DNA of 64,000 nucleotides, taken from assembly GCF_007197755.1 (NCBI RefSeq), contig NZ_CP041636.1:682001-746000 (forward strand). Direction: 5' to 3'. Below are positions 1-64,000 of the stretch, piece after piece; position 1 is the first letter of the stretch, and every line of letters begins with the position of its first letter. The notes beneath the pieces were generated by a model. That model searched no databases, was not told the origin of the DNA, and was given only the letters and a program-made list of their open reading frames with translations. The DNA comes from Ferrovibrio terrae (GTDB lineage Bacteria; Pseudomonadota; Alphaproteobacteria; Ferrovibrionales; Ferrovibrionaceae). The position numbers and the translations under genes are program-made.

Positions 1-1
1 T

Positions 2-175
2 TATCACCACGAGCATCATCTCTTCCCACAGGTGCCGTATTACCTTCTTCCCTCGCTTCACCGTGAATTTATGGCTAATTCTCATTATGAAACGCGCGAA
101 AATGCATTATCGCCATCCTATATGGAATCGCTCGCAGGACTGCAAAAACAACTAAGAAGCGGAGCAACACGCTGA
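2..175 (+). CDS. Fatty-acid desaturase, C-terminal fragment (5' end outside window)
   Basis: The frame is open from the window edge and encodes 57 residues before TGA. It begins with YHHEHHLFPQVPYY, the third histidine box (HxxHH) of membrane di-iron fatty-acid desaturases, followed by the usual LPxLH segment. The histidines would ligate the di-iron centre at the cytoplasmic face of the membrane. The rest of the protein lies upstream of the window, so substrate and length cannot be judged. The stop overlaps the proposed start of the next gene (CTGA), so the two are probably translationally coupled. A hydroxylase of the same superfamily is the main alternative. Confidence 0.75.
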   Translation, partial: YHHEHHLFPQVPYYLLPSLHREFMANSHYETRENALSPSYMESLAGLQKQLRSGATR

Positions 176-1209
176 ACACTACAGTAGAGAAAGCTCAACA
201 GGTCGCCGCCCGTGAAAGCTTCCAACTTGAGCATGACAACCTTTGTGTGATTTGCGGCCAGCGCAGCCATGTTAATGTGATTGGCGCCGTCAAAGAACAT
301 GAATACGAAAATACGACGGCGATCGCCTTTCCAGTAATTCAGTGTCAATGCGGGCACGTCTACCTGTTCCCCCGCCCTTCAATATCCGAACTGGGGCGCA
401 TCTATCCGCCGACCTACTATGCCTTTGGCGATGACAGCGAAGAGCCGGACTCCTGGGTTTTGAGAGCTGTAGCCCGCGGCAGAGTCAAGGCGCTGGAAAC
501 GCGCCTTGTACCATTTCTGCCGCAAGTCGCAGGCCGTCCTTTGCGAATCCTGGATATTGGGTGTGGTGAAGGAAAATTCCTCGACGCCATTAAAACCCTC
601 ATCCCTGAAGCGCAGACATACGGGCTTGATAGTTCGTCATCCGCCCTGTCACGCGCCGAACGCAAGGGGCACAAGATAATCCACGGCTTTATCGGAGAAG
701 TAGAGATTGAGCCGCAATTTTTCGATGCCGTCATCTGCCTCCATGTCATCGAGCATGTTGCCAGACCCGATCAGTTTCTCAATGAATGCCGCAACCTGTT
801 GCAGCCGGCCGGTGTGATGCTTTTCGAGACCCCGACCATCGATACGCTGGCGTTTCGCGTCTTTCGTTCCGGTGTCTGGGGTGGATACCACGCGCCCAGA
901 CACTGGCATCTCTTCAGTGCCAGCAGCTTCGCACGTCTGGCAGGCAAAGCCGGCTTGGACGTGAAGCATAACGAAACATACCCAATTGGCACTTTCTGGG
1001 TGTGGACGTTTCATGTCCTTGCAATGAAGTGGCTCCCAAGAAGTATTGCGGATACCATCTTCCCGCCCAAAGTAATCGTCGGACGCCGCTTCTATGATTT
1101 TGCGCTTCTCGCTGCCACATCGATTCTGGACAGCCTGATAAAGCTGAGCTCCAAGGCCGCCGGAGGCATGTGGATCATCATGACCCACCGCTCAGCCCCT
1201 CCCCAATAA
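172..1209 (+). CDS. Class I SAM-dependent methyltransferase with N-terminal zinc-ribbon-like segment; probable CTG start
   Basis: The protein has the SAM-binding glycine motif (ILDIGCGEGKFL), an acidic second-strand motif (YGLDSS) and the later VICLHVIEHV motif of Methyltransf_11/23 proteins. The N-terminus carries LCVICG and, about 30 residues on, CQCGHVYLFPRP, a metal-binding knuckle common in surface-polysaccharide methyltransferases. The first ATG/GTG-type start, GTG at 247, lies inside this knuckle and would remove its first cysteine. The frame stays open upstream to 172, where CTG overlaps the desaturase stop and has GGAG at 161-164 at normal spacing. I therefore prefer 172 (345 aa) over 247 (320 aa). 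The target is unknown; the neighbours suggest a glycan or lipid. Confidence 0.75.
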   Translation: MNTTVEKAQQVAARESFQLEHDNLCVICGQRSHVNVIGAVKEHEYENTTAIAFPVIQCQCGHVYLFPRPSISELGRIYPPTYYAFGDDSEEPDSWVLRAVARGRVKALETRLVPFLPQVAGRPLRILDIGCGEGKFLDAIKTLIPEAQTYGLDSSSSALSRAERKGHKIIHGFIGEVEIEPQFFDAVICLHVIEHVARPDQFLNECRNLLQPAGVMLFETPTIDTLAFRVFRSGVWGGYHAPRHWHLFSASSFARLAGKAGLDVKHNETYPIGTFWVWTFHVLAMKWLPRSIADTIFPPKVIVGRRFYDFALLAATSILDSLIKLSSKAAGGMWIIMTHRSAPPQ

Positions 1210-1216
1210 CTCCTCG

Positions 1217-4200
1217 TCAACCTATCGATACCGCAACCCCCTTCTTCGGCCGGATAAAGAAAAACAACCCCGCGACCGTCAGGATGAGCAGCAAGAAACC
1301 GACAAGAGTTATGCGAAGCCCCATCTTAAAATATGGTGGCGTGAACAACCATTCGACCTCATGGCGGCCTGCCGGAACAGGAATGGCCATAAAGGCGTGA
1401 TTTGCGCGAACCACCGGCACTTCCTGCCCGTTCACGAAAGCGCGCCAGCCGCGATTATACCCATCGCCAAAGAACAACATGCCGGCCTGCGGCGCCTCTA
1501 TAGTCATCGTCAACTCATGATGGCGCTTCTCTTCGTATTCGACTTTTCCTCCGCGGCCCGGTGAGGCAGGAAAATCCGGCCGGTAGCCCATGAGGAGCAG
1601 GCCATTCCGGGCTACAAAGTCAGGTGCCGCGATGCGATCCAGAACCTGATTACCATTTTGGTACACTTCGAAATTTGAGAAGAACATAAAGCGCGACAGA
1701 GCCGTAGGACGGATCTCCCGTCCCTGACGATAATTCGGGTCATAGCCGTTCCCAACAAGATCGTTCAGTACGGGTGAGGCGGCTTGACTGTAAAAGCCGG
1801 CCGCATTGAAATTTTCCGGTTCCAGGCGCCGGATTATCTCGCCCAGCAAAGCCGGAACATCGGAATTCAATCCGCCATATGACCGCAGGCCATATACCGA
1901 CGGAATGTTGGATTGTAGTTCGCTTCCGCTCAGTTGAAGAAAAATATGAGGATAATTTACGCGGTAGTTTACGAGCTCGGGATCAAGCGGCTGCATCCAT
2001 TCGCCGTCAAATCCCTGCTTCAGCGGATCATCATGATCCTTGTCATAGCCGAACGGCAGCAATTTCGGGCCGAATGCAAGTTTGGCTCCGTCATACTCGA
2101 CAGTGCCGTTTGCCGGCACATAAAGATGCGGGCGGATGTATCTGGCAGTCGGCTCGACCTTCAGCGATGCCTCCAGCCATTGCCAGCGGCCGTTTCCGGA
2201 ATAGGGCGGTGATCCACGGCCTGTCGTTCCATCTGTCAGCAGAATCTGCGGCAGGCCCGGACCATCAGATCGCGCCCAGACCCCAAAGCTCACGAGCACA
2301 GTGCGGTCTGGCGCAGGCCTGTCCTGATAAAGATTGCCTCCATTCACAGACTTCAGCTGCACGGCATACTCGCCACTCACCGGTGAAGGAATACGCGCGG
2401 CCGTCATCTCCCGCCCACCTAGAACCCAATCAGCAACACCCCCGCCACTGCTCCACTGTTCCATGGAAGGATTCTTGAGGAGATTCGGCAGCGCTTCCGT
2501 TTGCGATGAGGATTGAGGCCGAATAATGGAGTTGCGATCCGGGAAAAGGCGGTCCAACTTCCAAAAGGCTTCTGTGATCTGCCGGGAGTAATTGATGTTG
2601 TAAGGAACCAAGTCCACTACAGTTAGCGCCATCAGCAGCAGGAATACATTACCACTCGCCAAGCGTCCGGCTCGAAGTGCAGCGATACTCCCCATAATGA
2701 TCAGTGCAAATATGATGTAACGCACCATCCCGCCGGCAGCCAGCTTTATCAAACTGGACGGATCAGGCCATGGCATCGACACCGGGAATGGGCCGGCGAG
2801 AATGGCGACCGTGAGCGCCAGCAATATCAGGCCGGTATAAGCCGGCCCCAAGGCACCCGCTTTCTGGGCAGCAAACACGGCAAGCCCTGCCAGGACGGCG
2901 AGTCCGATGTAGTAGAGTGCCGAAAACATCATCGGCGAAGGCAGCAGATCATAGATCAAGATCAACAGGGCTGTCCCTGCAAGGCCGGCAACCGCCATGA
3001 CGTACAGGGCATACCGTTCGGGCCGGTACATCACCATGACATAGCTTAATACCATGCAGCCGATGATCGCGAGCAGAAGCCCGCGCAGCGGCCACAGCAA
3101 ACCCGGCGCCAATACAATGCGCGGAATTATTGCAATGGCGACAAACAGAATAGGCGCTGCTGCCAATATGATGATTGCCCCCGCCGGCAACCGCCTGGAA
3201 GATTGTTCCAGATGCATGCCCATATAGCCAATCGCCATTGCCGCCGCGATTGGCAGCGACATTTTAGGGATGATCGTATGGACAAAGGGGAAGAACACGG
3301 CATCAAGAATGGTTGTGACCGGCGCAACCTGCAAAGACCAGCAAGCCGCGATCAACAGCCAGACGAGCCAGAAAATCGCCCGCTTGGGACGCCCTATAAG
3401 CGCGAGCAGTATCAGGCACAGGCCGACCACACCGAAATACGTGAAGCCATGAAACTGCGCGTGCCCTCCGTCGGAAGGCCAGAGCGCTCGAAAGAACGGC
3501 CTTGAATCGGTCGGCACTATTCCGAAGGATTCCGGGAAGGCCGCCATTGCCAGGGTATGTACCCGCCCGGGGATCGACTGAATCAGGCCATTCGCCTCGA
3601 AACGCGCGCCATCAAACATGATCGACAGACTGATCGGCACCCAGCGCACAGCCGTCAGCAGCAGGGCGGTAATGGCGGCCGAATAGAAAGTCAGGGTCGG
3701 AGCGATAGGACGCCACAGCGCCACGGAGTTCGGCCACCAGCGATAGAGAAAACAGATGGCAACAACGAGCAAAGACCCGAATTCATAAATGATATTCCCA
3801 TCGAGGATGATGAGAGAAAAACACAAGACGAATAAGAGATAGTTCAGCAGCGCCGATCGCTTTTCCATGGTCCATATCAGGTACCCGCAGGCCGGCATCA
3901 GGAAAAAAAGCTGAACGCATGGATAAGTCGTAAGGCTGAGATATAGAAATCCACAGAGCTGATACGTCACCGCTCCGAAGAGCGCCCATTTATCATTCCG
4001 GATTTCTTCGCGAAAAAAGAGAAAGGCGAAAAACCCGACCGCCCATATCTCAAGAAAAACCCGGACCGTCTGCAAATAGAGATACCAGCTGGCAGGAAAC
4101 AGAAACAGCAGCCAGTTGAATGGCGAATAAATCATGTTATGGGTGCTGCTGGAGAAGTCGATACCGGTCTGGATATACGGATTCCACAGACCAATATCCC

Positions 4201-4423
4201 CCGCCTTCAGTGACTTCACCGTAAACATCAGATTTGGAATCTGGTGATAATAGTTGTCGGTGCTGCCGACAAATATCCGGCCATTAAGCCAACCGGGCGA
4301 TGTAATAAGCAGGGTGAAGAACAGAAAGACCAGTGCCGCAACTGTCTTCGGATGCCGCATCAGCAGCCCGGGGAAATCGGCAACTGCCTTATTCATATAG
4401 GCGATCATCTGTCCCACCTGCAT
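1217..4423 (-). CDS. Giant polytopic membrane protein, YfhO family, with inserted lectin-like domain
   Basis: This 1068-residue protein has about a dozen hydrophobic segments in its first 620 residues, starting near residue 28. A soluble stretch then opens with NLLKNPSMEQW, resembles a carbohydrate-binding beta-sandwich, and is followed by a final TM helix. The C-terminus GYNRGWRAFVNGQEVPV with VPAGRHEVEW is the hallmark of YfhO proteins, which act on lipid-linked sugars or in glycosylation of teichoic acids and other glycans. It starts 2 nt after the gmhB stop, so it is the last gene of the heptose operon. A role in assembling or decorating a heptose-containing glycan is inferred. An alternative ATG lies at 4408. 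Confidence 0.8.
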   Translation of the reverse strand: MQVGQMIAYMNKAVADFPGLLMRHPKTVAALVFLFFTLLITSPGWLNGRIFVGSTDNYYHQIPNLMFTVKSLKAGDIGLWNPYIQTGIDFSSSTHNMIYSPFNWLLFLFPASWYLYLQTVRVFLEIWAVGFFAFLFFREEIRNDKWALFGAVTYQLCGFLYLSLTTYPCVQLFFLMPACGYLIWTMEKRSALLNYLLFVLCFSLIILDGNIIYEFGSLLVVAICFLYRWWPNSVALWRPIAPTLTFYSAAITALLLTAVRWVPISLSIMFDGARFEANGLIQSIPGRVHTLAMAAFPESFGIVPTDSRPFFRALWPSDGGHAQFHGFTYFGVVGLCLILLALIGRPKRAIFWLVWLLIAACWSLQVAPVTTILDAVFFPFVHTIIPKMSLPIAAAMAIGYMGMHLEQSSRRLPAGAIIILAAAPILFVAIAIIPRIVLAPGLLWPLRGLLLAIIGCMVLSYVMVMYRPERYALYVMAVAGLAGTALLILIYDLLPSPMMFSALYYIGLAVLAGLAVFAAQKAGALGPAYTGLILLALTVAILAGPFPVSMPWPDPSSLIKLAAGGMVRYIIFALIIMGSIAALRAGRLASGNVFLLLMALTVVDLVPYNINYSRQITEAFWKLDRLFPDRNSIIRPQSSSQTEALPNLLKNPSMEQWSSGGGVADWVLGGREMTAARIPSPVSGEYAVQLKSVNGGNLYQDRPAPDRTVLVSFGVWARSDGPGLPQILLTDGTTGRGSPPYSGNGRWQWLEASLKVEPTARYIRPHLYVPANGTVEYDGAKLAFGPKLLPFGYDKDHDDPLKQGFDGEWMQPLDPELVNYRVNYPHIFLQLSGSELQSNIPSVYGLRSYGGLNSDVPALLGEIIRRLEPENFNAAGFYSQAASPVLNDLVGNGYDPNYRQGREIRPTALSRFMFFSNFEVYQNGNQVLDRIAAPDFVARNGLLLMGYRPDFPASPGRGGKVEYEEKRHHELTMTIEAPQAGMLFFGDGYNRGWRAFVNGQEVPVVRANHAFMAIPVPAGRHEVEWLFTPPYFKMGLRITLVGFLLLILTVAGLFFFIRPKKGVAVSIG

Positions 4424-4425
4424 CT

Positions 4426-5019
4426 CTATTTCCGGTCCGCATTTGCAACAATGATATCCGCCACGGCAGCGGCAAGATCTGCGGCCTGATAATCGGCAGT
4501 CGATATACCTGTTGCTGCAACCGGGTGATCCGGTGCAATGCGAATGGTCCGCACGCCCGCGGCATGGCCGCAGGCGACGTCAGTCTCCCGATCCCCCACC
4601 ATCCAGCTGCGGCCGAGATCGATATTGAAACGACGCGCTGCTTCCAGCAGGGACGCTGGCGAGGGTTTGCGGCATTCGCACGGGCCGGAATAGCCCGGCT
4701 CGACTCCGTCCGGATGATGAAAGCAGACAAAGCTTTCCGTGAGTACGCCGCCGCTTTCCGCGATCAACGCCTCCACGCGCGCCTGCACGGCCTTCAGGTC
4801 ATCCAGCGAACATTTGCCTTTCGCAAAACTCGGCTGGTTGGTGACAATGAACAGCCGAAAGCCCAGCGCGTTCAGCTGACGGATCGAGGTCATCGCTCCG
4901 GCGGCAATCGCAAGATCGTCGGGGTGTCGCGGCGCCTCCCATTCACCGGAGGACGCATAGTAGACATTACGGTTGATGACACCGTCCCGGTCGAGAAATA
5001 CGGCCCGGGACGAGGACAT
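4426..5019 (-). CDS. gmhB: D-glycero-D-manno-heptose-1,7-bisphosphate phosphatase
   Basis: HAD-superfamily phosphatase of 197 residues. It has the nucleophile motif FLDRDGVIN, the zinc-binding Cys/His loop (CFHHPDG then CECRKP) and the distal VGDRETDVACG motif, a combination specific to the GmhB/histidinol-phosphatase group. It removes one phosphate from heptose 1,7-bisphosphate to give heptose-1-phosphate for nucleotide activation. An upstream in-frame start exists at 5037. I chose 5019 because its ATG overlaps the gmhA stop as TAATG and has GGGAGG at good spacing. It lies between gmhA and the YfhO gene in one operon. Confidence 0.9.
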   Translation of the reverse strand: MSSSRAVFLDRDGVINRNVYYASSGEWEAPRHPDDLAIAAGAMTSIRQLNALGFRLFIVTNQPSFAKGKCSLDDLKAVQARVEALIAESGGVLTESFVCFHHPDGVEPGYSGPCECRKPSPASLLEAARRFNIDLGRSWMVGDRETDVACGHAAGVRTIRIAPDHPVAATGISTADYQAADLAAAVADIIVANADRK

Positions 5020-5624
5020 TACCGTACGGCCTCCCACTTCATCTCGTTCTGCTTCAGATCGGGATGCGACACGATCAGATGCCAGACCACCGCCTGGAAA
5101 GCCTCGGCATGCGGCGTCACCGTCTCGGGGTTCACGGTCGGCACGATGACGCAGGCATCGGCCACCTGCGCCGTATAGCCGCCATCGCGGCCGACCACGC
5201 CAACAACCTTCGCACCCGCCGCCTTGGCGACTTTCAGTCCCTGCACGATATTGGCGCTGATATTCTTTTCCGCATTGCCGCCGCCGACGGAGAAGACAAA
5301 CACGACATCCCGGCTGCCTACCTTGCTGACTTCCAGCCAGCGGGCGAAGACCGTTTCCCAGCCATCGTCATTGACGCGGGCGGTCAGCTCAGAAACGTTA
5401 TCAGTCGGCGCATAGGATTCGATGGCCGCTATCTTGCGGAAGTCATTCACTGCGTGGCTTGCATTGCCGGCACCGCCCCCGACACCGAGGAAAAACAGCC
5501 GGCCGCCATCGGCACGCGTTTTTGCCAGAATCCGGACTATCTTGTCCACCTGGCCCTGGTCGATCCCCTGGGCGACCCTGCAGACTTCTTCCATATACAT
5601 GGCTGTGTACGCACTGATCGTCAT
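5019..5624 (-). CDS. gmhA: SIS-domain sedoheptulose-7-phosphate isomerase (phosphoheptose isomerase)
   Basis: Single SIS domain of 201 residues with the sugar-phosphate loop FLGVGGGAGNASHAV and FVFSVGGGNAEKN. It should convert sedoheptulose 7-phosphate to D-glycero-D-manno-heptose 7-phosphate in the cytosol, the first step of ADP/GDP-heptose synthesis. The first loop differs from the NGGSAADAQH form of classical GmhA, but this variant is usual beside hddA/hddC. Its start overlaps the hddC stop as ATGA, and its stop overlaps gmhB. The assignment rests strongly on the neighbouring heptose genes. Confidence 0.87.
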   Translation of the reverse strand: MTISAYTAMYMEEVCRVAQGIDQGQVDKIVRILAKTRADGGRLFFLGVGGGAGNASHAVNDFRKIAAIESYAPTDNVSELTARVNDDGWETVFARWLEVSKVGSRDVVFVFSVGGGNAEKNISANIVQGLKVAKAAGAKVVGVVGRDGGYTAQVADACVIVPTVNPETVTPHAEAFQAVVWHLIVSHPDLKQNEMKWEAVR

Positions 5625-6328
5625 ATCGACTGACTCCTCAGATAAATATCCGTTTCCGCGAGGCCCTGCTGCGAACCAATTTCGTAAAACCGTTCACTGA
5701 CCTCATATCCCATCAGCATCTTGCGTTGCACCAGATCGGCGAAAACCACATAAAGGTCGAAAGGTGCCGTATCGGCATATCCTGAGAAAGCCTCTCTGCG
5801 GAAACCGCTGAGGCCGTAATCCACATGGCTCATCGCCGGCGTCGGATTGAACTTGTCGTAGCGATGCAGCATCGCGCCATCGAATTCGACATTGCTTTTT
5901 TCCCATCGCCCTTCATTGCGGAAGACTGTCATGACGCCAAGCGCCTCGCTGGTGCGGAACGCTTCAACGATTGGCGCAAAGGCGCAGGGCAGATAGGAAT
6001 CGCCATACATCACCAGAAATAAATCTTCGACCTGTGGCAGAGCGCGGACCAGCGCGCCCCCGGTCCCTAGCAGTGCCGGCCCGTCCGGAGAATAGGAGAC
6101 CCGGATGCCGAAGCGCGCACCATCGCCCACGAAATCCTCGATCATCTCACCCAGGTAACCGGTGCAGATCACAACCCGGTCGATCCCCTCACCGGCCAGC
6201 AGCCGCAACTGGTGTGCAATGAACGGCTCCCCCCCGACGTCCAGCAGGGCTTTCGGCACCTTTTCTGTCAGCGGACGCATGCGCGTGGCAAGCCCACCGG
6301 CCAGCAGAATCAGTGGTGGCATGGTCAT
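5621..6328 (-). CDS. hddC: Nucleotidyltransferase, probable D-glycero-D-manno-heptose-1-phosphate guanylyltransferase
   Basis: A 235-residue NTP_transferase protein with the nucleotide-binding signature LLAGGLATRMRPLTEKVPKA at its N-terminus and the acidic metal site VMYGDSYLP. It should join heptose-1-phosphate to GMP, completing GDP-D-glycero-alpha-D-manno-heptose. The reading frame can be extended to 6508, but that part is unlike the family. ATG at 6328 overlaps the hddA stop as ATGA and puts the signature at the expected place. A hexose-1-phosphate substrate is possible in principle; the flanking hddA, gmhA and gmhB make heptose much more likely. Confidence 0.85.
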   Translation of the reverse strand: MTMPPLILLAGGLATRMRPLTEKVPKALLDVGGEPFIAHQLRLLAGEGIDRVVICTGYLGEMIEDFVGDGARFGIRVSYSPDGPALLGTGGALVRALPQVEDLFLVMYGDSYLPCAFAPIVEAFRTSEALGVMTVFRNEGRWEKSNVEFDGAMLHRYDKFNPTPAMSHVDYGLSGFRREAFSGYADTAPFDLYVVFADLVQRKMLMGYEVSERFYEIGSQQGLAETDIYLRSQSI

Positions 6329-7311
6329 TGTGCCAGCACCTTGGTTCCCTCGAAATCGAAATGGAACCGCACTTCTTTCAGACCAGCTGCCAGCAGGGCG
6401 TGGCGCAGCCGCGTCTTGTCCGCGCTGTAGAACATCAGGAAACCGCCGCCACCGGCACCGATCAGCTTGCCACCCACTGCACCGTTGCGCATGGCCAAGT
6501 CGTACCATTCGTCGATCTGCGGGTTCGACATGGCACCGGAGCGCTTTTTCTTGTACTGCCAGTGCTCGTGCATTAACTGACCGAAGGCGATCAAGTCGCC
6601 CTGTTCCAGCGCATCCTTGCTACGCAGGCCAAGGTCCTTCACGTAATGCAGGTTCGCCACCATCGCACCGGCATCGGCCTTGGATTTCGTCTGATCGTCC
6701 TGCTGCTTGAGGATATCGGCGGCACGGCGCGAATAGCCGGTGAAGAACATCACCAGGCCATCCTCCAGATTGTGCCGCGTCTCCTCACTTATGGCCAAGG
6801 GCCAGGCCTTCACCTTGCCATCCTTCTGGAAGCGGAAGCATGTGATGCCGCCATAGGCAGCGATATACTGGTCCTGCTTGCCAATCGGATCCTTCAGACG
6901 CTCGATCTCGATATGACAGGCCTGCTCGGCCAGCTCTTCGGGATGGACGATATTCCGCTTCAGGCTATGCAGCGCCTTGAGCAGTGCCGTGGTGAAGCTG
7001 CCGGAAGATCCCAGTCCGGTTCCAGCCGGAATATCAGCCATGCTGGTGATTTCCATGCCGCGCCCGTCCAGGTTCACCAGATCTAGTGCTTCACGGATGA
7101 TCGGATGCTCCAACTCCTTGGCGTGGCTAACCTTCTCCAGCTTGGAATACTTGACGATGAACTCGTCGAAGAAGGTCCGGTGAATGGTGATGTAGACATA
7201 CCGGTCGATCGCAGCGGCGATCAGGAAACCCTCATGGTTTTCATAGTAGGATGGAAGATCTGTGCCGCCGCCACCCAGGGTGATGCGAAGCGGGCTGCGC
7301 GTGATGATCAT
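6325..7311 (-). CDS. hddA: GHMP kinase, D-glycero-D-manno-heptose-7-phosphate kinase
   Basis: A 328-residue GHMP-family kinase. The start PLRITLGGGGTDLPSYY and the ATP loop PAGTGLGSSGSFTTALL are diagnostic of HddA-type sugar kinases, and the C-terminal GAGGGGFLMFY motif is present. It phosphorylates C1 of heptose 7-phosphate, giving the 1,7-bisphosphate for GmhB. The stop overlaps hddC (ATGA), and the start overlaps the stop of the upstream oxidoreductase by 4 nt, so the cluster is translated as one unit. Confidence 0.9.
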   Translation of the reverse strand: MIITRSPLRITLGGGGTDLPSYYENHEGFLIAAAIDRYVYITIHRTFFDEFIVKYSKLEKVSHAKELEHPIIREALDLVNLDGRGMEITSMADIPAGTGLGSSGSFTTALLKALHSLKRNIVHPEELAEQACHIEIERLKDPIGKQDQYIAAYGGITCFRFQKDGKVKAWPLAISEETRHNLEDGLVMFFTGYSRRAADILKQQDDQTKSKADAGAMVANLHYVKDLGLRSKDALEQGDLIAFGQLMHEHWQYKKKRSGAMSNPQIDEWYDLAMRNGAVGGKLIGAGGGGFLMFYSADKTRLRHALLAAGLKEVRFHFDFEGTKVLAQ

Positions 7312-8285
7312 TTCCCACTCCGCCCGTATGTCGCATCGATGATGGCATGCATTGCCACCGCATCGTCAATATCGCCGACCGGACGACGGCCTTCCGCAAT
7401 GGCGGCAGAAAAATCACGGTATTCACGGATCCATGAATCGTCCGGGAAGGGATATTCCCAGCTGGCGGTCTCCGGCGGTCCCATTTCGGGCAGCATTTTA
7501 TGATAAGTCAGCTTTTCCACCCCGTACGAGCCCCCCAGCCCTTCCACGGTCAACTTGCCGTCGCGGCCATAGATTTCAAAACTGAATATGTTCTTCCACT
7601 CGCTCCAGCTTGCATGGAGCCAGGCCATCTCGCCTTTGGGGCCGCGCAGAGCCAGAAAGCAGTTGTCGTCGACAGAGATGTTCCAATAGCTGGTCAGCGC
7701 CGCACCGTAATCCAGCGTGACGTCGCCCAGGAACCAGCGTGACAGGTCGATCAGATGTGCCCCCTGATCGATCAGCTCACCGCCACCCGAAATCTCCGGC
7801 ACGCAGCGCCATTCCTTATCGTAACCAACCCGTCCACCATGGCCGTATCGTCCACGGATAAACATCAGGGGACCAACCGCGCCTGTGGCGACCATTTCCC
7901 GCGCCTTCCACAGGCCGGGATGGAAGCGGTGATTGAAGCCGACCTTGATCAGCCGATTATGCTTCCTGGCCTCGGCTGCCACTGCCGAAACCTCGGCGCC
8001 GTTCAGCCCCGCCGGTTTTTCCACCAGGACATGTTTGCCGGCCTGCACGGCCGCAATACTGACCGGTGCCAGCAGGGCGTGAGTCGTGGCCACCACTACG
8101 ATATCGCAGTCCGCCTTTACGGCTTCCTGCCAGTCCATTGCCACGCGCGCACCCGTGCTGCGCGCCAGAGCAGCGGCGCGTTCGGTATTGATGTCACAGA
8201 CTACGGTGACAGCATGACCTTCCACGAGGGCAGCCGCCGCTCGCTTGCCGCCGATCAGCCCGCAGCCCACAATTGCCAGGCGCAT
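7308..8285 (-). CDS. Gfo/Idh/MocA-family sugar oxidoreductase
   Basis: A 325-residue two-domain oxidoreductase. The N-terminal Rossmann fold begins RLAIVGCGLIGGKRA, and the family EKPAGLN motif (EKP lysine) follows near residue 95. The C-terminal domain includes GGGELIDQGAHLIDLSRWF, the conserved H/D patch of substrate binding. Members oxidise or reduce sugar hydroxyls with NAD(P). Its place directly upstream of hddA, with a 4-nt overlap, suggests it modifies a heptose or another sugar of the same glycan. The substrate cannot be read from sequence. Confidence 0.82.
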   Translation of the reverse strand: MRLAIVGCGLIGGKRAAAALVEGHAVTVVCDINTERAAALARSTGARVAMDWQEAVKADCDIVVVATTHALLAPVSIAAVQAGKHVLVEKPAGLNGAEVSAVAAEARKHNRLIKVGFNHRFHPGLWKAREMVATGAVGPLMFIRGRYGHGGRVGYDKEWRCVPEISGGGELIDQGAHLIDLSRWFLGDVTLDYGAALTSYWNISVDDNCFLALRGPKGEMAWLHASWSEWKNIFSFEIYGRDGKLTVEGLGGSYGVEKLTYHKMLPEMGPPETASWEYPFPDDSWIREYRDFSAAIAEGRRPVGDIDDAVAMHAIIDATYGRSGK

Positions 8286-8286
8286 C

Positions 8287-9171
8287 TCAGTTTCCCCAAG
8301 TCAAGCCGCGATCGGCCGGTACGATACGGCGCAGCGTGTAGATATCCTTCGCCTGCAGATCGTCGATATGCTCCGCCAGCGACGGCCAGGGATCCCATAC
8401 GGCGGATATCAGCTTGCCCGTTATGCCATGGCTCCGGGGTGAAGCGAGGAAAGCGCACAGATCGGCGGCACGCCCCAGCGTATCTTCCGTGCCCGCTGCA
8501 GCCGTTTCCACGGCCTGGCGTTCCTTCGCATTGACGCCGGCGCCCGCCGCGAAGATTTCGCGGGTCATCCGCGTCAGCGCCGCTCCCGGTGCAATGCAGT
8601 TGACGTCGATGCCTGTGTCACGGGTTTCGACAGCCAGACATTCGCAATAGCGCACCAACGCTGCCTTGGTGCTGGCATACGCGGAGAAGTCGGCGCGCGG
8701 CGCCGTCGCCCCACCGCCCGAAAAGCAGATGATCTTGCCCCCGCCTCGGGCCGGCATGGCAGCCGCGGCGGCATTGCAAAGCGCAATCGCGGCGAAGAGA
8801 TTCACTTCAAAGGCCGCCCGCATTTTCAACGGATCGTTGTTCCAGGCGGGACCGATCGGTCCCTGCACCGCGGCGGCGTGTACCAGGATGCCGATATCCT
8901 GCTGCTGCAGGGCCAGCGCGAGCTGCTGCTGGCCAGCGTGCTGCCCCAGATCGGCCGGCAGCAGATCGATGCGCGTCGCACCAGGCACAGCCTGTTCGAG
9001 CCTGGCGCGGGTCTCGGCCAGGCGCAGTTCGGATTGGCCGCTGAGCAGCAGATGCACGCCCTGCCGGCGCAGCGCCGCCGCCACAGCACCGCCGAACGCA
9101 CCCGATGCGCCGGTCACCAGCGCTGACGTCGCACCGGCCTGCCATTTCGCATTGAAATCTGTGCGATCCAT
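8287..9171 (-). CDS. Short-chain dehydrogenase/reductase
   Basis: A 294-residue SDR with the cofactor loop VTGASGAFGGAVA near residue 20, the NAA-like segment VHAAAV and the active-site pair YASTKAALV (YxxxK). The insert after the active site and the C-terminal tail make it slightly longer than the classical 250 residues. It ends one base before the Gfo/Idh gene, so the two may act in sequence on the same sugar. The tail (about the last 35 residues, ending RGLTWGN) is not part of the common SDR fold. Confidence 0.8.
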   Translation of the reverse strand: MDRTDFNAKWQAGATSALVTGASGAFGGAVAAALRRQGVHLLLSGQSELRLAETRARLEQAVPGATRIDLLPADLGQHAGQQQLALALQQQDIGILVHAAAVQGPIGPAWNNDPLKMRAAFEVNLFAAIALCNAAAAAMPARGGGKIICFSGGGATAPRADFSAYASTKAALVRYCECLAVETRDTGIDVNCIAPGAALTRMTREIFAAGAGVNAKERQAVETAAAGTEDTLGRAADLCAFLASPRSHGITGKLISAVWDPWPSLAEHIDDLQAKDIYTLRRIVPADRGLTWGN

Positions 9172-9186
9172 CTCAGCTGCTGACTC

Positions 9187-9909
9187 TCAAGCCGCGGCAG
9201 ATCGGCCGATGGCCGTGATCTGCACCGCAACCTGAATGCGCGAATAGGCCAGATAGCTGTATGTCACATCATGTGCCGTGACGAATTCCTGGAAAGCCCT
9301 GAACTCATGCTTCTGCCAATTCGGGTAGCCAAAATACTCGTCGAAAACGATGACGCTTCCCGCCTGCAGGCGCGACCGCAGTAAATCGAAAATGGTTTTC
9401 GTCGATGAATAGAGATCGCAGTCCACATGCACGAAGGAAACCGGTCCCTCGTTGCGGTCCAGCCATGCGGGCAGGCTCTTGTCGAACCAGCCTGGATGCA
9501 GCCGGACGTTGGCTGGCACCTTGGGCAGACGGCCGTCCAGATTGAAGGTGCCTTTGTCCATCGTATAGCCCGACCAGCTTTCTGGCAGTCCCTCGAAGCT
9601 GTCAAAACCATTCACGCCGTCCTGCGGCTGATGTTTGGCGATATAGCGGATCGTGCCTCCACGAAACACGCCGAATTCCAGGTAATGCCCATTCCTGGCG
9701 GCTTTCTTCAGCGCGACATCCAGAACGCCTTTCGCCGTGTAGCAGCCCAGCGCATCGGACATGTTGTCCTTGATGTATTTTACGGTTTCAGCAAGCGCCA
9801 GCTTCTGCATTTCCCGGACGGGATGCAGATGGGCGAAATCGACGATTTCCTGAATTTCGCAAAGCAGCCGCTGCACGAAGGTCTTAAGTGAGAAGCTCGC
9901 AATAAACAA
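9187..9909 (-). CDS. TylF/MycF-family SAM-dependent O-methyltransferase
   Basis: A 240-residue protein with the TylF family landmarks: YLEFGVFRGGTIRYIA (SAM site), GFDSFEGLPESW and the metal-site segment VHVDCDLYSSTKTIFDLL followed by VIVFDEYFGYPNW. These enzymes methylate sugar hydroxyls in a Mg-dependent manner, as in macrocin O-methylation. In this operon it could methylate a heptose-containing glycan or its precursor. The gene lies 15 nt upstream of the SDR and 2 nt downstream of the desaturase. Confidence 0.85.
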   Translation of the reverse strand: MFIASFSLKTFVQRLLCEIQEIVDFAHLHPVREMQKLALAETVKYIKDNMSDALGCYTAKGVLDVALKKAARNGHYLEFGVFRGGTIRYIAKHQPQDGVNGFDSFEGLPESWSGYTMDKGTFNLDGRLPKVPANVRLHPGWFDKSLPAWLDRNEGPVSFVHVDCDLYSSTKTIFDLLRSRLQAGSVIVFDEYFGYPNWQKHEFRAFQEFVTAHDVTYSYLAYSRIQVAVQITAIGRSAAA

Positions 9910-9911
9910 TG

Positions 9912-10925
9912 TTATCTCCCGAACAAGGCGGCAAAGGCACGCCGGTATGTGGCAGGCGCGCCGACAAGCACCGCGCCCAGATCGGTTTTGCCCAGAAACG
10001 CCTCGAAATCGGCAAGCCGTTCATAGGGGATGGATGGCTCAAGATGATGCAGGAGATGGCGGTCAAATCCTGCCCCGCCAAATGTCGCACTGATCGGGCC
10101 GGCAACAAACATCCTAGATGTCGCCGCCCATGGCCCGCTTCCGTCCTGGATGCCCGTTGCCGCTGCCGTGACGTCCGGGCGATGCTCTAGCATGAGGCGC
10201 AGATCGGTCAGCAGCGGAAAAACGATGCCCCAACAGCCGAGCCAGGCCAGCACGAAGATCCATTCACCCTGCAACGCGGCCACCAGTACCAGCAAGAGAT
10301 GAACCGTCACGCTGAAAAGGCGGAAGCCAGGGAAGGGGCGGCCCGGCACAAAGCCGGCATCATCCTTCGCGGCCGGGGTACCAGCCAGCTTGCGTAGGAA
10401 ACGAAGCCCCGACAGCGCGCCTAGGAAAAAGGGCAGATCGAGACGCTCAATGTAGGAATTCTCCGGATCCCTGTCGGTCCCCAGATGTGCGTGATGCCGG
10501 AAATGGACTGTGCGGTAGGTCTGGATATCGTAACCGAACCAGAGCCCGAACAGGGCCGTCGCCAGACGATCGTTCCAGGTGCGATCTGCTGCTAGATTGT
10601 AGTGTGATGCCGCATGCAAAAACAGCGACAGGTAATGGAGGCAGTACCCCAGTGCAGTGCCGAACAAGACGGCCGATAGCAGGATGGCGGAAACACTGGT
10701 GACAGGCAGCCAGAGTGCACCACCAATCAGTGCCACCAGCGCGCCATAACCGAAACCAATATCCCGCCATACCACTAGGTAACGGGGCTTCAGGCTGGCG
10801 CGAAACTGCCGGTATTCAAGTCCATCCACGTTGCGCAGGGTGGATAGCCGCCGTGCATAGTCCTTGATTGCCAGAGCCGTAGGCTCCGCCGTGACGCCAG
10901 CCGAGTTTTGCGACCGGTCCCCCAT
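9912..10925 (-). CDS. Fatty-acid desaturase-family membrane di-iron enzyme
   Basis: A 337-residue membrane protein with hydrophobic pairs near residues 55-100 and 190-225 and three histidine boxes: HAASHYN, HFRHHAHLG and HLLHHLEPSIPYERL. This arrangement matches the desaturase/hydroxylase superfamily. It is the first gene of the minus-strand glycan operon, preceded by AGAGG and an AT-rich leader, so it may modify an acyl chain attached to the surface glycan. The third box (HLLHHLEP) differs from the HHEHH form in the gene at the window start, so the two are not recent duplicates. Confidence 0.8.
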   Translation of the reverse strand: MGDRSQNSAGVTAEPTALAIKDYARRLSTLRNVDGLEYRQFRASLKPRYLVVWRDIGFGYGALVALIGGALWLPVTSVSAILLSAVLFGTALGYCLHYLSLFLHAASHYNLAADRTWNDRLATALFGLWFGYDIQTYRTVHFRHHAHLGTDRDPENSYIERLDLPFFLGALSGLRFLRKLAGTPAAKDDAGFVPGRPFPGFRLFSVTVHLLLVLVAALQGEWIFVLAWLGCWGIVFPLLTDLRLMLEHRPDVTAAATGIQDGSGPWAATSRMFVAGPISATFGGAGFDRHLLHHLEPSIPYERLADFEAFLGKTDLGAVLVGAPATYRRAFAALFGR

Positions 10926-11100
10926 GAATTCCCCAGATCCTCTTTACACCCGCTCGCCCCATACGCGGTCCGGCAATGCCATCGCATGAACTGCCGCCCC
11001 GGGCAACAGCAATTACTTTACCATATGTCGTGCCATTGGCCCTGCTCCGCACCCATTCCAACTCACTCGAATAATCTACTTATAATAGAATTAAAGTCTA
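10926..11100 (-). promoter_or_regulatory. Leader region of the glycan operon, possible promoter
   Basis: This 175-bp gap precedes the 10925-to-1217 operon. Its distal end (about 11065-11100) is strikingly AT-rich for this genome and contains TATAAG-like hexamers on the minus strand, which fits a sigma70-type promoter. No clear -35/-10 pair could be fixed, and transcription could also read through from the gene ending at 11101. Confidence 0.3.
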
Positions 11101-12057
11101 CTATATTGCTACTTTCCGACGCGGCGCGGCGAGTACCCACAGGAGGCCACCCGGCAGGGCCAACAGCGTTGTCAGCAGACCAAACAGGACCGAGATCACC
11201 AAGGCATTTTCAGCCGGAATTCCGACAATGGCCAGGGCGGTCACCAAGGCGACCTCGCGGGCACCCCAGCCACCGATCGAGATCGGCAATGAGACAACCA
11301 AGATGACCGGCGGCACCAGCGCGAAACAGGCCAGTACAGTGATATCGGTACCGATCGCCAAACCGAGCAGGTAAACCTCGATCACCACGAGGCTGTTGCC
11401 GAAAATGCTGAGCGCCAGGGCGAGCATGGCCGTGCCAGGTGCCCGAAGGATGCGGAGCATATCCTCAATGATGCCGCCAAGCCATACCAGCATCTTCCGC
11501 TGCATAAGGCGGGCAAGAACTGTAGCAGGCAGCAGCGTCAGCAGCAGGCCACCGACCAAGCCGCCAATCGTGACGAACCAGAATACCTCTATCCCGGGGA
11601 TACGCGGCGCACCAGGAACAAGCGATATCACCGATACCATCAAAAATAGGGACGCGACCATAACCCCGCGTTCCAGAATGACGCTGCTGGCCGCAATCCG
11701 CAGTGACACCCCGGCTTCGCGGATTTTCAACACGCGCACCACATCGCCGCCGATCATGCCCGGTAGGAAAAGCGCTGCGAAAAAACCGATCCAGAAAATG
11801 CTGAGCGCCTGCAGGAAGCGGATATGGCCACCGATCGCATTTACAAAAATCCGCCAGCGGAAAGCCGCCATCGGGTATTGCAGCAGCTTCCACAGGACTG
11901 CGGCAAAAGCCCACCAGGGAGAGATGGTGGCCATCACCTGAAACACATCAGCCCATTCGACCTGCTCCATCAGATAAACGAAGAAGGCGATGGTCAGTAA
12001 TGCCTTTGCAATAAACCCGAGGCCCTTCCTGCCGCTTGTGACTTTCCCGGCCAACAT
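11101..12057 (-). CDS. Flippase-like membrane protein (UPF0104/YbhN, lysylphosphatidylglycerol synthase TM-like)
   Basis: A 318-residue protein with about eight hydrophobic helices. The FFAALFLPGMIGGDVVRV segment and the later PISIGGWGAREVAL motif are hallmarks of the UPF0104/AglD/YbhN group. These are integral membrane proteins related to the flippase half of MprF and are often linked to lipid-linked glycan transfer. The gene is divergent from the epimerase at 12214 and lies upstream of the heptose/desaturase operon, so a glycolipid role is inferred. No catalytic domain is fused to it. Confidence 0.75.
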   Translation of the reverse strand: MLAGKVTSGRKGLGFIAKALLTIAFFVYLMEQVEWADVFQVMATISPWWAFAAVLWKLLQYPMAAFRWRIFVNAIGGHIRFLQALSIFWIGFFAALFLPGMIGGDVVRVLKIREAGVSLRIAASSVILERGVMVASLFLMVSVISLVPGAPRIPGIEVFWFVTIGGLVGGLLLTLLPATVLARLMQRKMLVWLGGIIEDMLRILRAPGTAMLALALSIFGNSLVVIEVYLLGLAIGTDITVLACFALVPPVILVVSLPISIGGWGAREVALVTALAIVGIPAENALVISVLFGLLTTLLALPGGLLWVLAAPRRKVAI

Positions 12058-12213
12058 TCCTGCTTGTCCCCCCTCGGAGTAAGGGCTTGTGGGGTGCCCC
12101 TGAGCTAAGCTATCAACGATTCCATGTAGGAATGCAGCCTAACAGAGCCTTCCGCCAAAAACGAACCTTCCGCAGCGGAGAGCCGCAGCAGGTTCGATCC
12201 AGAAAGACGCATC

Positions 12214-13170
12214 ATGCACTATCTTGTCACCGGGGGCGCCGGCTTTATCGGGAGCAATCTCGTAGATCACCTTCTGGCCCGAGGATTTCGTGTCACCGCC
12301 TTTGACAATCTCTCTACCGGCTTCGAACAGTTCCTGACCGAGGCCCGAAAGAATCCGAATTTCCGCCTTATCTGCGGCGACCTGCTGGACCGACAGGCAC
12401 TGACTGACGCCATGCGCGGCGTCGATTTCGTGTGCCATCTCGCGGCGAATGCCGATGTCCGCTTCGGCACCGAGCATCCGAACAAGGATCTGGAGCAGAA
12501 TACTATTGCCACCTTCAATGTGCTTGAGGCGATGCGGCAAAATGGTACCCAGCGCATAGCCTTCGCCTCAACCGGCTCGATCTATGGTGAACCGGAAACC
12601 TTCCCCACGCCGGAGACCGCTCCGTTCCCGGTCCAGACCTCGCTTTACGGCGCGTCAAAACTCGCCTGCGAAGGCCTTATCCAAGCCTACTGCGAAGGCT
12701 TCGGCTTCAGAAGCTGGATCTTCCGTTTTGTGTCGATCCTGGGCGAGCGCTATACTCACGGCCACGTCTTCGACTTCTCCCACAAACTGTCCTGCGACCC
12801 CACGCGCCTGGAAATCTTGGGAGATGGCAAACAGCGCAAGTCGTATCTCTACGTCCATGACTGCATCGACGCCATCTTCACCGCATTGGATAAAGCTGAT
12901 GGCAAGGTCAACATCTTCAATCTCGGGCGACCGGATGTTGTCGAGGTGAAGACATCGGCCGGCATTATTTCCGATACATTGGGCGTCTCCCCTGAATTCT
13001 CCTTTACCGGCGGAGAGCGCGGCTGGATTGGCGACAGCCCCTTCATCCTCCTGGATATCGCAAAAATCACCAGCCTGGGCTGGCAGCCACGTCACAGCAT
13101 TCAGGACGCCATCGTCCGTACGACGCAATGGCTGAAGGCAAATCAATGGGTATACGAAATCCGCAAATAA
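12214..13170 (+). CDS. NAD-dependent nucleotide-sugar epimerase/dehydratase
   Basis: A 318-residue extended SDR. TGGAGFIGSNLVDHLL binds NAD at the N-terminus, CHLAANADVRF is the family central motif, and SLYGASKLACEG gives the YxxxK catalytic pair. It resembles UDP-glucose 4-epimerase and related enzymes that act on UDP- or GDP-sugars. The gene stands alone on the plus strand, divergent from the flippase-like gene and convergent with the sulfotransferase-like gene. It probably supplies an activated sugar for the surface glycan; the precise substrate is open. Confidence 0.85.
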   Translation: MHYLVTGGAGFIGSNLVDHLLARGFRVTAFDNLSTGFEQFLTEARKNPNFRLICGDLLDRQALTDAMRGVDFVCHLAANADVRFGTEHPNKDLEQNTIATFNVLEAMRQNGTQRIAFASTGSIYGEPETFPTPETAPFPVQTSLYGASKLACEGLIQAYCEGFGFRSWIFRFVSILGERYTHGHVFDFSHKLSCDPTRLEILGDGKQRKSYLYVHDCIDAIFTALDKADGKVNIFNLGRPDVVEVKTSAGIISDTLGVSPEFSFTGGERGWIGDSPFILLDIAKITSLGWQPRHSIQDAIVRTTQWLKANQWVYEIRK

Positions 13171-13198
13171 TCCGCTGACCGCCTGGCCTGCAGCCACA

Positions 13199-15181
13199 TC
13201 AGGCCTGCAGACCCTTTGCGATCAGCCGCTCAGCTTCAGGTACACTTCTGGCAATCCGGACTTCCTGCGGCAGATCGTCCCCTGATGTACTCAGGTCAAT
13301 CCCGCCGAGACGATGCGGGATAATGAAGATACCATTCTGGAACAGGACCAGATTGCATCCGTCTACGCTTTTCAACAGCTTTGGCGTGAGCTGTAACGAA
13401 CGCCGTGCCATCAGCCGTTCGTGGACACGTTCGATATCTGCATCCGCGATCCAGCCTTCGCTATCCTGTTCCGCCTGAGGCAAAGCGGTAACATCCACCT
13501 TGCCCAGGGCCCAGGGCAGACCGAAATAGCGGCCGCGATAGTAAACGATATTGGCTTCCAGATAGTCGACGCTCTCGATCAGGTGGGGTGGCTGGCTTGC
13601 TTCACCTTGCTGCACCAGATGGTCTATCTTCGACCGCGCCTGCTCGATCGTCGTGCCGACGTGATACCGTCGCAGGCTGTCCAGATGCCCTGCCGCATTT
13701 ACGCCCTGCGGAATGGCATGAAAATACTCGGCGATCCGCACGATATTGTAACCGCAATAGGCTTCGATATTCTTCGGGAGCACCGCAAGTGTGGCCAGCC
13801 AAGCTGGCACGTCGTCCACGCCGACGGGTTGCAACGCTTCCTCTCCGCGCGGCGCCTTGTCCACTTTGGCCAGCAGCGGCGCCGTTTTCATATCCTGTAG
13901 TACGCTGGCCGGCACCAGATCGCGTCGTGGATTGAATGCTGCCGCATCCGCAGGCACGGCAAACAGCCGCCCGCCAATCCAGCACAAGATATAACCACGA
14001 TAGCGATGCAGGCTGCCGTAAGGCAGTTCGGCCATATCGCTGGCCGTACCGACCGCTGCCTCAACCTGTTTCGTTAGCTTCAGCGAACGCCTGCGCCATT
14101 CCGCGATATGTGCAGGCGTATATCTATCGGAGAAACCAGCAGCAGTGTCGTATCCTAATGGCAGCATTACGTCGTCGCGCATCGCCTCGATCAGGGACCA
14201 GTGTGCCGTATTGAAATAGGCCTTATGCGCACCGATCTTTCCCTTGAAGAAGGTTTCGCTGCGTTCGAGCGCAATCGATTCCGCAAAATACTCCGGCCGG
14301 CCGGGGACATGCAGTTTGAGCTGCAGCGACCAGATGCAATGCCGCTGTTCTCGGGCATCGCCACCGCCGCGGGCACCCACCAGCTCCTCGTAGGAAACAG
14401 GAATGATATTGGGCAGATGCACCCACGGCACATAATGCCGCATCCGCTTGCGCAACGAATCGAGGATCGGATCTTCGTCGATAATCCGCAGTAGCAGCTC
14501 TTCGTCCGAAAACTGACGGGCATAATAGGCCAGGGCCGTCTTTTCCCGACGCTTGTAGTAATTCATCTCCGAAACGGCAATATCGCAAGGGTTGCGATAC
14601 ATAAAGACCGCCGGCGTGGCGAAGAAGGGGTGATCGGCGCCACCGCGCGGCGCAGCCGCCAGGCGGCGGAAAAAATCTTCTGCCGGCATATGCGTATGCG
14701 CATGGCCCAGACTTTTCCATTTGCTCGGCGCGGGCGGCTGATCGTCTGTCAGGTAACCCTGCTCGTCGTGGAATAGCCGCATGTCGCGCAGCAGATCGTA
14801 GAGCATATGCGATCCCGATTTCGGGACCGTGATCACATAAAGCCCCCGCTGCCGACAGTAATGCGGTGTCACAGGCGCCAGAATACGAGCCGGCCGGTCG
14901 ATGAAGTGCATCAGCAGACCGGAAAGAGCGGCCGCATCCGGTTCCGGCAGTAGCAGCAGCTCGTCTGCCCCGCCGGCAAGGGGCGGTTCCCCGGAAACAT
15001 CGACCGATAGCGTATCGCCAAACCTTTCCGACAGGAATTGCGCGATGGCCTCTCGCTCCGCTGCCGCACCCGCGACAATCCGCACCCGCGCGGGCCGGAC
15101 GCCATAGGAGGCGATCGCGTCAGCATAGGCTGCCGGCTTGTGCTCACAGAAATCCAGCGAATACAAAATCCGATCGGTCAA
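13199..15181 (-). CDS. Sulfotransferase-like protein with repeated C-terminal module
   Basis: A 660-residue protein. Residues about 113-325 contain a PAPS-type sulfotransferase fold: the 5'-phosphosulfate loop VPKSGSHMLYDLL (119-131), the 3'-phosphate motif YRNPCDIAVSEM (195-206) and KGKIGAHK (313-320). The C-terminal half holds four related short segments near residues 395, 477, 543 and 608 (for example GYILCWIGGRLFAVP and GCNLVLFQNGIFIIP), each a beta-hairpin-like unit. The start is TTG with GAGGAG 6 nt upstream. It may sulfate a surface glycan. The function of the repeats is unknown. Confidence 0.7.
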   Translation of the reverse strand: MTDRILYSLDFCEHKPAAYADAIASYGVRPARVRIVAGAAAEREAIAQFLSERFGDTLSVDVSGEPPLAGGADELLLLPEPDAAALSGLLMHFIDRPARILAPVTPHYCRQRGLYVITVPKSGSHMLYDLLRDMRLFHDEQGYLTDDQPPAPSKWKSLGHAHTHMPAEDFFRRLAAAPRGGADHPFFATPAVFMYRNPCDIAVSEMNYYKRREKTALAYYARQFSDEELLLRIIDEDPILDSLRKRMRHYVPWVHLPNIIPVSYEELVGARGGGDAREQRHCIWSLQLKLHVPGRPEYFAESIALERSETFFKGKIGAHKAYFNTAHWSLIEAMRDDVMLPLGYDTAAGFSDRYTPAHIAEWRRRSLKLTKQVEAAVGTASDMAELPYGSLHRYRGYILCWIGGRLFAVPADAAAFNPRRDLVPASVLQDMKTAPLLAKVDKAPRGEEALQPVGVDDVPAWLATLAVLPKNIEAYCGYNIVRIAEYFHAIPQGVNAAGHLDSLRRYHVGTTIEQARSKIDHLVQQGEASQPPHLIESVDYLEANIVYYRGRYFGLPWALGKVDVTALPQAEQDSEGWIADADIERVHERLMARRSLQLTPKLLKSVDGCNLVLFQNGIFIIPHRLGGIDLSTSGDDLPQEVRIARSVPEAERLIAKGLQA

Positions 15182-15507
15182 ATTCTGCTCCTCATCGGCA
15201 CTCCGACTTGTATATCAAAGCGGCATACCAGATGCACGCCACAGGGCAACACGCACCCATTAACAATTTGAACCGTAAGTGTTTTTTTACCGAATGCAAT
15301 GTCACAGAACAGTGCCGCCTGCATGGGTGGCAATGAATAGCCCCGGCAAAGTCCTCTGCCGGGGCTTTGCTACCGGGTTCATTACCGAATCCGGCGCTTC
15401 ACTGCCTGTACCGTCCCAGCGAGATCGCGGTTTAACATTTGGGCAAGCGCCACCATCTCCACTATATGATCACGGTAGACTAGCATCTGCAGATCAGACG
15501 GCTAACT
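15182..15507. other. 326-bp intergenic region with one strong hairpin
   Basis: No credible gene is seen here. The only structure is a perfect 10-bp-stem hairpin at 15339-15366. A T-run (7 T) lies at about 15281-15287. A small open frame on the plus strand (15279-15521) has no recognisable protein character. Confidence 0.6.
15339..15366. terminator. Terminator-like hairpin
   Basis: AGCCCCGGCA and TGCCGGGGCT form a perfect 10-bp stem around an 8-nt loop. The plus-strand exit is TTTGC, so the U-tract is weak; the minus-strand exit is ATTCATT. It could end the importer operon that stops at 15508 or a short plus-strand RNA. Confidence 0.5.
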
Positions 15508-16584
15508 TCAACATTCCGTAAGATAGATCGCGTGCTGCGGCATCAGATCCAAGTCGACAGCGTCGCCAATTTCCCGTGGCGTTTCCATATCCACGCCCGA
15601 TACATCCACCTGCAACTCACCCGTTATGGTCGCCACACAGTAGCGCATGCTGCTGCCGAGAAATTCGCGGTCGGTCACCCTGCCTGACAACCGCACCCTG
15701 CCCTCGACGGATCGAGACTGATCGGAAGCCAGCAGGATACCTTGCGGTCGCAGCACCAGCTGCGCATTACTCGGCGTACCGGCCGGAACCGGCAGAGCCT
15801 GCCCGTCCGTCAGTCGATAAAATCCCCCATCGACGTGACCAGCCAGGACATTCGCTGTACCGAGGAAATTGGCCACGAACAGGTTGGCGGGTCGGGCAAA
15901 CAGCTCCATTGGCGCTGCCACCTGCTGCACCACGCCAGCATTCATCACGGCAATGCGGTCGCAAACGGTATTTGCCTCTTCCTGGTCATGCGTCACGAAG
16001 ATCGCCGTGATGCCCAGGCTACGCTGAAGGTCGCGCAGCTCGCGGCGCACCTGGACGCGCATCTTGGCATCGAGATTCGACAGCGGCTCATCGAGCAGCA
16101 GCACGCGCGGTCGCACCGCCAGCGTACGCGCCAGCGCCACGCGCTGCTGTTGTCCGCCAGACAGCTGTGACGGTCGGCGGTCGCCCAGCGCGCTCAACCC
16201 CACCAGCTCAAGCATCTCGCCGACGCGCTTCTTGATCTCTGCTGAAGCCAGCCGGCGCTCCTCCAGCCCGAAGGCAACATTCTCCGCCACCGTCATATGC
16301 GGCCATAGCGCATAATTCTGGAAGACCAGCCCGACATCGCGCTGCCAGGGCCGCAGGTCGGTCACCTCGCGATCGCCAATCAGAATCCGCCCGCCCTGGG
16401 CATGGGCAAAGCCGGCAATCAGCCGCAGCAAGGTGGTCTTGCCACAACCCGACGGACCGAGGAAAGCGAAGAACTCGCCGGGCTGCACCTTCAGGCTGAC
16501 ATCCTTCAGGACCGCATTCTCGCCATAGCTGAGCGAAACGTGGTCGACGGTGACGGAAACAGGCGTGATGGCGTCGATGGTCAT
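15508..16584 (-). CDS. ABC transporter ATP-binding protein (Fe3+/organophosphate importer class)
   Basis: A 358-residue ATPase with Walker A GPSGCGKTTLLRLIAG, signature LSGGQQQRVALART, Walker B LLLDEPLSNLDAK and switch VTHDQEEA. A C-terminal TOBE-like regulatory domain follows from about residue 235. It powers the importer formed with the fused permease upstream (10 nt away) and the binding protein at 18327. The set belongs to the FbpC/PotA/PhnT lineage. The binding protein points to a phosphorylated organic solute rather than iron. Confidence 0.92.
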   Translation of the reverse strand: MTIDAITPVSVTVDHVSLSYGENAVLKDVSLKVQPGEFFAFLGPSGCGKTTLLRLIAGFAHAQGGRILIGDREVTDLRPWQRDVGLVFQNYALWPHMTVAENVAFGLEERRLASAEIKKRVGEMLELVGLSALGDRRPSQLSGGQQQRVALARTLAVRPRVLLLDEPLSNLDAKMRVQVRRELRDLQRSLGITAIFVTHDQEEANTVCDRIAVMNAGVVQQVAAPMELFARPANLFVANFLGTANVLAGHVDGGFYRLTDGQALPVPAGTPSNAQLVLRPQGILLASDQSRSVEGRVRLSGRVTDREFLGSSMRYCVATITGELQVDVSGVDMETPREIGDAVDLDLMPQHAIYLTEC

Positions 16585-16593
16585 GCAACAACC

Positions 16594-18309
16594 TTAGCGA
16601 ATGGCGCCGGAGCGGCGGCGATGCCGCTCGATCAGCAGATGCGAGATGAAGGTGCAGGCGGCGACCAGAATCACCGCGATGATGCCGAGTGCGGCACCCG
16701 GGCCACGGCCGGCCGGCGACTGCATGAAGACATACAGCCCGTAGGTGAGCGGCGCATCGGCATTCGACTGCACCAGCATGATGGTGGCCGAGAGTTCGAC
16801 GGCGGCCGTGGCGAAACTTGTGACGAAACCGGCCAGGATGCCGCCGGTCATCAGCGGCACGATAATGCGGCGGATCACCCGTGCCTTGGTGGCACCGAGA
16901 TTCTCGCCCGCCTCCTCCAATGCCTCGCTGACCTGCTGCAGGGCTGCAAAGCAGGCGCGCAGGGCATAGGGTAGACGCCGCACGGCCAGCGCCAGCACGA
17001 TGACGATCCAAAGCGTGGCCAGCGGCGTGCCGTCGGGCAGCGTGATGCCGTAGAAGCTGCGCAGATAGCCGATGCCGAGCACCACGCCCGGCACAGCCAA
17101 AGCCGCCATCGCGCCGTAATCGAGCCACTGCCGGCCGACCAGCTTGGTCCGCAGCACCAGATAGGCAATCGCCACGCCCAGCACGATGTCGATGGCGGCG
17201 GCGAGGCCGGCATAGAGCACGGTGTTTTTCATATACACCGCGCTTTCCTCGAACACCTTGCCATAATGCGCCAGCGTGTAGGCATCGGGCAGCGGGCTGA
17301 AGGACCAGACGGTGGCGAACGACAGCAGGGTCAGTGCGATATGCGGCGCCAGCACCAGCAACAGAATGGCAATCACGGTGCCATAGGCGGCAACGGCCTG
17401 AACAGGCCCGAGCTTGCGGCGATCCAGCCCGCCGCCACCACGCTGGGTAGTGGCATAGTCGCGGCCACGCAGGGCGAAAGTGGAAGCCCACATCGAGAGC
17501 AACGAAAAGACGATCAGTACCACCGAAATGACATAGCCCATCGGATCGGCAATGCCGATGGACGTGACGCGCAAATAAGCCTGCGGCGCCAGCATGTCCT
17601 TCACGTTGAGCAGCAGCGGCGTGGCTAAATCGTCGAATACCTTGATGAAGACCAGCGCCGCGCCGGCGATATAGCCCGGCATCGCCAGCGGGAAGACGAT
17701 GCGGCGGAACAGACGGATGCCGCTACAGCCCAGGCTCTGTGCCGCCTCTTCCATGCTGCGGTCGATGTTGTTCAGCGCTGTCGTCAGGTTGATCAGGATG
17801 AAGGGGAAATAGTGGATCGCCTGCACCAGCACCACGCCGTTCAGGCCCTCCATAAATGGAATGGTGATGTCGAAATGATCCTGCAGCAGCAGGTTGATCG
17901 TGCCGTTGCGGCCGAACAGCAGCTGCATCGCCACCGCGCCGACAAAGGGCGGCATGATCAGCGGCACCACGCCGAGCGTCTGAATCAGTAATGCGCCGCG
18001 GAATTCGAACCGTGCGGTGATATAGGCGAGCGGCAATGCGATCAGCGTGGCGACCAGCACCGACATGCCCGAGACATAGAGCGAGTTCCAGAACGAGCGG
18101 ACGAACAGCTCGGTATTGAAGAAGTCGACGAAATTGACCAGGGTGAAACCGCCGCCGCCCTTGGGCTGGAAGGCAGCGATCATCACCTGCGCCACCGGCA
18201 GGGCCAGGAACAACAGCAGGAAAGCGGCAATCGCGACGGCAGCCACAATCTGGCCCGCCGTCGCATTGCTGCCCGCCCGCCGCAGGCGGGGAAGCACAGA
18301 GGTCAGCAT
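16594..18309 (-). CDS. ABC transporter permease, two fused transmembrane domains
   Basis: A 571-residue inner-membrane protein in which two BPD_transp_1 domains are fused. Each carries an EAA loop that contacts the ATPase: EEAAQSLGCSGIRLFRR in the first half and EEAGENLGATKARVIRR in the second. About twelve hydrophobic segments are visible. This is the FbpB-type architecture. It sits 17 nt after the binding-protein gene and 9 nt before the ATPase gene. Confidence 0.9.
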   Translation of the reverse strand: MLTSVLPRLRRAGSNATAGQIVAAVAIAAFLLLFLALPVAQVMIAAFQPKGGGGFTLVNFVDFFNTELFVRSFWNSLYVSGMSVLVATLIALPLAYITARFEFRGALLIQTLGVVPLIMPPFVGAVAMQLLFGRNGTINLLLQDHFDITIPFMEGLNGVVLVQAIHYFPFILINLTTALNNIDRSMEEAAQSLGCSGIRLFRRIVFPLAMPGYIAGAALVFIKVFDDLATPLLLNVKDMLAPQAYLRVTSIGIADPMGYVISVVLIVFSLLSMWASTFALRGRDYATTQRGGGGLDRRKLGPVQAVAAYGTVIAILLLVLAPHIALTLLSFATVWSFSPLPDAYTLAHYGKVFEESAVYMKNTVLYAGLAAAIDIVLGVAIAYLVLRTKLVGRQWLDYGAMAALAVPGVVLGIGYLRSFYGITLPDGTPLATLWIVIVLALAVRRLPYALRACFAALQQVSEALEEAGENLGATKARVIRRIIVPLMTGGILAGFVTSFATAAVELSATIMLVQSNADAPLTYGLYVFMQSPAGRGPGAALGIIAVILVAACTFISHLLIERHRRRSGAIR

Positions 18310-18326
18310 CGCGTCAGACGATCAGG

Positions 18327-19652
18327 TCAACGCGCCAGCTTCGCGGCCTGGTCGGCCTTATCCTTTGCCTTGGCGTAATTCTCCTTGGCGAACGCCGCCC
18401 ATTTTTGCTCCAGCTCAGCCTGGCGGGCGCCTGGCTCCTTGCTGCCGGTGAAGGCCTTGGCGACGGCATCGCTGGCGACCTCGGCTTCGGTCACCGGCAT
18501 CGTGCCGATCAGGTCTTTCGCCTCCTTCACCAGCGTGCGACCCTGCGCATTGTCCTTCTTGGCCAGCGCAGCTTCAGCGTCATGCACCGCCTTGGTCGCG
18601 GCCTTGAGCGCTTCATGCTGGAAGGTGATGGTCTGGTCGTAGAGCGCATCTACCGCAGCCGTGCGCTTCTCCGAAGCATCGACATCGAATTTCACGCGCG
18701 CGCCCAGCGAGGTATCCTTGAACGGATTGGGCAGGCCTTTCGCGGCCGGCTTGTCATAGACCGCCGGAATCACCGGCAGGCGACGGATGCCCGGTTCGAG
18801 CAGCACTTCCTGGCCGGCGGGCGAGAGCAGGAATTCGACAAAGGCCTGCGCGGCAGCCATGTTGGGTGCATTGGCGACGATGCCGACATTGGCCGGCACC
18901 AGCGTGGTCACGGTGGGATAGGCAAACTTGACCGGGAAGCCGGAGGCTTCCGACGAGAAGGCGAAGAAGTCAATCACCACGCCGAGGCCGAACTGGCCGC
19001 TGTTGACGCCTTCCGGCACGCCGAAACTGCGTTCGGTGATCTGACGGAAGTTGCCGGCCATCAGGCGCAGTGTCCGCCAGCCCTTCTCCCAGCCCTCGCC
19101 CTGCAGGATCGTCTCGACGGTCAGATGCGTGGTACCCGAGCGCGACGGCGCAGCAATCGCGACATGGTCGAAATAAACCGGCTTCAGCAGGTCATCCCAT
19201 TCTTTCGGCTCGGGCAGTTTCTTGGCCTGCATGTAGCGCGTGTTCCACATGATGCCATAGCCCGAGGCGGCGAAACCGAAGTAATAGCCTTGCGGATCGT
19301 TGATCGGATAGGAGCCGACCTTCTCTGGGATGCCGGTCGCCTTCGGCTTGTAGGCCTGCAGCAGGTTGTTCGACTTCAGCACTTCGAAGGCATCCGGCGC
19401 CGAGGCCCAGAACAGGTCGACCTGGTTATTCGCCTTGGTTTCCTGCAGGAACTTCACGCCGGCATTGGTATTGCGGTTCTGCACATCCAGGTTGGCGCCG
19501 GGATAGGCTTTCTCAAAAGCCGTCTTGATCGGCGTGGTGACATCCTTGGAAAATGACGTGACCACCGTGACCTTGCCGGTCTGAGCATGCACCGAGACTG
19601 AGATCGACAAAGCACACAGGGTGCCGAGAAGCAGGTGCAGGCTGCGGGTCAT
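18327..19652 (-). CDS. Periplasmic solute-binding protein, PgtC-like
   Basis: A 441-residue secreted protein with a signal peptide (HLLLGTLCALSISVSVHA). The start at 19652 has GGAGGAAA upstream; a longer frame to 19757 lacks these signs. The core contains APSRSGTTHLTVETILQG and ITERSFGVPEGV. As I remember it, this closely follows PgtC, the periplasmic phosphoglycerate-sensing protein of enterobacteria. A C-terminal helical tail of about 90 residues (from about residue 350, rich in Ala/Lys/Glu) also matches PgtC better than ordinary binding proteins. There is no adjacent YY iron-binding pair of the FbpA type. A phosphorylated small acid or similar ligand is inferred. Confidence 0.8.
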   Translation of the reverse strand: MTRSLHLLLGTLCALSISVSVHAQTGKVTVVTSFSKDVTTPIKTAFEKAYPGANLDVQNRNTNAGVKFLQETKANNQVDLFWASAPDAFEVLKSNNLLQAYKPKATGIPEKVGSYPINDPQGYYFGFAASGYGIMWNTRYMQAKKLPEPKEWDDLLKPVYFDHVAIAAPSRSGTTHLTVETILQGEGWEKGWRTLRLMAGNFRQITERSFGVPEGVNSGQFGLGVVIDFFAFSSEASGFPVKFAYPTVTTLVPANVGIVANAPNMAAAQAFVEFLLSPAGQEVLLEPGIRRLPVIPAVYDKPAAKGLPNPFKDTSLGARVKFDVDASEKRTAAVDALYDQTITFQHEALKAATKAVHDAEAALAKKDNAQGRTLVKEAKDLIGTMPVTEAEVASDAVAKAFTGSKEPGARQAELEQKWAAFAKENYAKAKDKADQAAKLAR

Positions 19653-19690
19653 GATATTTCCTCCGGATGGCCCTTGGATGGGCGTTATGG

Positions 19691-19714
19691 TTTTCATCGT
19701 CACAAATATGAAAA
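19691..19714. promoter_or_regulatory. Inverted repeat between divergent importer operons
   Basis: TTTTCAT and ATGAAAA form a 7-bp inverted repeat with a 10-bp spacer, in the 114-bp gap between the divergent starts at 19652 and 19767. The position suits an operator controlling both importers. The regulator is not identified. Confidence 0.35.
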
Positions 19715-19766
19715 GAAACTGCAATATTCCCGCGGAAGTCCTAATCTGTCGCCGCAAGGGGATTCG

Positions 19767-21983
19767 ATGACGGCTGCAACTGTAACTGCGCGACCGCGGC
19801 CAGCCAGCCAGGGGGTCTGGAACTGGCTGACGCTTGGCTTTATCGGCTTTGTCCTGCTGCCGTGGTATGCGCTGCCGGGCAGCGGCCTGTTCTCGCTGTC
19901 CTGGCTCTATGGCTATCCCTCGGCTGGATCGGCATCGGCTTTCTGGCAGATTGTCGCGCAGGATCGCGGCTGGCTATTGCTGCCTGCGCTGCCGCTGCTC
20001 GGCATTGCCGCTGCCATAGCCGTGCCGCGCGATGCGCCGCTGCATGGCCGCCTGCTGGTCTGGTGCGGTGCAGCAGGTGTCGCCCTGCTGCTGGCACAGG
20101 GTTTCGCCATCGATCATCGCGGGCCGACGCTCGGCAGCCTGCACCTTCTGCTGCCGCTCGATGCCAAGCAGCCCGGCTTCGGCCTCGGCGCCGCCCTGCT
20201 CGGCTTTGCCTATCTGATGCTGTTCGCACGCGGCCTGGCACGGCGTGGCTTCTGTCGCGGCGACGCCTTCACCGTCGGCGCCATCACGCTGATCGTGGCG
20301 CTGATCGTGCTGTTCGTTTTCTTCCCGGTGCTCAGCGTGCTGCTGCAGGCCTTTGCCGGACCGCCGGCCGAGATCATGGCGAAAGGCTTCGACCGTTCGA
20401 TCTGGGGGCTGGGCTGCCTGAGCAGCAACCTGCGCTGCGGCGTGGCCTGGAACACGCTGTTCCTTGCCGTCATCGTCGGCGCTGGCACAACCTTGCTGGG
20501 TCTCGCCTTTGCGCTGATCGCGGTACGTACCGGATTTCGCTTCAAGCCGCTGCTGCGCCTGCTCACCGTGCTGCCGATCATCACGCCACCCTTCGTGATC
20601 GGCCTGGCGCTGGTGCTGCTGTTCGGGCGCTCCGGCGCGGTGACCGCGTTGATGCTCGACCTGTTCGACATTCCGCGCTCGCGCTGGATTTACGGCTTCA
20701 CCGGTATTGCCATCGCGCAGCTGCTGGCCTTCACGCCGATTGCCTTCCTGGTGCTGATCGGCGTCGTGCAGGGCATCGCACCCTCGCTGGAAGAAGCGGC
20801 ACAGACCCTGCGCGCCAACCGCTGGACCACCTTCCGCACCGTGACCTGGCCGCTGCTGCGCCCAGGCATTGCCAATGCTTTCCTGCTCGGCTTCGTCGAA
20901 AGCCTGGCCGATTTCGGCAATCCGCTAGTGCTCGGCGGCTCGTACGATGTGCTGTCGACCAAGATTTTCTTCGCCATTGTCGGCGCCGCACACGACGAGA
21001 GCCGCGCCGCCATCCTCGCCATCATCCTGCTGGTGTTTACGCTGGGCGCCTTCTGGGTGCAGCAGCACTGGCTCGGCAACCGCACCTACACCACCGTGAC
21101 CGGCAAGGGCGATTCCGGTGTGCCTGCGCCACTGCCGCGCAGCGTCAGCTTCATCTGCTATGCGCTCGCCCTGCCCTGGGCTTTGTTCACCGCCGTGATT
21201 TATCTGACGATATTGTTCGGCGGTTTCGTCAAGGCCGTCGGCCGCGACCACAGTTTCACGCTATCGCATTACATCGCAGGCTTCGCCATCGAATGGGGCG
21301 CACATGGCCTGATCTTCACCGGCTCGGCCTGGGGTTCCTTCGGCATCACGCTGTGGATTTCGGCGATCAGTGCGCCGCTCACGGCCGGGATTGGTGTGCT
21401 GACCGCCTGGCTGCTGACGCGCCAGCAGTTTGCCGGTCGGCGGGCCTTTGAATTCGGCACCATGCTCAGCTTCGCCATTCCCGGCACGGTGATCGGCATT
21501 TCCTATGTGCTGGCCTTCAACGTGCCGCCGCTGGAATTGACCGGCACCGGCATCATCCTGGTGATCTGCTTCATTTTCCGCAACATGCCGGTCGGCGTGC
21601 GCGCCGGCATCGCCACGCTGAGCCAGATCGACAAGAGCCTGGACGAAGCGTCGCTCACGCTGGGTGCCGGGGCGGCGGGAACCTTCCGCCGCATCATGCT
21701 GCCACTGCTGCGTCCCGCCGTGGTGGCCGCGCTGGTCTACAGTTTCGTGCGCGCCATGACGGCGGTCAGCGCCATCATCTTCCTGGTGACGGCACAGTAT
21801 AATATGGCCACAGCTTATATTGTCGGTCGCGTCGAGGCCGGCGAGTTGGGTCTGGCGATTGCCTATTCCTCGGTCCTGATCGCGGTGATGGTGCTTGCCA
21901 TCGCCGTGATCCAGTTCATCGTCGGCGAGCGCAGGCTTGGCCGCCGCAGCATTGCCGCCAGCCCGTTGCCGGCGGCCGGTTAA
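19767..21983 (+). CDS. ABC transporter permease, fused, with N-terminal membrane extension (AfuB-like)
   Basis: A 738-residue inner-membrane protein. After an N-terminal extension of about 190 residues with several hydrophobic helices come two fused BPD_transp_1 domains with EAA loops EEAAQTLRANRWTTFRT and DEASLTLGAGAAGTFRR. The extension distinguishes it from the other two permeases here and resembles AfuB of sugar-phosphate importers. The open frame extends back to 19635, but ATG at 19767 has AAGGGG upstream and avoids overlap with the divergent gene. It leads an operon with two binding proteins and an ATPase. Confidence 0.88.
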   Translation: MTAATVTARPRPASQGVWNWLTLGFIGFVLLPWYALPGSGLFSLSWLYGYPSAGSASAFWQIVAQDRGWLLLPALPLLGIAAAIAVPRDAPLHGRLLVWCGAAGVALLLAQGFAIDHRGPTLGSLHLLLPLDAKQPGFGLGAALLGFAYLMLFARGLARRGFCRGDAFTVGAITLIVALIVLFVFFPVLSVLLQAFAGPPAEIMAKGFDRSIWGLGCLSSNLRCGVAWNTLFLAVIVGAGTTLLGLAFALIAVRTGFRFKPLLRLLTVLPIITPPFVIGLALVLLFGRSGAVTALMLDLFDIPRSRWIYGFTGIAIAQLLAFTPIAFLVLIGVVQGIAPSLEEAAQTLRANRWTTFRTVTWPLLRPGIANAFLLGFVESLADFGNPLVLGGSYDVLSTKIFFAIVGAAHDESRAAILAIILLVFTLGAFWVQQHWLGNRTYTTVTGKGDSGVPAPLPRSVSFICYALALPWALFTAVIYLTILFGGFVKAVGRDHSFTLSHYIAGFAIEWGAHGLIFTGSAWGSFGITLWISAISAPLTAGIGVLTAWLLTRQQFAGRRAFEFGTMLSFAIPGTVIGISYVLAFNVPPLELTGTGIILVICFIFRNMPVGVRAGIATLSQIDKSLDEASLTLGAGAAGTFRRIMLPLLRPAVVAALVYSFVRAMTAVSAIIFLVTAQYNMATAYIVGRVEAGELGLAIAYSSVLIAVMVLAIAVIQFIVGERRLGRRSIAASPLPAAG

Positions 21984-22002
21984 ACCCCAACAGGAGCGCA
22001 TC

Positions 22003-23034
22003 ATGAAACTGGTCCGCAAAAGTCTGATCGCCGTCATCGCCCTGCTTGCCTTCGGGCAGTCCGCACCGGCGCATGCGCAGGCACAGGTCACCGTCTATTG
22101 CAGCCTGCTGGCCGAATGGTGCGAGATCATGCGCGCCGAATTCGAACGCAGCACCGGCATCAAAGCGGCCGTGAGCACCAAGAGCACCGGCGAGACCTTC
22201 GCACAGATCCGCGCCGAGGCCGAAAACCCGCGCGGCGATGTCTGGTGGGGCGGCCCGAGCGATTCCCACCTTCAGGCCGCCGAGTTGAACCTGCTGGAGG
22301 AATACCGCTCGCCGACGTTGGCCAAGCTGCATCCCTGGGCGCAGCGTGCCGCCGAGATTTCGAAATACCGCAGCATTGGCATCTATGCCGGCACGTTGGG
22401 ATTGGTCTGGAACACCGAGGCACTGGCCAAGCGCAAGCTGCCCGCGCCGCGCTGCTGGGCCGACATGATCAAGCCGGCCTATCGCGACGAAGTGCAGATG
22501 TCGAACCCGACCACTTCGGGCACGTCTTACGTGATGCTGGCGACGCTGGTTCAGATCATGGGCGAGGAGCCGGCCTTCGCCTATCTCAAGGCGCTGCATG
22601 CCAATATCAACCAGTATCCGCGGTCTGGCGCCGCCCCGATGGCCAATGTGGCGCGTGGCGAGTCTGTCACCGCGATCACCTGGATGTTCGCGGCGGTGGC
22701 CGAAGCCCAGCTCGGCGCGCCGGTGACATCGGTCGCGCCCTGCGAAGGCACCGGTTACGAGATCGGTTCGATGTCGATCATCAAGGGCAGCCGCAATCTG
22801 GAAGCTGCGAAGAAGTGGTATGAATTCGCCCTGACTCCGGCCGCGCAGGCGACCGGCGTGAAGGCCAAGAGCTTCCAGATCCCGAGCCATGTCGATGCCC
22901 CGATCCCGCCCAACACGCCGAAGCTGGAAGAGGTCAAGCTGATCAACTACGACTTCGCCAAATACGGCCAGGCCAGCGAGCGCAAGCGCATCCTGGATCG
23001 CTGGGAGAAGGAAATCTCCAGCCTGCCGAAGTGA
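22003..23034 (+). CDS. Periplasmic solute-binding protein, AfuA-like (first of a tandem pair)
   Basis: A 343-residue secreted protein with signal peptide ending AHAQA and AGGAG before the ATG at 22003. The mature part has VTVYCSLLAEWCEIM, STGETFAQIRAEAENPRGDV and PCEGTGYEIGSMSIIKG. These are features of the AfuA group, which looks like Fe3+-binding proteins but binds sugar phosphates. No YY iron ligand pair is present. It lies 19 nt after the permease, and its paralogue follows 29 nt downstream, so the same permease may be served by two specificities. Confidence 0.82.
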   Translation: MKLVRKSLIAVIALLAFGQSAPAHAQAQVTVYCSLLAEWCEIMRAEFERSTGIKAAVSTKSTGETFAQIRAEAENPRGDVWWGGPSDSHLQAAELNLLEEYRSPTLAKLHPWAQRAAEISKYRSIGIYAGTLGLVWNTEALAKRKLPAPRCWADMIKPAYRDEVQMSNPTTSGTSYVMLATLVQIMGEEPAFAYLKALHANINQYPRSGAAPMANVARGESVTAITWMFAAVAEAQLGAPVTSVAPCEGTGYEIGSMSIIKGSRNLEAAKKWYEFALTPAAQATGVKAKSFQIPSHVDAPIPPNTPKLEEVKLINYDFAKYGQASERKRILDRWEKEISSLPK

Positions 23035-23063
23035 CCACATAAGATTTCATAAAGGAGGAAACC

Positions 23064-24101
23064 ATGTCTGTCCGTCTTCTGCCGGCGCTTGCTGTTGCTG
23101 GTATCGCCGCCCTCGTCAGCCCGCCCGTCAAGGCGCAGTCCACCGGCGAACTCACCGTATATTGCAGCGCGCTGATCGACTGGTGCCAGTTGATGAGCAA
23201 CGAGTTCCAGAAAAAGACCGGCGTCAAGGTGACGATGACGCAGAAGGGTTCGGGCGAGACCTTTGCCCAGATCCGTGCCGAGGCCAGCAATCCGAAAGGC
23301 GATGTCTGGTGGGGCGGCACCGGCGATCCGCATCTGCAGATGGCTGAGCTGGGATTAAGCGAGGAATACCGTTCGCCGACTTTGGCCAAACTGCATCCCT
23401 GGGCACGCCAACAGGCGGAACAGTCGAAGTATCGTACCGTCGGCATTTACGCTGGCCTGCTCGGCTTCGCCTACAACACTGAGCTGCTGGCCAAGAAGAA
23501 AGGCGCTACCGCGCCGCAATGCTGGAAGGACCTGCTGAAGCCGGACTTCAAGGACGAGATCCAGATCTCCAATCCGTCGTCGTCCGGCACGGCCTATACC
23601 GCCATCGCCACGCTGGTGCAGCTGATGGGCGAAGACCAGGCCTTTGCCTATCTGAAGCAGCTGCATGGCAGCGTGAACCAGTATACCCGCTCCGGTCCTG
23701 CGCCGGCACGCAACACTGCGCGCGGCGAAACCATGATCGGCGTGATGTTCCTGCATGATGCCGTCGCCGAAGCCGTCGAAGGCTTCCCGGTCGCTGTACA
23801 GGCGCCCTGCGAAGGCACCGGCTACGAGATCGGCTCGATGTCGATCATCAAGGGCGCGCTCAATCTGGAGAATGCCAAAAAGTGGTATGAATACGCACTG
23901 TCGGCCGAAGGCCAGGCACTGGCAGTGCGTGGCAAATCCTATCAGGTGCCATCGAATGTCGACACCCCGCTGCCGCCCAAGGCGCCGCGCCTGGAAGCCA
24001 CCAAGCTGATCAACTACGACTTCGCCAAATACGGCACCGCCGCCGAACGCAAGCGCCTGATCGAGCGCTGGGAAAAAGACGTCGGCAGCCAGGCCAAGTA
24101 A
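23064..24101 (+). CDS. Periplasmic solute-binding protein, AfuA-like (second of a tandem pair)
   Basis: A 345-residue paralogue of the preceding protein, sharing the same blocks almost throughout (LTVYCSALIDWCQLM, GSGETFAQIRAEASNPKGDV, PCEGTGYEIGSMSIIKGA). The signal peptide ends near VKAQS. AAGGAGG precedes the ATG, a stronger ribosome site than that of its twin. Differences fall at positions likely to line the ligand cleft, for example SSSGTAYTAI against TTSGTSYVML and MIGVMFLHDAV against VTAITWMFAAV. The pair may therefore bind related but different ligands. Confidence 0.84.
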   Translation: MSVRLLPALAVAGIAALVSPPVKAQSTGELTVYCSALIDWCQLMSNEFQKKTGVKVTMTQKGSGETFAQIRAEASNPKGDVWWGGTGDPHLQMAELGLSEEYRSPTLAKLHPWARQQAEQSKYRTVGIYAGLLGFAYNTELLAKKKGATAPQCWKDLLKPDFKDEIQISNPSSSGTAYTAIATLVQLMGEDQAFAYLKQLHGSVNQYTRSGPAPARNTARGETMIGVMFLHDAVAEAVEGFPVAVQAPCEGTGYEIGSMSIIKGALNLENAKKWYEYALSAEGQALAVRGKSYQVPSNVDTPLPPKAPRLEATKLINYDFAKYGTAAERKRLIERWEKDVGSQAK

Positions 24102-24114
24102 GGGAGTTACATTG

Positions 24115-25182
24115 ATGTCGCAGTCCGGTCCGGCCTCGGTCGAGTTCCGCCAGGTGTCGAAGCGTTATGGCGAGGTCACGGCGGTGAATGCCGTGTCCTT
24201 CACCATCGCGCCCGGCACGCTGGTGACCCTGCTGGGGCCGTCGGGCTGCGGCAAGACCACCACCCTGCGTCTCATTGCCGGACTGGAGATGGCGAGCGAA
24301 GGCCAGATCCTGATCGGCGGCGAGGATGTCACGCGACTGTCGGCGGCCGAACGCGGCGTCAGTATGGTGTTCCAGTCCTATGCGCTGTTCCCGCATATGA
24401 ATGTGCTGGAAAACGCTGCTTACGGCCCGACCGTCAGCGGCCTGCCGCGCAAGCAGGCCGAGGCGATGGCGGCCGAGAAACTGGCGCTGATGGGCCTGAC
24501 GGGTTTCGAGAAGCGCCTGCCGTCGGAGCTGTCGGGCGGCCAGCAGCAGCGTGTGGCGGTGGCACGCGCGCTGGTGCTGGAACCGCGCGTGCTGCTGTTC
24601 GACGAACCGCTCAGCAATCTGGATGCCAAGCTGCGCCGCCGCGTGCGCGAGGATATCCGCGAGTTGCAACAGCGACTGAACCTGACCGTGGCCTATGTGA
24701 CGCATGACCAGGAGGAAGCGCTGGCGGTGTCGGACCGCATCATTGTGATGTCGAATGCCGTGATCGCGCAGGAAGGCACGCCGCGCGATCTCTACGAACA
24801 GCCGGCCGATCTCTTCGTGGCCGACTTCATCGGTGATTCCAACATTGTCGATGCGGAAATTCTATCCGTCAGTGGTGACATTGCCGATGTTCGCCTGGGA
24901 AATCTGAGACTGGCCCTGCCGCATCGCGGCGTGGCGAAAGGCCCCGCCAAACTGGCCGTCCGCCCCGAAGCCGTGACGGTCACTGCCGCTGGCGGTCAGG
25001 ACGGCCTGGCCGGAGATATTACCAAAGCCGCCTATCTGGGCAGCCATATGGAATACAGTATCCGCACGGCAGAGGGCACATTCTTCGTGATCGATGAAGA
25101 TGTGGCCCGGCCGCTTGCCCTCGGCACCCCCGTGACAATTTCCTGCAGGTCCACCGGCGCCACTTTGCTCCTCCCGACCTGA
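24115..25182 (+). CDS. ABC transporter ATP-binding protein (partner of the AfuB-like permease)
   Basis: A 355-residue ATPase with Walker A GPSGCGKTTTLRLIAG, signature LSGGQQQRVAVARAL, Walker B LLFDEPLSNLDAKLRRR and VTHDQEEAL. A TOBE-type C-terminal domain follows. A TTG one codon upstream (24112) could also initiate; ATG at 24115 after GGGAG is preferred. It ends the operon and is convergent with the alcohol dehydrogenase gene, with no clear terminator between them. Confidence 0.92.
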   Translation: MSQSGPASVEFRQVSKRYGEVTAVNAVSFTIAPGTLVTLLGPSGCGKTTTLRLIAGLEMASEGQILIGGEDVTRLSAAERGVSMVFQSYALFPHMNVLENAAYGPTVSGLPRKQAEAMAAEKLALMGLTGFEKRLPSELSGGQQQRVAVARALVLEPRVLLFDEPLSNLDAKLRRRVREDIRELQQRLNLTVAYVTHDQEEALAVSDRIIVMSNAVIAQEGTPRDLYEQPADLFVADFIGDSNIVDAEILSVSGDIADVRLGNLRLALPHRGVAKGPAKLAVRPEAVTVTAAGGQDGLAGDITKAAYLGSHMEYSIRTAEGTFFVIDEDVARPLALGTPVTISCRSTGATLLLPT

Positions 25183-25242
25183 TGCCGGACAGCTGCCGCC
25201 TTCGTTACTGTCCCCGCACTGCTGGCGTGCTGCATTGGCAGG

Positions 25243-26415
25243 TCAGGTCAGATCTCCGGCCACAGCCTTGCGGAATACGGCTTCGAGCGCCGCCGCATTG
25301 ACCGGCATTGGATTGCCGCCGGCCGAGGGATCCTGTTCCGCCATGCGGCCGATTTCGGCAGCCCGGTCTGCCGGGACCTTGATATCGGTCAGGCTGTTCG
25401 GAATGCCGAGATCTTTGCGGAATGCCAGAACCCAGTCGAAAACGGCATCGAATGTCTGCTGCGGCAGGTCGAGTACCTGGGCCAGCAGTTTCATGCGATC
25501 CGCGATGGCGTTGCGGTTATGCCGCATCAGGTAGGGCAGCAGCACGGCATTGGTCAGGCCATGATGGGTGTCGTAGACCGCGCCGATGGGATGCGCCAGC
25601 GCATGCACGCCGCCCAGGCCCTTCTGGAACGCCACGGCGCCCATCGAAGCGGCGGCCAGCATGCGCGAGCGCGCCTCTATATCCCTGCCATCGCGATAGG
25701 CGCGCGGCAGATACTGCTTGATCAGGCGCATGCCTTCCAGTGCAATGCCGTCGGCCATCGGATGGAAACCCGGCGCGCAATAGGCCTCGAAGCAATGCAC
25801 GAAGGCATCGACGCCGGTGGCGGCGGTGATATGCGGCGGCAGGCCGACGGTGAGCTCCGGATCGGCGATCACCAGGGCCGGCAGCATGCGCGGGTGGAAG
25901 ATGATCTTCTTCTCGTGGCTGGCCTCATTGGTGATCACCGAGGCGCGGCCGACTTCGGAACCGGTGCCCGACGTGGTGGGCACGGCCACCACCGGCGCCA
26001 TGCCGGCGACGTTGACGCGGTCAGCATTGTCACCGACATCCTCGAAATCCCAGAGCGGCCGGGTCTGTCCCGCCATCAGCGCCACGGCCTTGGCGGCGTC
26101 GATGCCGCTGCCGCCGCCAAAGGCTATCACGCCGTCATGGCCGCCGGCCTTGTAGGCGGCAACGCCGGCATCGACATTCTCGCCGGTCGGATTGCCCTTC
26201 ACCCCGGCAAACAGCCCGGTCGGCAGACCATTGGCGGCATTGCGGTCAAGGCAGGCTTTCACCATCGCAGACTCCGCCAGGCCCTGGTCGGTGATCAGCA
26301 GCGGCCTCTTCATGCCGAGCGAGCGGCAGGCCTGCGGAAGTTCTGCAATGCGGCCAGGACCGGACCAGATCGTGGTCGGGTAATTCCATTTGCTGACGAG
26401 AACAGGGGCGGGCAT
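25243..26415 (-). CDS. Iron-containing (group III) alcohol dehydrogenase
   Basis: A 390-residue Fe-ADH. The nucleotide segment GVIAFGGGSGIDAAKAV and VAVPTTSGTGSEVGRAS are followed by metal ligands in DAFVHCFEAY and GGVHALAHPIGAVYDTHHG. The frame continues to 26634, but the extra 73 residues are unlike the family; ATG at 26415 has GGAG upstream. It would interconvert an alcohol and aldehyde with NAD. As the last gene of the phosphatase/ligase/ALDH operon it probably oxidises the alcohol end of an amino-alcohol derivative. A reductive role is the alternative. Confidence 0.88.
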   Translation of the reverse strand: MPAPVLVSKWNYPTTIWSGPGRIAELPQACRSLGMKRPLLITDQGLAESAMVKACLDRNAANGLPTGLFAGVKGNPTGENVDAGVAAYKAGGHDGVIAFGGGSGIDAAKAVALMAGQTRPLWDFEDVGDNADRVNVAGMAPVVAVPTTSGTGSEVGRASVITNEASHEKKIIFHPRMLPALVIADPELTVGLPPHITAATGVDAFVHCFEAYCAPGFHPMADGIALEGMRLIKQYLPRAYRDGRDIEARSRMLAAASMGAVAFQKGLGGVHALAHPIGAVYDTHHGLTNAVLLPYLMRHNRNAIADRMKLLAQVLDLPQQTFDAVFDWVLAFRKDLGIPNSLTDIKVPADRAAEIGRMAEQDPSAGGNPMPVNAAALEAVFRKAVAGDLT

Positions 26416-26432
26416 GGGATGGACTCCAGAAA

Positions 26433-27824
26433 TTACGTAGCAACACGCAGGTGGAAGGATTTCGGCCGCGTCAGCTGTTCGAAACCGACGCTCGACAACG
26501 TGCAGCCGCGTCCGGAATTCTTCACGCCGGTCCAGGCCAGGGCCGGATCGAGATAATCGCAGCGATTCATGAAGACGGTACCGGTTTCGAGTTGCGAGCC
26601 CAGTCTGGCGGCCGCGTCGGCATCGCGGGTCCACAATGCCGCCGTCAGGCCATACTCACTGTCATTCATCAACCGGATCGCCTCATCGTCGCCCGACACT
26701 TTCATGATACCGATAGCGGGACCGAAGGTTTCCTCGTTCATGATCCGCATGGAGTGATTCACACCGACCAGCACCTGCGGCGCCAGATAGGGCGAACCAG
26801 CCTGATCAGCGGCAAAGTCTTGCACCGAGATCAGCGCCTTTGCGCCCTGCTGCACCGCCTCAGCAATCTGGCCGCGCACGAAATCGGCGGCCTGGCCGCG
26901 CACCATGGGGCCAAGGTTTGTTTCCGCCGCGGTTGGGTCGCCCAGCTTGTACTGCTTCGTGAGCGTGACGAAACCATCCACAAACCGGTCATACAGCGAG
27001 TCATGCACATAGATGCGCTCAATGCCGCAGCAGGACTGACCGGAGTTGAAGAAGGCACCGTCAACCAGATTCTCCACCGCATGGGCCAGATCGGCATCGG
27101 CCCGCACATAGGCTGGATCCTTGCCGCCCAGCTCCAGGCCGGCCCCGATGAAGCGGTCGCTCAGCGCATGCTGCACGGCACGACCGCCGGCGACCGAACC
27201 GGTGAAGGCAACATAGCCGACTCGCGCATCGCGCATCGCCGCCTCGGTATCCGCATGAGTCATATGCAGGAACTGGAACACGCCCTCGGGCAACCCGGCT
27301 GCACGGAAGGCTTCGGCATAACGCTCGGCACAAAGCGGCGTCTGGTGCGAATGCTTCAGCAGCACCGTATTGCCGGCCAGGAGTGCCGGAATCACGGCAT
27401 TGACAGAGGTGAGATACGGATAATTCCACGGCGCAATGACGAAGACGACGCCATGCGGTTCGCGGCGGATGAAACGGCGGAAGCCGTCCTTCGCCGCCGG
27501 CTGCAGATCGGCCAGTGCTTCCGGCGCAATGGCGATCATGTGATTGGCACGCTCGGCGAACCCACGCACCTCACCCGGCGTCTGGCCGATCGGCCGCCCC
27601 ATCTGCAAGGTCAGTTCCTGCGCGATCTCGGCACTTTTTGCGGTGAAAGCAATCACAGCGCGGCTCAGAATCGCGCGGCGCTCATCCAGCGGCGTGGCGC
27701 GCCAGCCGGCACCTGCGGCGGCTGCCTTTGCCAGTGCCGTCTCGATGGCAGATTCATTGGCAAGCGGGCGTTCGACATAGACGCGGCCATCGACCGGACT
27801 GATGCACTGAAACGAAGCAGACAT
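26433..27824 (-). CDS. NAD(P)-dependent aldehyde dehydrogenase
   Basis: A 463-residue ALDH with catalytic cysteine in FNSGQSCCGIERIYV, the oxyanion/glutamate block LELGGKDPAYV, APWNYPYLTSVNAV for cofactor binding and EETFGPAIGIMKV. It oxidises an aldehyde to an acid in the cytosol. It lies 17 nt upstream of the Fe-ADH gene and 12 nt downstream of the glutamine-synthetase-like gene. This resembles the PuuA-PuuC arrangement of polyamine breakdown, in which an ALDH acts on a gamma-glutamyl aldehyde. Confidence 0.9.
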   Translation of the reverse strand: MSASFQCISPVDGRVYVERPLANESAIETALAKAAAAGAGWRATPLDERRAILSRAVIAFTAKSAEIAQELTLQMGRPIGQTPGEVRGFAERANHMIAIAPEALADLQPAAKDGFRRFIRREPHGVVFVIAPWNYPYLTSVNAVIPALLAGNTVLLKHSHQTPLCAERYAEAFRAAGLPEGVFQFLHMTHADTEAAMRDARVGYVAFTGSVAGGRAVQHALSDRFIGAGLELGGKDPAYVRADADLAHAVENLVDGAFFNSGQSCCGIERIYVHDSLYDRFVDGFVTLTKQYKLGDPTAAETNLGPMVRGQAADFVRGQIAEAVQQGAKALISVQDFAADQAGSPYLAPQVLVGVNHSMRIMNEETFGPAIGIMKVSGDDEAIRLMNDSEYGLTAALWTRDADAAARLGSQLETGTVFMNRCDYLDPALAWTGVKNSGRGCTLSSVGFEQLTRPKSFHLRVAT

Positions 27825-27836
27825 GAAGACCAGACC

Positions 27837-29210
27837 TCAGATGATTTCGAAATAGCGGGCCAGCTGCCAATCGGTGATCGCCTTGCGATACTCGCGCTCT
27901 TCCCAGTCGCGCGTGGCAGCGTAATGTTCGACAAAAGCTTCACCGAACAGATTGCGGGCCGGTTTGCTGGCATTCAGTCGGGCCGCCGCTTCCGACAGCG
28001 TGCGCGGCAGCTGGTATTTCGCCGGCAGTTCCTTCTCATAGGCATTACCCTGGATCGGCGCGGTCGGCTCGATCTTGTTCTCCACGCCCCACAGGCCGGC
28101 CCCGATGGCGGCTGCCATGGCGATATAGGGATTGATGTCGGCAGCAGCGATGCGGAATTCGACGCGCTGCGATTTCGGCGAGCCGGGAATGGCGCGCAGG
28201 GCCGTGGTGCGGTTCTCCACGCCCCACGAGGCTTGCGTCGGCGCCCAGAAGCCGGGGATCAGGCGGGTGTAGCTGTTGACCGTGCAGGCGACCATGGCAA
28301 GGAATTCCGGTAGCATCGCCTGCTGCCCGCCGATGAAATGACGCATGGTGTCGGAGATCGCATGCGGCTTTTTCGCATCATGGAAGGCCGGCTTGCCGTC
28401 CTTCTTCTTGAGCGAGAGGTGGATATGGCCGCTCTGACCCGGCCAGTCATGCGACCATTTCGCCATGAAGGTGGCCATCAGGCCGCGACGTTGCAGCGCC
28501 GCCTTGGTGAAGGTTTTGAACAGCGCCGCCTTGTCAGCTGCCGCCAGCGCCTCGTCCACCGTAATGGCGGCTTCCAGCACGCCGGCACCGGTTTCGGTAT
28601 GCAGGCCTTCCAGCGGAAAATCCATCTTCAGGCCGAGGTCGATCAGTTCGTGATACAGTTCGGCTTCCACGGAGTTGCGCAGCACCGAATAGCCGAAGAA
28701 GCCCGGCGTGATCGGCTGCAGTTTGCGGTATCCCTTCTCGCGAATGCTGTTTGGGGTTTCGTTGAAGACGAAGAATTCGAATTCGCAGGCACCAAGTACG
28801 GAGTAGCCCATATCGCTGGCGCGCTTCAGCACGCGACGCAGCACGGCGCGCGGACAAACGGTGTCGGCCGGCGGCGAAAACTCGCCGAGGAAGAACAGCG
28901 TATCCGGTTCCCAGGGAATCTCACGGCAGGTATCTGGCAGCACGCGGACAGGGGCATCGGGATAGGCGGTATGCCAGCCGGTGTATTTCACGTTGTCGTA
29001 AAGCTGGTCGTTCGAGTCCCAACCCAGCACGACGTCGCAGAAGCCGAAGCCGCTATCGAGTGCAGAGAGGAATTTCTCGGCCGAGATGTATTTGCCGCGC
29101 AGGATGCCGTCGACATCGAAAGCACCAACCTTGACCCGGTCGATCTTGCGTTCGGTCAGAATTTTGCGAGCATCGGTCGCGGTCCTGACCTGTCTGGGTT
29201 TCATCGCCAT
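27837..29210 (-). CDS. Glutamine synthetase-family gamma-glutamyl-amine ligase
   Basis: A 457-residue member of the GS catalytic superfamily, with CEFEFFVF (metal glutamates), GHIHLSLKKKDGKP (active-site histidine) and NSYTRLIPGFWAPTQASWG. The N-terminal beta-grasp is short, and the adenylylation-loop tyrosine of GlnA is not evident. It therefore belongs with PuuA/IpuC/GlnA4-type ligases, which join glutamate to amines, rather than with housekeeping GlnA. Neighbouring ALDH, Fe-ADH and phosphatase genes suggest the amine is an amino alcohol such as ethanolamine; this is inference. No gamma-glutamyl hydrolase gene is nearby. Confidence 0.82.
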   Translation of the reverse strand: MAMKPRQVRTATDARKILTERKIDRVKVGAFDVDGILRGKYISAEKFLSALDSGFGFCDVVLGWDSNDQLYDNVKYTGWHTAYPDAPVRVLPDTCREIPWEPDTLFFLGEFSPPADTVCPRAVLRRVLKRASDMGYSVLGACEFEFFVFNETPNSIREKGYRKLQPITPGFFGYSVLRNSVEAELYHELIDLGLKMDFPLEGLHTETGAGVLEAAITVDEALAAADKAALFKTFTKAALQRRGLMATFMAKWSHDWPGQSGHIHLSLKKKDGKPAFHDAKKPHAISDTMRHFIGGQQAMLPEFLAMVACTVNSYTRLIPGFWAPTQASWGVENRTTALRAIPGSPKSQRVEFRIAAADINPYIAMAAAIGAGLWGVENKIEPTAPIQGNAYEKELPAKYQLPRTLSEAAARLNASKPARNLFGEAFVEHYAATRDWEEREYRKAITDWQLARYFEII

Positions 29211-29236
29211 TCACCAGCCCCCGTTTATCGCCCTGT

Positions 29237-30043
29237 TCATCCCAGCAGTGTTTCCAGCGCCCAGCGGTGCAACGCGGGCGTGGCAGCCGCCACCACGCGG
29301 CCATCCGCCCCCAAGCCGAGCGACTGACCGTTCCAGTCAGTAACGACGCCGCCAGCACCTTCGATCACCGGCACCAGCGGCAGGTAATCGTAAGGTTGCA
29401 GCCCGACCTCGACTACCAGATCGATATGACCGGCTGCCAGCAGGGCATAAGCGTAGCAGTCGCCGCCGAACCGCCGCAGGCCGATCTGCCCGCTCAACCG
29501 CTCGAAAGCCGCAAGATCCGTGCCAGTGAACATGTCCGGCGAAGTGGCATACAGCGTGGCCTTGGCCGGATCGCTGCAGTCGCTGGCGCGGCAGGGTTGG
29601 CCGTTCAGGCTGGTGCTCTGCCCAGCCTGACCGACCCATAACTCGTCGAGTATCGGCATGTCGATCAGACCGAGTTGCGGCCGACCATCGTCCAGCAAGG
29701 CAATCAGCGTACCGAACAACGGCATGCCGGTGACGAAACTCTTTGTGCCGTCAATTGGATCGATCACCCAGGTGAACCGCGCGCCGAGACGCTCCGCACC
29801 CTGTTCTTCGCCGAAAATGGCGTGTTCGGGATGTCGGGCGGTCAGGATCGCGCGCAGCTCGGCTTCGATACCCCGATCAGCGACAGTCACCGGACTCGCA
29901 TCGGCCTTGCGCTCCACCGCAAGTCGCTGACGGAAATAGCGTCGCGCGATCGGCCGGGCCACCGCCACCAGATCTCGCGCCGTGGCCAGGTGGATTTGGG
30001 AATTGTTGCGGGCCGATGCTGAAGCGACAGGCGACTGTTGCAT
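29237..30043 (-). CDS. Inositol-monophosphatase-family phosphatase, HisN-like
   Basis: A 268-residue Mg-dependent phosphatase with metal motifs IFGEEQG and WVIDPIDGTKSFVTG. The later FGGDCYAYALLAAGHIDLVVE is characteristic of HisN-type histidinol-phosphate phosphatases. HisN acts on a phosphorylated amino alcohol, which fits the proposed pathway of this operon. No other histidine genes are near, so a housekeeping histidine role is less likely. ATG at 30043 gives the normal family length; the frame runs to a TTG at 30166 that would collide with the divergent gene. It is the first gene of the 30043-to-25243 operon. Confidence 0.82.
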   Translation of the reverse strand: MQQSPVASASARNNSQIHLATARDLVAVARPIARRYFRQRLAVERKADASPVTVADRGIEAELRAILTARHPEHAIFGEEQGAERLGARFTWVIDPIDGTKSFVTGMPLFGTLIALLDDGRPQLGLIDMPILDELWVGQAGQSTSLNGQPCRASDCSDPAKATLYATSPDMFTGTDLAAFERLSGQIGLRRFGGDCYAYALLAAGHIDLVVEVGLQPYDYLPLVPVIEGAGGVVTDWNGQSLGLGADGRVVAAATPALHRWALETLLG

Positions 30044-30053
30044 TTTTGGGCAT

Positions 30054-30081
30054 TTGTGGATTTCTGTGTAATTTTTTATAG
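30054..30081 (+). promoter_or_regulatory. Possible promoter for the AepX-like importer operon
   Basis: TTGTGG (30054-30059) and TTATAG (30076-30081) are spaced 16 nt apart, in the divergent gap upstream of the binding protein starting at 30166. A tandem 10-bp repeat (GCATTTTTGG/GCATTTGTGG, 30040-30059) overlaps the -35 and the start of the opposite gene. It could be a binding site for the DeoR protein encoded at 33935. Confidence 0.35.
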
Positions 30082-30165
30082 ACGGCTTTACGGGGGTCTG
30101 CAACAATTCCGCATGGTCGCCCGGATACAGGGTCCGGATGCCGGCCGACAGACGGGGGATACTCA

Positions 30166-31182
30166 ATGCTCGAGCGTTTCAAATCCATGCTGCTCGCTGG
30201 CGCCGCCAGCATGCTGATGTTCACCGCCGGCGCCGCACAGGCTGGCACCATCACGGTCTACACCGCGCTGGAAGAAGACGAGATCGCCGATTACGTGGCG
30301 CTGGCCAAAAAGGAAATTCCCGATGTGACGGTGAATGTGCTGCGCCTGTCCACCGGCGACCTTGGCGCGCGCATCATGGCCGAAGCCGGCAACCCGCAGC
30401 ATGACGTGATCTGGGGCTGGGCCGTCACCAACATGATGGATCCGCGGATTCTGGCCCTGGTCGAGCCCTACAAGGTCAAGGGCAGCGACAAGCTGGGTGC
30501 CGCCTATCAGGCAGCCGACGGCAAGTGGTTTGCCGCCACCGGCTATATCGGCGCCTTCTGCGTCAACACCGAGCGGTTGAAGCAAAAGAACCTGCCGATG
30601 CCGAAGAGCTGGAACGACCTGCTGAATCCCGCCTTCAAGGGCGAGATAGCGATGCCGAACCCCGTCTCCTCGGGCACCGGCTATCTGCAGATCGTCTCGA
30701 TCCTGCAGAAGATGGGCGAGGAAAAGGGCTGGGCTTTCCTCAAGCAGCTCGACGCCAACGTGAATCAGTATATCAAGTCCGGCTCGCGCCCGTGCCGCTC
30801 TGCCCGTGCGGGTGAATTCACGGTCGGCACATCGCTGGCCTTCGCCGCGATCAAGTCGATTGAGGAAGGCTTCCCGCTCGCCATGGTGCTGCCCAGCGAA
30901 GGCGCCGGCTACGAACTTGAGGCCTCGGCACTGATGGTTGCCTCGAAGAACAAGGCCGATGCGAAGAAATTCCTCGACTGGACCATGTCGCCGGGCGCCT
31001 CCGGTCTCTATGCCAAGTACAAGGAACTGGTCACGCTGCCGGGCTACAAGCCTGCCAAGGCCGCGCGCGATGCCGGCATGCCTGATGATCCGGGCAGCAT
31101 CCTGTACAAGATGGATTTCGCCGCCTCAGCCGTGCAGCGGGAAGCGATCCTGGCGCGCTGGACCAAGGAAATCGGCCGCTGA
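30166..31182 (+). CDS. Periplasmic binding protein, 2-aminoethylphosphonate type (AepX/PhnS2-like)
   Basis: A 338-residue secreted protein with signal peptide ending GAAQA. The mature part opens ITVYTALEEDEIADYV and includes LSTGDLGARIMAEAGNPQHD, MPNPVSSGTGYLQIV and SGSRPCRSARAGEFTVG. I recognise this block order from 2-aminoethylphosphonate-type binding proteins (phnS2/AepX group). The start follows GGGGG. Importer genes follow directly, and HisN-like phosphatase and amine-ligase genes diverge from it. The ligand may be 2-aminoethylphosphonate or a phosphate ester of an amino alcohol. No PhnW or PhnX gene is in the window. Confidence 0.83.
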   Translation: MLERFKSMLLAGAASMLMFTAGAAQAGTITVYTALEEDEIADYVALAKKEIPDVTVNVLRLSTGDLGARIMAEAGNPQHDVIWGWAVTNMMDPRILALVEPYKVKGSDKLGAAYQAADGKWFAATGYIGAFCVNTERLKQKNLPMPKSWNDLLNPAFKGEIAMPNPVSSGTGYLQIVSILQKMGEEKGWAFLKQLDANVNQYIKSGSRPCRSARAGEFTVGTSLAFAAIKSIEEGFPLAMVLPSEGAGYELEASALMVASKNKADAKKFLDWTMSPGASGLYAKYKELVTLPGYKPAKAARDAGMPDDPGSILYKMDFAASAVQREAILARWTKEIGR

Positions 31183-31195
31183 GCCTGCTACACTG

Positions 31196-31231
31196 ACGGG
31201 CGGCTGGAACCCGGCCGCCCGTTCTCGTTTC
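31196..31231 (+). terminator. Stem-loop between binding-protein and ATPase genes
   Basis: ACGGGCGGC (31196-31204) and GCCGCCCGT (31214-31222) form a perfect 9-bp stem around TGGAACCCG, followed by TCTCGTTTCTG. Such intra-operon hairpins often protect or partly terminate the binding-protein message, giving more binding protein than membrane components. Confidence 0.6.
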
Positions 31232-31250
31232 TGCTGTATCAGGATGTTGC

Positions 31251-32243
31251 ATGCATCTCGCGATTGAGCAGGTCGCCAAGAGTTTCGGTCCCGTTGTTGC
31301 CCTGGATAATGTTTCGCTCGGCGTCGGCGCCGGCGAATTCGTCTGCCTGCTTGGCCCGTCAGGTTGCGGCAAGACCACACTGCTGCGCATCATCGCTGGA
31401 CTTCTCACGATGGATTCCGGCCGGCTGATCCTGGCCGGCCGCGACCTGACACAGGTGCCGGCCCGCCTGCGCGGATTCGGCATCGTCTTTCAGTCCTACT
31501 CGCTGTTTCCCAACATGAGCGTGGCCGCCAATATCGGCTATGGCCTGAAACTGCGCGGTACGCCGGCGGCAGACATCGCAAAGCGCGTGAACGACCTGCT
31601 GGCGCTGATCAAGCTGCCGCAGATCGCCGACCGCTATCCCTGGGAATTGTCCGGTGGCCAGCAGCAGCGCGTCGCCCTGGCGCGCGCCATTGCCGCCGAT
31701 CCCGCCCTGCTGCTGCTGGATGAACCGCTCTCGGCGCTGGATGCCAAGGTGCGTGCCGAACTGCGCGAAGAAATCCGCGACCTGCAGCGCCGGCTTGGTA
31801 TCCCGACCGTGATGGTGACCCATGATCAGGAAGAAGCCCTGACGCTGGCAGACCGCATCGTCTGCATGAGCAAGGGCCGCATCGAACAGGCCGGCACGCC
31901 AGCTGACCTTTACGCGCGCCCCACCACGCGCTTCGTGGCCGATTTCATGGGCGTCAGCAACCTGATCCAACCGTCTACGCTATCCGCCCTGTTGCCGCAG
32001 ATGATGCAGGGCTATCCCGGCGGCGATCACCTGCTCTGCCTGCGGCCCGAACATCTGGCTGTGCGTCCCGGCACGCTGGGCAAGGTGGTAAGCACCACAT
32101 TCCTTGGCAACATCACACGGCTGAAACTCGACACACCGCTGGGGATGTTGGTCGCGGAGTTACCCGGGCAGGCGAGCTTTGCCCCCGGCGACGGCATCGA
32201 TATCGCGCCTGATCCGGCGCATGGAGCCTGGGTCGTGGCATGA
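31251..32243 (+). CDS. ABC transporter ATP-binding protein (AepV/PhnT2-like)
   Basis: A 330-residue ATPase with Walker A GPSGCGKTTLLRIIAG, signature LSGGQQQRVALARAI, Walker B LLLLDEPLSALDAKV and VTHDQEEAL. A shorter C-terminal regulatory domain than in the other two ATPases follows from about residue 230. Its stop overlaps the permease start as ATGA. It belongs with the binding protein at 30166 and the permease at 32240. Confidence 0.92.
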   Translation: MHLAIEQVAKSFGPVVALDNVSLGVGAGEFVCLLGPSGCGKTTLLRIIAGLLTMDSGRLILAGRDLTQVPARLRGFGIVFQSYSLFPNMSVAANIGYGLKLRGTPAADIAKRVNDLLALIKLPQIADRYPWELSGGQQQRVALARAIAADPALLLLDEPLSALDAKVRAELREEIRDLQRRLGIPTVMVTHDQEEALTLADRIVCMSKGRIEQAGTPADLYARPTTRFVADFMGVSNLIQPSTLSALLPQMMQGYPGGDHLLCLRPEHLAVRPGTLGKVVSTTFLGNITRLKLDTPLGMLVAELPGQASFAPGDGIDIAPDPAHGAWVVA

Positions 32244-33931
32244 CCGCCGTCAGCGCAGCGCCACCCCAAACGGCTCCTTTGGCGCGAGAACGTACCGACC
32301 GGATATTCGATCTCGCCTGCCTGTGGATTCCGGCTGCGGCGCTGCTGCTGTTTTTTGTCTATCCGATCGGCATGATGGGTTACCGCAGCCTGCTGCTGCC
32401 CGACGGCTCGCTAGGCTTCAGCAATTTTGCGCAGATCATCGGTTCGCGCAGCTTTCTCAAGGCGCTGGTCAACAGCCTGACCATGGGTCTGGTCACCACG
32501 GCCGTCACGGTCGGGCTAGGCCTGCTGCTCGCCTTCGCGCTGCATCGCTGCCGCATCTGGCTGCGCATCGTTCTGCTCGGCGCCATCAGCCTGCCGGTGA
32601 TCGCGCCTTCGCTCGTTCAGGGCCTGGGCCTGATCTTCCTGCTGGGCCGCAATGGCCTGATCAATAAAACCTTTGGCATGCAGATCGAGATCTACGGCTT
32701 CTGGGGCCTGCTGATCGCTAACACGCTCTATGCCCTGCCGCAGGCCGCCATGATCATCGGCGCGGCGTTGCGCAACGCCGATGCACGGCTATTCGAGGCC
32801 GCCGAGGTGATGGGTGCCACGGGCTGGCGCCGCTTCATCGACCTGACGCTGCCCAATATCCGCTTCGGCCTGCTCAGCGCCACCTTCGTGGTGTTTACCG
32901 TCACCATCACCGACTTCGGCAATGCCGCCGTAATTGGCGGCGACTACACGGTGCTGGCAATCGAGATCTACAACCAGGTCATCGGCCAGATGAACCTGAA
33001 TCTGGGCGCCGTGGTCGGCATGCTGCTGCTGCTGCCCACCGTACTGGCCTTCTATTTCGAACGCCTGGCGACGCAGCGCCAGTTCGGTACCCAGTCGGAA
33101 TTAGCCGTGCCCTACCGGCCGGACCGCGATCCGTGGCGTGACGGCATTGTCGGCACACTGGCCTGGCTGGTCGCGCTGGCACCGGTCACCGTGGTCGGCG
33201 TCGTGGTCTATGCCAGCTTCATGCGCCTGTGGCCCTACCGCCTCGACTTCACCTTCAGGCATTACGACATCAAACTGGCCGGCGGTTACGACCCGTTGTG
33301 GATCAGCATCGGCATCTCTGCGGCTGCCGCCGGATTCGGCACCATTTTCCTGCTCTTTCTCGGTGTGGCGCTGAAACGCTTGGGCGGCCCGGCGGCGCGG
33401 GCGATCTATTTCGTTTCCATGCTGCCGGCTGCGGTGCCGGGTCTCGTGCTTGGTCTGGCTTATGTCTTTGCCTTCAACCAGCCCGGTACGCCGCTGATCC
33501 TGCTCTACGGCAGTGCGGTACTGCTTGCGATGTGCAATTTCTACCATTATCACACGCAGGGTTTCGCCACGATGACGACCGGCCTGCGCCAGATTCCGCC
33601 GGCGCTGGAGGAAGCCGCCACCTGTATCGGCGCATCGGCTTGGGCGGTGCTGCGCGACGTCTACATCCCCTATACCCTGCCGACCCTGATCTCGGTGTTC
33701 TTCTTCCTGTTCATGAGTTCGATGGTCACGCTGTCTGCCGTTATTTTCCTGGTCACGCCGAGCCTGATGCTGGCGGCCGTGACGGTGATGCGTCTCGACG
33801 AAGCCGGCTTCACGGCCCAGGCTGCTGCCTTCTCCACGGCCATCATGCTGGTGGTCACTGCCGCCCTGCTGATGGCGCGCGGCACGCTCTGGCTGGCGCA
33901 GCGACGCATCCGCCTGCCGGCGGAGGCCTGA
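32240..33931 (+). CDS. ABC transporter permease, two fused domains (AepW/PhnV2-like)
   Basis: A 563-residue inner-membrane protein with two fused permease domains and about twelve TM segments. EAA loops are FEAAEVMGATGWRRFID and EEAATCIGASAWAVLRD. The first 25 residues are polar and cytoplasmic. The gene overlaps the ATPase gene by 4 nt and is followed 3 nt later by the DeoR regulator, so regulator and importer are made together. Confidence 0.9.
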   Translation: MTAVSAAPPQTAPLARERTDRIFDLACLWIPAAALLLFFVYPIGMMGYRSLLLPDGSLGFSNFAQIIGSRSFLKALVNSLTMGLVTTAVTVGLGLLLAFALHRCRIWLRIVLLGAISLPVIAPSLVQGLGLIFLLGRNGLINKTFGMQIEIYGFWGLLIANTLYALPQAAMIIGAALRNADARLFEAAEVMGATGWRRFIDLTLPNIRFGLLSATFVVFTVTITDFGNAAVIGGDYTVLAIEIYNQVIGQMNLNLGAVVGMLLLLPTVLAFYFERLATQRQFGTQSELAVPYRPDRDPWRDGIVGTLAWLVALAPVTVVGVVVYASFMRLWPYRLDFTFRHYDIKLAGGYDPLWISIGISAAAAGFGTIFLLFLGVALKRLGGPAARAIYFVSMLPAAVPGLVLGLAYVFAFNQPGTPLILLYGSAVLLAMCNFYHYHTQGFATMTTGLRQIPPALEEAATCIGASAWAVLRDVYIPYTLPTLISVFFFLFMSSMVTLSAVIFLVTPSLMLAAVTVMRLDEAGFTAQAAAFSTAIMLVVTAALLMARGTLWLAQRRIRLPAEA

Positions 33932-33934
33932 GCC

Positions 33935-34705
33935 ATGTGGTCGCAGGATCGCCATCGCCGCATCCAGGGCCTGCTTGGCCATCACAAGCAGGTTTCAGCC
34001 GATGAACTGGCCCGGCAACTGGATGTTTCGCGCGAAACCATCCGCCGCGATCTGGTCGAACTCGAAGCGGCCGGGCTGCTGCGACGGGTGCATGGCGGCG
34101 CCATCCTGCCCGAGCAAACCGGCAAGGAAGCGCCGTTCGCCGATCGTATGCAGGTGCGCAGGCGTGAGAAACAGGCGATCGCCCGCGCCGCCGCCCGGCT
34201 GGTGGAACCCGGCCAGACCTGCTTTGTCGACGCCGGCAGCACCACTGCATTGCTGGCGGTCGAACTGGCTAAAATTCCCGGTATCACGGTGATCACCAAT
34301 TCGATCGATGTGGCCGGCACGATCAACCGCGACGGCATCGAAGCCACGGCCCTGCTGTTGGGCGGGCAGTTGCACAGCGATGTGCCCGGCACTTTCGGCG
34401 AGCTGACTTTAAGCGAGGTTGCGCGCTTCCAGGTCGATATCGCACTGCTGTCGCCGGTGGCAATCCACGCCGAGCGCGGCGCCAGCAACTTCGTGCTGCA
34501 CGAGGCCGAAGTGGCGCGCGCCATGATCCGCTATGCTGACGAATTCGTACTTCTGGCCGATCACGGCAAGATCGGCCAGGTCAGCCGCGCCAATATCTGC
34601 AGCTGCAGCCACATCCACCGCCTGGTCACCGACAGCGCGGCCGGCCGCAAGCCGTTAGCCGAGTTGCGCCGCGCCGGCATCGGCGAGATCATCGTCGCTG
34701 ACTAG
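33935..34705 (+). CDS. DeoR-family transcriptional regulator
   Basis: A 256-residue regulator. The N-terminal winged helix holds ADELARQLDVSRETIRRDL and LLRRVHGGAIL, the DeoR signature. The C-terminal DeoRC sensor domain contains FVDAGSTTALLAVEL and LLADHGKIGQVS. Sensors of this family bind phosphorylated metabolites, which fits an organophosphate importer and phosphatase. GGAGG precedes the ATG. It probably represses its own operon and perhaps the divergent phosphatase operon. Its stop codon overlaps the end of the integrase remnant on the other strand. Confidence 0.9.
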   Translation: MWSQDRHRRIQGLLGHHKQVSADELARQLDVSRETIRRDLVELEAAGLLRRVHGGAILPEQTGKEAPFADRMQVRRREKQAIARAAARLVEPGQTCFVDAGSTTALLAVELAKIPGITVITNSIDVAGTINRDGIEATALLLGGQLHSDVPGTFGELTLSEVARFQVDIALLSPVAIHAERGASNFVLHEAEVARAMIRYADEFVLLADHGKIGQVSRANICSCSHIHRLVTDSAAGRKPLAELRRAGIGEIIVAD

Positions 34706-35016
34706 TGCCAGGCCCGGTCCGGCTCGTTGATCTTTGACACTTTACAGGCAGCGCTTCTGCATTTGGGCCACGACACCTCCTGGTGGCCTTTCTTCGTCGG
34801 CACGACTTCACGAAGATAACGGTCCGGCGCGTCGTAGAGCGTCGTCCGCTCCGCCTCGCTGCGATCGACAAAACCGCCCGCGGCATCTCCGATTCGATGA
34901 CGAGTTCAAACTTCTCGGCCTCGGTCTTCGTCCGCACATGTTTTCACAACGGTCGGGTCGCCTTTACGGCGGATCCGCACTTCGTAACCCGAGCCACGCT
35001 TCCTGATACTGGCCAT
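34702..35016 (-). pseudogene. Tyrosine-recombinase (phage integrase) N-terminal remnant, frameshifted
   Basis: Reading down from ATG at 35016, the minus strand gives MASIRKRGSGYEVRIRRKGD, a typical arm-binding start of phage integrases. The similarity then moves to a second frame (KTEAEKFELVIESEM, near 34890-34930) and a third (FVDRSEAERTTLYDAPDRY, then LREVVPTKKG). At least two frameshifts are therefore present. The catalytic domain is absent; the coding resemblance ends at about 34702, against the DeoR stop. It is a dead fragment of a mobile element. Confidence 0.72.
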
Positions 35017-35138
35017 CGCTGCCTTCCTTCGGTTGGGCCGAGTGTTCGGGCCAGGCCGGTGAAAGGATGGAGACGGGTCTGCCGTCTCCGCTTGCTGCCA
35101 GTGGAGCGTTTTTGCATTTGGCCGAATGGCTAAGTAAA

Positions 35139-35174
35139 CAAAAAACCCCGCACAGGCGAACCTGGCGGGGTTTT
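35139..35174 (-). terminator. Rho-independent terminator behind the tRNA fragment
   Basis: CCCCGC pairs with GCGGGG and CAGG with CCTG around CGAA, with AAAA/TTTT flanks, so it can work on both strands. The longer U-run is on the minus strand (35146-35139). That matches termination of the initiator tRNA whose 3' end lies just upstream on that strand. Confidence 0.75.
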
Positions 35175-35179
35175 GATCT

Positions 35180-35226
35180 TGGTTGCGGGAGTAGGATTTG
35201 AACCTACGACCTTCAGGTTATGAGCC
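35180..35226 (-). other. 3' fragment of an initiator tRNA-Met gene, att-site-like
   Basis: The minus strand reads GGCTCATAACC, then a complete T-arm (GTAGG TTCAAAT CCTAC) and the encoded end CCCGCAACCA. This is the anticodon-to-3'-end part of tRNA-fMet (CAT anticodon). The sequence that should hold the D-arm and 5' acceptor strand is unrelated, so no cloverleaf forms. Such 47-nt fragments mark one end of elements integrated into a tRNA gene. Confidence 0.75.
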
Positions 35227-35837
35227 GGAACTCGGCCCTTTTCCTGCACCAATCTGGAAACCCAGTTCCAAAATTCTCAAGCACTTAGCTGCAATCCCTT
35301 GCACCGGCGCCGACCGCTTTGCATTCGGCAGTGGAGCAAAATTGGAGCAAATGGATCATAGCAGACCCGAGCCAGCCAGCCAACCCAGCCCCCCTGTTCA
35401 CAGCCCACACATATATAGATGTGTGAGATCGGCCTTGTGGCCAAAAAACTCTCCGACCGCTGGCAGTGCTCGGTCTCGTTTATAGATAAACGGCAGCCTG
35501 CCGAACTGCCGCCCCGGTGCGGGTGATCCCGGACAGGCCTGTACTGCCTAACCGACATTCTCCGGTTTGAGACCTCCCGGGTCGATGCTTCTCATACCTC
35601 AGGAGCCAAGGCCAGTCCTCAGGGCCCAAACTCTCGGCCGCCCGATACCCGGCTTCCCGATTCGTCTACCTGTTACGGGAAAGGCAGATCGCGCCGGATC
35701 AGAGTCCCAGTCAGCTCCGGCCATCCAGGACAACAAGCCTGGTAGATTCCAGCCTAAATGCTATTCAGGCTCTTTTCCGGGCCGGTAAATGGCTTCAAGC
35801 GCCGAACCATCGATGCTTCAGACCAAATAATTTCAAA
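35227..35837. other. Gene-poor region beside the att-like site
   Basis: About 610 bp with no convincing gene. A plus-strand frame (35198-35485) includes GAKLEQM from the repeated GGAGCAAAATTGGAGCAAAT, a phrase common beside integrases, but otherwise looks non-coding. No further repeats or RNA genes were found. Confidence 0.55.
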
Positions 35838-36602
35838 TTAGCGCCTCGAAACACGTGTTCCAAAATCAATGGCACGTCGATTAATTTCAGCGCCGTCATA
35901 ATCGATTGTTGCTACATGGAAGCTTTTCTCGAGCGCAACGTACTCAACTGATTTCCCGAGTTTATCTCTCACCAATGCAGCAGACCCTGGGGGAATAATG
36001 TGATCCTGTTTGCTATGCAGTAGGAGAGTGGGAACTTTGATATTCGCCAGCTTCGGCTTCAGCGCTTCCAGGCCATTGATCAGAGACAGCAGGCTTTTCG
36101 CCGGGGAACGATCATATCCCAACTCTTTTGCGCTTGGATCTGCAATATCGCCAGCGACTCCAGGAAGGAAGACGCCGCCTGCATCAATCACGCCTTGAGC
36201 GCCGGCAACAAAATCTCCGAAATCGTCGGGTTCTACAGCGGGATTCACAAGCACAATGCCGGCAATCTCTGGGTGCCTCTCTGCCAACCACAGAGTAAGG
36301 CTTCCACCCATGGACAGGCCACCAACCACGATCGAGTCGGTTCGCGCTGATAGGTCACGATAGGCATTTTCAACAGCGGCCGCCCAATTGCCCCAATCAG
36401 TTTCCGCCATATCCTCTGGCGTAGTGCCATGGCCGGGTAGGCGCGGCAATTCCACGGAAAAGCCTGCCGTCGCAAAAGTCTCTGCCAGCGGTCGCATTGA
36501 TTGCGGACAACCCGTGAAGCCATGCAGGATCAAAGCGCCGCGCCGATCGCCCGCTGCCGAGTATGATTCGGCGCCTTTCATAACCTTGACCTGGTCACTC
36601 AT
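35838..36602 (-). CDS. Alpha/beta-hydrolase, carboxylesterase/monoacylglycerol-lipase type
   Basis: A 254-residue serine hydrolase. [16 protein letters not shown] forms the oxyanion region, [15 protein letters not shown] holds the nucleophile serine (GLSMGG), and [13 protein letters not shown] and [12 protein letters not shown] supply the acid and histidine. It resembles the Est30/YvaK esterases. AGAGG precedes the ATG. The gene lies downstream of etfA on the same strand, 48 bp away. A link to acyl-CoA metabolism is possible but not shown. Confidence 0.85.
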
Positions 36603-36649
36603 TTGGATTCCTCTGGCATCTATGTAGCTGCGCGACGGATTCTCACAAT

Positions 36650-37585
36650 TTAGTTTGAAAGCGTCGCTTCGAGTTCGGGCAGCAGCTTGAACAGGTCGCC
36701 GACGAGGCCGTAGTCGGCGACCTGGAAGATCGGCGCCTCTTCGTCCTTGTTGATGGCGACAATCACCTTCGAGTCCTTCATGCCGGCCAGATGCTGGATC
36801 GCGCCCGAGATGCCGACCGCGACATACAGCTGCGGCGCCACGATCTTGCCGGTCTGGCCCACCTGGTAGTCGTTCGGCACGAAGCCGGCGTCCACGGCCG
36901 CGCGGCTGGCGCCCACGGCGGCACCCAGCTTGTCGGCCACGGCCTCGATCAGCTTGAAGTTCTCGCCCGAGCCCATGCCACGGCCGCCCGAGACGATGAT
37001 CTTGGCCGCCGTCAGCTCCGGACGGTCCGACTTCTGCAGCTCCTGGCCGATAAACGTCGACAGGCCCGGATCGGCAGCCGCCGTGCCCTTCTCGACGCTG
37101 GCCGAGCCGCCTTCGGCGGCGGCAGCGGCAAAGCCGGTCGTGCGCACGGTGATCACCTTGATCGTGTCGCTCGACTGCACGGTCGCCATGGCGTTGCCGG
37201 CATAGATCGGACGCACGAAGGTATCGGCAGACTTCACTTCGACGATGCCCGAGATCTGCATCACATCCAGTAATGCTGCCACGCGCGGCATCACGTTCTT
37301 GCCCGAGGTGGTCTCCGGCGCCACGATGGCGCTGTAGCCCTTGCCCAGCTCGGCGATCAGCACCGACAGCGGCTCGGCCAGGCCATGGCCGTAATGCGGC
37401 GCATCGACATGGATCACCTTGGCCACACCGGCGACTTTCGCTGCCGCAGCGGCGGCCGCGTCGGCAGAGGCGCCGGCAACCAGCACATGCACATCGCCGT
37501 CGATGGCCTTGGCGGCCGTCACGGCATTGAGCGTGGCGCCTTTCAGCGTGGCGTTATCGTGTTCAGCGATTACCAGAACGCTCAT
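36650..37585 (-). CDS. etfA: Electron transfer flavoprotein subunit alpha
   Basis: A 311-residue ETF alpha subunit. The C-terminal FAD domain has [40 protein letters not shown] and [16 protein letters not shown], the family signature. It accepts electrons from acyl-CoA dehydrogenases and passes them to ETF-ubiquinone oxidoreductase. It follows etfB by one base. At least four acyl-CoA dehydrogenase genes lie within 23 kb, so this copy probably serves them, though it may equally be the housekeeping ETF. Confidence 0.95.
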
Positions 37586-37586
37586 C

Positions 37587-38336
37587 TCAGATCACTCCCG
37601 CTTCGGTCTTCAGCTTCTGCACCAGGGTCGCAACATCGGGCACCTTGATGCCGGCCTTGCGCTTGGGCGGCTCTTCCACCGACAGCGTCTTCAGCCGGGG
37701 CGCGATATCGACGCCGAAGTCTTCCGGGGTCTTCTCGTCAATCGGCTTCTTCTTCGCCTTCATGATGTTCGGCAAGCTGGCATAGCGCGGCTCGTTCAGC
37801 CGCAGGTCGGTGGTGACCACGGCAGGCAGCTTCAGCTCCACCGTCTCCAGGCCGCCGTCGACCTCACGCACCACGTTGACCTTGCCGTCGGCCAGCGAGG
37901 CCTTGTTGGCGAAGGTGCCCTGGGCCCAGCCCATCAATGCCGCCAGCATCTGGCCGGTCTGGTTGCTGTCGTCGTCGATCGCCTGCTTGCCCACGATCAC
38001 CAGCTGCGGGCCTTCGGCTGCCGCGATCTTGGCCAGGATCTTGGCCACCGCCAGCGGCTGCACTTCGGCATCGGTCTTCACCAGGATGCCGCGGTCGGCG
38101 CCCATGGCGAGCGCAGTGCGCAGGGTTTCCTGGGCCTGGGCCGGACCGATCGAGACGGCGATGACCTCGGTGGCCGTGCCGGCCTCTTTCAGGCGCACGG
38201 CTTCTTCGACGGCGATTTCGTCGAAGGGATTCATCGACATCTTGACGTTGGCGAGATCGACACCCGTCTTGTCCGCCTTGACGCGGATCTTGACGTTGTA
38301 GTCCACCACGCGCTTGACCGCGACCAGTACCTTCAT
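37587..38336 (-). CDS. etfB: Electron transfer flavoprotein subunit beta
   Basis: A 249-residue ETF beta subunit starting [18 protein letters not shown], with [19 protein letters not shown] and the AMP-binding [16 protein letters not shown]. An ATG two codons upstream (38342) abuts the AGAGG ribosome site with no spacing; the ATG at 38336 has 7 nt and is preferred. The ETF pair is transcribed etfB-etfA. The gap to the TctC gene upstream is only about 34 bp. Confidence 0.95.
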
Positions 38337-38370
38337 GGACATCCTCTTTTTTGATAATTGTCTAAACTAC

Positions 38371-39354
38371 TTAGTCGACGACAGCCCCGGAGGCCTTAAT
38401 TACTGGCGCCCACTTGGCAATCTCTGACTTTATAAATGCATCATACTCTTCGGGCCCCATGGGCGCAGGTTCCGCTCCGATCTCGCGGATACGCGCACTG
38501 ACCTCAGGACTATTCACAGCCGCTACCACTGCACCAGCCAGCTTTTTAATGATCTCGGGTGGGGTGCCAGTGGATGTGGACAGTCCGAACCAGCTGTAAC
38601 CTTCCAACTCCCTGATACCGAGCTCAACAACGCTTGGGACATCAGGCGCAAGTGCGGAGCGAGTGCCTTGCGTTACAGCAAGAAGCTTGACCGCACCGCT
38701 CTTCACGTGCGGGACGTACAGTGGAAGATTGTCAATGGCGAAAAGCACTTCACCCGCCAGGACACCCGCCATATTTGCAGCCGTACCTTTGTACGGAACA
38801 TGCGTTGGCTCGGTTCCGGTCTTCTGCCCGAAGAGAACGCCCGAAAGATGCGATGATGTTCCAGAGCCTGCCGATCCGTAGAACGCCTTATCCGGATTGG
38901 ATTTGATATAGGCCACCAATTCCTGGAAGGAATTGATGCCACGGTCTGAGCGGACAACGACGGCATTGGTCATCCTGGCCATAAGGGCCACTGCAGGCAG
39001 TTCCTTGTCCGGATTGAAGGTTGGTTTCTTATACAGCGTCACGCCGATGGCGTTGGTCGCCGAGTTGCTTACGAAAAGATTGTAGCCATCTGGAGGGGAA
39101 CCCGCCGCAATACCCGCCGCGAGCATGCCGCCCGCACCGGGACGATTATCGAGATACATCGGCTGGCCGAGTTTTTCCCGAACATGAGGCTCGATCAGAC
39201 GGACATAGATGTCGCTACTTCCTCCTGGCGCACCCGCCGAAAGCACCCGGATAGGCTTTGTAGGCCAGTCCTGACTCTGAGCTGCGCCTGCAAGCAAAGC
39301 GACCGCACTGAGCAGACTCAGTCCGAACACCACACAGCGACTACTGCCTAACAT
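38371..39354 (-). CDS. Tripartite tricarboxylate transporter binding protein (TctC/Bug family)
   Basis: A 327-residue secreted protein. The signal peptide ends AGAAQSQ, and the mature start DWPTKPIRVLSAGAPGGSSD is the Bug-family opening, followed by LDNRPGAGGMLAAG. Bug proteins bind carboxylates for TctAB. No tctA or tctB lies here, so it may be an orphan receptor, as many Bug proteins are. It lies 51 nt downstream of the acyl-CoA synthetase gene and could capture the acid that the synthetase activates. Confidence 0.88.
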   Translation of the reverse strand: MLGSSRCVVFGLSLLSAVALLAGAAQSQDWPTKPIRVLSAGAPGGSSDIYVRLIEPHVREKLGQPMYLDNRPGAGGMLAAGIAAGSPPDGYNLFVSNSATNAIGVTLYKKPTFNPDKELPAVALMARMTNAVVVRSDRGINSFQELVAYIKSNPDKAFYGSAGSGTSSHLSGVLFGQKTGTEPTHVPYKGTAANMAGVLAGEVLFAIDNLPLYVPHVKSGAVKLLAVTQGTRSALAPDVPSVVELGIRELEGYSWFGLSTSTGTPPEIIKKLAGAVVAAVNSPEVSARIREIGAEPAPMGPEEYDAFIKSEIAKWAPVIKASGAVVD

Positions 39355-39405
39355 TATGTCCTCCCACGTGAGATATTCTCAGACCTTGCGCAAATGGGCT
39401 TGCTG

Positions 39406-40968
39406 TCACTCACCTTGGTCGCGTAATTGGCGGCGCAGCAACTTTCCTGTGGGTGTTCTGGGAAGGCTTTGCACCAGCCGGATTTCCTTAGGCTGTTTCA
39501 TCCGCCCCAGCCGCCTCTTGCCGAATTCCCGCACTTTCTCCAAAAACTGCTGCGCTTCCATATCCGACAAGCTTGCGCGCACCTGAATGAACGCCACAGC
39601 TTTTTCACCAAAGTCTGGGTCAGGAAAACCGGCTACAGCGCAATCTAAGATCTCAGGTATCTCAAGAAGGGCAGACTCAATTTCCTGCGGGTAGATATTC
39701 ACACCGCCAGAGATGATCATGTCGTCTTGACGGTCTCTCAGGAAGAGGTACCCGTCTGCGTCGACATATCCGATATCTCCGAAGGTTTGGTAACCTTGGG
39801 CTGACGTCTTGGCAGCAGTTTTCTCCGGAGCATTAAAATACTGGAATGGAGCAGTACCTGAGAAATAGATTCGCCCTGTGACTTCTTTTCCTGCAGGCCG
39901 ATCCCCTTCATCAAGGATATGCAGATCTCCTTTACGCGCCTTTCCCACAGATCCTGGCTTTCGGAGCCACTCCTCGGACGTGATAGAACACAATCCCACT
40001 CCTTCAGAGCCAGAATAGTATTCGTGCAGAATTGGCCCCCACCATTCGATCATCGCTCGCTTAACGACACCGGCGCAGGGAGCCGCACCATGGATGGCAT
40101 ATCGATGATGTGAAGCCTCAAAAGCTCTGCGCTGAGCGTCCGGTAGACTCAGTAGGCGCTGAAACATAGTAGGCACCCACAGCGAATGGGTTATTTTCTC
40201 ATCGACCAGAAGTCTTAGCGCTTCGGCTGCGTCAAACCGATCCATAACCGTAACGCGTCCACCAGCCGCAAGGAAAGCCAGGGCAAATCTCAGCGGTGCG
40301 GCGTGATAGAGCGGAGACGTGGACAAGTAATGTGCATCCGCAACGATCTCAAACAGGGACAGTAGATCGCGAGCGAATGTCGGTGCACCGCTTCCGACTT
40401 GCTCCAATGTCGGCAGTGGCCGCCAGATGCCTTTGGGTGTGCCGGTTGTACCCGATGAATACATCATCAGGCCTCCGGGCTGCTCATCAGAGATTGGCGT
40501 CACAGGCAACTGAGACGCTTCACGCTCCAGCGAAACAAATCCATCCAGCTCCCCATTCGCAGCTACCCATTTAACCGGCCTTTCGACCATAGCCTGGAGC
40601 GAAGTCGCCAAATCCTTGTACTTGGCATCCAGGATCATCACCTGTGCCTGGCAATCTCGCACAATGTAGGCAGCCTCGGCGGCAGAAGCTCCGCTGGGAA
40701 TCGGTGTTAGATAAAGGCCGGCTCTATAAGCGGCCCAGACGGTTGCCAGAATCAGAGGGCCGTTGCTAAGCAGGAGTGCAACATGGTCACCTTTTCTCAA
40801 ACCGGCGCTACGCAGGAAGTGGGCAATCCGGTTGGCGAGTGTCTCGATATCCGCGTAGGTGCTCTGACTCCCATCGCCCATTCGAACAGCGAGCCGTTCT
40901 GGATCACGTTGAGCCCAGTCACGCAAGCCAAATTGCATCGCGCTATTACTCACCACCCTCTCCGTCAA
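39406..40968 (-). CDS. AMP-forming acyl-CoA synthetase
   Basis: A 520-residue ANL-superfamily ligase. MMYSSGTTGTPKGIW is the AMP-binding loop, YYSGSEGVG the adenine motif, GYVDADGYLFLRDRQDDMI the hinge and PRTPTGKLLRRQL the C-terminal catalytic lysine. It activates a carboxylic acid as its CoA ester. The longest reading starts at TTG, overlapping the mmsB stop (TTGA); ATG at 40938 is a plausible alternative. Its substrate is unknown. Position in an operon with valine-type genes suggests a branched-chain or alicyclic acid. Confidence 0.88.
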   Translation of the reverse strand: MTERVVSNSAMQFGLRDWAQRDPERLAVRMGDGSQSTYADIETLANRIAHFLRSAGLRKGDHVALLLSNGPLILATVWAAYRAGLYLTPIPSGASAAEAAYIVRDCQAQVMILDAKYKDLATSLQAMVERPVKWVAANGELDGFVSLEREASQLPVTPISDEQPGGLMMYSSGTTGTPKGIWRPLPTLEQVGSGAPTFARDLLSLFEIVADAHYLSTSPLYHAAPLRFALAFLAAGGRVTVMDRFDAAEALRLLVDEKITHSLWVPTMFQRLLSLPDAQRRAFEASHHRYAIHGAAPCAGVVKRAMIEWWGPILHEYYSGSEGVGLCSITSEEWLRKPGSVGKARKGDLHILDEGDRPAGKEVTGRIYFSGTAPFQYFNAPEKTAAKTSAQGYQTFGDIGYVDADGYLFLRDRQDDMIISGGVNIYPQEIESALLEIPEILDCAVAGFPDPDFGEKAVAFIQVRASLSDMEAQQFLEKVREFGKRRLGRMKQPKEIRLVQSLPRTPTGKLLRRQLRDQGE

Positions 40969-41855
40969 TGTCCTTTACGGATCAGGCCGATAATGGCTGA
41001 GTAATCAAGGGCACCACGCCCTGTATCCACGAATTCGGCATACATAGTGGTTGCCTCTGCACCAAGGGAAGTGTGCACACCTGTCGTCCGAGCCGCTTCC
41101 TGCGACAGCTTCAGATCCTTCAGCATCAGTTCGGCCGCGAAGCCCGGCTTGTAGTCGCGGTTGGCCGCCGAGGTTGGCACCGGGCCCGGCACCGGGCAGT
41201 GATTGAGCAGTGCCCAGCACGAGCCCGACGAGCTGCCGACGATGTCGAACATCGCCTGCGCGGACAGCCCGAGCTTCTCGGCCATCACGAAGGCTTCGGA
41301 AATGCCGATCATGGTGATGCCCAGCACCATGTTGTTGCACACCTTGGCAGCCTGGCCGTTTCCGGCGCCGCCGGCATGCACGATCTTCTTGCCCATGGCT
41401 TCCAGGATCGGCTTGGCCTTGGCGAAGGCCGCGTCGCTGCCGCCGACCATGAAAGTCAGCGCCGCATTCTCGGCGCCAGCGATGCCACCAGACACCGGCG
41501 CATCCAGCATCAGCATGCCCTTGGATTCGGCAGCCGCAATCGTTTCACGTGCCGTCTTCACGTCGATGGTCGAACTGTCGATGAACACAGTACCCGGCTT
41601 TGCCACCGACAGGATGCCCTTGTCGCCGGTATAGACGCTGGCGACATGCTTGCCGGCAGGCAGCATGGTGATCACGGCATCGACATCACGGGCGGCATCG
41701 GCAGCGGTTGCCGCCTTGGTGCCACCGGCATCGACCACCTTTTGCACCGGCTCGGGCATCAGGTCGAAAGCCTTCACGCTGTGGCCGGCCTTCAGCAGGT
41801 TGCGCGCCATCGGGCCGCCCATATTGCCGACGCCGATAAAGCCGATATTCGCCAT
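40965..41855 (-). CDS. mmsB: 3-hydroxyisobutyrate dehydrogenase
   Basis: A 296-residue beta-hydroxyacid dehydrogenase: NAD site GFIGVGNMGGPMARNL, substrate motif DAPVSGGIAGAENAAL and catalytic lysine region GAGNGQAAKVCNNM. It oxidises 3-hydroxyisobutyrate to methylmalonate semialdehyde in valine breakdown. ATG at 41855 is preferred over upstream ATGs (to 41885) because GGGAGG is correctly spaced for it. It lies between the isobutyryl-CoA dehydrogenase and acyl-CoA synthetase genes. Confidence 0.92.
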   Translation of the reverse strand: MANIGFIGVGNMGGPMARNLLKAGHSVKAFDLMPEPVQKVVDAGGTKAATAADAARDVDAVITMLPAGKHVASVYTGDKGILSVAKPGTVFIDSSTIDVKTARETIAAAESKGMLMLDAPVSGGIAGAENAALTFMVGGSDAAFAKAKPILEAMGKKIVHAGGAGNGQAAKVCNNMVLGITMIGISEAFVMAEKLGLSAQAMFDIVGSSSGSCWALLNHCPVPGPVPTSAANRDYKPGFAAELMLKDLKLSQEAARTTGVHTSLGAEATTMYAEFVDTGRGALDYSAIIGLIRKGH

Positions 41856-41885
41856 CACCATCCCTCCCGAAATATTTATAGTCAC

Positions 41886-43037
41886 TCAGTCGTTAAACGA
41901 ACCGGACATCAGGCTGCGCGAAATGATCACGCGCATGATCTCATTGGTGCCTTCCAGGATCTGGTGCACCCGCGCATCACGCAGGTAGCGTTCGATCGGA
42001 TAGTCTTTCAGATAGCCGTAGCCGCCGTGCAGCTGCAATGCCTCGTTGCAGATGGCGAAGCCGGCATCGGTGGCAAAGCGCTTGGCCATGGCGCAGTACA
42101 TGGTGGTTTCCGGGCTCTTGGCGTCCAGCATGCTTGCTGCCTGCCTGATCATCAGCCGTGCGGCAGCAAGGTCGGTGGCCATGTCGGCCAGCTTGAACTG
42201 CGTGGCCTGGAAGTTGCCGATGGCATTGCCGAACTGCTTGCGGCCGGCGACGTATTCGCGCGCAGCATGCAGGCAGGCTTTGGCGGCACCGAGCGAACAG
42301 GCGCCGATATTGATGCGGCCGCCGTCCAGTCCGGCCATGGCAATGCGGAAGCCCTCGCCTTCGGCGCCGATGCGGTTGGCCTTCGGCACCTTGCAGTCGT
42401 CGAAATTGACCATGGCAGTCGGCTGGCTGTTCCAGCCCAGCTTGCGTTCCTGCGCCCCGAAGCTCAGCCCCGGCGTGCCGTTCTCGACCACAATGCAGCT
42501 GACGCCACGCGCACCCGCCTCGCCGGTCCGCACCATGCAGACATAGATATCCGAACGTCCACCGCCCGAAATGAAGGCCTTGGTGCCATTCAGAATATAA
42601 TGATCGCCGGCATCGGCCGCGCGTGTCTGCAACGCGGCGGCATCGGAGCCGGCATTCGGCTCGGTCAGGCAGTAGGACGCAAACTTCTGCATGCTGCACA
42701 GATCAGGCAGGAAGCGCTGGCGCTGCTCGTCACCGCCAAAGCGGTCGATCATCCAGGCCGCCATGTTGTGGATCGAGATATAGGCTGCCGTCGATGTGCA
42801 GCCCGCTGCGAGTTCTTCGAAGATCAGTGCGGCATCCAGGCGGCTGAGCGCCGAACCGCCAACATCATCGGCGACATAGATCCCGCCGAAGCCGAGCGCC
42901 GCCGCCTCACGCAGCTCATCGACCGGGAAATGCTTCTTCTCGTCCCATGCCGCAGCGTTCGGCTGCATCCGGTCCAGCGCGAAACGCCGCGCGGTCTCCT
43001 GGATGGCAACCTGATCTTCGTTAAGCGTAAAATCCAT
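41886..43037 (-). CDS. Acyl-CoA dehydrogenase, probable isobutyryl-CoA dehydrogenase
   Basis: A 383-residue FAD-dependent acyl-CoA dehydrogenase. The first signature [36 protein letters not shown]-like middle region and C-terminal [13 protein letters not shown] (catalytic glutamate in EGTNE) are intact. The start at 43037 gives the normal MDFTLNEDQ opening; the longer frame to 43094 does not. Location between mmsA and mmsB indicates isobutyryl-CoA as substrate. Electrons would go to EtfAB encoded about 4 kb away. Confidence 0.9.
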
Positions 43038-43128
43038 TGACCTGCACCAGGAAAAGTGGGGGTGACAGACGTCACCCCCGAGTTGGAGCGTCAAGGGAGG
43101 CTCGACGCTCGATTCCAGATGATCTGGC

Positions 43129-44628
43129 TTACTTCATGGTCGGGATGTTGAACTCCGCGCCGGACCGGATGCCGGTCGGCCAGCGCGCGGTCACCGTCTT
43201 GATCTTGGTGTAGAACTTCACGCCTTCCGGGCCGTGCTGGTTGGTGTCGCCAAAGGCCGACTTCTTCCAGCCGCCGAAGGTGTGGAAGGCCAGCGGCACC
43301 GGGATCGGCACATTGATGCCGACCATGCCGACCTGCACCCTCGCTGCGAAGTCGCGGGCGGCATCGCCATCGCGGGTGAAGATCGCCACGCCGTTGCCGA
43401 ATTCATGCTCGGTCGGCAGTTTGGCGGCTTCCTCGAAGCTCTCGGTGCGCACGACGCTGAGCACCGGGCCGAAGATCTCTTCCTTGTAGATCTTCATCTC
43501 CGGCGTGACGTTGTCGAACAAGCAGCCACCCATGAAGTAGCCACCCTCGTAGCCCTGCAGGTTCAGGCCGCGACCATCGACCACCAGCTTGGCGCCTTCC
43601 GACACGCCGGTATCGACATAGCCCTTCACCTTGGCGAGGTGTTCCTTGGTCACCAGCGGACCCATCTCGGAGTCCTTGTCGGTGCTGGGGCCGACTTTGA
43701 GCGCGCGGACACGCGGCGCCAGCGCCTCGACCAGCTTGTCGGCCGTGCCCTTGCCGACCGGCACGGCGACCGAGACTGCCATGCAGCGTTCGCCGGCCGA
43801 GCCGTAGCCGGCGCCGATCAGCGCATCGACCGCCTGGTCCATGTCGGCATCCGGCATGATGATCATGTGGTTCTTGGCGCCGCCCATGGCCTGCACGCGC
43901 TTACCATGCGCCGCTGCGGTGGCGTAGACATACTGGGCGATCGGGGTCGAGCCGACGAAGCTGACCGCCTGGATGCGCGGATCGGTCAGGATGGTGTCGA
44001 CCGATTCCTTGTCGCCGATCATGCAGTTCAGCACGCCCGGAGGTGCGCCGGCTTCCAGCATCAGTTCGGCCAGGCGCAGCGGGCAGGACGGATCCTTTTC
44101 GCTGGGCTTGAGGATAAAGGTGTTACCGGCGGCAATCGCCACGGCAAACATCCACATCGGCACCATGGCCGGGAAATTGAACGGGGTGATGCCGGCGACG
44201 ACGCCGAGCGGCTGGCGCATCGAGTAGACGTCGATGCCGCGCGACACGCTGTCGGAATACTCGCCCTTCAGCAGATGCGGAATGCCGCAGGCGAACTCCA
44301 CCACTTCCAGGCCGCGCTGCACTGAACCACGGGCATCGGACACCACTTTTCCATGCTCGTTGGCCACCAAAAGCGCCAGCTCGTCGGCGTGTTTCTCGCA
44401 GAGTTCCTTGAACTTGAACATGACACGCGCGCGCGTCAACGGCGACGTGGCGCTCCACTCGGTAAATGCACGCTGGCTGTCGGCGATGGCGGCTTCGACT
44501 TCGGCCTTGGTGGCCAGCGGCGCCTTGCTGGCGACTTCGCCGGTGGTCGGGTTGTACACGTCGAGGAAACGACCCGATTTGCCGGCGACCTTCTTGCCAC
44601 CGATGAAATGATGCAACTCTTTTGCCAT
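43129..44628 (-). CDS. mmsA: Methylmalonate-semialdehyde dehydrogenase (CoA-acylating)
   Basis: A 499-residue ALDH of the MmsA group. It has [18 protein letters not shown], the catalytic cysteine in [17 protein letters not shown] and the family C-terminus [19 protein letters not shown]. It converts methylmalonate semialdehyde to propionyl-CoA, or malonate semialdehyde to acetyl-CoA. GGAGAG precedes the ATG. It heads the mmsA / acyl-CoA dehydrogenase / mmsB / synthetase block. A perfect palindrome lies 32-48 bp upstream. Confidence 0.95.
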
Positions 44629-44659
44629 TATTCTCTCCAGAACCGCGTCTTCGTTTTCG

Positions 44660-44676
44660 GGTGCGACAATCGCACC
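44660..44676. promoter_or_regulatory. Perfect palindrome upstream of mmsA, likely operator
   Basis: GGTGCGA-CAA-TCGCACC is a perfect 7-bp inverted repeat with a 3-bp centre, 32-48 bp upstream of the mmsA start. No U-run follows on either strand, so it is more like a repressor or activator site than a terminator. It does not resemble the TACGCAAGC sites further right. Confidence 0.5.
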
Positions 44677-44739
44677 GATTGAAATTCAGAATTCCAGCAT
44701 TAACGCAGTGCGGATCACCGCAGGGTCATGCCGACCACA

Positions 44740-45528
44740 TTATTGCCCCTTGAAAGCAGGCTTTCGGCGCGCTGCGAACGCAGTAAGTCCTTCCCATGCA
44801 TCGTCCGTTGCAGATATTTGCGCCAAGGCCTGGGCCTCCTCTTCCATTTGAGATTCAAGGCCAAGAATCCTGGCCGAAAGCATCGTGCGTTTGATCGCGC
44901 CATATGCCTGGGTCGGCCCGTTCGCCAGTCGAATAGCGATTTCCTTCGCTTGATCAAGAACGGAGTTTGCATCGGTAACGGTATCGACCAGACCAGCAGC
45001 CTCAGCCTGATGCGCCGTAAGAGTTTCAGCGAGAAGCAGGAATTTCTTAGCCCGCGAATAGCCCATGCGGGCTGAAAGCGATAGCGTGGATCCGCTATCG
45101 GCATTGAAGCCAATCATCGGGAAGGCTGCTGTGAATTTCGCCGTTTCTGCTGCCAGCACAATGTCTGAGAAAGCTACAAGCGATACGCTTCCGCCCGCGA
45201 CATCACCGTGAACTGCAGTAACAACCGGGGCGTTCATCCGCTGGAAACGCGATAGACCCGAGTGCAAGTCGGCAGTCCAGGCCTTCACGATGTCCGGAAG
45301 AGCAGAACGATCGTTGATAAATGCCTTGATGTCGCCACCGACGCTAAAGAAGCGGCCCTTAGCAGTGAGTAGAACAGCACGCACATCTCGGCGATTACTG
45401 AGGTGGACAGCGACTTCCCGAAACTCACGGGCAAAAGTACCGTCGATAGGGTTCCCACGTTCAGGCTGGTTAAGCGTTAGCTGCGCGAGGCCAGCTTCCA
45501 CGACGCACGTAATGCTCTCAAAATGCAT
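44740..45528 (-). CDS. Enoyl-CoA hydratase/isomerase family protein
   Basis: A 262-residue crotonase-fold protein with FSVGGDIKAF (oxyanion loop) and VHGDVAGGSVSLVAFSDI. The glutamates used by classical hydratases are not both obvious (FPMIGFNADSGSTLSL takes their place), so isomerase or another crotonase chemistry is possible. PaaG-like isomerases are the closest pattern. ATG at 45528 has GGGAGG upstream; the frame also runs to 45585. The gene faces the FadJ-like gene across a region with TACGCAAGC sites. Confidence 0.82.
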   Translation of the reverse strand: MHFESITCVVEAGLAQLTLNQPERGNPIDGTFAREFREVAVHLSNRRDVRAVLLTAKGRFFSVGGDIKAFINDRSALPDIVKAWTADLHSGLSRFQRMNAPVVTAVHGDVAGGSVSLVAFSDIVLAAETAKFTAAFPMIGFNADSGSTLSLSARMGYSRAKKFLLLAETLTAHQAEAAGLVDTVTDANSVLDQAKEIAIRLANGPTQAYGAIKRTMLSARILGLESQMEEEAQALAQISATDDAWEGLTAFAARRKPAFKGQ

Positions 45529-45577
45529 GACGTTCGATCCTCCCATGATTGGAGAAACTGTAAGAAAAATAGACCTA

Positions 45578-45616
45578 GTACGCAAGCGAATAATAATATA
45601 CCGTACATAAAGTACG
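45578..45616. promoter_or_regulatory. Operator-like sites in divergent promoter region
   Basis: TACGCAAGC (45579-45587) and the inverted repeat CGTAC-N5-GTACG (45602-45616) lie between the divergent starts at 45528 and 45638. The nonamer recurs near the starts at 54096 and 58162, with variants before 61361 and 61953. Confidence 0.5.
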
Positions 45617-45637
45617 TATTTGTCTGGGGAATACCAA

Positions 45638-47008
45638 ATGCGCGCGCCGCCGACCCTGAAGGAATTCCGGCTTGAAGAGATAGCCGATGGGATTGGTCAT
45701 CTCATTTTCGATATGCCCGGCAGAAGCATGAATGTGTTCTCCAACGCGGCAATCCATGAGTCCGAGCTTGTGGCCGACTGGCTTCCTTCCAGCGGCTTGA
45801 AAGGGCTTCTGATATCATCCGGGAAGGCCAGTGCCTTCTGCGCAGGAGCCGATCTGGCAGAGCTATCTGAAGCCTATGCCATGATCGTCTCGGCCCCCGA
45901 AAGCGAACGCAGCCAAGTCGCTCGCTCACATTTTGCGCCGATCGGGCGCGCCTTCCGTAAGTTGGAGACTGCTGGCGTACCTATCGCGGTCGCCATCAAT
46001 GGTCTGGCTCTTGGCGGTGGCTGCGAATTCGCCCTGGCCGGCCATTACAGGGTGCTGACTGATACGCCCAACACCGCGCTTGGGCTGCCGGAATCGCTGG
46101 TCGGACTCTTCCCTGGTGCCGGCGGAACGCAGCGCATGCCCCGATTGGTCGGCATCGATGCAGCCTGGCCGATACTTCTGGACGGTGCCAGACTGTCGCC
46201 GGCCCAAGCGATCGAGGCGGGAGCCGCACATATGACTGTGCCGGTAGGTCAAGAAATCAACGCTGCACTGGCCTGGCTGCAGACTGGTCCTGAGCCAGTC
46301 CAACCGTGGGATCGCAAGGATTGGCCACTCTCCAATGTGAATGATGTCCGGCGCAAGGTGCTGGAAGTCCGCATGGCACGTATGGCAGAAACCAAAGGGC
46401 ACTATCCAGCGATTACAGCCATACTGGATTGCGTGAAACTAGGCCTACCGGTCACGATGGATCAGGCCGTAGCAATCGAGATCGACATCTTTGCCGAGTT
46501 GATCAAGCGGCCTGAACCTCGCGACATGATCAGAACACTTTTCCTCGGCAAGCAATCCTACGCCAAACTGCACAAGAGCAGCACTTTACCTCCGGCTTTC
46601 ACGCCACTCCTGAAGGATGTCGCGTCAGCTCTGGCGGGCGTCGCTAAAGCGATCGGCCGCGATCAAGCAGACACGCATCGCACTGCCGCCGGCTTTACCA
46701 AAGAACTGCCAGAAGGCGATGTCGGGACAGAGCTGACCACAGAAGGACTCCCGCAAGTAAAAGCGATTGCTGCCACCGGCCTGTGGATCGAAACACCTGA
46801 CAAAGACTGGCAGCGCACTGGGGCCCGGTTGCTGGCCGCCGCGGCAATTGCTGCAGCGCCGTATCGTGATGAGCTGTCGCTTTCTGACCAGCAGGCTGCA
46901 GATTATGCAGTCGTAACCGAATTGGGCTTTCCAGCTTACCTCGGTGGGCCCTTTGCGTTGCTGGAGAGTGTGGGCAGCGCAGGTGTGGCAAAGATGTGGG
47001 CAACCTGA
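45638..47008 (+). CDS. Enoyl-CoA hydratase of FadB/FadJ type lacking the NAD-binding dehydrogenase domain
   Basis: A 456-residue protein. Residues 1-300 are the hydratase part of a trifunctional alpha subunit (AFCAGADLAEL, ALGGGCEFALAGHYRV, GLFPGAGGTQRMPRLVG). They end with the linker MIRTLFLGKQ that normally leads into the 3-hydroxyacyl-CoA dehydrogenase Rossmann domain. The GxGxMG NAD motif is missing, and the last about 150 residues run straight to a terminal-domain remnant, AADYAVVTELGFPAYLGGPF. The frame is intact, so this is a stable shortened form or an internal deletion. ATG at 45638 after GGGGA is preferred over TTG at 45620. Confidence 0.75.
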   Translation: MRAPPTLKEFRLEEIADGIGHLIFDMPGRSMNVFSNAAIHESELVADWLPSSGLKGLLISSGKASAFCAGADLAELSEAYAMIVSAPESERSQVARSHFAPIGRAFRKLETAGVPIAVAINGLALGGGCEFALAGHYRVLTDTPNTALGLPESLVGLFPGAGGTQRMPRLVGIDAAWPILLDGARLSPAQAIEAGAAHMTVPVGQEINAALAWLQTGPEPVQPWDRKDWPLSNVNDVRRKVLEVRMARMAETKGHYPAITAILDCVKLGLPVTMDQAVAIEIDIFAELIKRPEPRDMIRTLFLGKQSYAKLHKSSTLPPAFTPLLKDVASALAGVAKAIGRDQADTHRTAAGFTKELPEGDVGTELTTEGLPQVKAIAATGLWIETPDKDWQRTGARLLAAAAIAAAPYRDELSLSDQQAADYAVVTELGFPAYLGGPFALLESVGSAGVAKMWAT

Positions 47009-47011
47009 ACG

Positions 47012-47869
47012 TCAACCGATCTCGGCGATCCCCTGATCCAGCACTTTGCGTTCGCCGACAAAGGCGTCGAACCACACAACATCACCGCTATGCCAGAAGC
47101 GGAAGCGAACTGCGTCGCCTGGGAGTACAATACCGGCAAACCGGACACGCAGTGCCTTTAGCCGCCTAGGTTCTGCATCGCAAAATCGCATCATGACAAG
47201 TGCGCCAGCCAAGCCATACGTGGCCAAGCCATGCAAGATCGGCCGCTCGAAACCTGCGCGGCGCGCAATTTCATAGTCTGCGTGGAGCGGGTTGACGTCT
47301 CCCGAGAGGCGGTAAATCAACGCGCCACGAGGCGAAACTGTCACAGTTTCGTCGAGGTCCGCCTCACGTCCAGGTGGCGCAAGCAGCTCCATATCTGGAG
47401 GTGCGGAACCACCAAAGCCTCCGTTGCCACGCAACAGCAGCGTCTGATCAATTGAACAGTAAAGCTCGCCGGTCGATGCATCGCTGATCTCTCGTTCAAC
47501 GACACAGATTGCCCCCTTGCTGACGCCTCGATCATGCAGAGACTTGATCCGCGCCCGGCCGATAATCCTGGCCTGTGGCGGCAATTCTGCAATAAAACGG
47601 GCCGCCTGTCCGACATGTAACAATTTCGGCCAGTCGATGCCGAGCTCAGGTGCTTTGACCCACATTCCTGGGCTCGCCAGAGTCACGGCATAGGTCGGCA
47701 GCACCCGCAAGCGGTCTTCCATAAGGAAGCGCAAGTCCGGAGTGTCACCGGGTGTCAGAGGCAACCCCACGCCGAGCGCATAAAGGATGGCATCACGAGC
47801 ATCGTAGCTATGCTGCTTGTCTTCGAAGCGCCAGTCGAACAGGCGCTGAGGATCGAACAGAGCGCTCAC
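47012..47869 (-). CDS. MaoC-like (R)-specific enoyl-CoA hydratase 2, double hot-dog
   Basis: A 285-residue hydratase-2. The N-terminal half opens RDAILYALGVGLPLTPGD, and the C-terminal half carries the catalytic motif YRLSGDVNPLHADYEIARRA followed by PILHGLATYG. This matches the hydratase domain of peroxisomal multifunctional enzyme 2, forming (R)-3-hydroxyacyl-CoA. GTG at 47869 overlaps the upstream SDR stop as GTGA and gives a better start than TTG at 47881. It is probably the partner of that SDR. Confidence 0.87.
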   Translation of the reverse strand: MSALFDPQRLFDWRFEDKQHSYDARDAILYALGVGLPLTPGDTPDLRFLMEDRLRVLPTYAVTLASPGMWVKAPELGIDWPKLLHVGQAARFIAELPPQARIIGRARIKSLHDRGVSKGAICVVEREISDASTGELYCSIDQTLLLRGNGGFGGSAPPDMELLAPPGREADLDETVTVSPRGALIYRLSGDVNPLHADYEIARRAGFERPILHGLATYGLAGALVMMRFCDAEPRRLKALRVRFAGIVLPGDAVRFRFWHSGDVVWFDAFVGERKVLDQGIAEIG

Positions 47870-48783
47870 ACGGGATCCCAAGTAAAGACATCCCCCGACT
47901 TGTGGAGCGGGTAGAAGTCATTGGCGAACTGCGGGAAGACACGCTCAGCGATCGCATCCGGAGTCCAGCCGTCTGCGGTATGGGCTGTTCGGAATGGGCG
48001 GGCCTGGGAAAAAAGATAGATTTCGTTGTTGCGGGCACCAAAAACCTGCCCCGTGACCTTGGCCCCGGCATCCGAGCAAAGCGCCACACAAAGAGGCGCA
48101 ACTTTCTCCGGTATTAGCTTTTTGAGGCCTTCCACGCGTTTCTTCTGCTCCGGGGTTTCCTCTGGAATGGATTCCACCATGCGGGTCCAGGCAAATGGCG
48201 CCACCGCATTCGAACGGACATTGAATCTGGCCATATCGATAGCGATGGTTTTCGACATGGCTGCGATGCCAAGCTTGGCCGCAGAATAGTTCACCTGCGC
48301 CATATTACCGATCAGACCGCTGGTCGATGTCATATGAACATAGGCGCCAGACACCTGCTGCTTGAAATGCGGCGCAGCTGCCCGGCTGACGTTGAAAGTA
48401 CCTTTGAGATGCACGGAGATGACGGCATCGAAATCGTCTTCCGTCATCTTGTGGAAAAGGACGTCGCGAAGGTTTCCTGCGTTGTTCACGACTGCGTCGA
48501 TGCGGCCGAAGTTATCCAGAGCCGCCTGAACCATCGCATGTGCGCCGTCCCAGTCGGCAACGCTATGCCCATCTGCGACGGCTTGCCCACCTAGCTCCGC
48601 GATCTCGTCCACGACCTGCTGGGCCGGCGAAATGCTGGCAGCATCGTCACCTTTCAATGAAACGCCGAGATCATTGACGACAACGGCAGCACCTGCCTGA
48701 GCCATTGCCAGCGCAACGCCCCTACCGACGCCACGGCCGCCTCCCGTTACCAAGACAACCTTGCCTTGCATACTGGCGCTCAT
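47866..48783 (-). CDS. SDR, (3R)-hydroxyacyl-CoA dehydrogenase of MFE-2 type
   Basis: A 305-residue SDR with VVLVTGGGRGVGRGVALAMA, VVVNDLGVSLKGD, NNAGNLRDVLFHKM and YSAAKLGIAAMSK (YxxxK). VVNDLG followed by a long loop is typical of the dehydrogenase unit of MFE-2. An extended C-terminal tail (about 50 residues, YPLHKSGDVFTW) goes beyond the SDR core. AAGGAG precedes the ATG. It overlaps the hydratase gene by 4 nt, so the two are a split MFE-2 acting on (R)-hydroxyacyl-CoAs. Confidence 0.87.
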   Translation of the reverse strand: MSASMQGKVVLVTGGGRGVGRGVALAMAQAGAAVVVNDLGVSLKGDDAASISPAQQVVDEIAELGGQAVADGHSVADWDGAHAMVQAALDNFGRIDAVVNNAGNLRDVLFHKMTEDDFDAVISVHLKGTFNVSRAAAPHFKQQVSGAYVHMTSTSGLIGNMAQVNYSAAKLGIAAMSKTIAIDMARFNVRSNAVAPFAWTRMVESIPEETPEQKKRVEGLKKLIPEKVAPLCVALCSDAGAKVTGQVFGARNNEIYLFSQARPFRTAHTADGWTPDAIAERVFPQFANDFYPLHKSGDVFTWDPV

Positions 48784-48793
48784 CTCATACTCC

Positions 48794-49984
48794 TTAATAT
48801 GACTTCGGCAGGTCGAGGACTTTTTCAGCAATGAAGGACAGGATCAGCTGCTCGGTAATTGGTGCAATACGCGTCACCATCACTTCCCGGAACAATCGCT
48901 CGACATGATATTCCTTGGCATAGCCAAAACCGCCGTGGGTAAAGATGGCGCGTTCGCAAGCATCGTACCCGGCGCGCGCACCCAGTAACTTTGCGGCATT
49001 GGCTTCGGCACCACAGGGCTTTCCTGCGTCATAGAGATCGGCGGCCCTCATCGCCATCAGCCAGGCCGATTCAAGATAGGCCCACCGCTCGGCGAGTGGG
49101 TGCTGGATGCCCTGGTTCTGGCCGATAGGACGATCAAACACCACGCGTTCGCGCGCGTATTTCGCGGCTCGGCGCAAGGCGTCCTGCCCGATGCCAATGG
49201 CTTCGACAGCGATAAGCACGCGCTCAGGGTTCAGGCTGTCCAGGATGTAGTAAAAGCCCTTGCCTTCCGCGCCGATACGATGCTCTTCGGGAATGAACAG
49301 ATCTTCGATGAAGATCGCATTCGAATCGACCGCCTTGCGACCCATTTTCGGAATTCTCTGAACCTCGATCTTGGTGCGATCCAGATCGGTGTAGAAAATC
49401 GTTATTCCGTCTGTCGGCTTCTTGCAGTCCTCATACTTAGTGGTGCGCGCCAACAGCATGATCTTGTTGGCGACCTGCGCCGTCGACGTCCAGACCTTTT
49501 GGCCGCGTACGCGGTAACCGCCAGGAACCTTTTCGGCGAAGGTGCGAATCCGTGTCGTGTTGAGGCCCGCATCGGGCTCAGTGAATCCGAAACAGCATTG
49601 ATCCTTGCCTGCCACGAGGCCTGGAATCCACGCAGCCTTCTGCTCTGGCGTCGCATGTACCACGATGGGATGCGGCCCGAACAAATTGATATGGACTGAT
49701 GAAGTGGCGGCCATACCACCGCCATGGCTGGCTACTTCATGCATCATGATCGCAGCTTCGGTGACGCCGAGGCCAGAGCCACCGTATTCCTCGGGCATCG
49801 TAATGCCTAGCCAACCCGCATCTGCCATCGCCCGGTGGAATTCGCGCGGGAATTCTCCGTCCTCATCGCGCTTCAGCCAGTATTCATCGTCGAAACGCGA
49901 CACAACTCCACGCACGCCTTCGCGAATGGCCGCCCGGGTTTCTTCCAGGGACTCCCTATCCTGAGCTTCCTGCGTCTTGCTCAT
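48794..49984 (-). CDS. Acyl-CoA dehydrogenase
   Basis: A 396-residue FAD enzyme with CFGFTEPDAGLNTTRIRTFA, VWTSTAQVANKIMLLART and the FDRPIGQNQGIQHPLAE helix. The end reads TRIAPITEQLILSFIAEKVL, where most family members have the EGTNE catalytic glutamate. This marks a distinct subfamily in which the base must lie elsewhere. GGAAGG precedes the ATG. It is cotranscribed with the split MFE-2 genes (10 nt downstream) and the CitE-like gene upstream, so it probably makes the enoyl-CoA they use. Confidence 0.88.
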   Translation of the reverse strand: MSKTQEAQDRESLEETRAAIREGVRGVVSRFDDEYWLKRDEDGEFPREFHRAMADAGWLGITMPEEYGGSGLGVTEAAIMMHEVASHGGGMAATSSVHINLFGPHPIVVHATPEQKAAWIPGLVAGKDQCCFGFTEPDAGLNTTRIRTFAEKVPGGYRVRGQKVWTSTAQVANKIMLLARTTKYEDCKKPTDGITIFYTDLDRTKIEVQRIPKMGRKAVDSNAIFIEDLFIPEEHRIGAEGKGFYYILDSLNPERVLIAVEAIGIGQDALRRAAKYARERVVFDRPIGQNQGIQHPLAERWAYLESAWLMAMRAADLYDAGKPCGAEANAAKLLGARAGYDACERAIFTHGGFGYAKEYHVERLFREVMVTRIAPITEQLILSFIAEKVLDLPKSY

Positions 49985-49988
49985 GACG

Positions 49989-50864
49989 CTATCCTTCCAT
50001 TGCGGCCACCAAGGTGCGGCGTGCCAGTTTCAAATGCGGGATGTCATACATCTTTCCGTCGATACCGATGGTGCCGAGGCCGGGGTTGGCCTCAAAAGCA
50101 GCAACGATGCGACGCGCCAGTTCCAGATCCTCTGCGCTCGGCGCAAAGGCCACATTGATGCCGCTCACCTGGGCCGGGTGAATAGCCAAACGGCCGGCGA
50201 ACCCGTCTCGCCGCGACAAGCGGCAGGCGCGCACGAGGCCTTCATCATCTCGGAAATCGGCGAAGAGGGTATCGAGCGCCGGAACGTCAGCCGCGGCTGC
50301 ACCCATCAGGCATAGCGTCCTGGCAAGCTGATACGGCGTAGACCAGTCGCCATTATCATCCTTATTTGAGGTTGAACCGACCACAGCCGCCAGATCCTCG
50401 GCACCCCATGTCAGCGCCACAAGTCTGGGATGAGCTGGCGCATAGCTGCCAAGGGCAAACATCGCAAGCGCCGTTTCAGTCGCAACGACGATGATTTTTA
50501 CCGTTCCGACCACCATGCCTGCGCGTGCTTCCAATGCATCCAGGCAGTGCCCAAGCCTGACCACATCATGACCGCCATTGCTTTTTGGCAACAGGATGCC
50601 ATCCAGACCCGGCCTCACCACGGTAGCCAAGTCCTCCATTGCAAGGCCGGTATCGAAGGCATTGATCCGGACCCAGAAGCTCCAATTGCGGGGGCCGGCA
50701 GAGGCATCGATCCAGGTCGCCAGCGTTGCGCGTGCCGCCGACTTCATCGGCGGCGCAACACTGTCTTCAAGATCAAGGATTAAGCCGTCTGCGCCGGCTT
50801 CACGCGCTTTTGTGAATTTCTTCTCGCTATCCGCCGGGACAAAGAGAAGCGAGCGTAGCCTCAT
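49989..50864 (-). CDS. CitE-like (HpcH/HpaI family) CoA-ester lyase
   Basis: A 291-residue TIM-barrel lyase. [55 protein letters not shown] and [10 protein letters not shown] follow the citrate-lyase-beta/malyl-CoA-lyase pattern with its metal glutamate and aspartate. It would cleave a 3-hydroxyacyl-CoA such as malyl-, methylmalyl- or citramalyl-CoA. ATG at 50864 overlaps the MaoC stop (ATGA) and has GGAGG. The MaoC-lyase pairing suggests hydration followed by cleavage. Confidence 0.88.
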
Positions 50865-51313
50865 TCCGGCCTCCGCATCATCAGTGCCAAGCGCCGGCAT
50901 TCGCATACGACTTCGTCGCGCTGGTTCAGGCCTCTATGCAGGAACGTGACGATGCCCTGGGTCGGGCGTGATTTGCTTTCACGCAACGTAACCACTTCGG
51001 TTTCCGCATGTATGGTATCGCCGACGAAGACCGGCTTGGGGAATCGAACATCCTCCCAGCCGAGATTCCCCACTGTCGTGCCAAGGGTGGTGTCAGTAAT
51101 CGAGAGCCCGACTACTAGGCCAAGAGTGAAGACGCTATTGACCAACGGCTTGCCGAATTCAGTCTTGGAAGAATAGTCGTGGTCCAGGTGGATTGCTGCC
51201 GTATTCATGGTCAGCGTCGAGAACAGAACGTTGTCGGTTTCGGTTACCGTGCGACGAACATCGTGCCGAATCACTTCGCCCTGCGTGAAGCCTTCATAAT
51301 AACGGCCCGCCAT
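50861..51313 (-). CDS. MaoC-family dehydratase, single hot-dog
   Basis: A 150-residue MaoC-like protein with [20 protein letters not shown] and [16 protein letters not shown]. This is the hot-dog pattern with the catalytic Asp/His placed as in mesaconyl-CoA and itaconyl-CoA hydratases. TAGGGAGGA precedes the ATG. It is fused translationally to the CitE-like lyase (ATGA), indicating a hydratase-lyase step on a C4-C5 dicarboxylyl-CoA. Confidence 0.85.
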
Positions 51314-51323
51314 TCATTCCTCC

Positions 51324-52523
51324 CTAATTCAGCCGGCCAAGAACCGACACTGCCGCCACACTGTTGGATGGCTGGCCACCAAGATTATGGGTGAGGCCGA
51401 AATCGATTTTCTTGATCTGGCGTGCTCCGGCACGGCCAAGCAGCTGATTGTATACCTCATAGGCCATCCTCAGGCCCGATGCGCCAACTGGATGCCCGAA
51501 GCACTTCAGGCCGCCATCTGCCTGACAGGGCACTGCGCCCTCCCGATCATAACGACCATCAAGAATGTCGAACGGCGCCCGCCCTTCGTCCGAAAGCCCC
51601 AGGTCTTCCATCGTCACCAACTCTGTAATCGAGAAGCAGTCATGCACCTCGGTTAGCTTGAGATCGGCGCGCGGATCTGTCAGGCCCGCTTCCTGGTACG
51701 CTCGGCCGGCAGCGATACGGGTATTTCGCACATACGAGCCATCCCAGGCGCCGTACTGCATTTCCCAGCCATTCGAGGCACAAAGCTGGACCGATTTGAC
51801 AGTAACCAAGTCGGTCTTACCCAGGCCACGGGCGATATCCGGCGTTGTGACGATGGCACACGCCGCCCCATCCGATACGCCACAGCAATCAAAGAGACCC
51901 AGCGGGTCCGCAATCATCGGAGCATTGAGGATTGTTTCCATCTCCACCGCTTTTCGCAGATGGGCCTTCTCACTCATTGCGCCGTTCTGATGGCTTTTCC
52001 AGGATACATGGGCCATCGCCCGCTTCAGATCTGTCGCTGTAATGCTGTGACGCGCCGCGTAGGCACCAGCAAGTTGAGCGAATGTCCCCGGCGCGGAGCC
52101 GTAGGGCATCCACAGGTCGTTTACCGAGCCCTTAGTACGAATCGGGAGACCGCCAAAGCCGGTATCCTTAAGCTTTTCAACGCCAAGGGCCAAAGCGATG
52201 TCGCAAGCCCCTGAAGCAACAGCGTAGATGGCACCACGCAGCGCCTCAGTGCCGGTTGCGCACATATTTTCCACACGCGTCACCGGCATCGGAGGCAAGC
52301 GCAATGCAGTGGCCAGCGGAATTGCCGAATTGCCAACGTTGAAATCGTCCAGCGCCGCACCAAACCATGCAGCATCGATTTGCCGACGCTCGATTCCGGC
52401 ATCCTGCAAGGCCTCTTGAAAAGCCTCGACCATAAGCATGTCAGAACTCGCATCCCAACGTTCACCAAAACGGGTGCATCCCATGCCGGCGATGACAACC
52501 TTGTCCTTGATACCGCTCGCCAT
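51324..52523 (-). CDS. SCP-x-type thiolase/acyl-CoA acetyltransferase
   Basis: A 399-residue thiolase-fold protein with VENMCATGTEALRGA (reactive cysteine), LTEVHDCFSITELVTMEDL, GGLKCFGHPVGASGLRM and GLTHNLGG. These are features of the SCP-x/archaeal acetoacetyl-CoA thiolase branch. ATG at 52523 overlaps the stop of the HMG-CoA-synthase/OB-fold gene as TGATG. This branch needs a DUF35 partner in several systems, and here one is fused to the neighbour. Confidence 0.88.
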   Translation of the reverse strand: MASGIKDKVVIAGMGCTRFGERWDASSDMLMVEAFQEALQDAGIERRQIDAAWFGAALDDFNVGNSAIPLATALRLPPMPVTRVENMCATGTEALRGAIYAVASGACDIALALGVEKLKDTGFGGLPIRTKGSVNDLWMPYGSAPGTFAQLAGAYAARHSITATDLKRAMAHVSWKSHQNGAMSEKAHLRKAVEMETILNAPMIADPLGLFDCCGVSDGAACAIVTTPDIARGLGKTDLVTVKSVQLCASNGWEMQYGAWDGSYVRNTRIAAGRAYQEAGLTDPRADLKLTEVHDCFSITELVTMEDLGLSDEGRAPFDILDGRYDREGAVPCQADGGLKCFGHPVGASGLRMAYEVYNQLLGRAGARQIKKIDFGLTHNLGGQPSNSVAAVSVLGRLN

Positions 52524-53974
52524 CACACCTTCTCCCGCGCAGAGACCGAGCGCTTGGCCGGTGCGCCTTTCCAGAAATAGGTACGGAAGTCCCGTTGCCG
52601 ATCGATCGCCTTTATGCGGAAGCGCATCCGCAAGGGATCACCTACGGCCGGCGTATTGCCCTCCACATCACAAATTTCCATTGCTACTCGCGCGCCATTC
52701 TCGAACTGGACCAGACCGAAGTAGAATGGTGGATCGGGCGTGAAATTCAGTCGATCGGCGGTGATCGATGCCACTTGAGCCGGCACATCACGCAAGACGA
52801 CATCGACATAATCTTCAGGCCCGGTTGAATCGGGCGACACCGGCATCGGTGTTTTCGGGAACTGTACGTTGCCGCGCTCATCCCTGCCGCCAACAAAACC
52901 ATGCATCTCACGCCCGTGCCGCGCCAGCACGGAGGCATTGGTTTTCTGGTTCACTTCGGCACGTGGCCCCCATTCCAGAGGCAGCATGCCAGTAAGACTC
53001 AGGAAGCGAGAATAATTTCGCAGCGGTTGACCTTCGGCCAAGGCCTGGGCCGTCAACTTCTCACGGACTGTTGCCGTTACTTCAAGGATGAGGGCTTCGG
53101 CCCCATTCCCAAAGCCTACCAGTAGTAGGCGGTCGCCTGGCACAGAGCGCTCCAAAGCAAGACCGAGGCCGAATAGTGGCATTGCGGCACCGAGATCTCC
53201 CGCCTCGACCGCAATGTCGCTACAGATGTTTGGGGCTTTAAGGCCAAGCGGGCGCGATACAGCGGCATAAGTGCCCGCGACCGGTTCCGGGACAACGGCA
53301 AGCGCAATATCGCTGCCCTGAACGCCGGCCGCGGCCATCGCACGCCTGATCACCGGGGCGTAAACCTCGGCAACCGCACTGTCGCGGACGAAACGCTCCT
53401 CCGTCACATACGGCAAACCGATTCCCGCAGTGGTGTAGCTGTCGAGCAGGTCGCGATTGATGCTGGCAGCCCCCAGCAAACGGGCCACACCGGGACCTTC
53501 CCCCACCAGAGCTGCTGCGCCGCCATCGCCCCAGGTGAGATGCGGCCCACCGCCTGGCCGTGCCTGGCGTTTTTCACCGGCCGCGATCAATTCCAAACCC
53601 TCGGTAGTGCTTTGCAAAGCACGCAAGAGAGCCGCCACGGCACAGCGCCTCGTACCAGCCACGTCGAGCGCGTCGACGAAAGGATCAAGCTGCAGGGCAT
53701 CAACAAGAATGCCGGCCTGCGAACGGTCCAAGAAGGGTGCAGATGTAGAGGCGAAGGTGACGCGAGATATGGATCCAGCGGCACCCGCGTCCAGGACTAG
53801 CCTGGCTGCTTCAACGGCCTGTGTGAGGGCATCTTCATCCCAGCCAGCGACTGCGCGACGCCCGCGACCAGAACCACCCAAGCCTGCCCACCGGAGTTCA
53901 GACTTGGCGGTCGCCTGCTCAAAGCGCAATAGTGGTAGGTAGCCCCCCACGCCGTGCAATGACTTCGCCGACAT
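52523..53974 (-). CDS. Fusion: HMG-CoA-synthase-like domain plus C-terminal OB-fold (DUF35-like) domain
   Basis: A 483-residue protein. Residues 1 to about 330 have the thiolase-related HMG-CoA-synthase/KAS-III fold, with VAGTRRCAVAALLRAL as candidate reactive-cysteine region and GDRLLLVGFGNGAEALIL near the end. The last about 130 residues resemble a DUF35 OB-fold, including GNVQFPKTPMP and FGLVQFENGARVAMEICDV. The zinc-ribbon cysteines that normally precede such an OB-fold are absent. GGGAGG precedes the ATG. It couples directly to the thiolase and diverges from badH. Confidence 0.8.
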   Translation of the reverse strand: MSAKSLHGVGGYLPLLRFEQATAKSELRWAGLGGSGRGRRAVAGWDEDALTQAVEAARLVLDAGAAGSISRVTFASTSAPFLDRSQAGILVDALQLDPFVDALDVAGTRRCAVAALLRALQSTTEGLELIAAGEKRQARPGGGPHLTWGDGGAAALVGEGPGVARLLGAASINRDLLDSYTTAGIGLPYVTEERFVRDSAVAEVYAPVIRRAMAAAGVQGSDIALAVVPEPVAGTYAAVSRPLGLKAPNICSDIAVEAGDLGAAMPLFGLGLALERSVPGDRLLLVGFGNGAEALILEVTATVREKLTAQALAEGQPLRNYSRFLSLTGMLPLEWGPRAEVNQKTNASVLARHGREMHGFVGGRDERGNVQFPKTPMPVSPDSTGPEDYVDVVLRDVPAQVASITADRLNFTPDPPFYFGLVQFENGARVAMEICDVEGNTPAVGDPLRMRFRIKAIDRQRDFRTYFWKGAPAKRSVSAREKV

Positions 53975-54005
53975 GCCAATTCCTCCCGTCTGGAAAAATT
54001 ACCTT

Positions 54006-54026
54006 GCAAGCGTATGGTACGCAAGC
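54006..54026. promoter_or_regulatory. Operator-like palindrome upstream of the badH-like operon
   Basis: GCAAGCGTA-TGG-TACGCAAGC: the inner GCGTA and TACGC form an inverted repeat, and GCAAGC is repeated outside. It lies in the divergent gap between the starts at 53974 and 54096, about 70 bp from badH. Confidence 0.6.
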
Positions 54027-54095
54027 ATATTATTAGGAGGCAGATCGATTTCCGCTTAGACGGTTACGGTCGGAGGAACTGAGAAAGGCACTCAA

Positions 54096-54860
54096 ATGAA
54101 TGATCTAAAAGGAAAAATTGCCATCGTCACTGGCGGCGGCCAAGGCATCGGCAAGGCCATCACCTTGCGCCTGGCAGCGGAAGGCTGCCTTGTCGCGATC
54201 TTCGACCTCCGCCCTGACGCAGCAGAAGAAACCGCACAGGCCGCCCGCTCCACCGGAGGCAATGTGAAGGTCTACGGCGTCGATGTTAGTGACCAAGCCG
54301 CCGTGAATGCGGCCGTCGCTTCAGTCGAGGCCGACCTGGGTCCGGTCTGGCTCCTGGTGAACAATGCCGGCTGGGATCAACCTGCCCCGTTCCTCAGCAC
54401 CGACAGCACGCTTTGGAACAAGATCATTGCCATCAATCTGATGGGCCCGCTGAACCTGCATAAGGCAGTCTGCCCGGGCATGGTTCAGAGGGGCGCGGGC
54501 CGTGTGGTCAATATCGCTTCCGACGCCGCGCGCGTTGGCACCGCTACAGAAGCCGTCTATTCCGCCTGCAAGGGCGGCATTATTGCCTTCACCAAGTCGG
54601 TAGCGCGCGAGTTGGCGCGTAACAATGTGCTCCTCAACGCGGTCTGCCCTGGCCCGACTAATACGCCGATGATGCAACAGGTACTCGGCACCGGCGAACA
54701 GGCCGTAAAATGGAAAGATGCCATGGTGCGCGGAATCCCGCTCAAGCGCATGGGCGAACCGGAGGACTATGCCGGCATTGTTGCCTTCCTAGCGTCGTCC
54801 GATGCCGGTTACATAACCGGCCAGACCATCTCGGTATCCGGCGGACTGAATATGATCTGA
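54096..54860 (+). CDS. badH: 2-hydroxycyclohexanecarboxyl-CoA dehydrogenase (SDR), BadH-like
   Basis: A 254-residue SDR with IAIVTGGGQGIGKAITLRLA, VNNAGWDQPAPF, YSACKGGIIAFTKSVAREL (YxxxK) and AVCPGPTNTPMM. GWDQPAPF and the CPGPT segment match the BadH subgroup I know from cyclohexanecarboxylate degraders. It oxidises 2-hydroxycyclohexanecarboxyl-CoA to the ketone with NAD. The following genes, an AliB/BadJ-like dehydrogenase and a BadI-like ring hydrolase, support it. Confidence 0.85.
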   Translation: MNDLKGKIAIVTGGGQGIGKAITLRLAAEGCLVAIFDLRPDAAEETAQAARSTGGNVKVYGVDVSDQAAVNAAVASVEADLGPVWLLVNNAGWDQPAPFLSTDSTLWNKIIAINLMGPLNLHKAVCPGMVQRGAGRVVNIASDAARVGTATEAVYSACKGGIIAFTKSVARELARNNVLLNAVCPGPTNTPMMQQVLGTGEQAVKWKDAMVRGIPLKRMGEPEDYAGIVAFLASSDAGYITGQTISVSGGLNMI

Positions 54861-54893
54861 AGACCAGCGGTCATACCGCTCCAGGGAGGAAAA

Positions 54894-56042
54894 ATGATAC
54901 TGACAGAAGATCAGAGGGCGCTGCAGGATGTCGCGCGCCGATTTGCGCGTGAAAGACTACTCCCCGATTACCAGAAGCGCGAAATTGAGGGCACGATGGA
55001 CCGCGCCCTGCTCCGCGAGATGGGTAAGCTCGGCTTTCTTGGTGCCGACTCGCCCGAGGAGTTGGGCGGCCTGGGCGTCGACGCCGTCACCGCTGGCCTC
55101 ATTGCCGAAGAGTTGGCCTATGGCGACTTCAATATTTCCGCCCTGTCGGTGGCAACGTCACTAAACATCGCGATCCTCCTGAATCACGCCAAGCCTGACG
55201 TCATTCAGCAAGCCGTTCCGAAAATGATCAGCGGCGAGCACATCATGGCGATCTGCTTGACTGAGCCGCGTGGTGGATCGGATGCGGCAAACTTAATACT
55301 TCGCGCACGCCGTGATGGAGATTCGTATGTCCTGAATGGCGAAAAGACCTCGATTACCTTCGCTGGGTGTGCCGATATTTTTCTGGTCTTTGCTCGGACC
55401 GGAACACCGGAACAAGGGGCGAAAGGTGTCTCGGCTTTCTTCGTCCCCGAAGGAACCAAGGGCATCACATGCACAAAATTCAACGATCTGGGCGGCGCCA
55501 TTAGCGGTCGTGGCTCAGTCTTCTTTGACGATGTGCGAGTGCCGGCGAGTTGCATGATCGGCACCGAAGGCAAAGGCTTCTCGCAGGTCATGCAAGGCTT
55601 CGACTACAGCCGAGCCCTGATCGCTCTGCAGTGTTGTGGCGCGGCACAAGCCTCTTTGGATGAAGCCTGGGCTTACGCGAAAGAGCGCGAGGCCTTCGGG
55701 CGACCGATTGGCCAGTTCCAGGGCGTCACCTTCCCGCTCTCCGAAGGGGAAACACATATCGCGGCAGCGCGACAGCTTTCATATCACACACTCTCCTTGC
55801 GTGATGCGGGGCTGCCCCACACAGCTGAAGCGGCAATGGTGAAATGGCTCGGACCTCGCACGGCTTTCGATGTCATTCATCAGTGCCTGCTCACTTTCGG
55901 GCATTACGGCTGGTCGAAGGACCTTCCGCATCAACAGCGGCTACGCGACGTGATGGGTCTTGAGATCGGGGACGGCACTGCGGGCATCATGAAGCAGATT
56001 ATTGCTCGGGAACGTATCGGTCGCGCGGCTATTGCCTACTGA
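54894..56042 (+). CDS. aliB: Cyclohexanecarboxyl-CoA dehydrogenase-like acyl-CoA dehydrogenase (AliB/BadJ)
   Basis: A 382-residue acyl-CoA dehydrogenase: MAICLTEPRGGSDAANLILR, TSITFAGCADIFLVFARTG and FGRPIGQFQGVTFPLSEGE. At the usual catalytic-glutamate position it reads EIGDGTAGIMKQII, so the glutamate is an aspartate. Alicyclic acyl-CoA dehydrogenases are known for an altered base. It lies between badH-like and badI-like genes; the reaction would be ring desaturation of cyclohexanecarboxyl-CoA. GGAGG precedes the ATG. Confidence 0.82.
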   Translation: MILTEDQRALQDVARRFARERLLPDYQKREIEGTMDRALLREMGKLGFLGADSPEELGGLGVDAVTAGLIAEELAYGDFNISALSVATSLNIAILLNHAKPDVIQQAVPKMISGEHIMAICLTEPRGGSDAANLILRARRDGDSYVLNGEKTSITFAGCADIFLVFARTGTPEQGAKGVSAFFVPEGTKGITCTKFNDLGGAISGRGSVFFDDVRVPASCMIGTEGKGFSQVMQGFDYSRALIALQCCGAAQASLDEAWAYAKEREAFGRPIGQFQGVTFPLSEGETHIAAARQLSYHTLSLRDAGLPHTAEAAMVKWLGPRTAFDVIHQCLLTFGHYGWSKDLPHQQRLRDVMGLEIGDGTAGIMKQIIARERIGRAAIAY

Positions 56043-56078
56043 AAATCAACAAAAATTCTGGATTGAGGAGACAGCATC

Positions 56079-56870
56079 ATGGCGGACAACACATTCGAAG
56101 ATGTGATCTATGAACTGCGCGGTCGCGCCGCATGGATCATCATCAATCGTCCAAAGGTGTACAACGCCTTCCGGGGTCGCACCGTGGAAGAACTGATCCA
56201 GGCGTTTCAACTGGCCGGCAACGACAAGAATGTCTCCAGCATTGTGCTGACGGGCGCCGGCGACAAGGCCTTCTGCACTGGCGGTGACCAGTCGGCTCAT
56301 GAGGGCAACTATGACGGCCGTGGCGTCGTGGGCCTGCCGATCGATGAGCTGCAGAGCATCATTCGCGATGTTCCCAAGCCGGTGATTGCCCGTGTTAACG
56401 GCTTCGCCATTGGCGGAGGCAACGTTCTTGCGACGCTCTGTGACCTCACAATCGCAGCCGAGTCCGCCCAGTTCGGCCAGGTTGGCCCGAAAGTCGGCTC
56501 GTTCGATGCCGGCTGGGGTACTGCCTTCCTTGCTCGTCACGTCGGCGACAAGAAAGCGCGCGAGATTTGGTTCCTCAACGAGCGCTACACTGCTCAGCAG
56601 GCCGCAGAAATGGGTCTGGTGAACAAGGTTGTTCCGCTCGCCGAGCTGGATGCGGCCGTCACGGACTGGACTGATAAGCTGGCCGAACGTTCCCCTACAG
56701 CGTTGGCCTTCCTGAAGCGGTCGTTTAATGCGGACTCGGATGCGATCCGCGGCATTTCCAACATGGCCCTTCATGCCGTGAAGCTCTACTACGCCACTGA
56801 AGAGTCTAAGGAAGGCGTGAACGCGTTCAACGAGAAGCGTAAGCCTGATTTCCATAAGTTCGTGGAGTAA
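56079..56870 (+). CDS. badI: 2-ketocyclohexanecarboxyl-CoA hydrolase
   Basis: A 263-residue crotonase-fold enzyme. The segments AWIIINRPKVYNAFRGRTVE, AFCTGGDQSAHEGNYDGRG, VPKPVIARVNGFAIGGGNV and GPKVGSFDAGWGTAFLARHV follow BadI of Rhodopseudomonas almost block for block, as I remember it. It opens the ring of 2-ketocyclohexanecarboxyl-CoA to pimelyl-CoA by retro-Claisen hydrolysis. MenB-like dihydroxynaphthoyl-CoA synthase is the nearest alternative, but no menaquinone genes are near. Confidence 0.9.
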   Translation: MADNTFEDVIYELRGRAAWIIINRPKVYNAFRGRTVEELIQAFQLAGNDKNVSSIVLTGAGDKAFCTGGDQSAHEGNYDGRGVVGLPIDELQSIIRDVPKPVIARVNGFAIGGGNVLATLCDLTIAAESAQFGQVGPKVGSFDAGWGTAFLARHVGDKKAREIWFLNERYTAQQAAEMGLVNKVVPLAELDAAVTDWTDKLAERSPTALAFLKRSFNADSDAIRGISNMALHAVKLYYATEESKEGVNAFNEKRKPDFHKFVE

Positions 56871-56873
56871 TGC

Positions 56874-58094
56874 ATGGCCCCGGCACCAATTCACCCGAGC
56901 GACCTGCACCGCCATCTCCCTAAAGAGGGTTTGGTCTGGTGGCACGGTTGCTCGGGTGAATCGGCGGCCTTCAGGTCAGCACTAGCCGCGAGCGATCTGC
57001 ATAACCTGACGCTTACTGGGATTTACGTTCCTGGCCTGAATCGTCTGGATTCTCTGCTGGCGGCCGGAGCTTCAGCGCAAAGCTTTTTCATGCTGCCCGA
57101 ACTTGCCGCAAGGCAGGAGAAGACCAAGTTTCTTCCGCTGTGCTATCGCGACATCGGACGTACATTGCGACAGCAGCCGCCGGTTGCGGCAATCTTTTCG
57201 GTATCCCCCCCCAATGCCAATGGTTACTGCAGCTTTGGCACGGTCACCGATTTTCTCGCCGACCTTTGGCGTGACATTCCCATTCGCATTGCCCATATAA
57301 ACCCGCTCATGCCAACGACTCTTGGCGAGCATGGTATTCCGTTCAAAGAATTGACTTTCTACACCGAAGTACCGGAACCATTAATGGAGTCAGATCCCGG
57401 TATTGACGCCGTCGCGGAACGTATCGGTGCCCTGGCGGCGGAAATCATCCCCGATGGCTCCACCATTCAGGCCGGACTTGGACGCGCGCCGGAAGCGGTG
57501 TTACGCAGCCTCGTTTCTCATCGCGGCCTCGCAATTCATTCAGGGCTGATCGGCGACTCCACATTGCAATTGCTGAATGCTGGCGCGTTGCGGGCAAATG
57601 CACCGATCACGGCTGGAGTGGCTATAGGTACGCGCCAGCTTTATGACGCAGTGAGCAGTGCCGCCTTCCAATTCTGTCCGCCGTCACACACACACGATAT
57701 TCGCGTGCTGGCTTCGCTGAAGCAGTTCGTAACCATCAACTCGGCGATCGAAGTCGATTTGTCCGGTCAGGCGTACGCTGAAGCGGTGCCTAAAGGCATG
57801 ATTTCCGGACCAGGAGGCGCCTCTGATTTTGCTGCCGGTGCGCGCGCCAATGACGGGCTGCGCCTCGTTGTCCTACCCGCAACGACCGGTAAGGTCAGCC
57901 GTATCATCACGCCTGATCTGGCCAGCGGCCCAATCTCTCTGGGCCGCTTCGACACTGACATCGTGGTGACAGAATACGGAGTTGCTGATCTGCGCGGTTT
58001 GAGCCATCGCGGTCGAGCAGAAGCCATGATCCGGATTGCAGCACCTGCGTTCCAGGAATTGGCTACGCCTTACCTCACCCGGATCATCAACTAG
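56874..58094 (+). CDS. Acetyl-CoA hydrolase/CoA-transferase family (Cat1/4-hydroxybutyrate type)
   Basis: A 406-residue CoA-transferase. SPPNANGYCSFGTVTDF, GSTIQAGLGRAPEAVL, NSAIEVDLSGQAYAE (expected reactive glutamate in NSAIEVDL), PGGASDFAAGAR and VVTEYGVADLRGLSHRGRAE are the family landmarks. It would move CoA between acetyl-CoA and an acid, charging a ring acid or dicarboxylate. Its ATG lies 3 nt after badI, so it belongs to that operon. Confidence 0.87.
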   Translation: MAPAPIHPSDLHRHLPKEGLVWWHGCSGESAAFRSALAASDLHNLTLTGIYVPGLNRLDSLLAAGASAQSFFMLPELAARQEKTKFLPLCYRDIGRTLRQQPPVAAIFSVSPPNANGYCSFGTVTDFLADLWRDIPIRIAHINPLMPTTLGEHGIPFKELTFYTEVPEPLMESDPGIDAVAERIGALAAEIIPDGSTIQAGLGRAPEAVLRSLVSHRGLAIHSGLIGDSTLQLLNAGALRANAPITAGVAIGTRQLYDAVSSAAFQFCPPSHTHDIRVLASLKQFVTINSAIEVDLSGQAYAEAVPKGMISGPGGASDFAAGARANDGLRLVVLPATTGKVSRIITPDLASGPISLGRFDTDIVVTEYGVADLRGLSHRGRAEAMIRIAAPAFQELATPYLTRIIN

Positions 58095-58140
58095 TACGCT
58101 TGCGTACAAGCGACATGCCTGATAGAAATAGTACGCTAGC
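58094..58140. promoter_or_regulatory. Operator-like sites upstream of an acyl-CoA dehydrogenase gene
   Basis: GTACGC-TT-GCGTAC (58094-58107) is a perfect inverted repeat that contains TACGCTTGC and GCTTGCGTA. A second half-site, TACGCTAGC, lies at 58132-58140, about 20-30 bp before the ATG at 58162. Confidence 0.6.
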
Positions 58141-58161
58141 ACACCAAAAGGGATCAGCGGC

Positions 58162-59319
58162 ATGATCGAACGGACCCTCTTTCGCGAAGAGCACCGCATT
58201 TTCCGCGAAACCGTGCGCCGCTTTGTCGAGAAGGAAATCGTCCCCTTCCATGCCCAGTGGGAGAGAGACGGCATCGTGCCTCGCGAACTCTGGCTTAAGG
58301 CCGGTGCCCAGGGCCTGCTCTGCTGCACGGTGCCGGAAGAGTACGGCGGTCTGGGTCTCGATTATTTATTCGACGTCATTGTCTTCGAGGAGCTGTGGCG
58401 TGCCGGCGCCAGCGGTCCCGGCTTCCTTATCCATACAGATCTGGTCGCCACCTATATCCTGAGCTTCGGCACCGAAGAGCAGAAGCGTAAATGGCTGCCC
58501 AAGATGGTATCGGGCGAGGCAATCGGCTCGCTCGGCATGACCGAGCCCCATGCCGGTTCGGACCTGAAGGCGATCCGTACGCGCGCCACACGCGACGGCG
58601 ACGACTTCATCATAAATGGCCAGAAAGTATTCATCTCCAATGGCCAGCTCTGCGACATCCTGGTGCTCGCCACCAAAACCGACAAGGATGCCGGCGCAAA
58701 AGGCATAACCCTGTTCCTGGTAGAAGGCGATCGGGAAGGCTTCCGGCGCGGCCGCAACCTTGAAAAACTCGGCATGCACGCCCAGGACACGTCCGAGCTG
58801 TTCTTCGAGGACGTTCGCATTCCAGCATCTAACATGCTGGGTGAGGAAGGGCGTGGTTTTGCGATGATGATGACCAAGCTTTCGCAGGAGCGTCTCGCAC
58901 AGGCCGTTCGCTCAGCTACGGTGGCAGAGATAATCATCGAATGGACGCTGGAATACACTCAGCAGCGCGAGGCATTCGGTCAGACGATCTTCGACTTCCA
59001 GAATACCCAGTTCAAACTGGCCGAACTCAAGACCCAGGCGATGGTCGGTCGCGTCTTCACCGACAAATGCATCGACCTGTTCATGCAGGGCAAGCTCGAT
59101 CCTGTGGATGCCGCCATGGCGAAGATGTTCACAACAGAGTTGCATTGCAAGGCAGCAGATGAATGCCTGCAGCTCTTTGGTGGCTGGGGCTATATGTGGG
59201 AATATCCGATTGCCCGTGCCTACGCCGATGCGCGCATCACGAAGATCGCTGGCGGATCCATTGAGGTCATGAAAATGATCATCGCGCGCGACATGGCAGA
59301 GAGCCAGAGAGCGCGCTAG
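58162..59319 (+). CDS. Acyl-CoA dehydrogenase
   Basis: A 385-residue acyl-CoA dehydrogenase: LGMTEPHAGSDLKAIRTRA, VFISNGQLCDILVLATKT, FGQTIFDFQNTQFKLAEL and LQLFGGWGYMWEYPIARAY. The C-terminal motif is KIAGGSIEVMKMIIARDM, with no glutamate at the EGT position, as in long-chain-type enzymes. AAAGGGA precedes the ATG. It stands alone between convergent operons, under its own TACGC-type operator. Confidence 0.9.
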   Translation: MIERTLFREEHRIFRETVRRFVEKEIVPFHAQWERDGIVPRELWLKAGAQGLLCCTVPEEYGGLGLDYLFDVIVFEELWRAGASGPGFLIHTDLVATYILSFGTEEQKRKWLPKMVSGEAIGSLGMTEPHAGSDLKAIRTRATRDGDDFIINGQKVFISNGQLCDILVLATKTDKDAGAKGITLFLVEGDREGFRRGRNLEKLGMHAQDTSELFFEDVRIPASNMLGEEGRGFAMMMTKLSQERLAQAVRSATVAEIIIEWTLEYTQQREAFGQTIFDFQNTQFKLAELKTQAMVGRVFTDKCIDLFMQGKLDPVDAAMAKMFTTELHCKAADECLQLFGGWGYMWEYPIARAYADARITKIAGGSIEVMKMIIARDMAESQRAR

Positions 59320-59337
59320 AAAGACCGCGACGCCATA

Positions 59338-60225
59338 TCAGGCGCCGCGTCCCTTTCGTTCTTTCTCCGCCGATTCCCGCAGTGCGTTCCGCGCCGCAGC
59401 CCAATCTGCCTCGGAAAGCGACGCAAGATCGGCGAAAGTACTCGGCGCCGCCAGATGGTGGCCACCATCGACAGCGATCGTAGCACCATTGATATAGTCG
59501 CAAGCATCGCTCATCAGGAAGGTGGTCAGATTGCGCAGCTCATGCATCTGGCCAAAGCGGCGCATCGGTACTTGGTCACTCTGCGTCGCCCCTACTGAAG
59601 TGCCCGGGATCGGATTGAGCTTCTCCCAGGCATTCGGCGTCGGAAACGGGCCTGGCGCAATGGCGTTCAGACGGATTTTCTTCGGCCCCCACTCCACAGC
59701 AAGTGACATAGTCATCGCCTGAATTGCTGCTTTGGCCATTGCTGACGGCGTAACGAATGCTGATCCGGTCCATACCCAGGTGACCAGATTGCTCAAGACC
59801 GTTCCGGGTAACCCCGCCTCGATCCAGCGCTTCCCGCAGTACAGGGTGGCAAAGAATGAACCATCCATCACCGTGGACGTAATGGCCTGATAACCCCTGG
59901 GCGAAAGGCTTTCCGTGGGTGCAATAAAATTGGCAGCCGCGTTGTTGACCAGGCCGGTCAGCGGCCCGGCCTCCCAAGCGCGCGCAACGGTCTCCTCCAT
60001 ACTGGCCGCATCGCGGACGTTTGAGAGGAGATAATCGGCCTTTCCGCCTGCAGAACGAATTTCATCCACTGTCTCGCCGAGCACCTGCTCACGTCGCCCG
60101 CAGACGTAAACATGAGCTCCGTGAAGGGCGAAGCCGCGGGCCATCTCCTTGCCAAGTCCGGTACCACCTCCAGTGATCAGGATGCGTTTTCGGTTCAGCA
60201 GATCATTGCGGAATGGCGAGTTCAT
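59338..60225 (-). CDS. SDR, 2,4-dienoyl-CoA reductase-like
   Basis: A 295-residue SDR: ILITGGGTGLGKEMARGFAL, VNNAAANFIAPTESLSP and DGSFFATLYCGKRWIE. The active-site region reads SAFVTPSAMAKAAIQAM, so the classical YxxxK tyrosine is replaced, as in peroxisomal/mitochondrial 2,4-dienoyl-CoA reductases. The C-terminal PMRRFGQMHELRNLTTFLMS also suits that group. It lies 20 nt downstream of the BKACE gene in one operon and would reduce dienoyl-CoA intermediates with NADPH. Confidence 0.83.
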   Translation of the reverse strand: MNSPFRNDLLNRKRILITGGGTGLGKEMARGFALHGAHVYVCGRREQVLGETVDEIRSAGGKADYLLSNVRDAASMEETVARAWEAGPLTGLVNNAAANFIAPTESLSPRGYQAITSTVMDGSFFATLYCGKRWIEAGLPGTVLSNLVTWVWTGSAFVTPSAMAKAAIQAMTMSLAVEWGPKKIRLNAIAPGPFPTPNAWEKLNPIPGTSVGATQSDQVPMRRFGQMHELRNLTTFLMSDACDYINGATIAVDGGHHLAAPSTFADLASLSEADWAAARNALRESAEKERKGRGA

Positions 60226-60245
60226 GACGTCCTCATTGATGCAGT

Positions 60246-61178
60246 TTAGAACGCGACGTTATTGCCACCCTTCAGACCCAGCATAGCCCGGGCTTCTTCG
60301 GGAGTGGCGATCTCGATAGAGAGGTCTTTCAGAATTCGTACAATCTTTGAGACCTGCTCGGCATTTGATTTTGCGAGCTCGCCGCGTGCAATGAAGATGC
60401 TATCCTCAAGGCCGACGCGCACATGACCGCCCATGGTTGCATTGTTCATGGCGATCGGCATCTGGTTCCGCCCCGCAGCCAGCACCGACATGTAGTAATT
60501 GTCACCGAACAGCCGGTCCGCCGTCGCACGCATATGTACCAGATGATCAACATGCGCGCCGATACCACCAAGGATGCCGAATACGCCCTGGATGAATAAC
60601 GGGCCCTTCACCAGACCGCGGTCAACGAAATGCGCCAGATTGTAAAGATGGCCTATGTCGTAGCATTCGAATTCGAAGCGCGTACCGTTGGCCGAAAGCT
60701 CCGTCAGCCCGCGTTCGATCTGGGCGAATGTGTTCGACAGAATGAAGTCACGCGTCATTTCGAGATACGGACGCTCCCACGCGAACTTGAACTCGTGCAT
60801 CTTCTCGGCAGCAGCTGAGATGTTGAAATTCAGGGACCCCATATTCATCGACGCGACTTCGGGCTGCGCCCATTTGGCTGCAGCCAACCGCTCATCGATG
60901 GTCATGCCAAGGCCGCCGCCGGTCGTAATGTTAATGACCGCGTCGCATTCGGCCTTGATGCGCGGCAGGAAACGCGCAAAGGCTTCCGGCTTTTGTGTGG
61001 GCTGACCCGTTTCCTCGTTTCGCGCATGCAGATGCAGGATCGCTGCGCCGGCCTTGGCGGCGGCGATCGAGTCACTGGCAATCTGCTCGGCCGTAATGGG
61101 CAGATACGGCGTCATGGTGGGGGTATGAATCGATCCCGTGACGGCGCAGCTGATGATGACCTTATTGGCTTTGCGCAT
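60246..61178 (-). CDS. BKACE-family beta-keto acid cleavage enzyme (DUF849)
   Basis: A 310-residue TIM-barrel enzyme with KVIISCAVTGSIHTPTMTPY, ILHLHARNEETGQPTQ (zinc HxH), INITTGGGLGMTIDERL and NATMGGHVRVGLEDSIFI. These are the landmarks of BKACE proteins, which cleave a beta-keto acid with acetyl-CoA to acetoacetate and a new CoA ester. The substrate side chain is not readable. GAGGGG precedes the ATG. Product acetoacetate could feed the thiolase genes at 51-54 kb. Confidence 0.88.
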   Translation of the reverse strand: MRKANKVIISCAVTGSIHTPTMTPYLPITAEQIASDSIAAAKAGAAILHLHARNEETGQPTQKPEAFARFLPRIKAECDAVINITTGGGLGMTIDERLAAAKWAQPEVASMNMGSLNFNISAAAEKMHEFKFAWERPYLEMTRDFILSNTFAQIERGLTELSANGTRFEFECYDIGHLYNLAHFVDRGLVKGPLFIQGVFGILGGIGAHVDHLVHMRATADRLFGDNYYMSVLAAGRNQMPIAMNNATMGGHVRVGLEDSIFIARGELAKSNAEQVSKIVRILKDLSIEIATPEEARAMLGLKGGNNVAF

Positions 61179-61207
61179 TTGGACGTTTCCCCTCGATTAA
61201 TAATATC

Positions 61208-61229
61208 ACCGTACCGTATGCTACCGTAT
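61208..61229. promoter_or_regulatory. Direct repeats upstream of the BKACE operon
   Basis: ACCGTAT occurs at 61213-61219 and 61223-61229, one helical turn apart, with a further ACCGTA at 61208-61213. The repeats lie 30-51 bp upstream of the minus-strand start at 61178. Confidence 0.45.
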
Positions 61230-61286
61230 TAATTAAGTAAACCCATGCAGATGACTGGAGTTAGGCGCTCGGATCAGTGTTTCACA

Positions 61287-61299
61287 TTGCAAGCAAGTA
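61287..61299. promoter_or_regulatory. Variant TTGCAAGC site before the MarR gene
   Basis: TTGCAAGCAAGTA resembles the left arm of the site at 54006. It lies about 60 bp before the MarR start in the divergent gap, a position suited to autoregulation. Confidence 0.35.
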
Positions 61300-61360
61300 A
61301 ATGATATGTTAGCTAATAAAGATGATTTCTTACTATTATGAATGAAAGTGATCTGCCGGC

Positions 61361-61852
61361 ATGGAAAGTGAAATCCGACACTGGGGTCTGCGTCTCGGCT
61401 ACCTGATCCATGACGTATCACGGCTCCGCCGGGTTAATTTCGACCGTGAGCTGTCGCCGCTCGGCATCACACGCTCGCAATGGTGGGTCCTTGCATTCAT
61501 CTCCCGCAACAATGGCCTGCCGCAGACGCAGCTCGCCAATGAACTGGACGTTGGCAAGGTAGCGCTGGGCTCGTTGATCGATCGGCTCCAGGAAGGCGGG
61601 TTCGTGACGCGCGAAGCTGATGCGAAGGACCGCCGTGTAAAGCGGGTTTTCCTGACCAAGAAAGCCCACAAGCTCATGAGCGACATCGAACCGGTCAGTT
61701 CCGAGTTCAACAGTCGCATACTCGAAGGTGTCAGCCTTGAAGAGATGAAAAACACTTCGCGAATGCTGGCGAAGATGAAGGAAAACCTGGTCGCCCTATC
61801 AAACGGTAATCGCCCGAAAGGCGGTGCGGAAAGCGACGACGGACTGGACTAG
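61361..61852 (+). CDS. MarR-family transcriptional regulator
   Basis: A 163-residue winged-helix regulator: GITRSQWWVLAFISRNNGLP, LANELDVGKVALGSLIDRL (recognition helix) and EADAKDRRVKRVFLTKKAHK (wing). MarR proteins bind as dimers to short palindromes and respond to aromatic or CoA-ester ligands. BadR, which controls cyclohexanecarboxylate genes in Rhodopseudomonas, is of this family. The gene sits inside the region where TACGC-type sites recur, and I propose it reads them. No strong ribosome site is visible. Confidence 0.9.
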   Translation: MESEIRHWGLRLGYLIHDVSRLRRVNFDRELSPLGITRSQWWVLAFISRNNGLPQTQLANELDVGKVALGSLIDRLQEGGFVTREADAKDRRVKRVFLTKKAHKLMSDIEPVSSEFNSRILEGVSLEEMKNTSRMLAKMKENLVALSNGNRPKGGAESDDGLD

Positions 61853-61887
61853 CGGCCAGAAAATATAGTTCGCTTCATTACCATTAT

Positions 61888-61899
61888 CTTGCGTACTTA
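61888..61899. promoter_or_regulatory. CTTGCGTAC half-site upstream of the NMO gene
   Basis: CTTGCGTACTTA matches the recurring half-site in reverse, about 55-65 bp upstream of the ATG at 61953. A weaker TTCGCTTC lies 20 bp to its left. Confidence 0.45.
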
Positions 61900-61952
61900 T
61901 TTCCATCCCGGCATAATTTCAGTCTGCAAAATGGAACCGCCGGGAGGAAACC

Positions 61953-62954
61953 ATGCAGGCCCCTACTCTTTCCACGCCAACCGCCGCTCCGACCCCGCGC
62001 GGTAGCCGCGGCCAGGCAGAGACCCTGCTTCGCCGTCTGCGACTACCAGTCGTCGGCGCACCGATGTTCATCATCTCAGTCCCTGACCTAGTGATTGCGC
62101 AATGTAAGGCTGGAATCGTCGGTTCCATTCCGGCGCTGAATGCGCGCCCCAAAGAGTTGCTGCGCGACTGGATCGATCAAATCAAGGACGCGCTGACCGC
62201 ACATGACGCAGCCCATCCGGAATCCCCGGCCGCACCCTTTGCCGTGAATCAGATCGCTCACCGCAGCAATGAGCGCCTGGGTCACGATATGCAGGTCATT
62301 GCAGATGCAGAGGTGCCAATTGTTATTGTCAGCCTAGCGGCCCCGGCGGAGATATTTTCTGCGGTCCACAGCTATGGCGGCCTCGTCTTTAACGACGTGG
62401 TAAGTGCCCGCCATGGGCGCAAATGCGCCGAGGCCGGCGTCGATGGCCTTATTGCGGTCTGCGCCGGCGCAGGCGGCCATACGGGCACGCAATCTCCGTT
62501 TGCGCTGGTTTCCGAGATCCGCGAGTTTTGGGACGGTCCACTTGGCCTTGGCGGGGCCATCAGTACAGGTCGCGGAATTCGTGCCGCGCAAATGCTTGGT
62601 GCGGACTTCGCCTATATTGGTACGGCCTTCATCGCTTCTGATGAGGCCAGTGCACCTGCCGCCTATAAGGATATGGTTCTGGGCGCCACGGCGGAAGATA
62701 TTGTGATGTCGGATCGTCTAACCGGCGTGAAAGCGAACTTCCTGCGCCCGTCGCTCGAAGCGCAGGGTATCGACTACAAAGCGGCATCTGAAGAAAAATC
62801 CGCATTGAAGGCATTCGGGGAAGAGGGCGCAAGCGCCAAGGCATGGCGCGATGTCTGGAGTGCCGGCCATGGTGTCGGATCGATCCGGCAACGGATTCCA
62901 GCGGCCGACCTGGTCGACCAGATGCGCCGCGAGTATGAAGCTCTATCGGCTTGA
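61953..62954 (+). CDS. Nitronate monooxygenase-family FMN protein
   Basis: A 333-residue NMO/2-nitropropane-dioxygenase-like TIM barrel: LPVVGAPMFIISVPDLVIAQ, GIVGSIPALNARP, AVCAGAGGHTGTQSP (catalytic-histidine region) and ISTGRGIRAAQMLGADFAYI. Members oxidise nitronates, but others are flavin reductases for CoA esters (IpdC in steroid-ring breakdown). In a cluster of acyl-CoA enzymes the second kind of role is at least as likely. GGGAGG precedes the ATG. Confidence 0.85.
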   Translation: MQAPTLSTPTAAPTPRGSRGQAETLLRRLRLPVVGAPMFIISVPDLVIAQCKAGIVGSIPALNARPKELLRDWIDQIKDALTAHDAAHPESPAAPFAVNQIAHRSNERLGHDMQVIADAEVPIVIVSLAAPAEIFSAVHSYGGLVFNDVVSARHGRKCAEAGVDGLIAVCAGAGGHTGTQSPFALVSEIREFWDGPLGLGGAISTGRGIRAAQMLGADFAYIGTAFIASDEASAPAAYKDMVLGATAEDIVMSDRLTGVKANFLRPSLEAQGIDYKAASEEKSALKAFGEEGASAKAWRDVWSAGHGVGSIRQRIPAADLVDQMRREYEALSA

Positions 62955-62978
62955 TATCGGGACGTGGAAATTCTGGCA

Positions 62979-63992
62979 ATGATGAACCGACAATGGGTGC
63001 TCGATCACTATCCTGATGGCCCAGCCACACTAGATACGTGGCGTCTGATCGAAACACCGATCCCGGAACTTGGCCCCCGCCAAATTCTGGTGCGGGTGCA
63101 ATGGCTCTCGCTCGACCCCTATATGCGTGGCCGTATCAGCCCAGCACAGAATTATACCGCGGGCGTCAAGCCAGGTGGCGCCATGCACGGAGGGGGGGTC
63201 GGTGAAGTCATCGCTTCCAGCCACCCCGATTGGGCCGTAGGCGATCTGGTCGAGACCATGGCCATGAACTGGCAGGAATATGCTGTGGTCACACCGGACC
63301 TGCCCGGTGCCGCCCGCGCAAATCGGGTGCCGAAGGACGTACCGCCGCAGGCATGCCTTTCCTGGCTGGGGATGCCGGGTCTGACCGCCTATGTCGGGCT
63401 CCTGGAAATAGGTCGGCCCAAACCTGGCGAAACAGTGGTCGTTTCAGCTGCTTCAGGCGCCGTGGGCCAGGTCGCGGGACAGATTGCCAAATTGATGGGC
63501 GCCCGCGTTGTGGCAATCGCCGGCAGCGATGACAAGCTCGCACATTGCCTCGGTCTCGGTATGGATGCCGGGATCAATTACCGCACGACCAAAGACCTCG
63601 ATGCCGCCATTGCCGCTGCATGCCCGGATGGCGTCGACGTCTTCTTCGACAATACCGGCGGCCCCATCCATGATGCCGTGCTGGCCAATCTGGCCGTTCG
63701 CGCGCGCGTCATCATCTGCGGGCGTATTGCGGTCGTGGACAAAACGCCGGCCGAGGATATCGGCTTGCGCGCCAGCGCCCGCCTGATCGTTACCAGAGCC
63801 ACCATTCAGGGACTCGTCGTTTTCGATTGGTGGCATTTAAGGGATGAAGCCTTCAAACACCTCGCCGCCTGGCACCGCAGCGGCCATATCCGTTTCCGTG
63901 AGGATGTGCTGGATGGCCTTGAACGTATGCCCGAAGCCTTCCTGCGGATGATGGCCGGCGGCAACCATGGCAAGCAACTGGTAAGGCTCTAG
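62979..63992 (+). CDS. NADP-dependent MDR oxidoreductase, prostaglandin/curcumin-reductase-like
   Basis: A 337-residue medium-chain reductase without the zinc ligands: WLSLDPYMRGRIS, GMPGLTAYVGLLEIG, VVSAASGAVGQVAGQIAKLM (NADP loop) and DVFFDNTGGPIHDAVLANL. Such enzymes reduce enone or enoyl double bonds. ATG at 62979 is preferred; a GTG at 62964 and an ATG at 62982 are also in frame. It lies 24 nt after the NMO gene and is probably cotranscribed. The frame ends at 63992, just before the window edge. Confidence 0.87.
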   Translation: MMNRQWVLDHYPDGPATLDTWRLIETPIPELGPRQILVRVQWLSLDPYMRGRISPAQNYTAGVKPGGAMHGGGVGEVIASSHPDWAVGDLVETMAMNWQEYAVVTPDLPGAARANRVPKDVPPQACLSWLGMPGLTAYVGLLEIGRPKPGETVVVSAASGAVGQVAGQIAKLMGARVVAIAGSDDKLAHCLGLGMDAGINYRTTKDLDAAIAAACPDGVDVFFDNTGGPIHDAVLANLAVRARVIICGRIAVVDKTPAEDIGLRASARLIVTRATIQGLVVFDWWHLRDEAFKHLAAWHRSGHIRFREDVLDGLERMPEAFLRMMAGGNHGKQLVRL

Positions 63993-64000
63993 AGCAGGCC

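Follow-up and report, generated by a model that had tools for sequence, protein, structure and literature searches.

An eight-gene cluster of Ferrovibrio terrae very probably brings in intact phosphoethanolamine and degrades it, as judged from sequence comparisons. It lies in the window, by which we mean the whole 64-kb stretch of DNA that was analyzed, and has two divergent arms, with the enzyme genes on the minus strand (30043..25243) and the importer and DeoR genes on the plus strand (30166..34705). The original prediction of a 2-aminoethylphosphonate-type importer and a DeoR regulator diverging from a HisN/GS-like/ALDH/Fe-ADH operon was confirmed by open reading frames and protein families, as follows.

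25243..26415, minus strand: iron-containing alcohol dehydrogenase (Fe-ADH; PF00465/PF25137), start ATG at 26415; predicted gamma-glutamylethanolamide dehydrogenase, GETADH-like
26433..27824, minus strand: aldehyde dehydrogenase (ALDH; PF00171), GS neighbor kept; predicted gamma-glutamyl-aminoacetaldehyde dehydrogenase, GAADDH-like
27837..29210, minus strand: glutamine-synthetase-like (GS-like) gamma-glutamyl ligase (PF00120); predicted ethanolamine gamma-glutamylase, ETAGA-like
29237..30043, minus strand: HisN-like phosphatase of the inositol-monophosphatase family (IMPase; TIGR02067); predicted phosphoethanolamine phosphatase
30055..30068, minus strand: CACAGAAATCCACA, operator-like CACA-N6-CACA motif in the divergent promoter region
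30166..31182, plus strand: periplasmic substrate-binding protein (SBP), TIGR03261-like, below the cut-off; predicted to bind phosphoethanolamine
31251..32243, plus strand: ABC transporter ATPase, TIGR03265-like (PF00005 and TOBE_2)
32240..33931, plus strand: ABC transporter permease with two permease units fused, TIGR03262-like (PF00528 twice)
33935..34705, plus strand: DeoR/GlpR-family regulator (PF08220 and PF00455)

The arrangement is not a product of chance, since three other Ferrovibrio genomes keep the complete gene order (SBP identity, 87 to 99%). An adjacent importer (~19764-25182) was left out of the system; in sibling genome G002 it is on a separate contig.

In the proposed pathway, the SBP, ATPase, and permease would carry phosphoethanolamine into the cytoplasm, and the HisN-like phosphatase would convert it to ethanolamine and Pi. 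The GS-like ligase would join ethanolamine and glutamate using ATP, Fe-ADH would oxidize the alcohol end to an aldehyde, which ALDH would oxidize further to give gamma-glutamylglycine, and a GATase-type hydrolase, whose gene stands beside the operon in two sibling species and not here, would release glycine and glutamate. Every step from the ligase onward is predicted by transfer from the pathway of Phaeobacter, Chromohalobacter, and Agrobacterium. Import, dephosphorylation by HisN, gamma-glutamylation, and two oxidations had been proposed in the original prediction; that succession is supported as the best reading, with phosphoethanolamine quite likely the substrate.

The predicted gamma-glutamylation enzymes

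The ligase, ALDH, and Fe-ADH genes form a trio that is conserved across alphaproteobacteria, often adjoining ethanolamine transporters. Both ALDH and Fe-ADH were near the GS gene in 45 of the 52 loci having sufficient flanking sequence, and Fe-ADH followed GS and ALDH in equal order in most loci compared. The adjoining transporters were of the TRAP (8/52 loci) and APC (11/52 loci) types; the TRAP binding protein scored 565 bits against solved chain 4uab, and the model nearest to the APC protein was the ethanolamine permease TIGR00908 (348.5 bits). The window ligase is ~70% identical to GS proteins adjoining these transporters, and its profile scores were under the cut-offs of the GlnA, GSIII, and gamma-glutamylputrescine synthetase models.

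In Phaeobacter sp. MED193, the ethanolamine gamma-glutamylation pathway consists of ETAGA, GAADDH, GETADH, and GGAH with the TRAP transporter EtoVWX, and pathway genes were also reported in Chromohalobacter salexigens and Agrobacterium (PMC10132767). The Phaeobacter trio cluster is induced on phosphoethanolamine, and its TRAP protein binds ethanolamine with a Kd of 7.9 uM (PMC10132767). The Ferrovibrio and Phaeobacter systems have the GS-like ligase, ALDH, and Fe-ADH genes in equal order and share ethanolamine as an intermediate. In Phaeobacter, however, PhoX hydrolyzes phosphoethanolamine outside the cytoplasm and ethanolamine enters by TRAP, whereas in Ferrovibrio a predicted organophosphate ABC importer and cytoplasmic HisN-like phosphatase would replace PhoX and TRAP, and DeoR replaces RpiR. 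The trio half of the cluster is already known from Phaeobacter, Chromohalobacter, and Agrobacterium, and the novelty that the original prediction implied for it does not stand (PMC10132767). What is new is most likely the modular combination of phosphoethanolamine uptake and intracellular dephosphorylation, in which both the importer ligand and the HisN substrate are predictions from sequence.

The gamma-glutamyl protection logic is shared with PuuABCD and with Streptomyces GlnA4, which PMC6529630 describes as active on ethanolamine. As the original prediction held, this is not a Puu pathway: the ligase scored 185.8 bits against the gamma-glutamylputrescine synthetase cut-off of 650, and the cluster has Fe-ADH and ALDH with no Puu oxidase among its genes. 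The supposed absence of a gamma-glutamyl hydrolase was true of the locus but not beyond it. A class-I GATase gene, a candidate gamma-glutamyl hydrolase, lies directly after Fe-ADH in two of the four Ferrovibrio species, both siblings of F. terrae, and a Peptidase_C26 protein is encoded in the F. terrae genome away from the locus. Searching that genome with the full-length sibling GATase protein revealed no dedicated last-step hydrolase.

Importer neighborhoods and the identity of the cargo

Conservation of the four enzymes together, expected from the original prediction, was found within Ferrovibrio but not outside it, where the trio is conserved without HisN or the importer and these occur separately. 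In Azospirillum, the importer and HisN accompany EutB-EutC (ethanolamine ammonia-lyase), which replaces the trio (SBP 69 to 70% identical), and HisN genes adjoin EutBC in Azospirillum, Aureimonas, Shinella, and Rhizobium. On Klebsiella and Enterobacter plasmids, the importer and DeoR genes are accompanied by a gene for a class-III PLP protein, and among solved structures this protein matches ethanolamine-phosphate phospho-lyase 6tor best (1e-101); a relative of this protein is also in the importer locus of G437. We rejected PbfA as the identity of the Klebsiella protein, which shares 26% identity with Vibrio PbfA and scored 193 bits against a cut-off of 525. Because the importer and HisN occur here without the trio but with other enzymes of ethanolamine or phosphoethanolamine use, these loci are stronger evidence than simple conservation. 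EutBC and phospho-lyase in equivalent positions indicate an ethanolamine skeleton, and the phospho-lyase indicates a monoester.

The same associations make two other kinds of substrate quite unlikely: phosphate esters of other primary-amine alcohols, such as phospho-aminopropanol, and phosphodiesters of ethanolamine, such as glycerophosphoethanolamine. Ligases of the GS-like type can take several amines, and a glycerophosphodiesterase gene follows sister-clade importers in loci L235 and L239, but a gene panel including GDPD detected no phosphodiesterase near importers of the window clade.

The importer shares transporter architecture and best model matches with PhnS2-T2-U2, a putative 2-aminoethylphosphonate importer (TIGR03261/03265/03262), and these top named models would make 2-aminoethylphosphonate the cargo that the enzymes process. 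In some other lineages (L238/L268, L269, and L100), phosphonate-linked sister-clade importers also adjoin the ethanolamine trio. All three Ferrovibrio proteins, however, scored under the curated cut-offs: 330.9 bits versus 392.75 for the SBP (TIGR03261), 392.3 versus 457.7 for the ATPase (TIGR03265), and 491.4 versus 593.25 for the permease (TIGR03262). PhnW, already noted as absent in the original prediction, was missing from the whole single-contig genome by profile search (best, 32.8 bits; cut-off, 400.8), and the importer stands without PhnW, PhnX, or PbfA. In the SBP tree, the window protein falls within a 14-row clade (support, 99/98) with HisN or phospho-lyase nearby in 14/14 rows, whereas phosphonate-linked SBPs (PhnW, PbfA, or PhnX nearby), with a Vibrio control, lie across a 96/98 branch. 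The wider SBP group includes eight rows with neither a phosphatase nor an ethanolamine gene nearby. None of the four minus-strand enzymes is known to cleave a C-P bond. Given the sub-cut-off scores, the SBP tree, and the absence of PhnW, we consider a phosphonate cargo quite unlikely and reject it, along with the phosphonylated substrate that the original prediction had allowed.

A sugar phosphate cargo, with HisN a sugar phosphatase and the trio only adjacent, would fit with DeoR proteins often being sensors of such compounds. The nearest solved relatives of the SBP are AfuA (closest) and P5PA, which take phosphorylated ligands (sugar phosphate and vitamin-B6 phosphate, respectively; PMC4546632, PMC8427247). 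The AfuABC and P5PA importers have homologous binding proteins, and the SBP retains their phosphate-contact residues (T63, G64, and S169-G170-T171); because the phosphonate-linked clade keeps them too, they do not tell the two apart. The AfuA sugar-binding residues H205 and D206, in contrast, are replaced by F226 and A227, so that of H205, D206, and E229 only the glutamate is kept (E250). The Ferrovibrio importer further differs from AfuABC and P5PA in its single-chain fused permease and its gene context. The importer is independently associated with EutBC and with a phospho-lyase, and the arrangement is retained in four Ferrovibrio species. We reject an AfuA-like cargo as highly unlikely because the sugar residues are lost.

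Histidinol phosphate is a 2-amino-alcohol phosphate, and the window HisN passes the TIGR02067 cut-off (287.3 versus 275.15 bits) with its metal-site motifs intact (GEE, DPIDGT, and PYD all present). That it is the cell's histidinol-phosphatase, here by chance beside an importer of unrelated cargo, is nonetheless extremely improbable, as a second HisN elsewhere in the genome, likewise above that cut-off, scores higher and is the copy common to other Ferrovibrio species, ruling out the window gene as the only histidinol-phosphatase, and HisN adjoins the importer and/or EutBC in several genera. Unlike housekeeping HisN, the window copy is in an operon with ethanolamine genes and falls apart from the Ferrovibrio housekeeping clade in the HisN tree. 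The ethanolamine-linked group in that tree has moderate support (94/91) and includes genes without an assigned role; at the chosen threshold, no alignment columns cleanly divided ethanolamine-linked from other HisN proteins.

Putative regulation and significance of the proposed phosphoethanolamine import

A related DeoR gene is present in the loci of nearly all SBP-clade members. The CACA-N6-CACA motif has just two matches within the 64 kb, one being 30055..30068, and is found at the same place in three other Ferrovibrio loci and in Klebsiella/Enterobacter, Roseinatronobacter, and G763/G764, and thus in promoter regions of four SBP-clade lineages. DeoR proteins often sense sugar phosphates; this one probably senses a phosphorylated compound and acts at CACA-N6-CACA sites to control the divergent promoter.

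A very common bacterial membrane lipid has phosphoethanolamine as its head group. We think it likely that the importer belongs to a dedicated, widespread ABC family for intact phosphoethanolamine, part of a modular island found in soil and marine alphaproteobacteria and on enterobacterial plasmids. In this island, the enzyme that removes phosphate (a HisN-type phosphatase or a PLP phospho-lyase, perhaps also a HAD phosphatase) and the enzymes that use ethanolamine (gamma-glutamyl trio or EutBC) would each be interchangeable, and its genes would now carry the annotations aminoethylphosphonate importer and histidinol-phosphatase. No described bacterial phosphoethanolamine importer was found in open-access papers, and the main open-access study of bacterial phosphoethanolamine use left open whether the head group is imported intact before catabolism (PMC10132767). 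The cluster offers specific genes for such a route, which would free nitrogen, carbon, and phosphorus together without a secreted phosphatase. A whole clade has probably been misannotated as 2-aminoethylphosphonate importer and histidinol-phosphatase, an error that would distort metagenome counts of phosphonate use.

Gene content and conservation of the cluster

The original prediction described an enzyme operon divergent from an importer and DeoR regulator. All eight genes were confirmed.

Genes of the divergent cluster, each identified as an open reading frame with a family match
25243-26415, minus strand, Fe-ADH
26433-27824, minus strand, ALDH
27837-29210, minus strand, glutamine synthetase (GS)-like ligase
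29237-30043, minus strand, HisN-like phosphatase (HisN)
30166-31182, plus strand, substrate-binding protein (SBP)
31251-32243, plus strand, ATPase
32240-33931, plus strand, fused permease
33935-34705, plus strand, DeoR regulator

Within the genus, the four enzymes and the importer are conserved together: the eight-gene order is identical in three further Ferrovibrio species. The window ligase is 95% identical to that of Ferrovibrio sp. EaCA-1. The genome is a single contig of 4,264,634 bases. Convergent with Fe-ADH lies a second, AfuABC-like importer (19764-25182, plus strand) with two tandem SBPs, the second retaining the AfuA residues SSGT, FLHD, and EGTGYE and the first lacking SSGT and HD; in sibling genome G002, the SBPs of this importer type are on a different contig.

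A known ethanolamine trio

Ligase relatives with 62 to 77% identity occur across Alphaproteobacteria and in some Gammaproteobacteria. Among 52 loci with enough flanking sequence, ALDH and Fe-ADH both lie near the ligase in 45, a class-I GATase in 20, an APC permease in 11, an FGase-type hydrolase in 10, and a TRAP binding protein in 8. The TRAP binding protein matches solved chain 4uab (565 bits), which we take to be a Chromohalobacter protein with ethanolamine bound, and the best model for the APC permease is ethanolamine permease TIGR00908 (348.5 bits, below the cutoff of 381.75). The ethanolamine cluster of Phaeobacter MED193 comprises ethanolamine gamma-glutamylase, gamma-glutamyl-aldehyde dehydrogenase, gamma-glutamylethanolamide dehydrogenase, the TRAP transporter EtoVWX, and a hydrolase; its authors link it to pathways that have been demonstrated in C. 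salexigens and A. tumefaciens (PMC10132767). Its gene set and order are those of the trio loci. The trio (ligase, ALDH, and Fe-ADH) is judged equivalent to the Phaeobacter pathway by its gene content, order, and transporter identity, and is already known. Whereas Phaeobacter has a TRAP ethanolamine transporter, Ferrovibrio instead has an ABC importer and HisN.

Shinella, Rhizobium, and Paracoccus-type bacteria have plasmid-borne operons, with EutBC (L223 and L274) or without it (L224, L272, and L273), that carry HisN, a Zn-dependent hydrolase, phosphotransferases (one annotated as choline kinase family) or an amidase, and mostly a peptide-type ABC importer; these operons possibly serve the use of an ethanolamine derivative, either an amide or an N-acyl compound.

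Importer ligand and phosphatase

The closest solved relatives of the window SBP are AfuA, which binds hexose and heptose phosphates, and P5PA, which binds pyridoxal phosphate (PMC4546632, PMC8427247). By alignment, the window SBP shares their phosphate contacts (T63, G64, S169, G170, and T171), whereas the AfuA sugar residues H205 and D206 are changed to F226 and A227. Because the phosphate-contact positions are conserved to the same degree in phosphonate-linked relatives, they indicate only a phosphoryl or phosphonyl ligand.

In the SBP tree, the window protein falls inside a 14-row clade (99/98), all 14 with HisN or a phospho-lyase nearby; the ten rows that have PhnW, PbfA, or PhnX in their neighborhood are on the far side of a 96/98 branch, and a Vibrio control SBP (phnW, phnX, and phnR nearby) groups with the phosphonate-linked rows. 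The long branches L256, L259, and L275 are less securely placed. In the HisN tree, the window copy groups with its three orthologues, apart from the Ferrovibrio housekeeping clade (100/100), which includes the second HisN of the genome (G000:448025, 296.7 bits). A 94/91 group holds most ethanolamine-linked HisN genes together with DeoR-linked genes of unknown role. At locus L227, HisN was recruited separately.

Modules are exchanged around this importer in other lineages. Azospirillum has the same divergent cassette (SBP 69 to 70% identical), with EutB and EutC, the ethanolamine ammonia-lyase subunits (model scores of 707 and 314 bits), directly after HisN. On plasmids of Klebsiella and Enterobacter, the genes opposite the importer and DeoR (SBP 65%) are different: the divergent gene encodes a class-III PLP protein. 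The top solved match of this protein is the ethanolamine-phosphate phospho-lyase 6tor (1e-101), followed by the "phospholyase" 5g4i; its assignment as PbfA was rejected. Genome G437 encodes a relative of this protein (752 bits) on the same strand as the importer and DeoR. HisN adjoins the importer in Sagittula, Roseinatronobacter, G763, and G764, a HAD phosphatase-family gene follows the permease in Sulfitobacter, Martelella, and G101, and Aureimonas, Shinella, and Rhizobium carry HisN-EutB-EutC without a window-type importer. These module swaps point to phosphoethanolamine as the substrate. Gene order, conservation, clades, module swaps, and the promoter motif are computational results; the importer ligand, the HisN substrate, the DeoR effector, and the pathway direction are inferred. 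The Klebsiella pneumoniae and Enterobacter hormaechei loci (L218 and L254) are on conjugative IncF-type plasmids, where the predicted phosphoethanolamine phospho-lyase is encoded along with the importer and DeoR.

The motif CACA-N6-CACA has two matches in the 64-kb window, one at 30055-30068 in the divergent promoter, and also lies upstream of the SBP in three other Ferrovibrio loci, Klebsiella/Enterobacter, Roseinatronobacter, and G763/G764 (0.02 to 0.04 expected per region in the same loci); the count is descriptive, as the motif was first spotted by eye in the same sequences. It is missing from all 12 loci that belong to the wider SBP group but not to the window clade.

Alternative substrates, the last step, and novelty

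ALTERNATIVES: The phosphonate, sugar phosphate, and phosphodiester readings were weighed. A phosphonate, the "phosphonylated" option of the original prediction, was rejected: PhnW is absent genome-wide, and the importer scores below cutoffs. At L268, L269, and L100, the trio adjoins a phosphonate-linked importer with PhnW (PbfA also occurs at L238 and L269), which suggests joint use of aminoethylphosphonate and ethanolamine. A sugar phosphate was rejected on the loss of sugar-binding residues in the SBP. Against a phosphodiester, a gene panel found no glycerophosphodiesterase-like gene (GDPD) in the clade loci. Sister-clade importers at L235 and L239 are followed by GDPD and possibly have a different ligand. 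A Martelella operon (L225) combines a phosphodiesterase with a sugar-type ABC importer and DeoR, and its HisN is the closest outgroup to Ferrovibrio HisN; the operon is perhaps a glycerophosphodiester route.

The absence of a gamma-glutamyl hydrolase, noted in the original prediction, is confined to this locus. In two sibling species, a GATase gene follows Fe-ADH; the window genome lacks it (best match, 33% identity). A candidate for the last step of the proposed pathway is the Peptidase_C26 protein at G000:61164.

Westermann et al. state that import of an intact lipid head group ahead of catabolism "remains to be determined" (PMC10132767), and our search of the open-access literature found no description of a bacterial phosphoethanolamine importer. 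The parts of the Ferrovibrio cluster are of known kinds; what is new is their combination and the predicted ligand.

Follow-up and report, generated by a model that had tools for sequence, protein, structure and literature searches.

A thiolase and its fused pseudo-HMG-CoA-synthase/DUF35 partner in a catabolic gene cluster of Ferrovibrio terrae: a probable heteromeric 3-oxoacyl-CoA thiolase

The window, a stretch of 64,000 nucleotides from the Ferrovibrio terrae contig NZ_CP041636.1, contains two overlapping genes that encode a thiolase (THI) and a protein joining an HMG-CoA-synthase-like domain to a DUF35/OB fold (FUS). Together the two products probably constitute one heteromeric, CoA-dependent 3-oxoacyl-CoA thiolase, in which FUS would act as a catalytically dead scaffold and the substrate would likely be branched and monoterpene-derived. 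We infer the physical complex, its reaction and its substrate from sequence; a heteromer of THI and FUS is very likely.

The gene pair and its conservation

Both open reading frames were found on the minus strand at the positions collected in Table 1. Reading of the minus-strand junction, GGTGTGATGGCG, places the stop codon TGA (52525-52523) of FUS over the start codon ATG (52523-52521) of THI, as described in the initial annotation. This junction, together with homologues that start likewise, indicates that THI probably begins at the ATG at 52523 (399 aa), instead of the GTG called by the ORF-finding program.

Table 1. Features of the gene pair and of the surrounding cluster (positions in the window)
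Feature	Position	Strand	Basis or remark
THI, PRK06157-type thiolase; C89, H295, C297, H345 intact	51324..52523	-	numbering from GTG at 52526
FUS, 483 aa, predicted pseudo-HMG-CoA synthase + DUF35/OB fold	52523..53974	-	ORF; PRK04262; PDB profile; AF2; Foldseek
HMG-CoA-synthase-like domain, residues 1-336, triad lost	52967..53974	-	94-sequence alignment
DUF35/OB-fold domain, residues 354-478	52541..52915	-	6esq_E, 5m3k_B; PF01796 25.8 bits (gathering 27.1)
Degenerate zinc ribbon, residues 361-389, no Cys	52808..52894	-	Cys4 in 58/94 relatives
TGATG stop/start overlap, fusion/thiolase	52521..52525	-	sequence read
HIBADH, 3-hydroxyisobutyrate dehydrogenase, distal valine pathway	40965..41885	-	TIGR01692 401 bits, above cut-off 292
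MmsA, CoA-acylating methylmalonate-semialdehyde dehydrogenase	43129..44628	-	TIGR01722 688 bits, above cut-off 448
MaoC2, MFE-2-type hydratase	47012..47881	-	
SDR1, 3-hydroxyacyl-CoA dehydrogenase-like SDR	47866..48831	-	
ACAD1, acyl-CoA dehydrogenase	48794..49984	-	
CitE-like C-C lyase, RipC-like	49989..50906	-	NF038242 160.7 bits, below cut-off 375
MaoC1, (R)-enoyl-CoA hydratase, RipB-like	50861..51313	-	NF038241 149 bits, below cut-off 340
BadH-like 2-hydroxycyclohexanecarboxyl-CoA dehydrogenase	54096..54860	+	TIGR03206 333 bits, best match, below cut-off 431
AliB-like cyclohexanecarboxyl-CoA dehydrogenase	54894..56042	+	TIGR03207 517 bits, best match, below cut-off 575
BadI-like 2-ketocyclohexanecarboxyl-CoA hydrolase (ring opening)	56079..56870	+	TIGR03210 422 bits, best match, below cut-off 468
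Acetyl-CoA hydrolase/transferase-family CoA-transferase	56874..58094	+	PF13336
BKACE beta-keto-acid cleavage enzyme (Kce)	60246..61178	-	NF053538 518 bits, above cut-off 430

The pairing is not due to chance, since almost every one of 92 loci, drawn from several phyla, has FUS and THI side by side on the same strand. In these loci the gap between the two genes, which share one strand, has a median of 4 bases and reaches no more than 300 bases in 91 of 92 cases. Across 399 genomes of the phylum, FUS and the NF004810 thiolase occupy an identical set of 10 genomes, with 11 copies of each; the number of ways of choosing 10 out of 399 genomes has a log10 of 19.4. The partners lie on separate contigs in two of the 11 pairs, and fusion and thiolase are found in Rhodococcus and Streptomyces too. 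FUS and THI are obligate partners, and we accordingly interpret the two as a single heteromeric, CoA-dependent thiolase whose fused subunit is a non-catalytic scaffold. Furthermore, the THI tree recovers the same window clade, the group without zinc-ribbon cysteines, as the FUS tree. Between this clade and the remaining sequences, FUS averages 37% identity and THI 65%, and such faster divergence of FUS is expected for a scaffold beside a catalytic subunit.

An intact thiolase and a synthase-like domain without its triad

THI retains the Cys-His-Cys-His set of a working thiolase. The protein scores 647.6 bits against NF004810/PRK06157 (SCP-2-type thiolase; cut-off 403) and carries the nucleophilic Cys together with the HDCF and GHP motifs. 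C89 is conserved in 93 of 93 sequences, H295 and C297 in 91 and H345 in 90, the remainder being alignment gaps. The nucleophilic Cys and HDCF form the SCP-2-thiolase set, which in the Sal aldolase is replaced by Gly and YDCY, respectively (PMC12329534). Scored with the THI profile, the archaeal 6esq thiolase reaches 230 bits, BbsB 166 and PhlC 84. The chemistry that survives in the pair is thiolase chemistry.

In the family profile, FUS positions 3-336 align with archaeal HMG-CoA synthase 6esq_I (residues 4-348 out of 349) and positions 354-478 with DUF35 chain 6esq_E (residues 5-128 out of 130), with a linker of about 18 residues between the two parts. The AlphaFold2 model, for which the input alignment was built without plasmid-derived rows, is one confident chain (mean pLDDT 92.3, pTM 0.94), and Foldseek ranks MucABC, the archaeal HMG-CoA synthase and PhlA as its best structural matches. 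In sequence comparison the synthase-like domain scores highest with PhlA, at 164 bits as against 137 for the archaeal synthase. The near-full-length alignments, the model and the Foldseek matches all point to FUS being two subunits of a known complex type joined in one chain. The initial annotation had recognized both the fusion and the homology of the pair to the archaeal thiolase/synthase/DUF35 complex, and the alignments to the 6esq chains agree on each count. A literature search for a described fusion of this kind returned nothing specific.

The synthase-like domain is predicted to be catalytically dead. T77, R109 and P229 stand at the positions of the Glu, Cys and His triad of HMG-CoA synthase, and the profile alignment sets archaeal Cys114 against R109. 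Throughout the family the Glu position is never Glu (0/94), the Cys position never Cys (0/94) and the His position only rarely His (7/94); distant fusions from Betaproteobacteria and Rhodococcus have lost these residues as well. FUS also falls below the cut-offs of the HMG-CoA synthase models, with 103.8 of 244 bits for PRK04262 and 74.2 of 353 bits for TIGR00748. By these criteria the domain is not a synthase. The absence of the triad is the very finding that the initial annotation had named as refuting its proposal, and since the triad is lost throughout the family, HMG-CoA synthesis and thiolase-to-synthase channelling by the pair are excluded on active-site grounds. PhlA likewise lacks Cys and Glu, and PhlC alone is catalytic in PhlACB (PMC6392133; PMC12955522).

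The wider genome fits the remark of the initial annotation that no mevalonate gene is near. A genome search recovered no canonical HMG-CoA synthase (PF08540), and the single HMG-CoA reductase gene is more than 1 Mb distant, with a CoA-transferase and an enoyl-CoA hydratase as neighbours. A mevalonate role of the pair was rejected for these reasons, the remote reductase itself standing in a catabolic-looking cluster.

The DUF35 part is heterogeneous in its zinc ribbon: 58 of the 94 family members have four or more cysteines, 20 have one and 16 have none. These last 16, which include the window, QY30, Sphingopyxis, Novosphingobium, Mesorhizobium, Paracoccus, Bradyrhizobium and others, make up one side of a branch of the FUS tree with an SH-aLRT of 100 and a length of 1.04, and the alignment indicates that none of the four zinc-ribbon cysteines survives in the window clade. 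In close relatives of the host, FUS is found only in its Cys4 or one-Cys form, at about 35-39% identity, which makes it likely that the cluster was acquired horizontally. One member of the FUS family, L008, is identical to Desertibaculum subflavum.

Gene neighbourhood and related systems

The initial annotation had placed the site in a catabolic cluster, and ring-opening, hydratase, lyase, BKACE and valine-type genes indeed surround the pair (Table 1). The BadH-, AliB- and BadI-like genes form an operon divergent from FUS-THI, and an ETF pair lies to the left together with HIBADH and MmsA. A DUF7064 gene is situated just right of the window, and the island extends rightward. The BadH-, AliB-, BadI-, RipB- and RipC-like proteins score under the curated cut-offs, so that any exact substrate named for them is tentative. 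Of 71 long loci, the same 18 hold both BadI and BadH. Many relatives belong to clusters that lack BadI, which means that the pair is not restricted to ring opening.

Two other pathways were considered for the cluster. Itaconate degradation (RipABC) was rejected, as the RipB- and RipC-like scores are well under the cut-offs and the ring-opening genes explain both better; a literature search for itaconyl/citramalyl and cyclohexane pathways found nothing specific. Phloroglucinol/triacetate degradation, prompted by the above-cut-off BKACE match to the 3,5-dioxohexanoate Kce model, was dismissed with no other gene of that pathway recognized.

A closely similar gene set is found in the monoterpene island of Castellaniella defragrans, where MarR, a 1023-bp hypothetical gene, CDM25298, CDM25299 and CDM25300 follow in a run (PMC4109377). 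A transposon mutant of the 1023-bp gene does not grow on monoterpenes; CDM25298 (hypothetical) and CDM25299 (acetyl-CoA acetyltransferase) were detected only on phellandrene, and CDM25300 is an acetyl-CoA hydrolase/transferase (PMC4109377). The island also encodes MrcD/E/F (BadH/BadI/hydratase) and CDM25256-58 ((R)-specific enoyl-CoA hydratase, citrate lyase and ACAD), and its authors proposed methacrylyl-CoA and valine-type steps (PMC4109377). The mrc-type set of BadH, BadI, hydratases, citrate-lyase-like protein, ACAD, thiolase pair and CoA-transferase is present in the window cluster. No candidate for limonene dehydrogenase CtmAB or another entry enzyme was recognized among the genes of the window. 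By gene order, size and neighbours, FUS-THI is very probably the counterpart of CDM25298-CDM25299: both pairs share the order with MarR, a DUF7064-sized gene and the CoA-transferase, and both have BadH/BadI/hydratase/lyase neighbours. The C. defragrans proteins were published only as 'hypothetical protein' and 'acetyl-CoA acetyltransferase'. The order MarR, DUF7064, FUS, THI, CoA-transferase recurs in another locus (L136), with BadI 18 kb off on the same contig. In Azoarcus KH32C, FUS, THI and the CoA-transferase share one plasmid region beside mrc-like genes, and its MrcD/E homologues are closest to those of the C. defragrans island.

A second published system is the estrogen edc operon of Novosphingobium tardaugens (EGO55_13550/13555), where a thiolase gene adjoins an 'HMG-CoA synthase' gene and this in turn a BadI-like gene; its authors assigned the 'HMG-CoA synthase' no role (PMC7793797). 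The pair probably corresponds to this edc 'HMG-CoA synthase' arrangement.

Among characterized complexes, the archaeal one (6esq) has the same three folds, its thiolase is the nearest solved relative of THI, and FUS spans both of its partner subunits end to end. In contrast to that complex, the synthase residues are gone from FUS, synthase and DUF35 are fused, the window clade lacks the zinc site, and the genes sit among catabolic rather than mevalonate functions. PhlACB (5M3K, 9SKH) and MucABC (9VBO) also combine non-catalytic PhlA-like, catalytic thiolase-fold and OB-fold subunits, but PhlA and PhlB are not fused, PhlC is only distantly related to THI, and PhlACB works without CoA. The benzoylsuccinyl-CoA thiolase BbsAB (7PXP) is likewise catabolic, CoA-dependent and in need of a DUF35 partner, although it has no synthase-like part and THI reaches only 135 of 750 bits with the BbsB model NF053628. 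In the steroid aldolases Ltp2-ChsH2 and Sal-Shy a thiolase fold is similarly held by a DUF35 domain; unlike THI, these enzymes lack the nucleophilic Cys and catalyse retro-aldol cleavage.

Proposed reaction and alternative readings

In the proposed mechanism, Cys89 of THI would accept the acyl group, with His295/Cys297 and His345 contributed by the HDCF and GHP motifs, and CoA would release the product. FUS would stand in for two subunits that are separate elsewhere, PhlA-like and PhlB-like or, in archaea, synthase and DUF35, and would complete the CoA/substrate pocket. The intermediate steps after ring opening are deduced from the gene set. BadI-type opening of a 4-substituted 2-oxocyclohexanecarboxyl-CoA would give a branched pimelyl-CoA, from the 3-oxo form of which THI-FUS would remove acetyl-CoA; a perillyl-CoA-type monoterpene substrate, giving 3-isopropenylpimelyl-CoA, fits best, and one round of beta-oxidation ending at THI-FUS would then yield 3-isopropenylglutaryl-CoA. 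This branched glutaryl-CoA may be dehydrogenated by ACAD1 and hydrated by MaoC1 to a tertiary HMG-CoA analogue, which the CitE-like lyase would cut. The presence of a hydratase and a citrate-lyase-type lyase would be explained by the beta-branch, which blocks ordinary beta-oxidation. The resulting beta-keto acid could pass via BKACE and/or the CoA-transferase to methacrylyl-CoA or isobutyryl-CoA and on to the valine pathway. Of the degradative or branching carbon-carbon reaction suggested in the initial annotation, gene context favors the degradative part and lends no support to a branching condensation.

One alternative keeps the proposed complex and changes its substrate. A heteromeric thiolase acting on cyclohexanecarboxylate, on a naphthenic or other alicyclic acid, or on a bulky steroid-like intermediate as in edc is possible, if doubtful: BadI-like, thiolase and HMG-CoA-synthase genes follow one another in the edc operon (PMC7793797), many relatives dwell in clusters without BadI, and oxidation of a ring methyl could fall to an alkane-monooxygenase or desaturase-family gene present in the clusters of Sphingopyxis and Burkholderia. 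However, the neighbours in the window, namely the citrate-lyase/hydratase/ACAD trio, DUF7064 and the distal valine genes, match the monoterpene island best. A different chemistry, in which a PhlACB/MucABC-like C-acyltransferase would work without CoA and in reverse to cut a beta-diketone or C-acyl bond of a carbocycle, is unlikely. The PhlA-like score of the synthase-like domain, the Foldseek matches to MucABC, 6esq and PhlA, and the dead synthase common to FUS and PhlA speak for it; THI nonetheless resembles the CoA-dependent thiolase of archaea much more than it does PhlC (230 vs 84 bits), and the cluster is otherwise made of acyl-CoA enzymes.

Retro-aldol cleavage of a beta-hydroxyacyl-CoA by an Ltp2/Sal-type aldolase held by the OB domain appears very improbable, as THI keeps the nucleophilic Cys and its motif is HDCF, not YDHF or YDCY, even though a thiolase fold with a DUF35 partner also occurs in ChsH2-Ltp2 and Shy-Sal (PMC12329534). 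Scarcely credible is an archaeal-style channelled thiolase and HMG-CoA-synthase-like condensing enzyme, synthetic or reversible on HMG-CoA-like esters. Both parts of FUS are homologous over their full length to the archaeal complex and an HMG-CoA analogue would arise in the lower pathway outlined above, but this reading is contradicted at the active-site level, Glu and Cys being missing from 94 of 94 sequences and His from 87, and the genome offers no canonical synthase gene and only the remote reductase in its catabolic-looking surroundings.

As to the role of FUS itself, it is decidedly unlikely that the synthase-like domain has become more than a scaffold, a new substrate-handling or catalytic module, for instance for the branched HMG-CoA-like intermediate 3-hydroxy-3-isopropenylglutaryl-CoA. 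Such a role draws on a conserved Arg/Lys beside the lost Cys and on the fast-evolving, zinc-free OB part of the window clade, and the intermediate would be bound, positioned or passed on within the same pathway.

With FUS as the non-catalytic scaffold of a CoA-dependent thiolase, the gene labelled HMG-CoA synthase, OB-fold or 'hypothetical' in many degradation clusters would be an obligate, non-catalytic thiolase partner. If true, this would fill an unassigned slot in two published pathways, Castellaniella monoterpene and Novosphingobium estrogen degradation. It would also open to experiment the question of what dead synthase subunits do in thiolase complexes, and the family would represent an archaeal enzyme assembly turned catabolic, with one active site lost, two subunits fused and the zinc site dropped in one clade.

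Fusion protein and its structural relatives

The best fold match of the fusion is MucABC from Streptococcus macacae (PDB 9VBO/9VBT), another solved complex containing a subunit resembling PhlA, the non-catalytic synthase-like subunit of PhlACB. In the DUF35 part of the fusion, the zinc-ribbon cysteines are all lost within one well-supported clade, which comprises the window protein and the family members at L011, L012 and L014-L026. Outside this clade, a single zinc-ribbon cysteine is left in 20 other members.

Genes accompanying the fusion

One DUF7064 gene lies just right of the window; at locus L136, another immediately precedes the fusion gene. The L136 gene corresponds by place and size to a gene of the Castellaniella defragrans monoterpene island, a transposon mutant of which does not grow on monoterpenes (PMC4109377). 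The C-terminal part of the 462-aa protein has no Pfam match, and this protein is found again in related clusters. The BKACE scores above the cut-off of the model named 3,5-dioxohexanoate:acetyl-CoA transferase; no 3,5-dioxohexanoate-type pathway is apparent, and the model name may be too narrow for its family.

Locations of the features discussed
Feature	Location	Remark
DUF35 zinc ribbon	window 52808-52894	
462-aa protein	window 45620-47008	N-terminal half, enoyl-CoA hydratase, FadJ/FadB-like
BKACE	window 60246-61178	
DUF7064 protein gene	L144:1518-2459 (about 65014-65958 in window numbering)	beyond window edge
HMG-CoA reductase	G000:C1:1815561-1816673 (L147:9424-10821)	host genome, outside window

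HMG-CoA reductase of the host genome

The HMG-CoA reductase gene is adjoined by genes for a class III CoA-transferase, an enoyl-CoA hydratase and a periplasmic binding protein, and no canonical HMG-CoA synthase was found in the host genome. Taken together, these neighbours and the missing synthase indicate that the locus probably functions in mevalonate catabolism.
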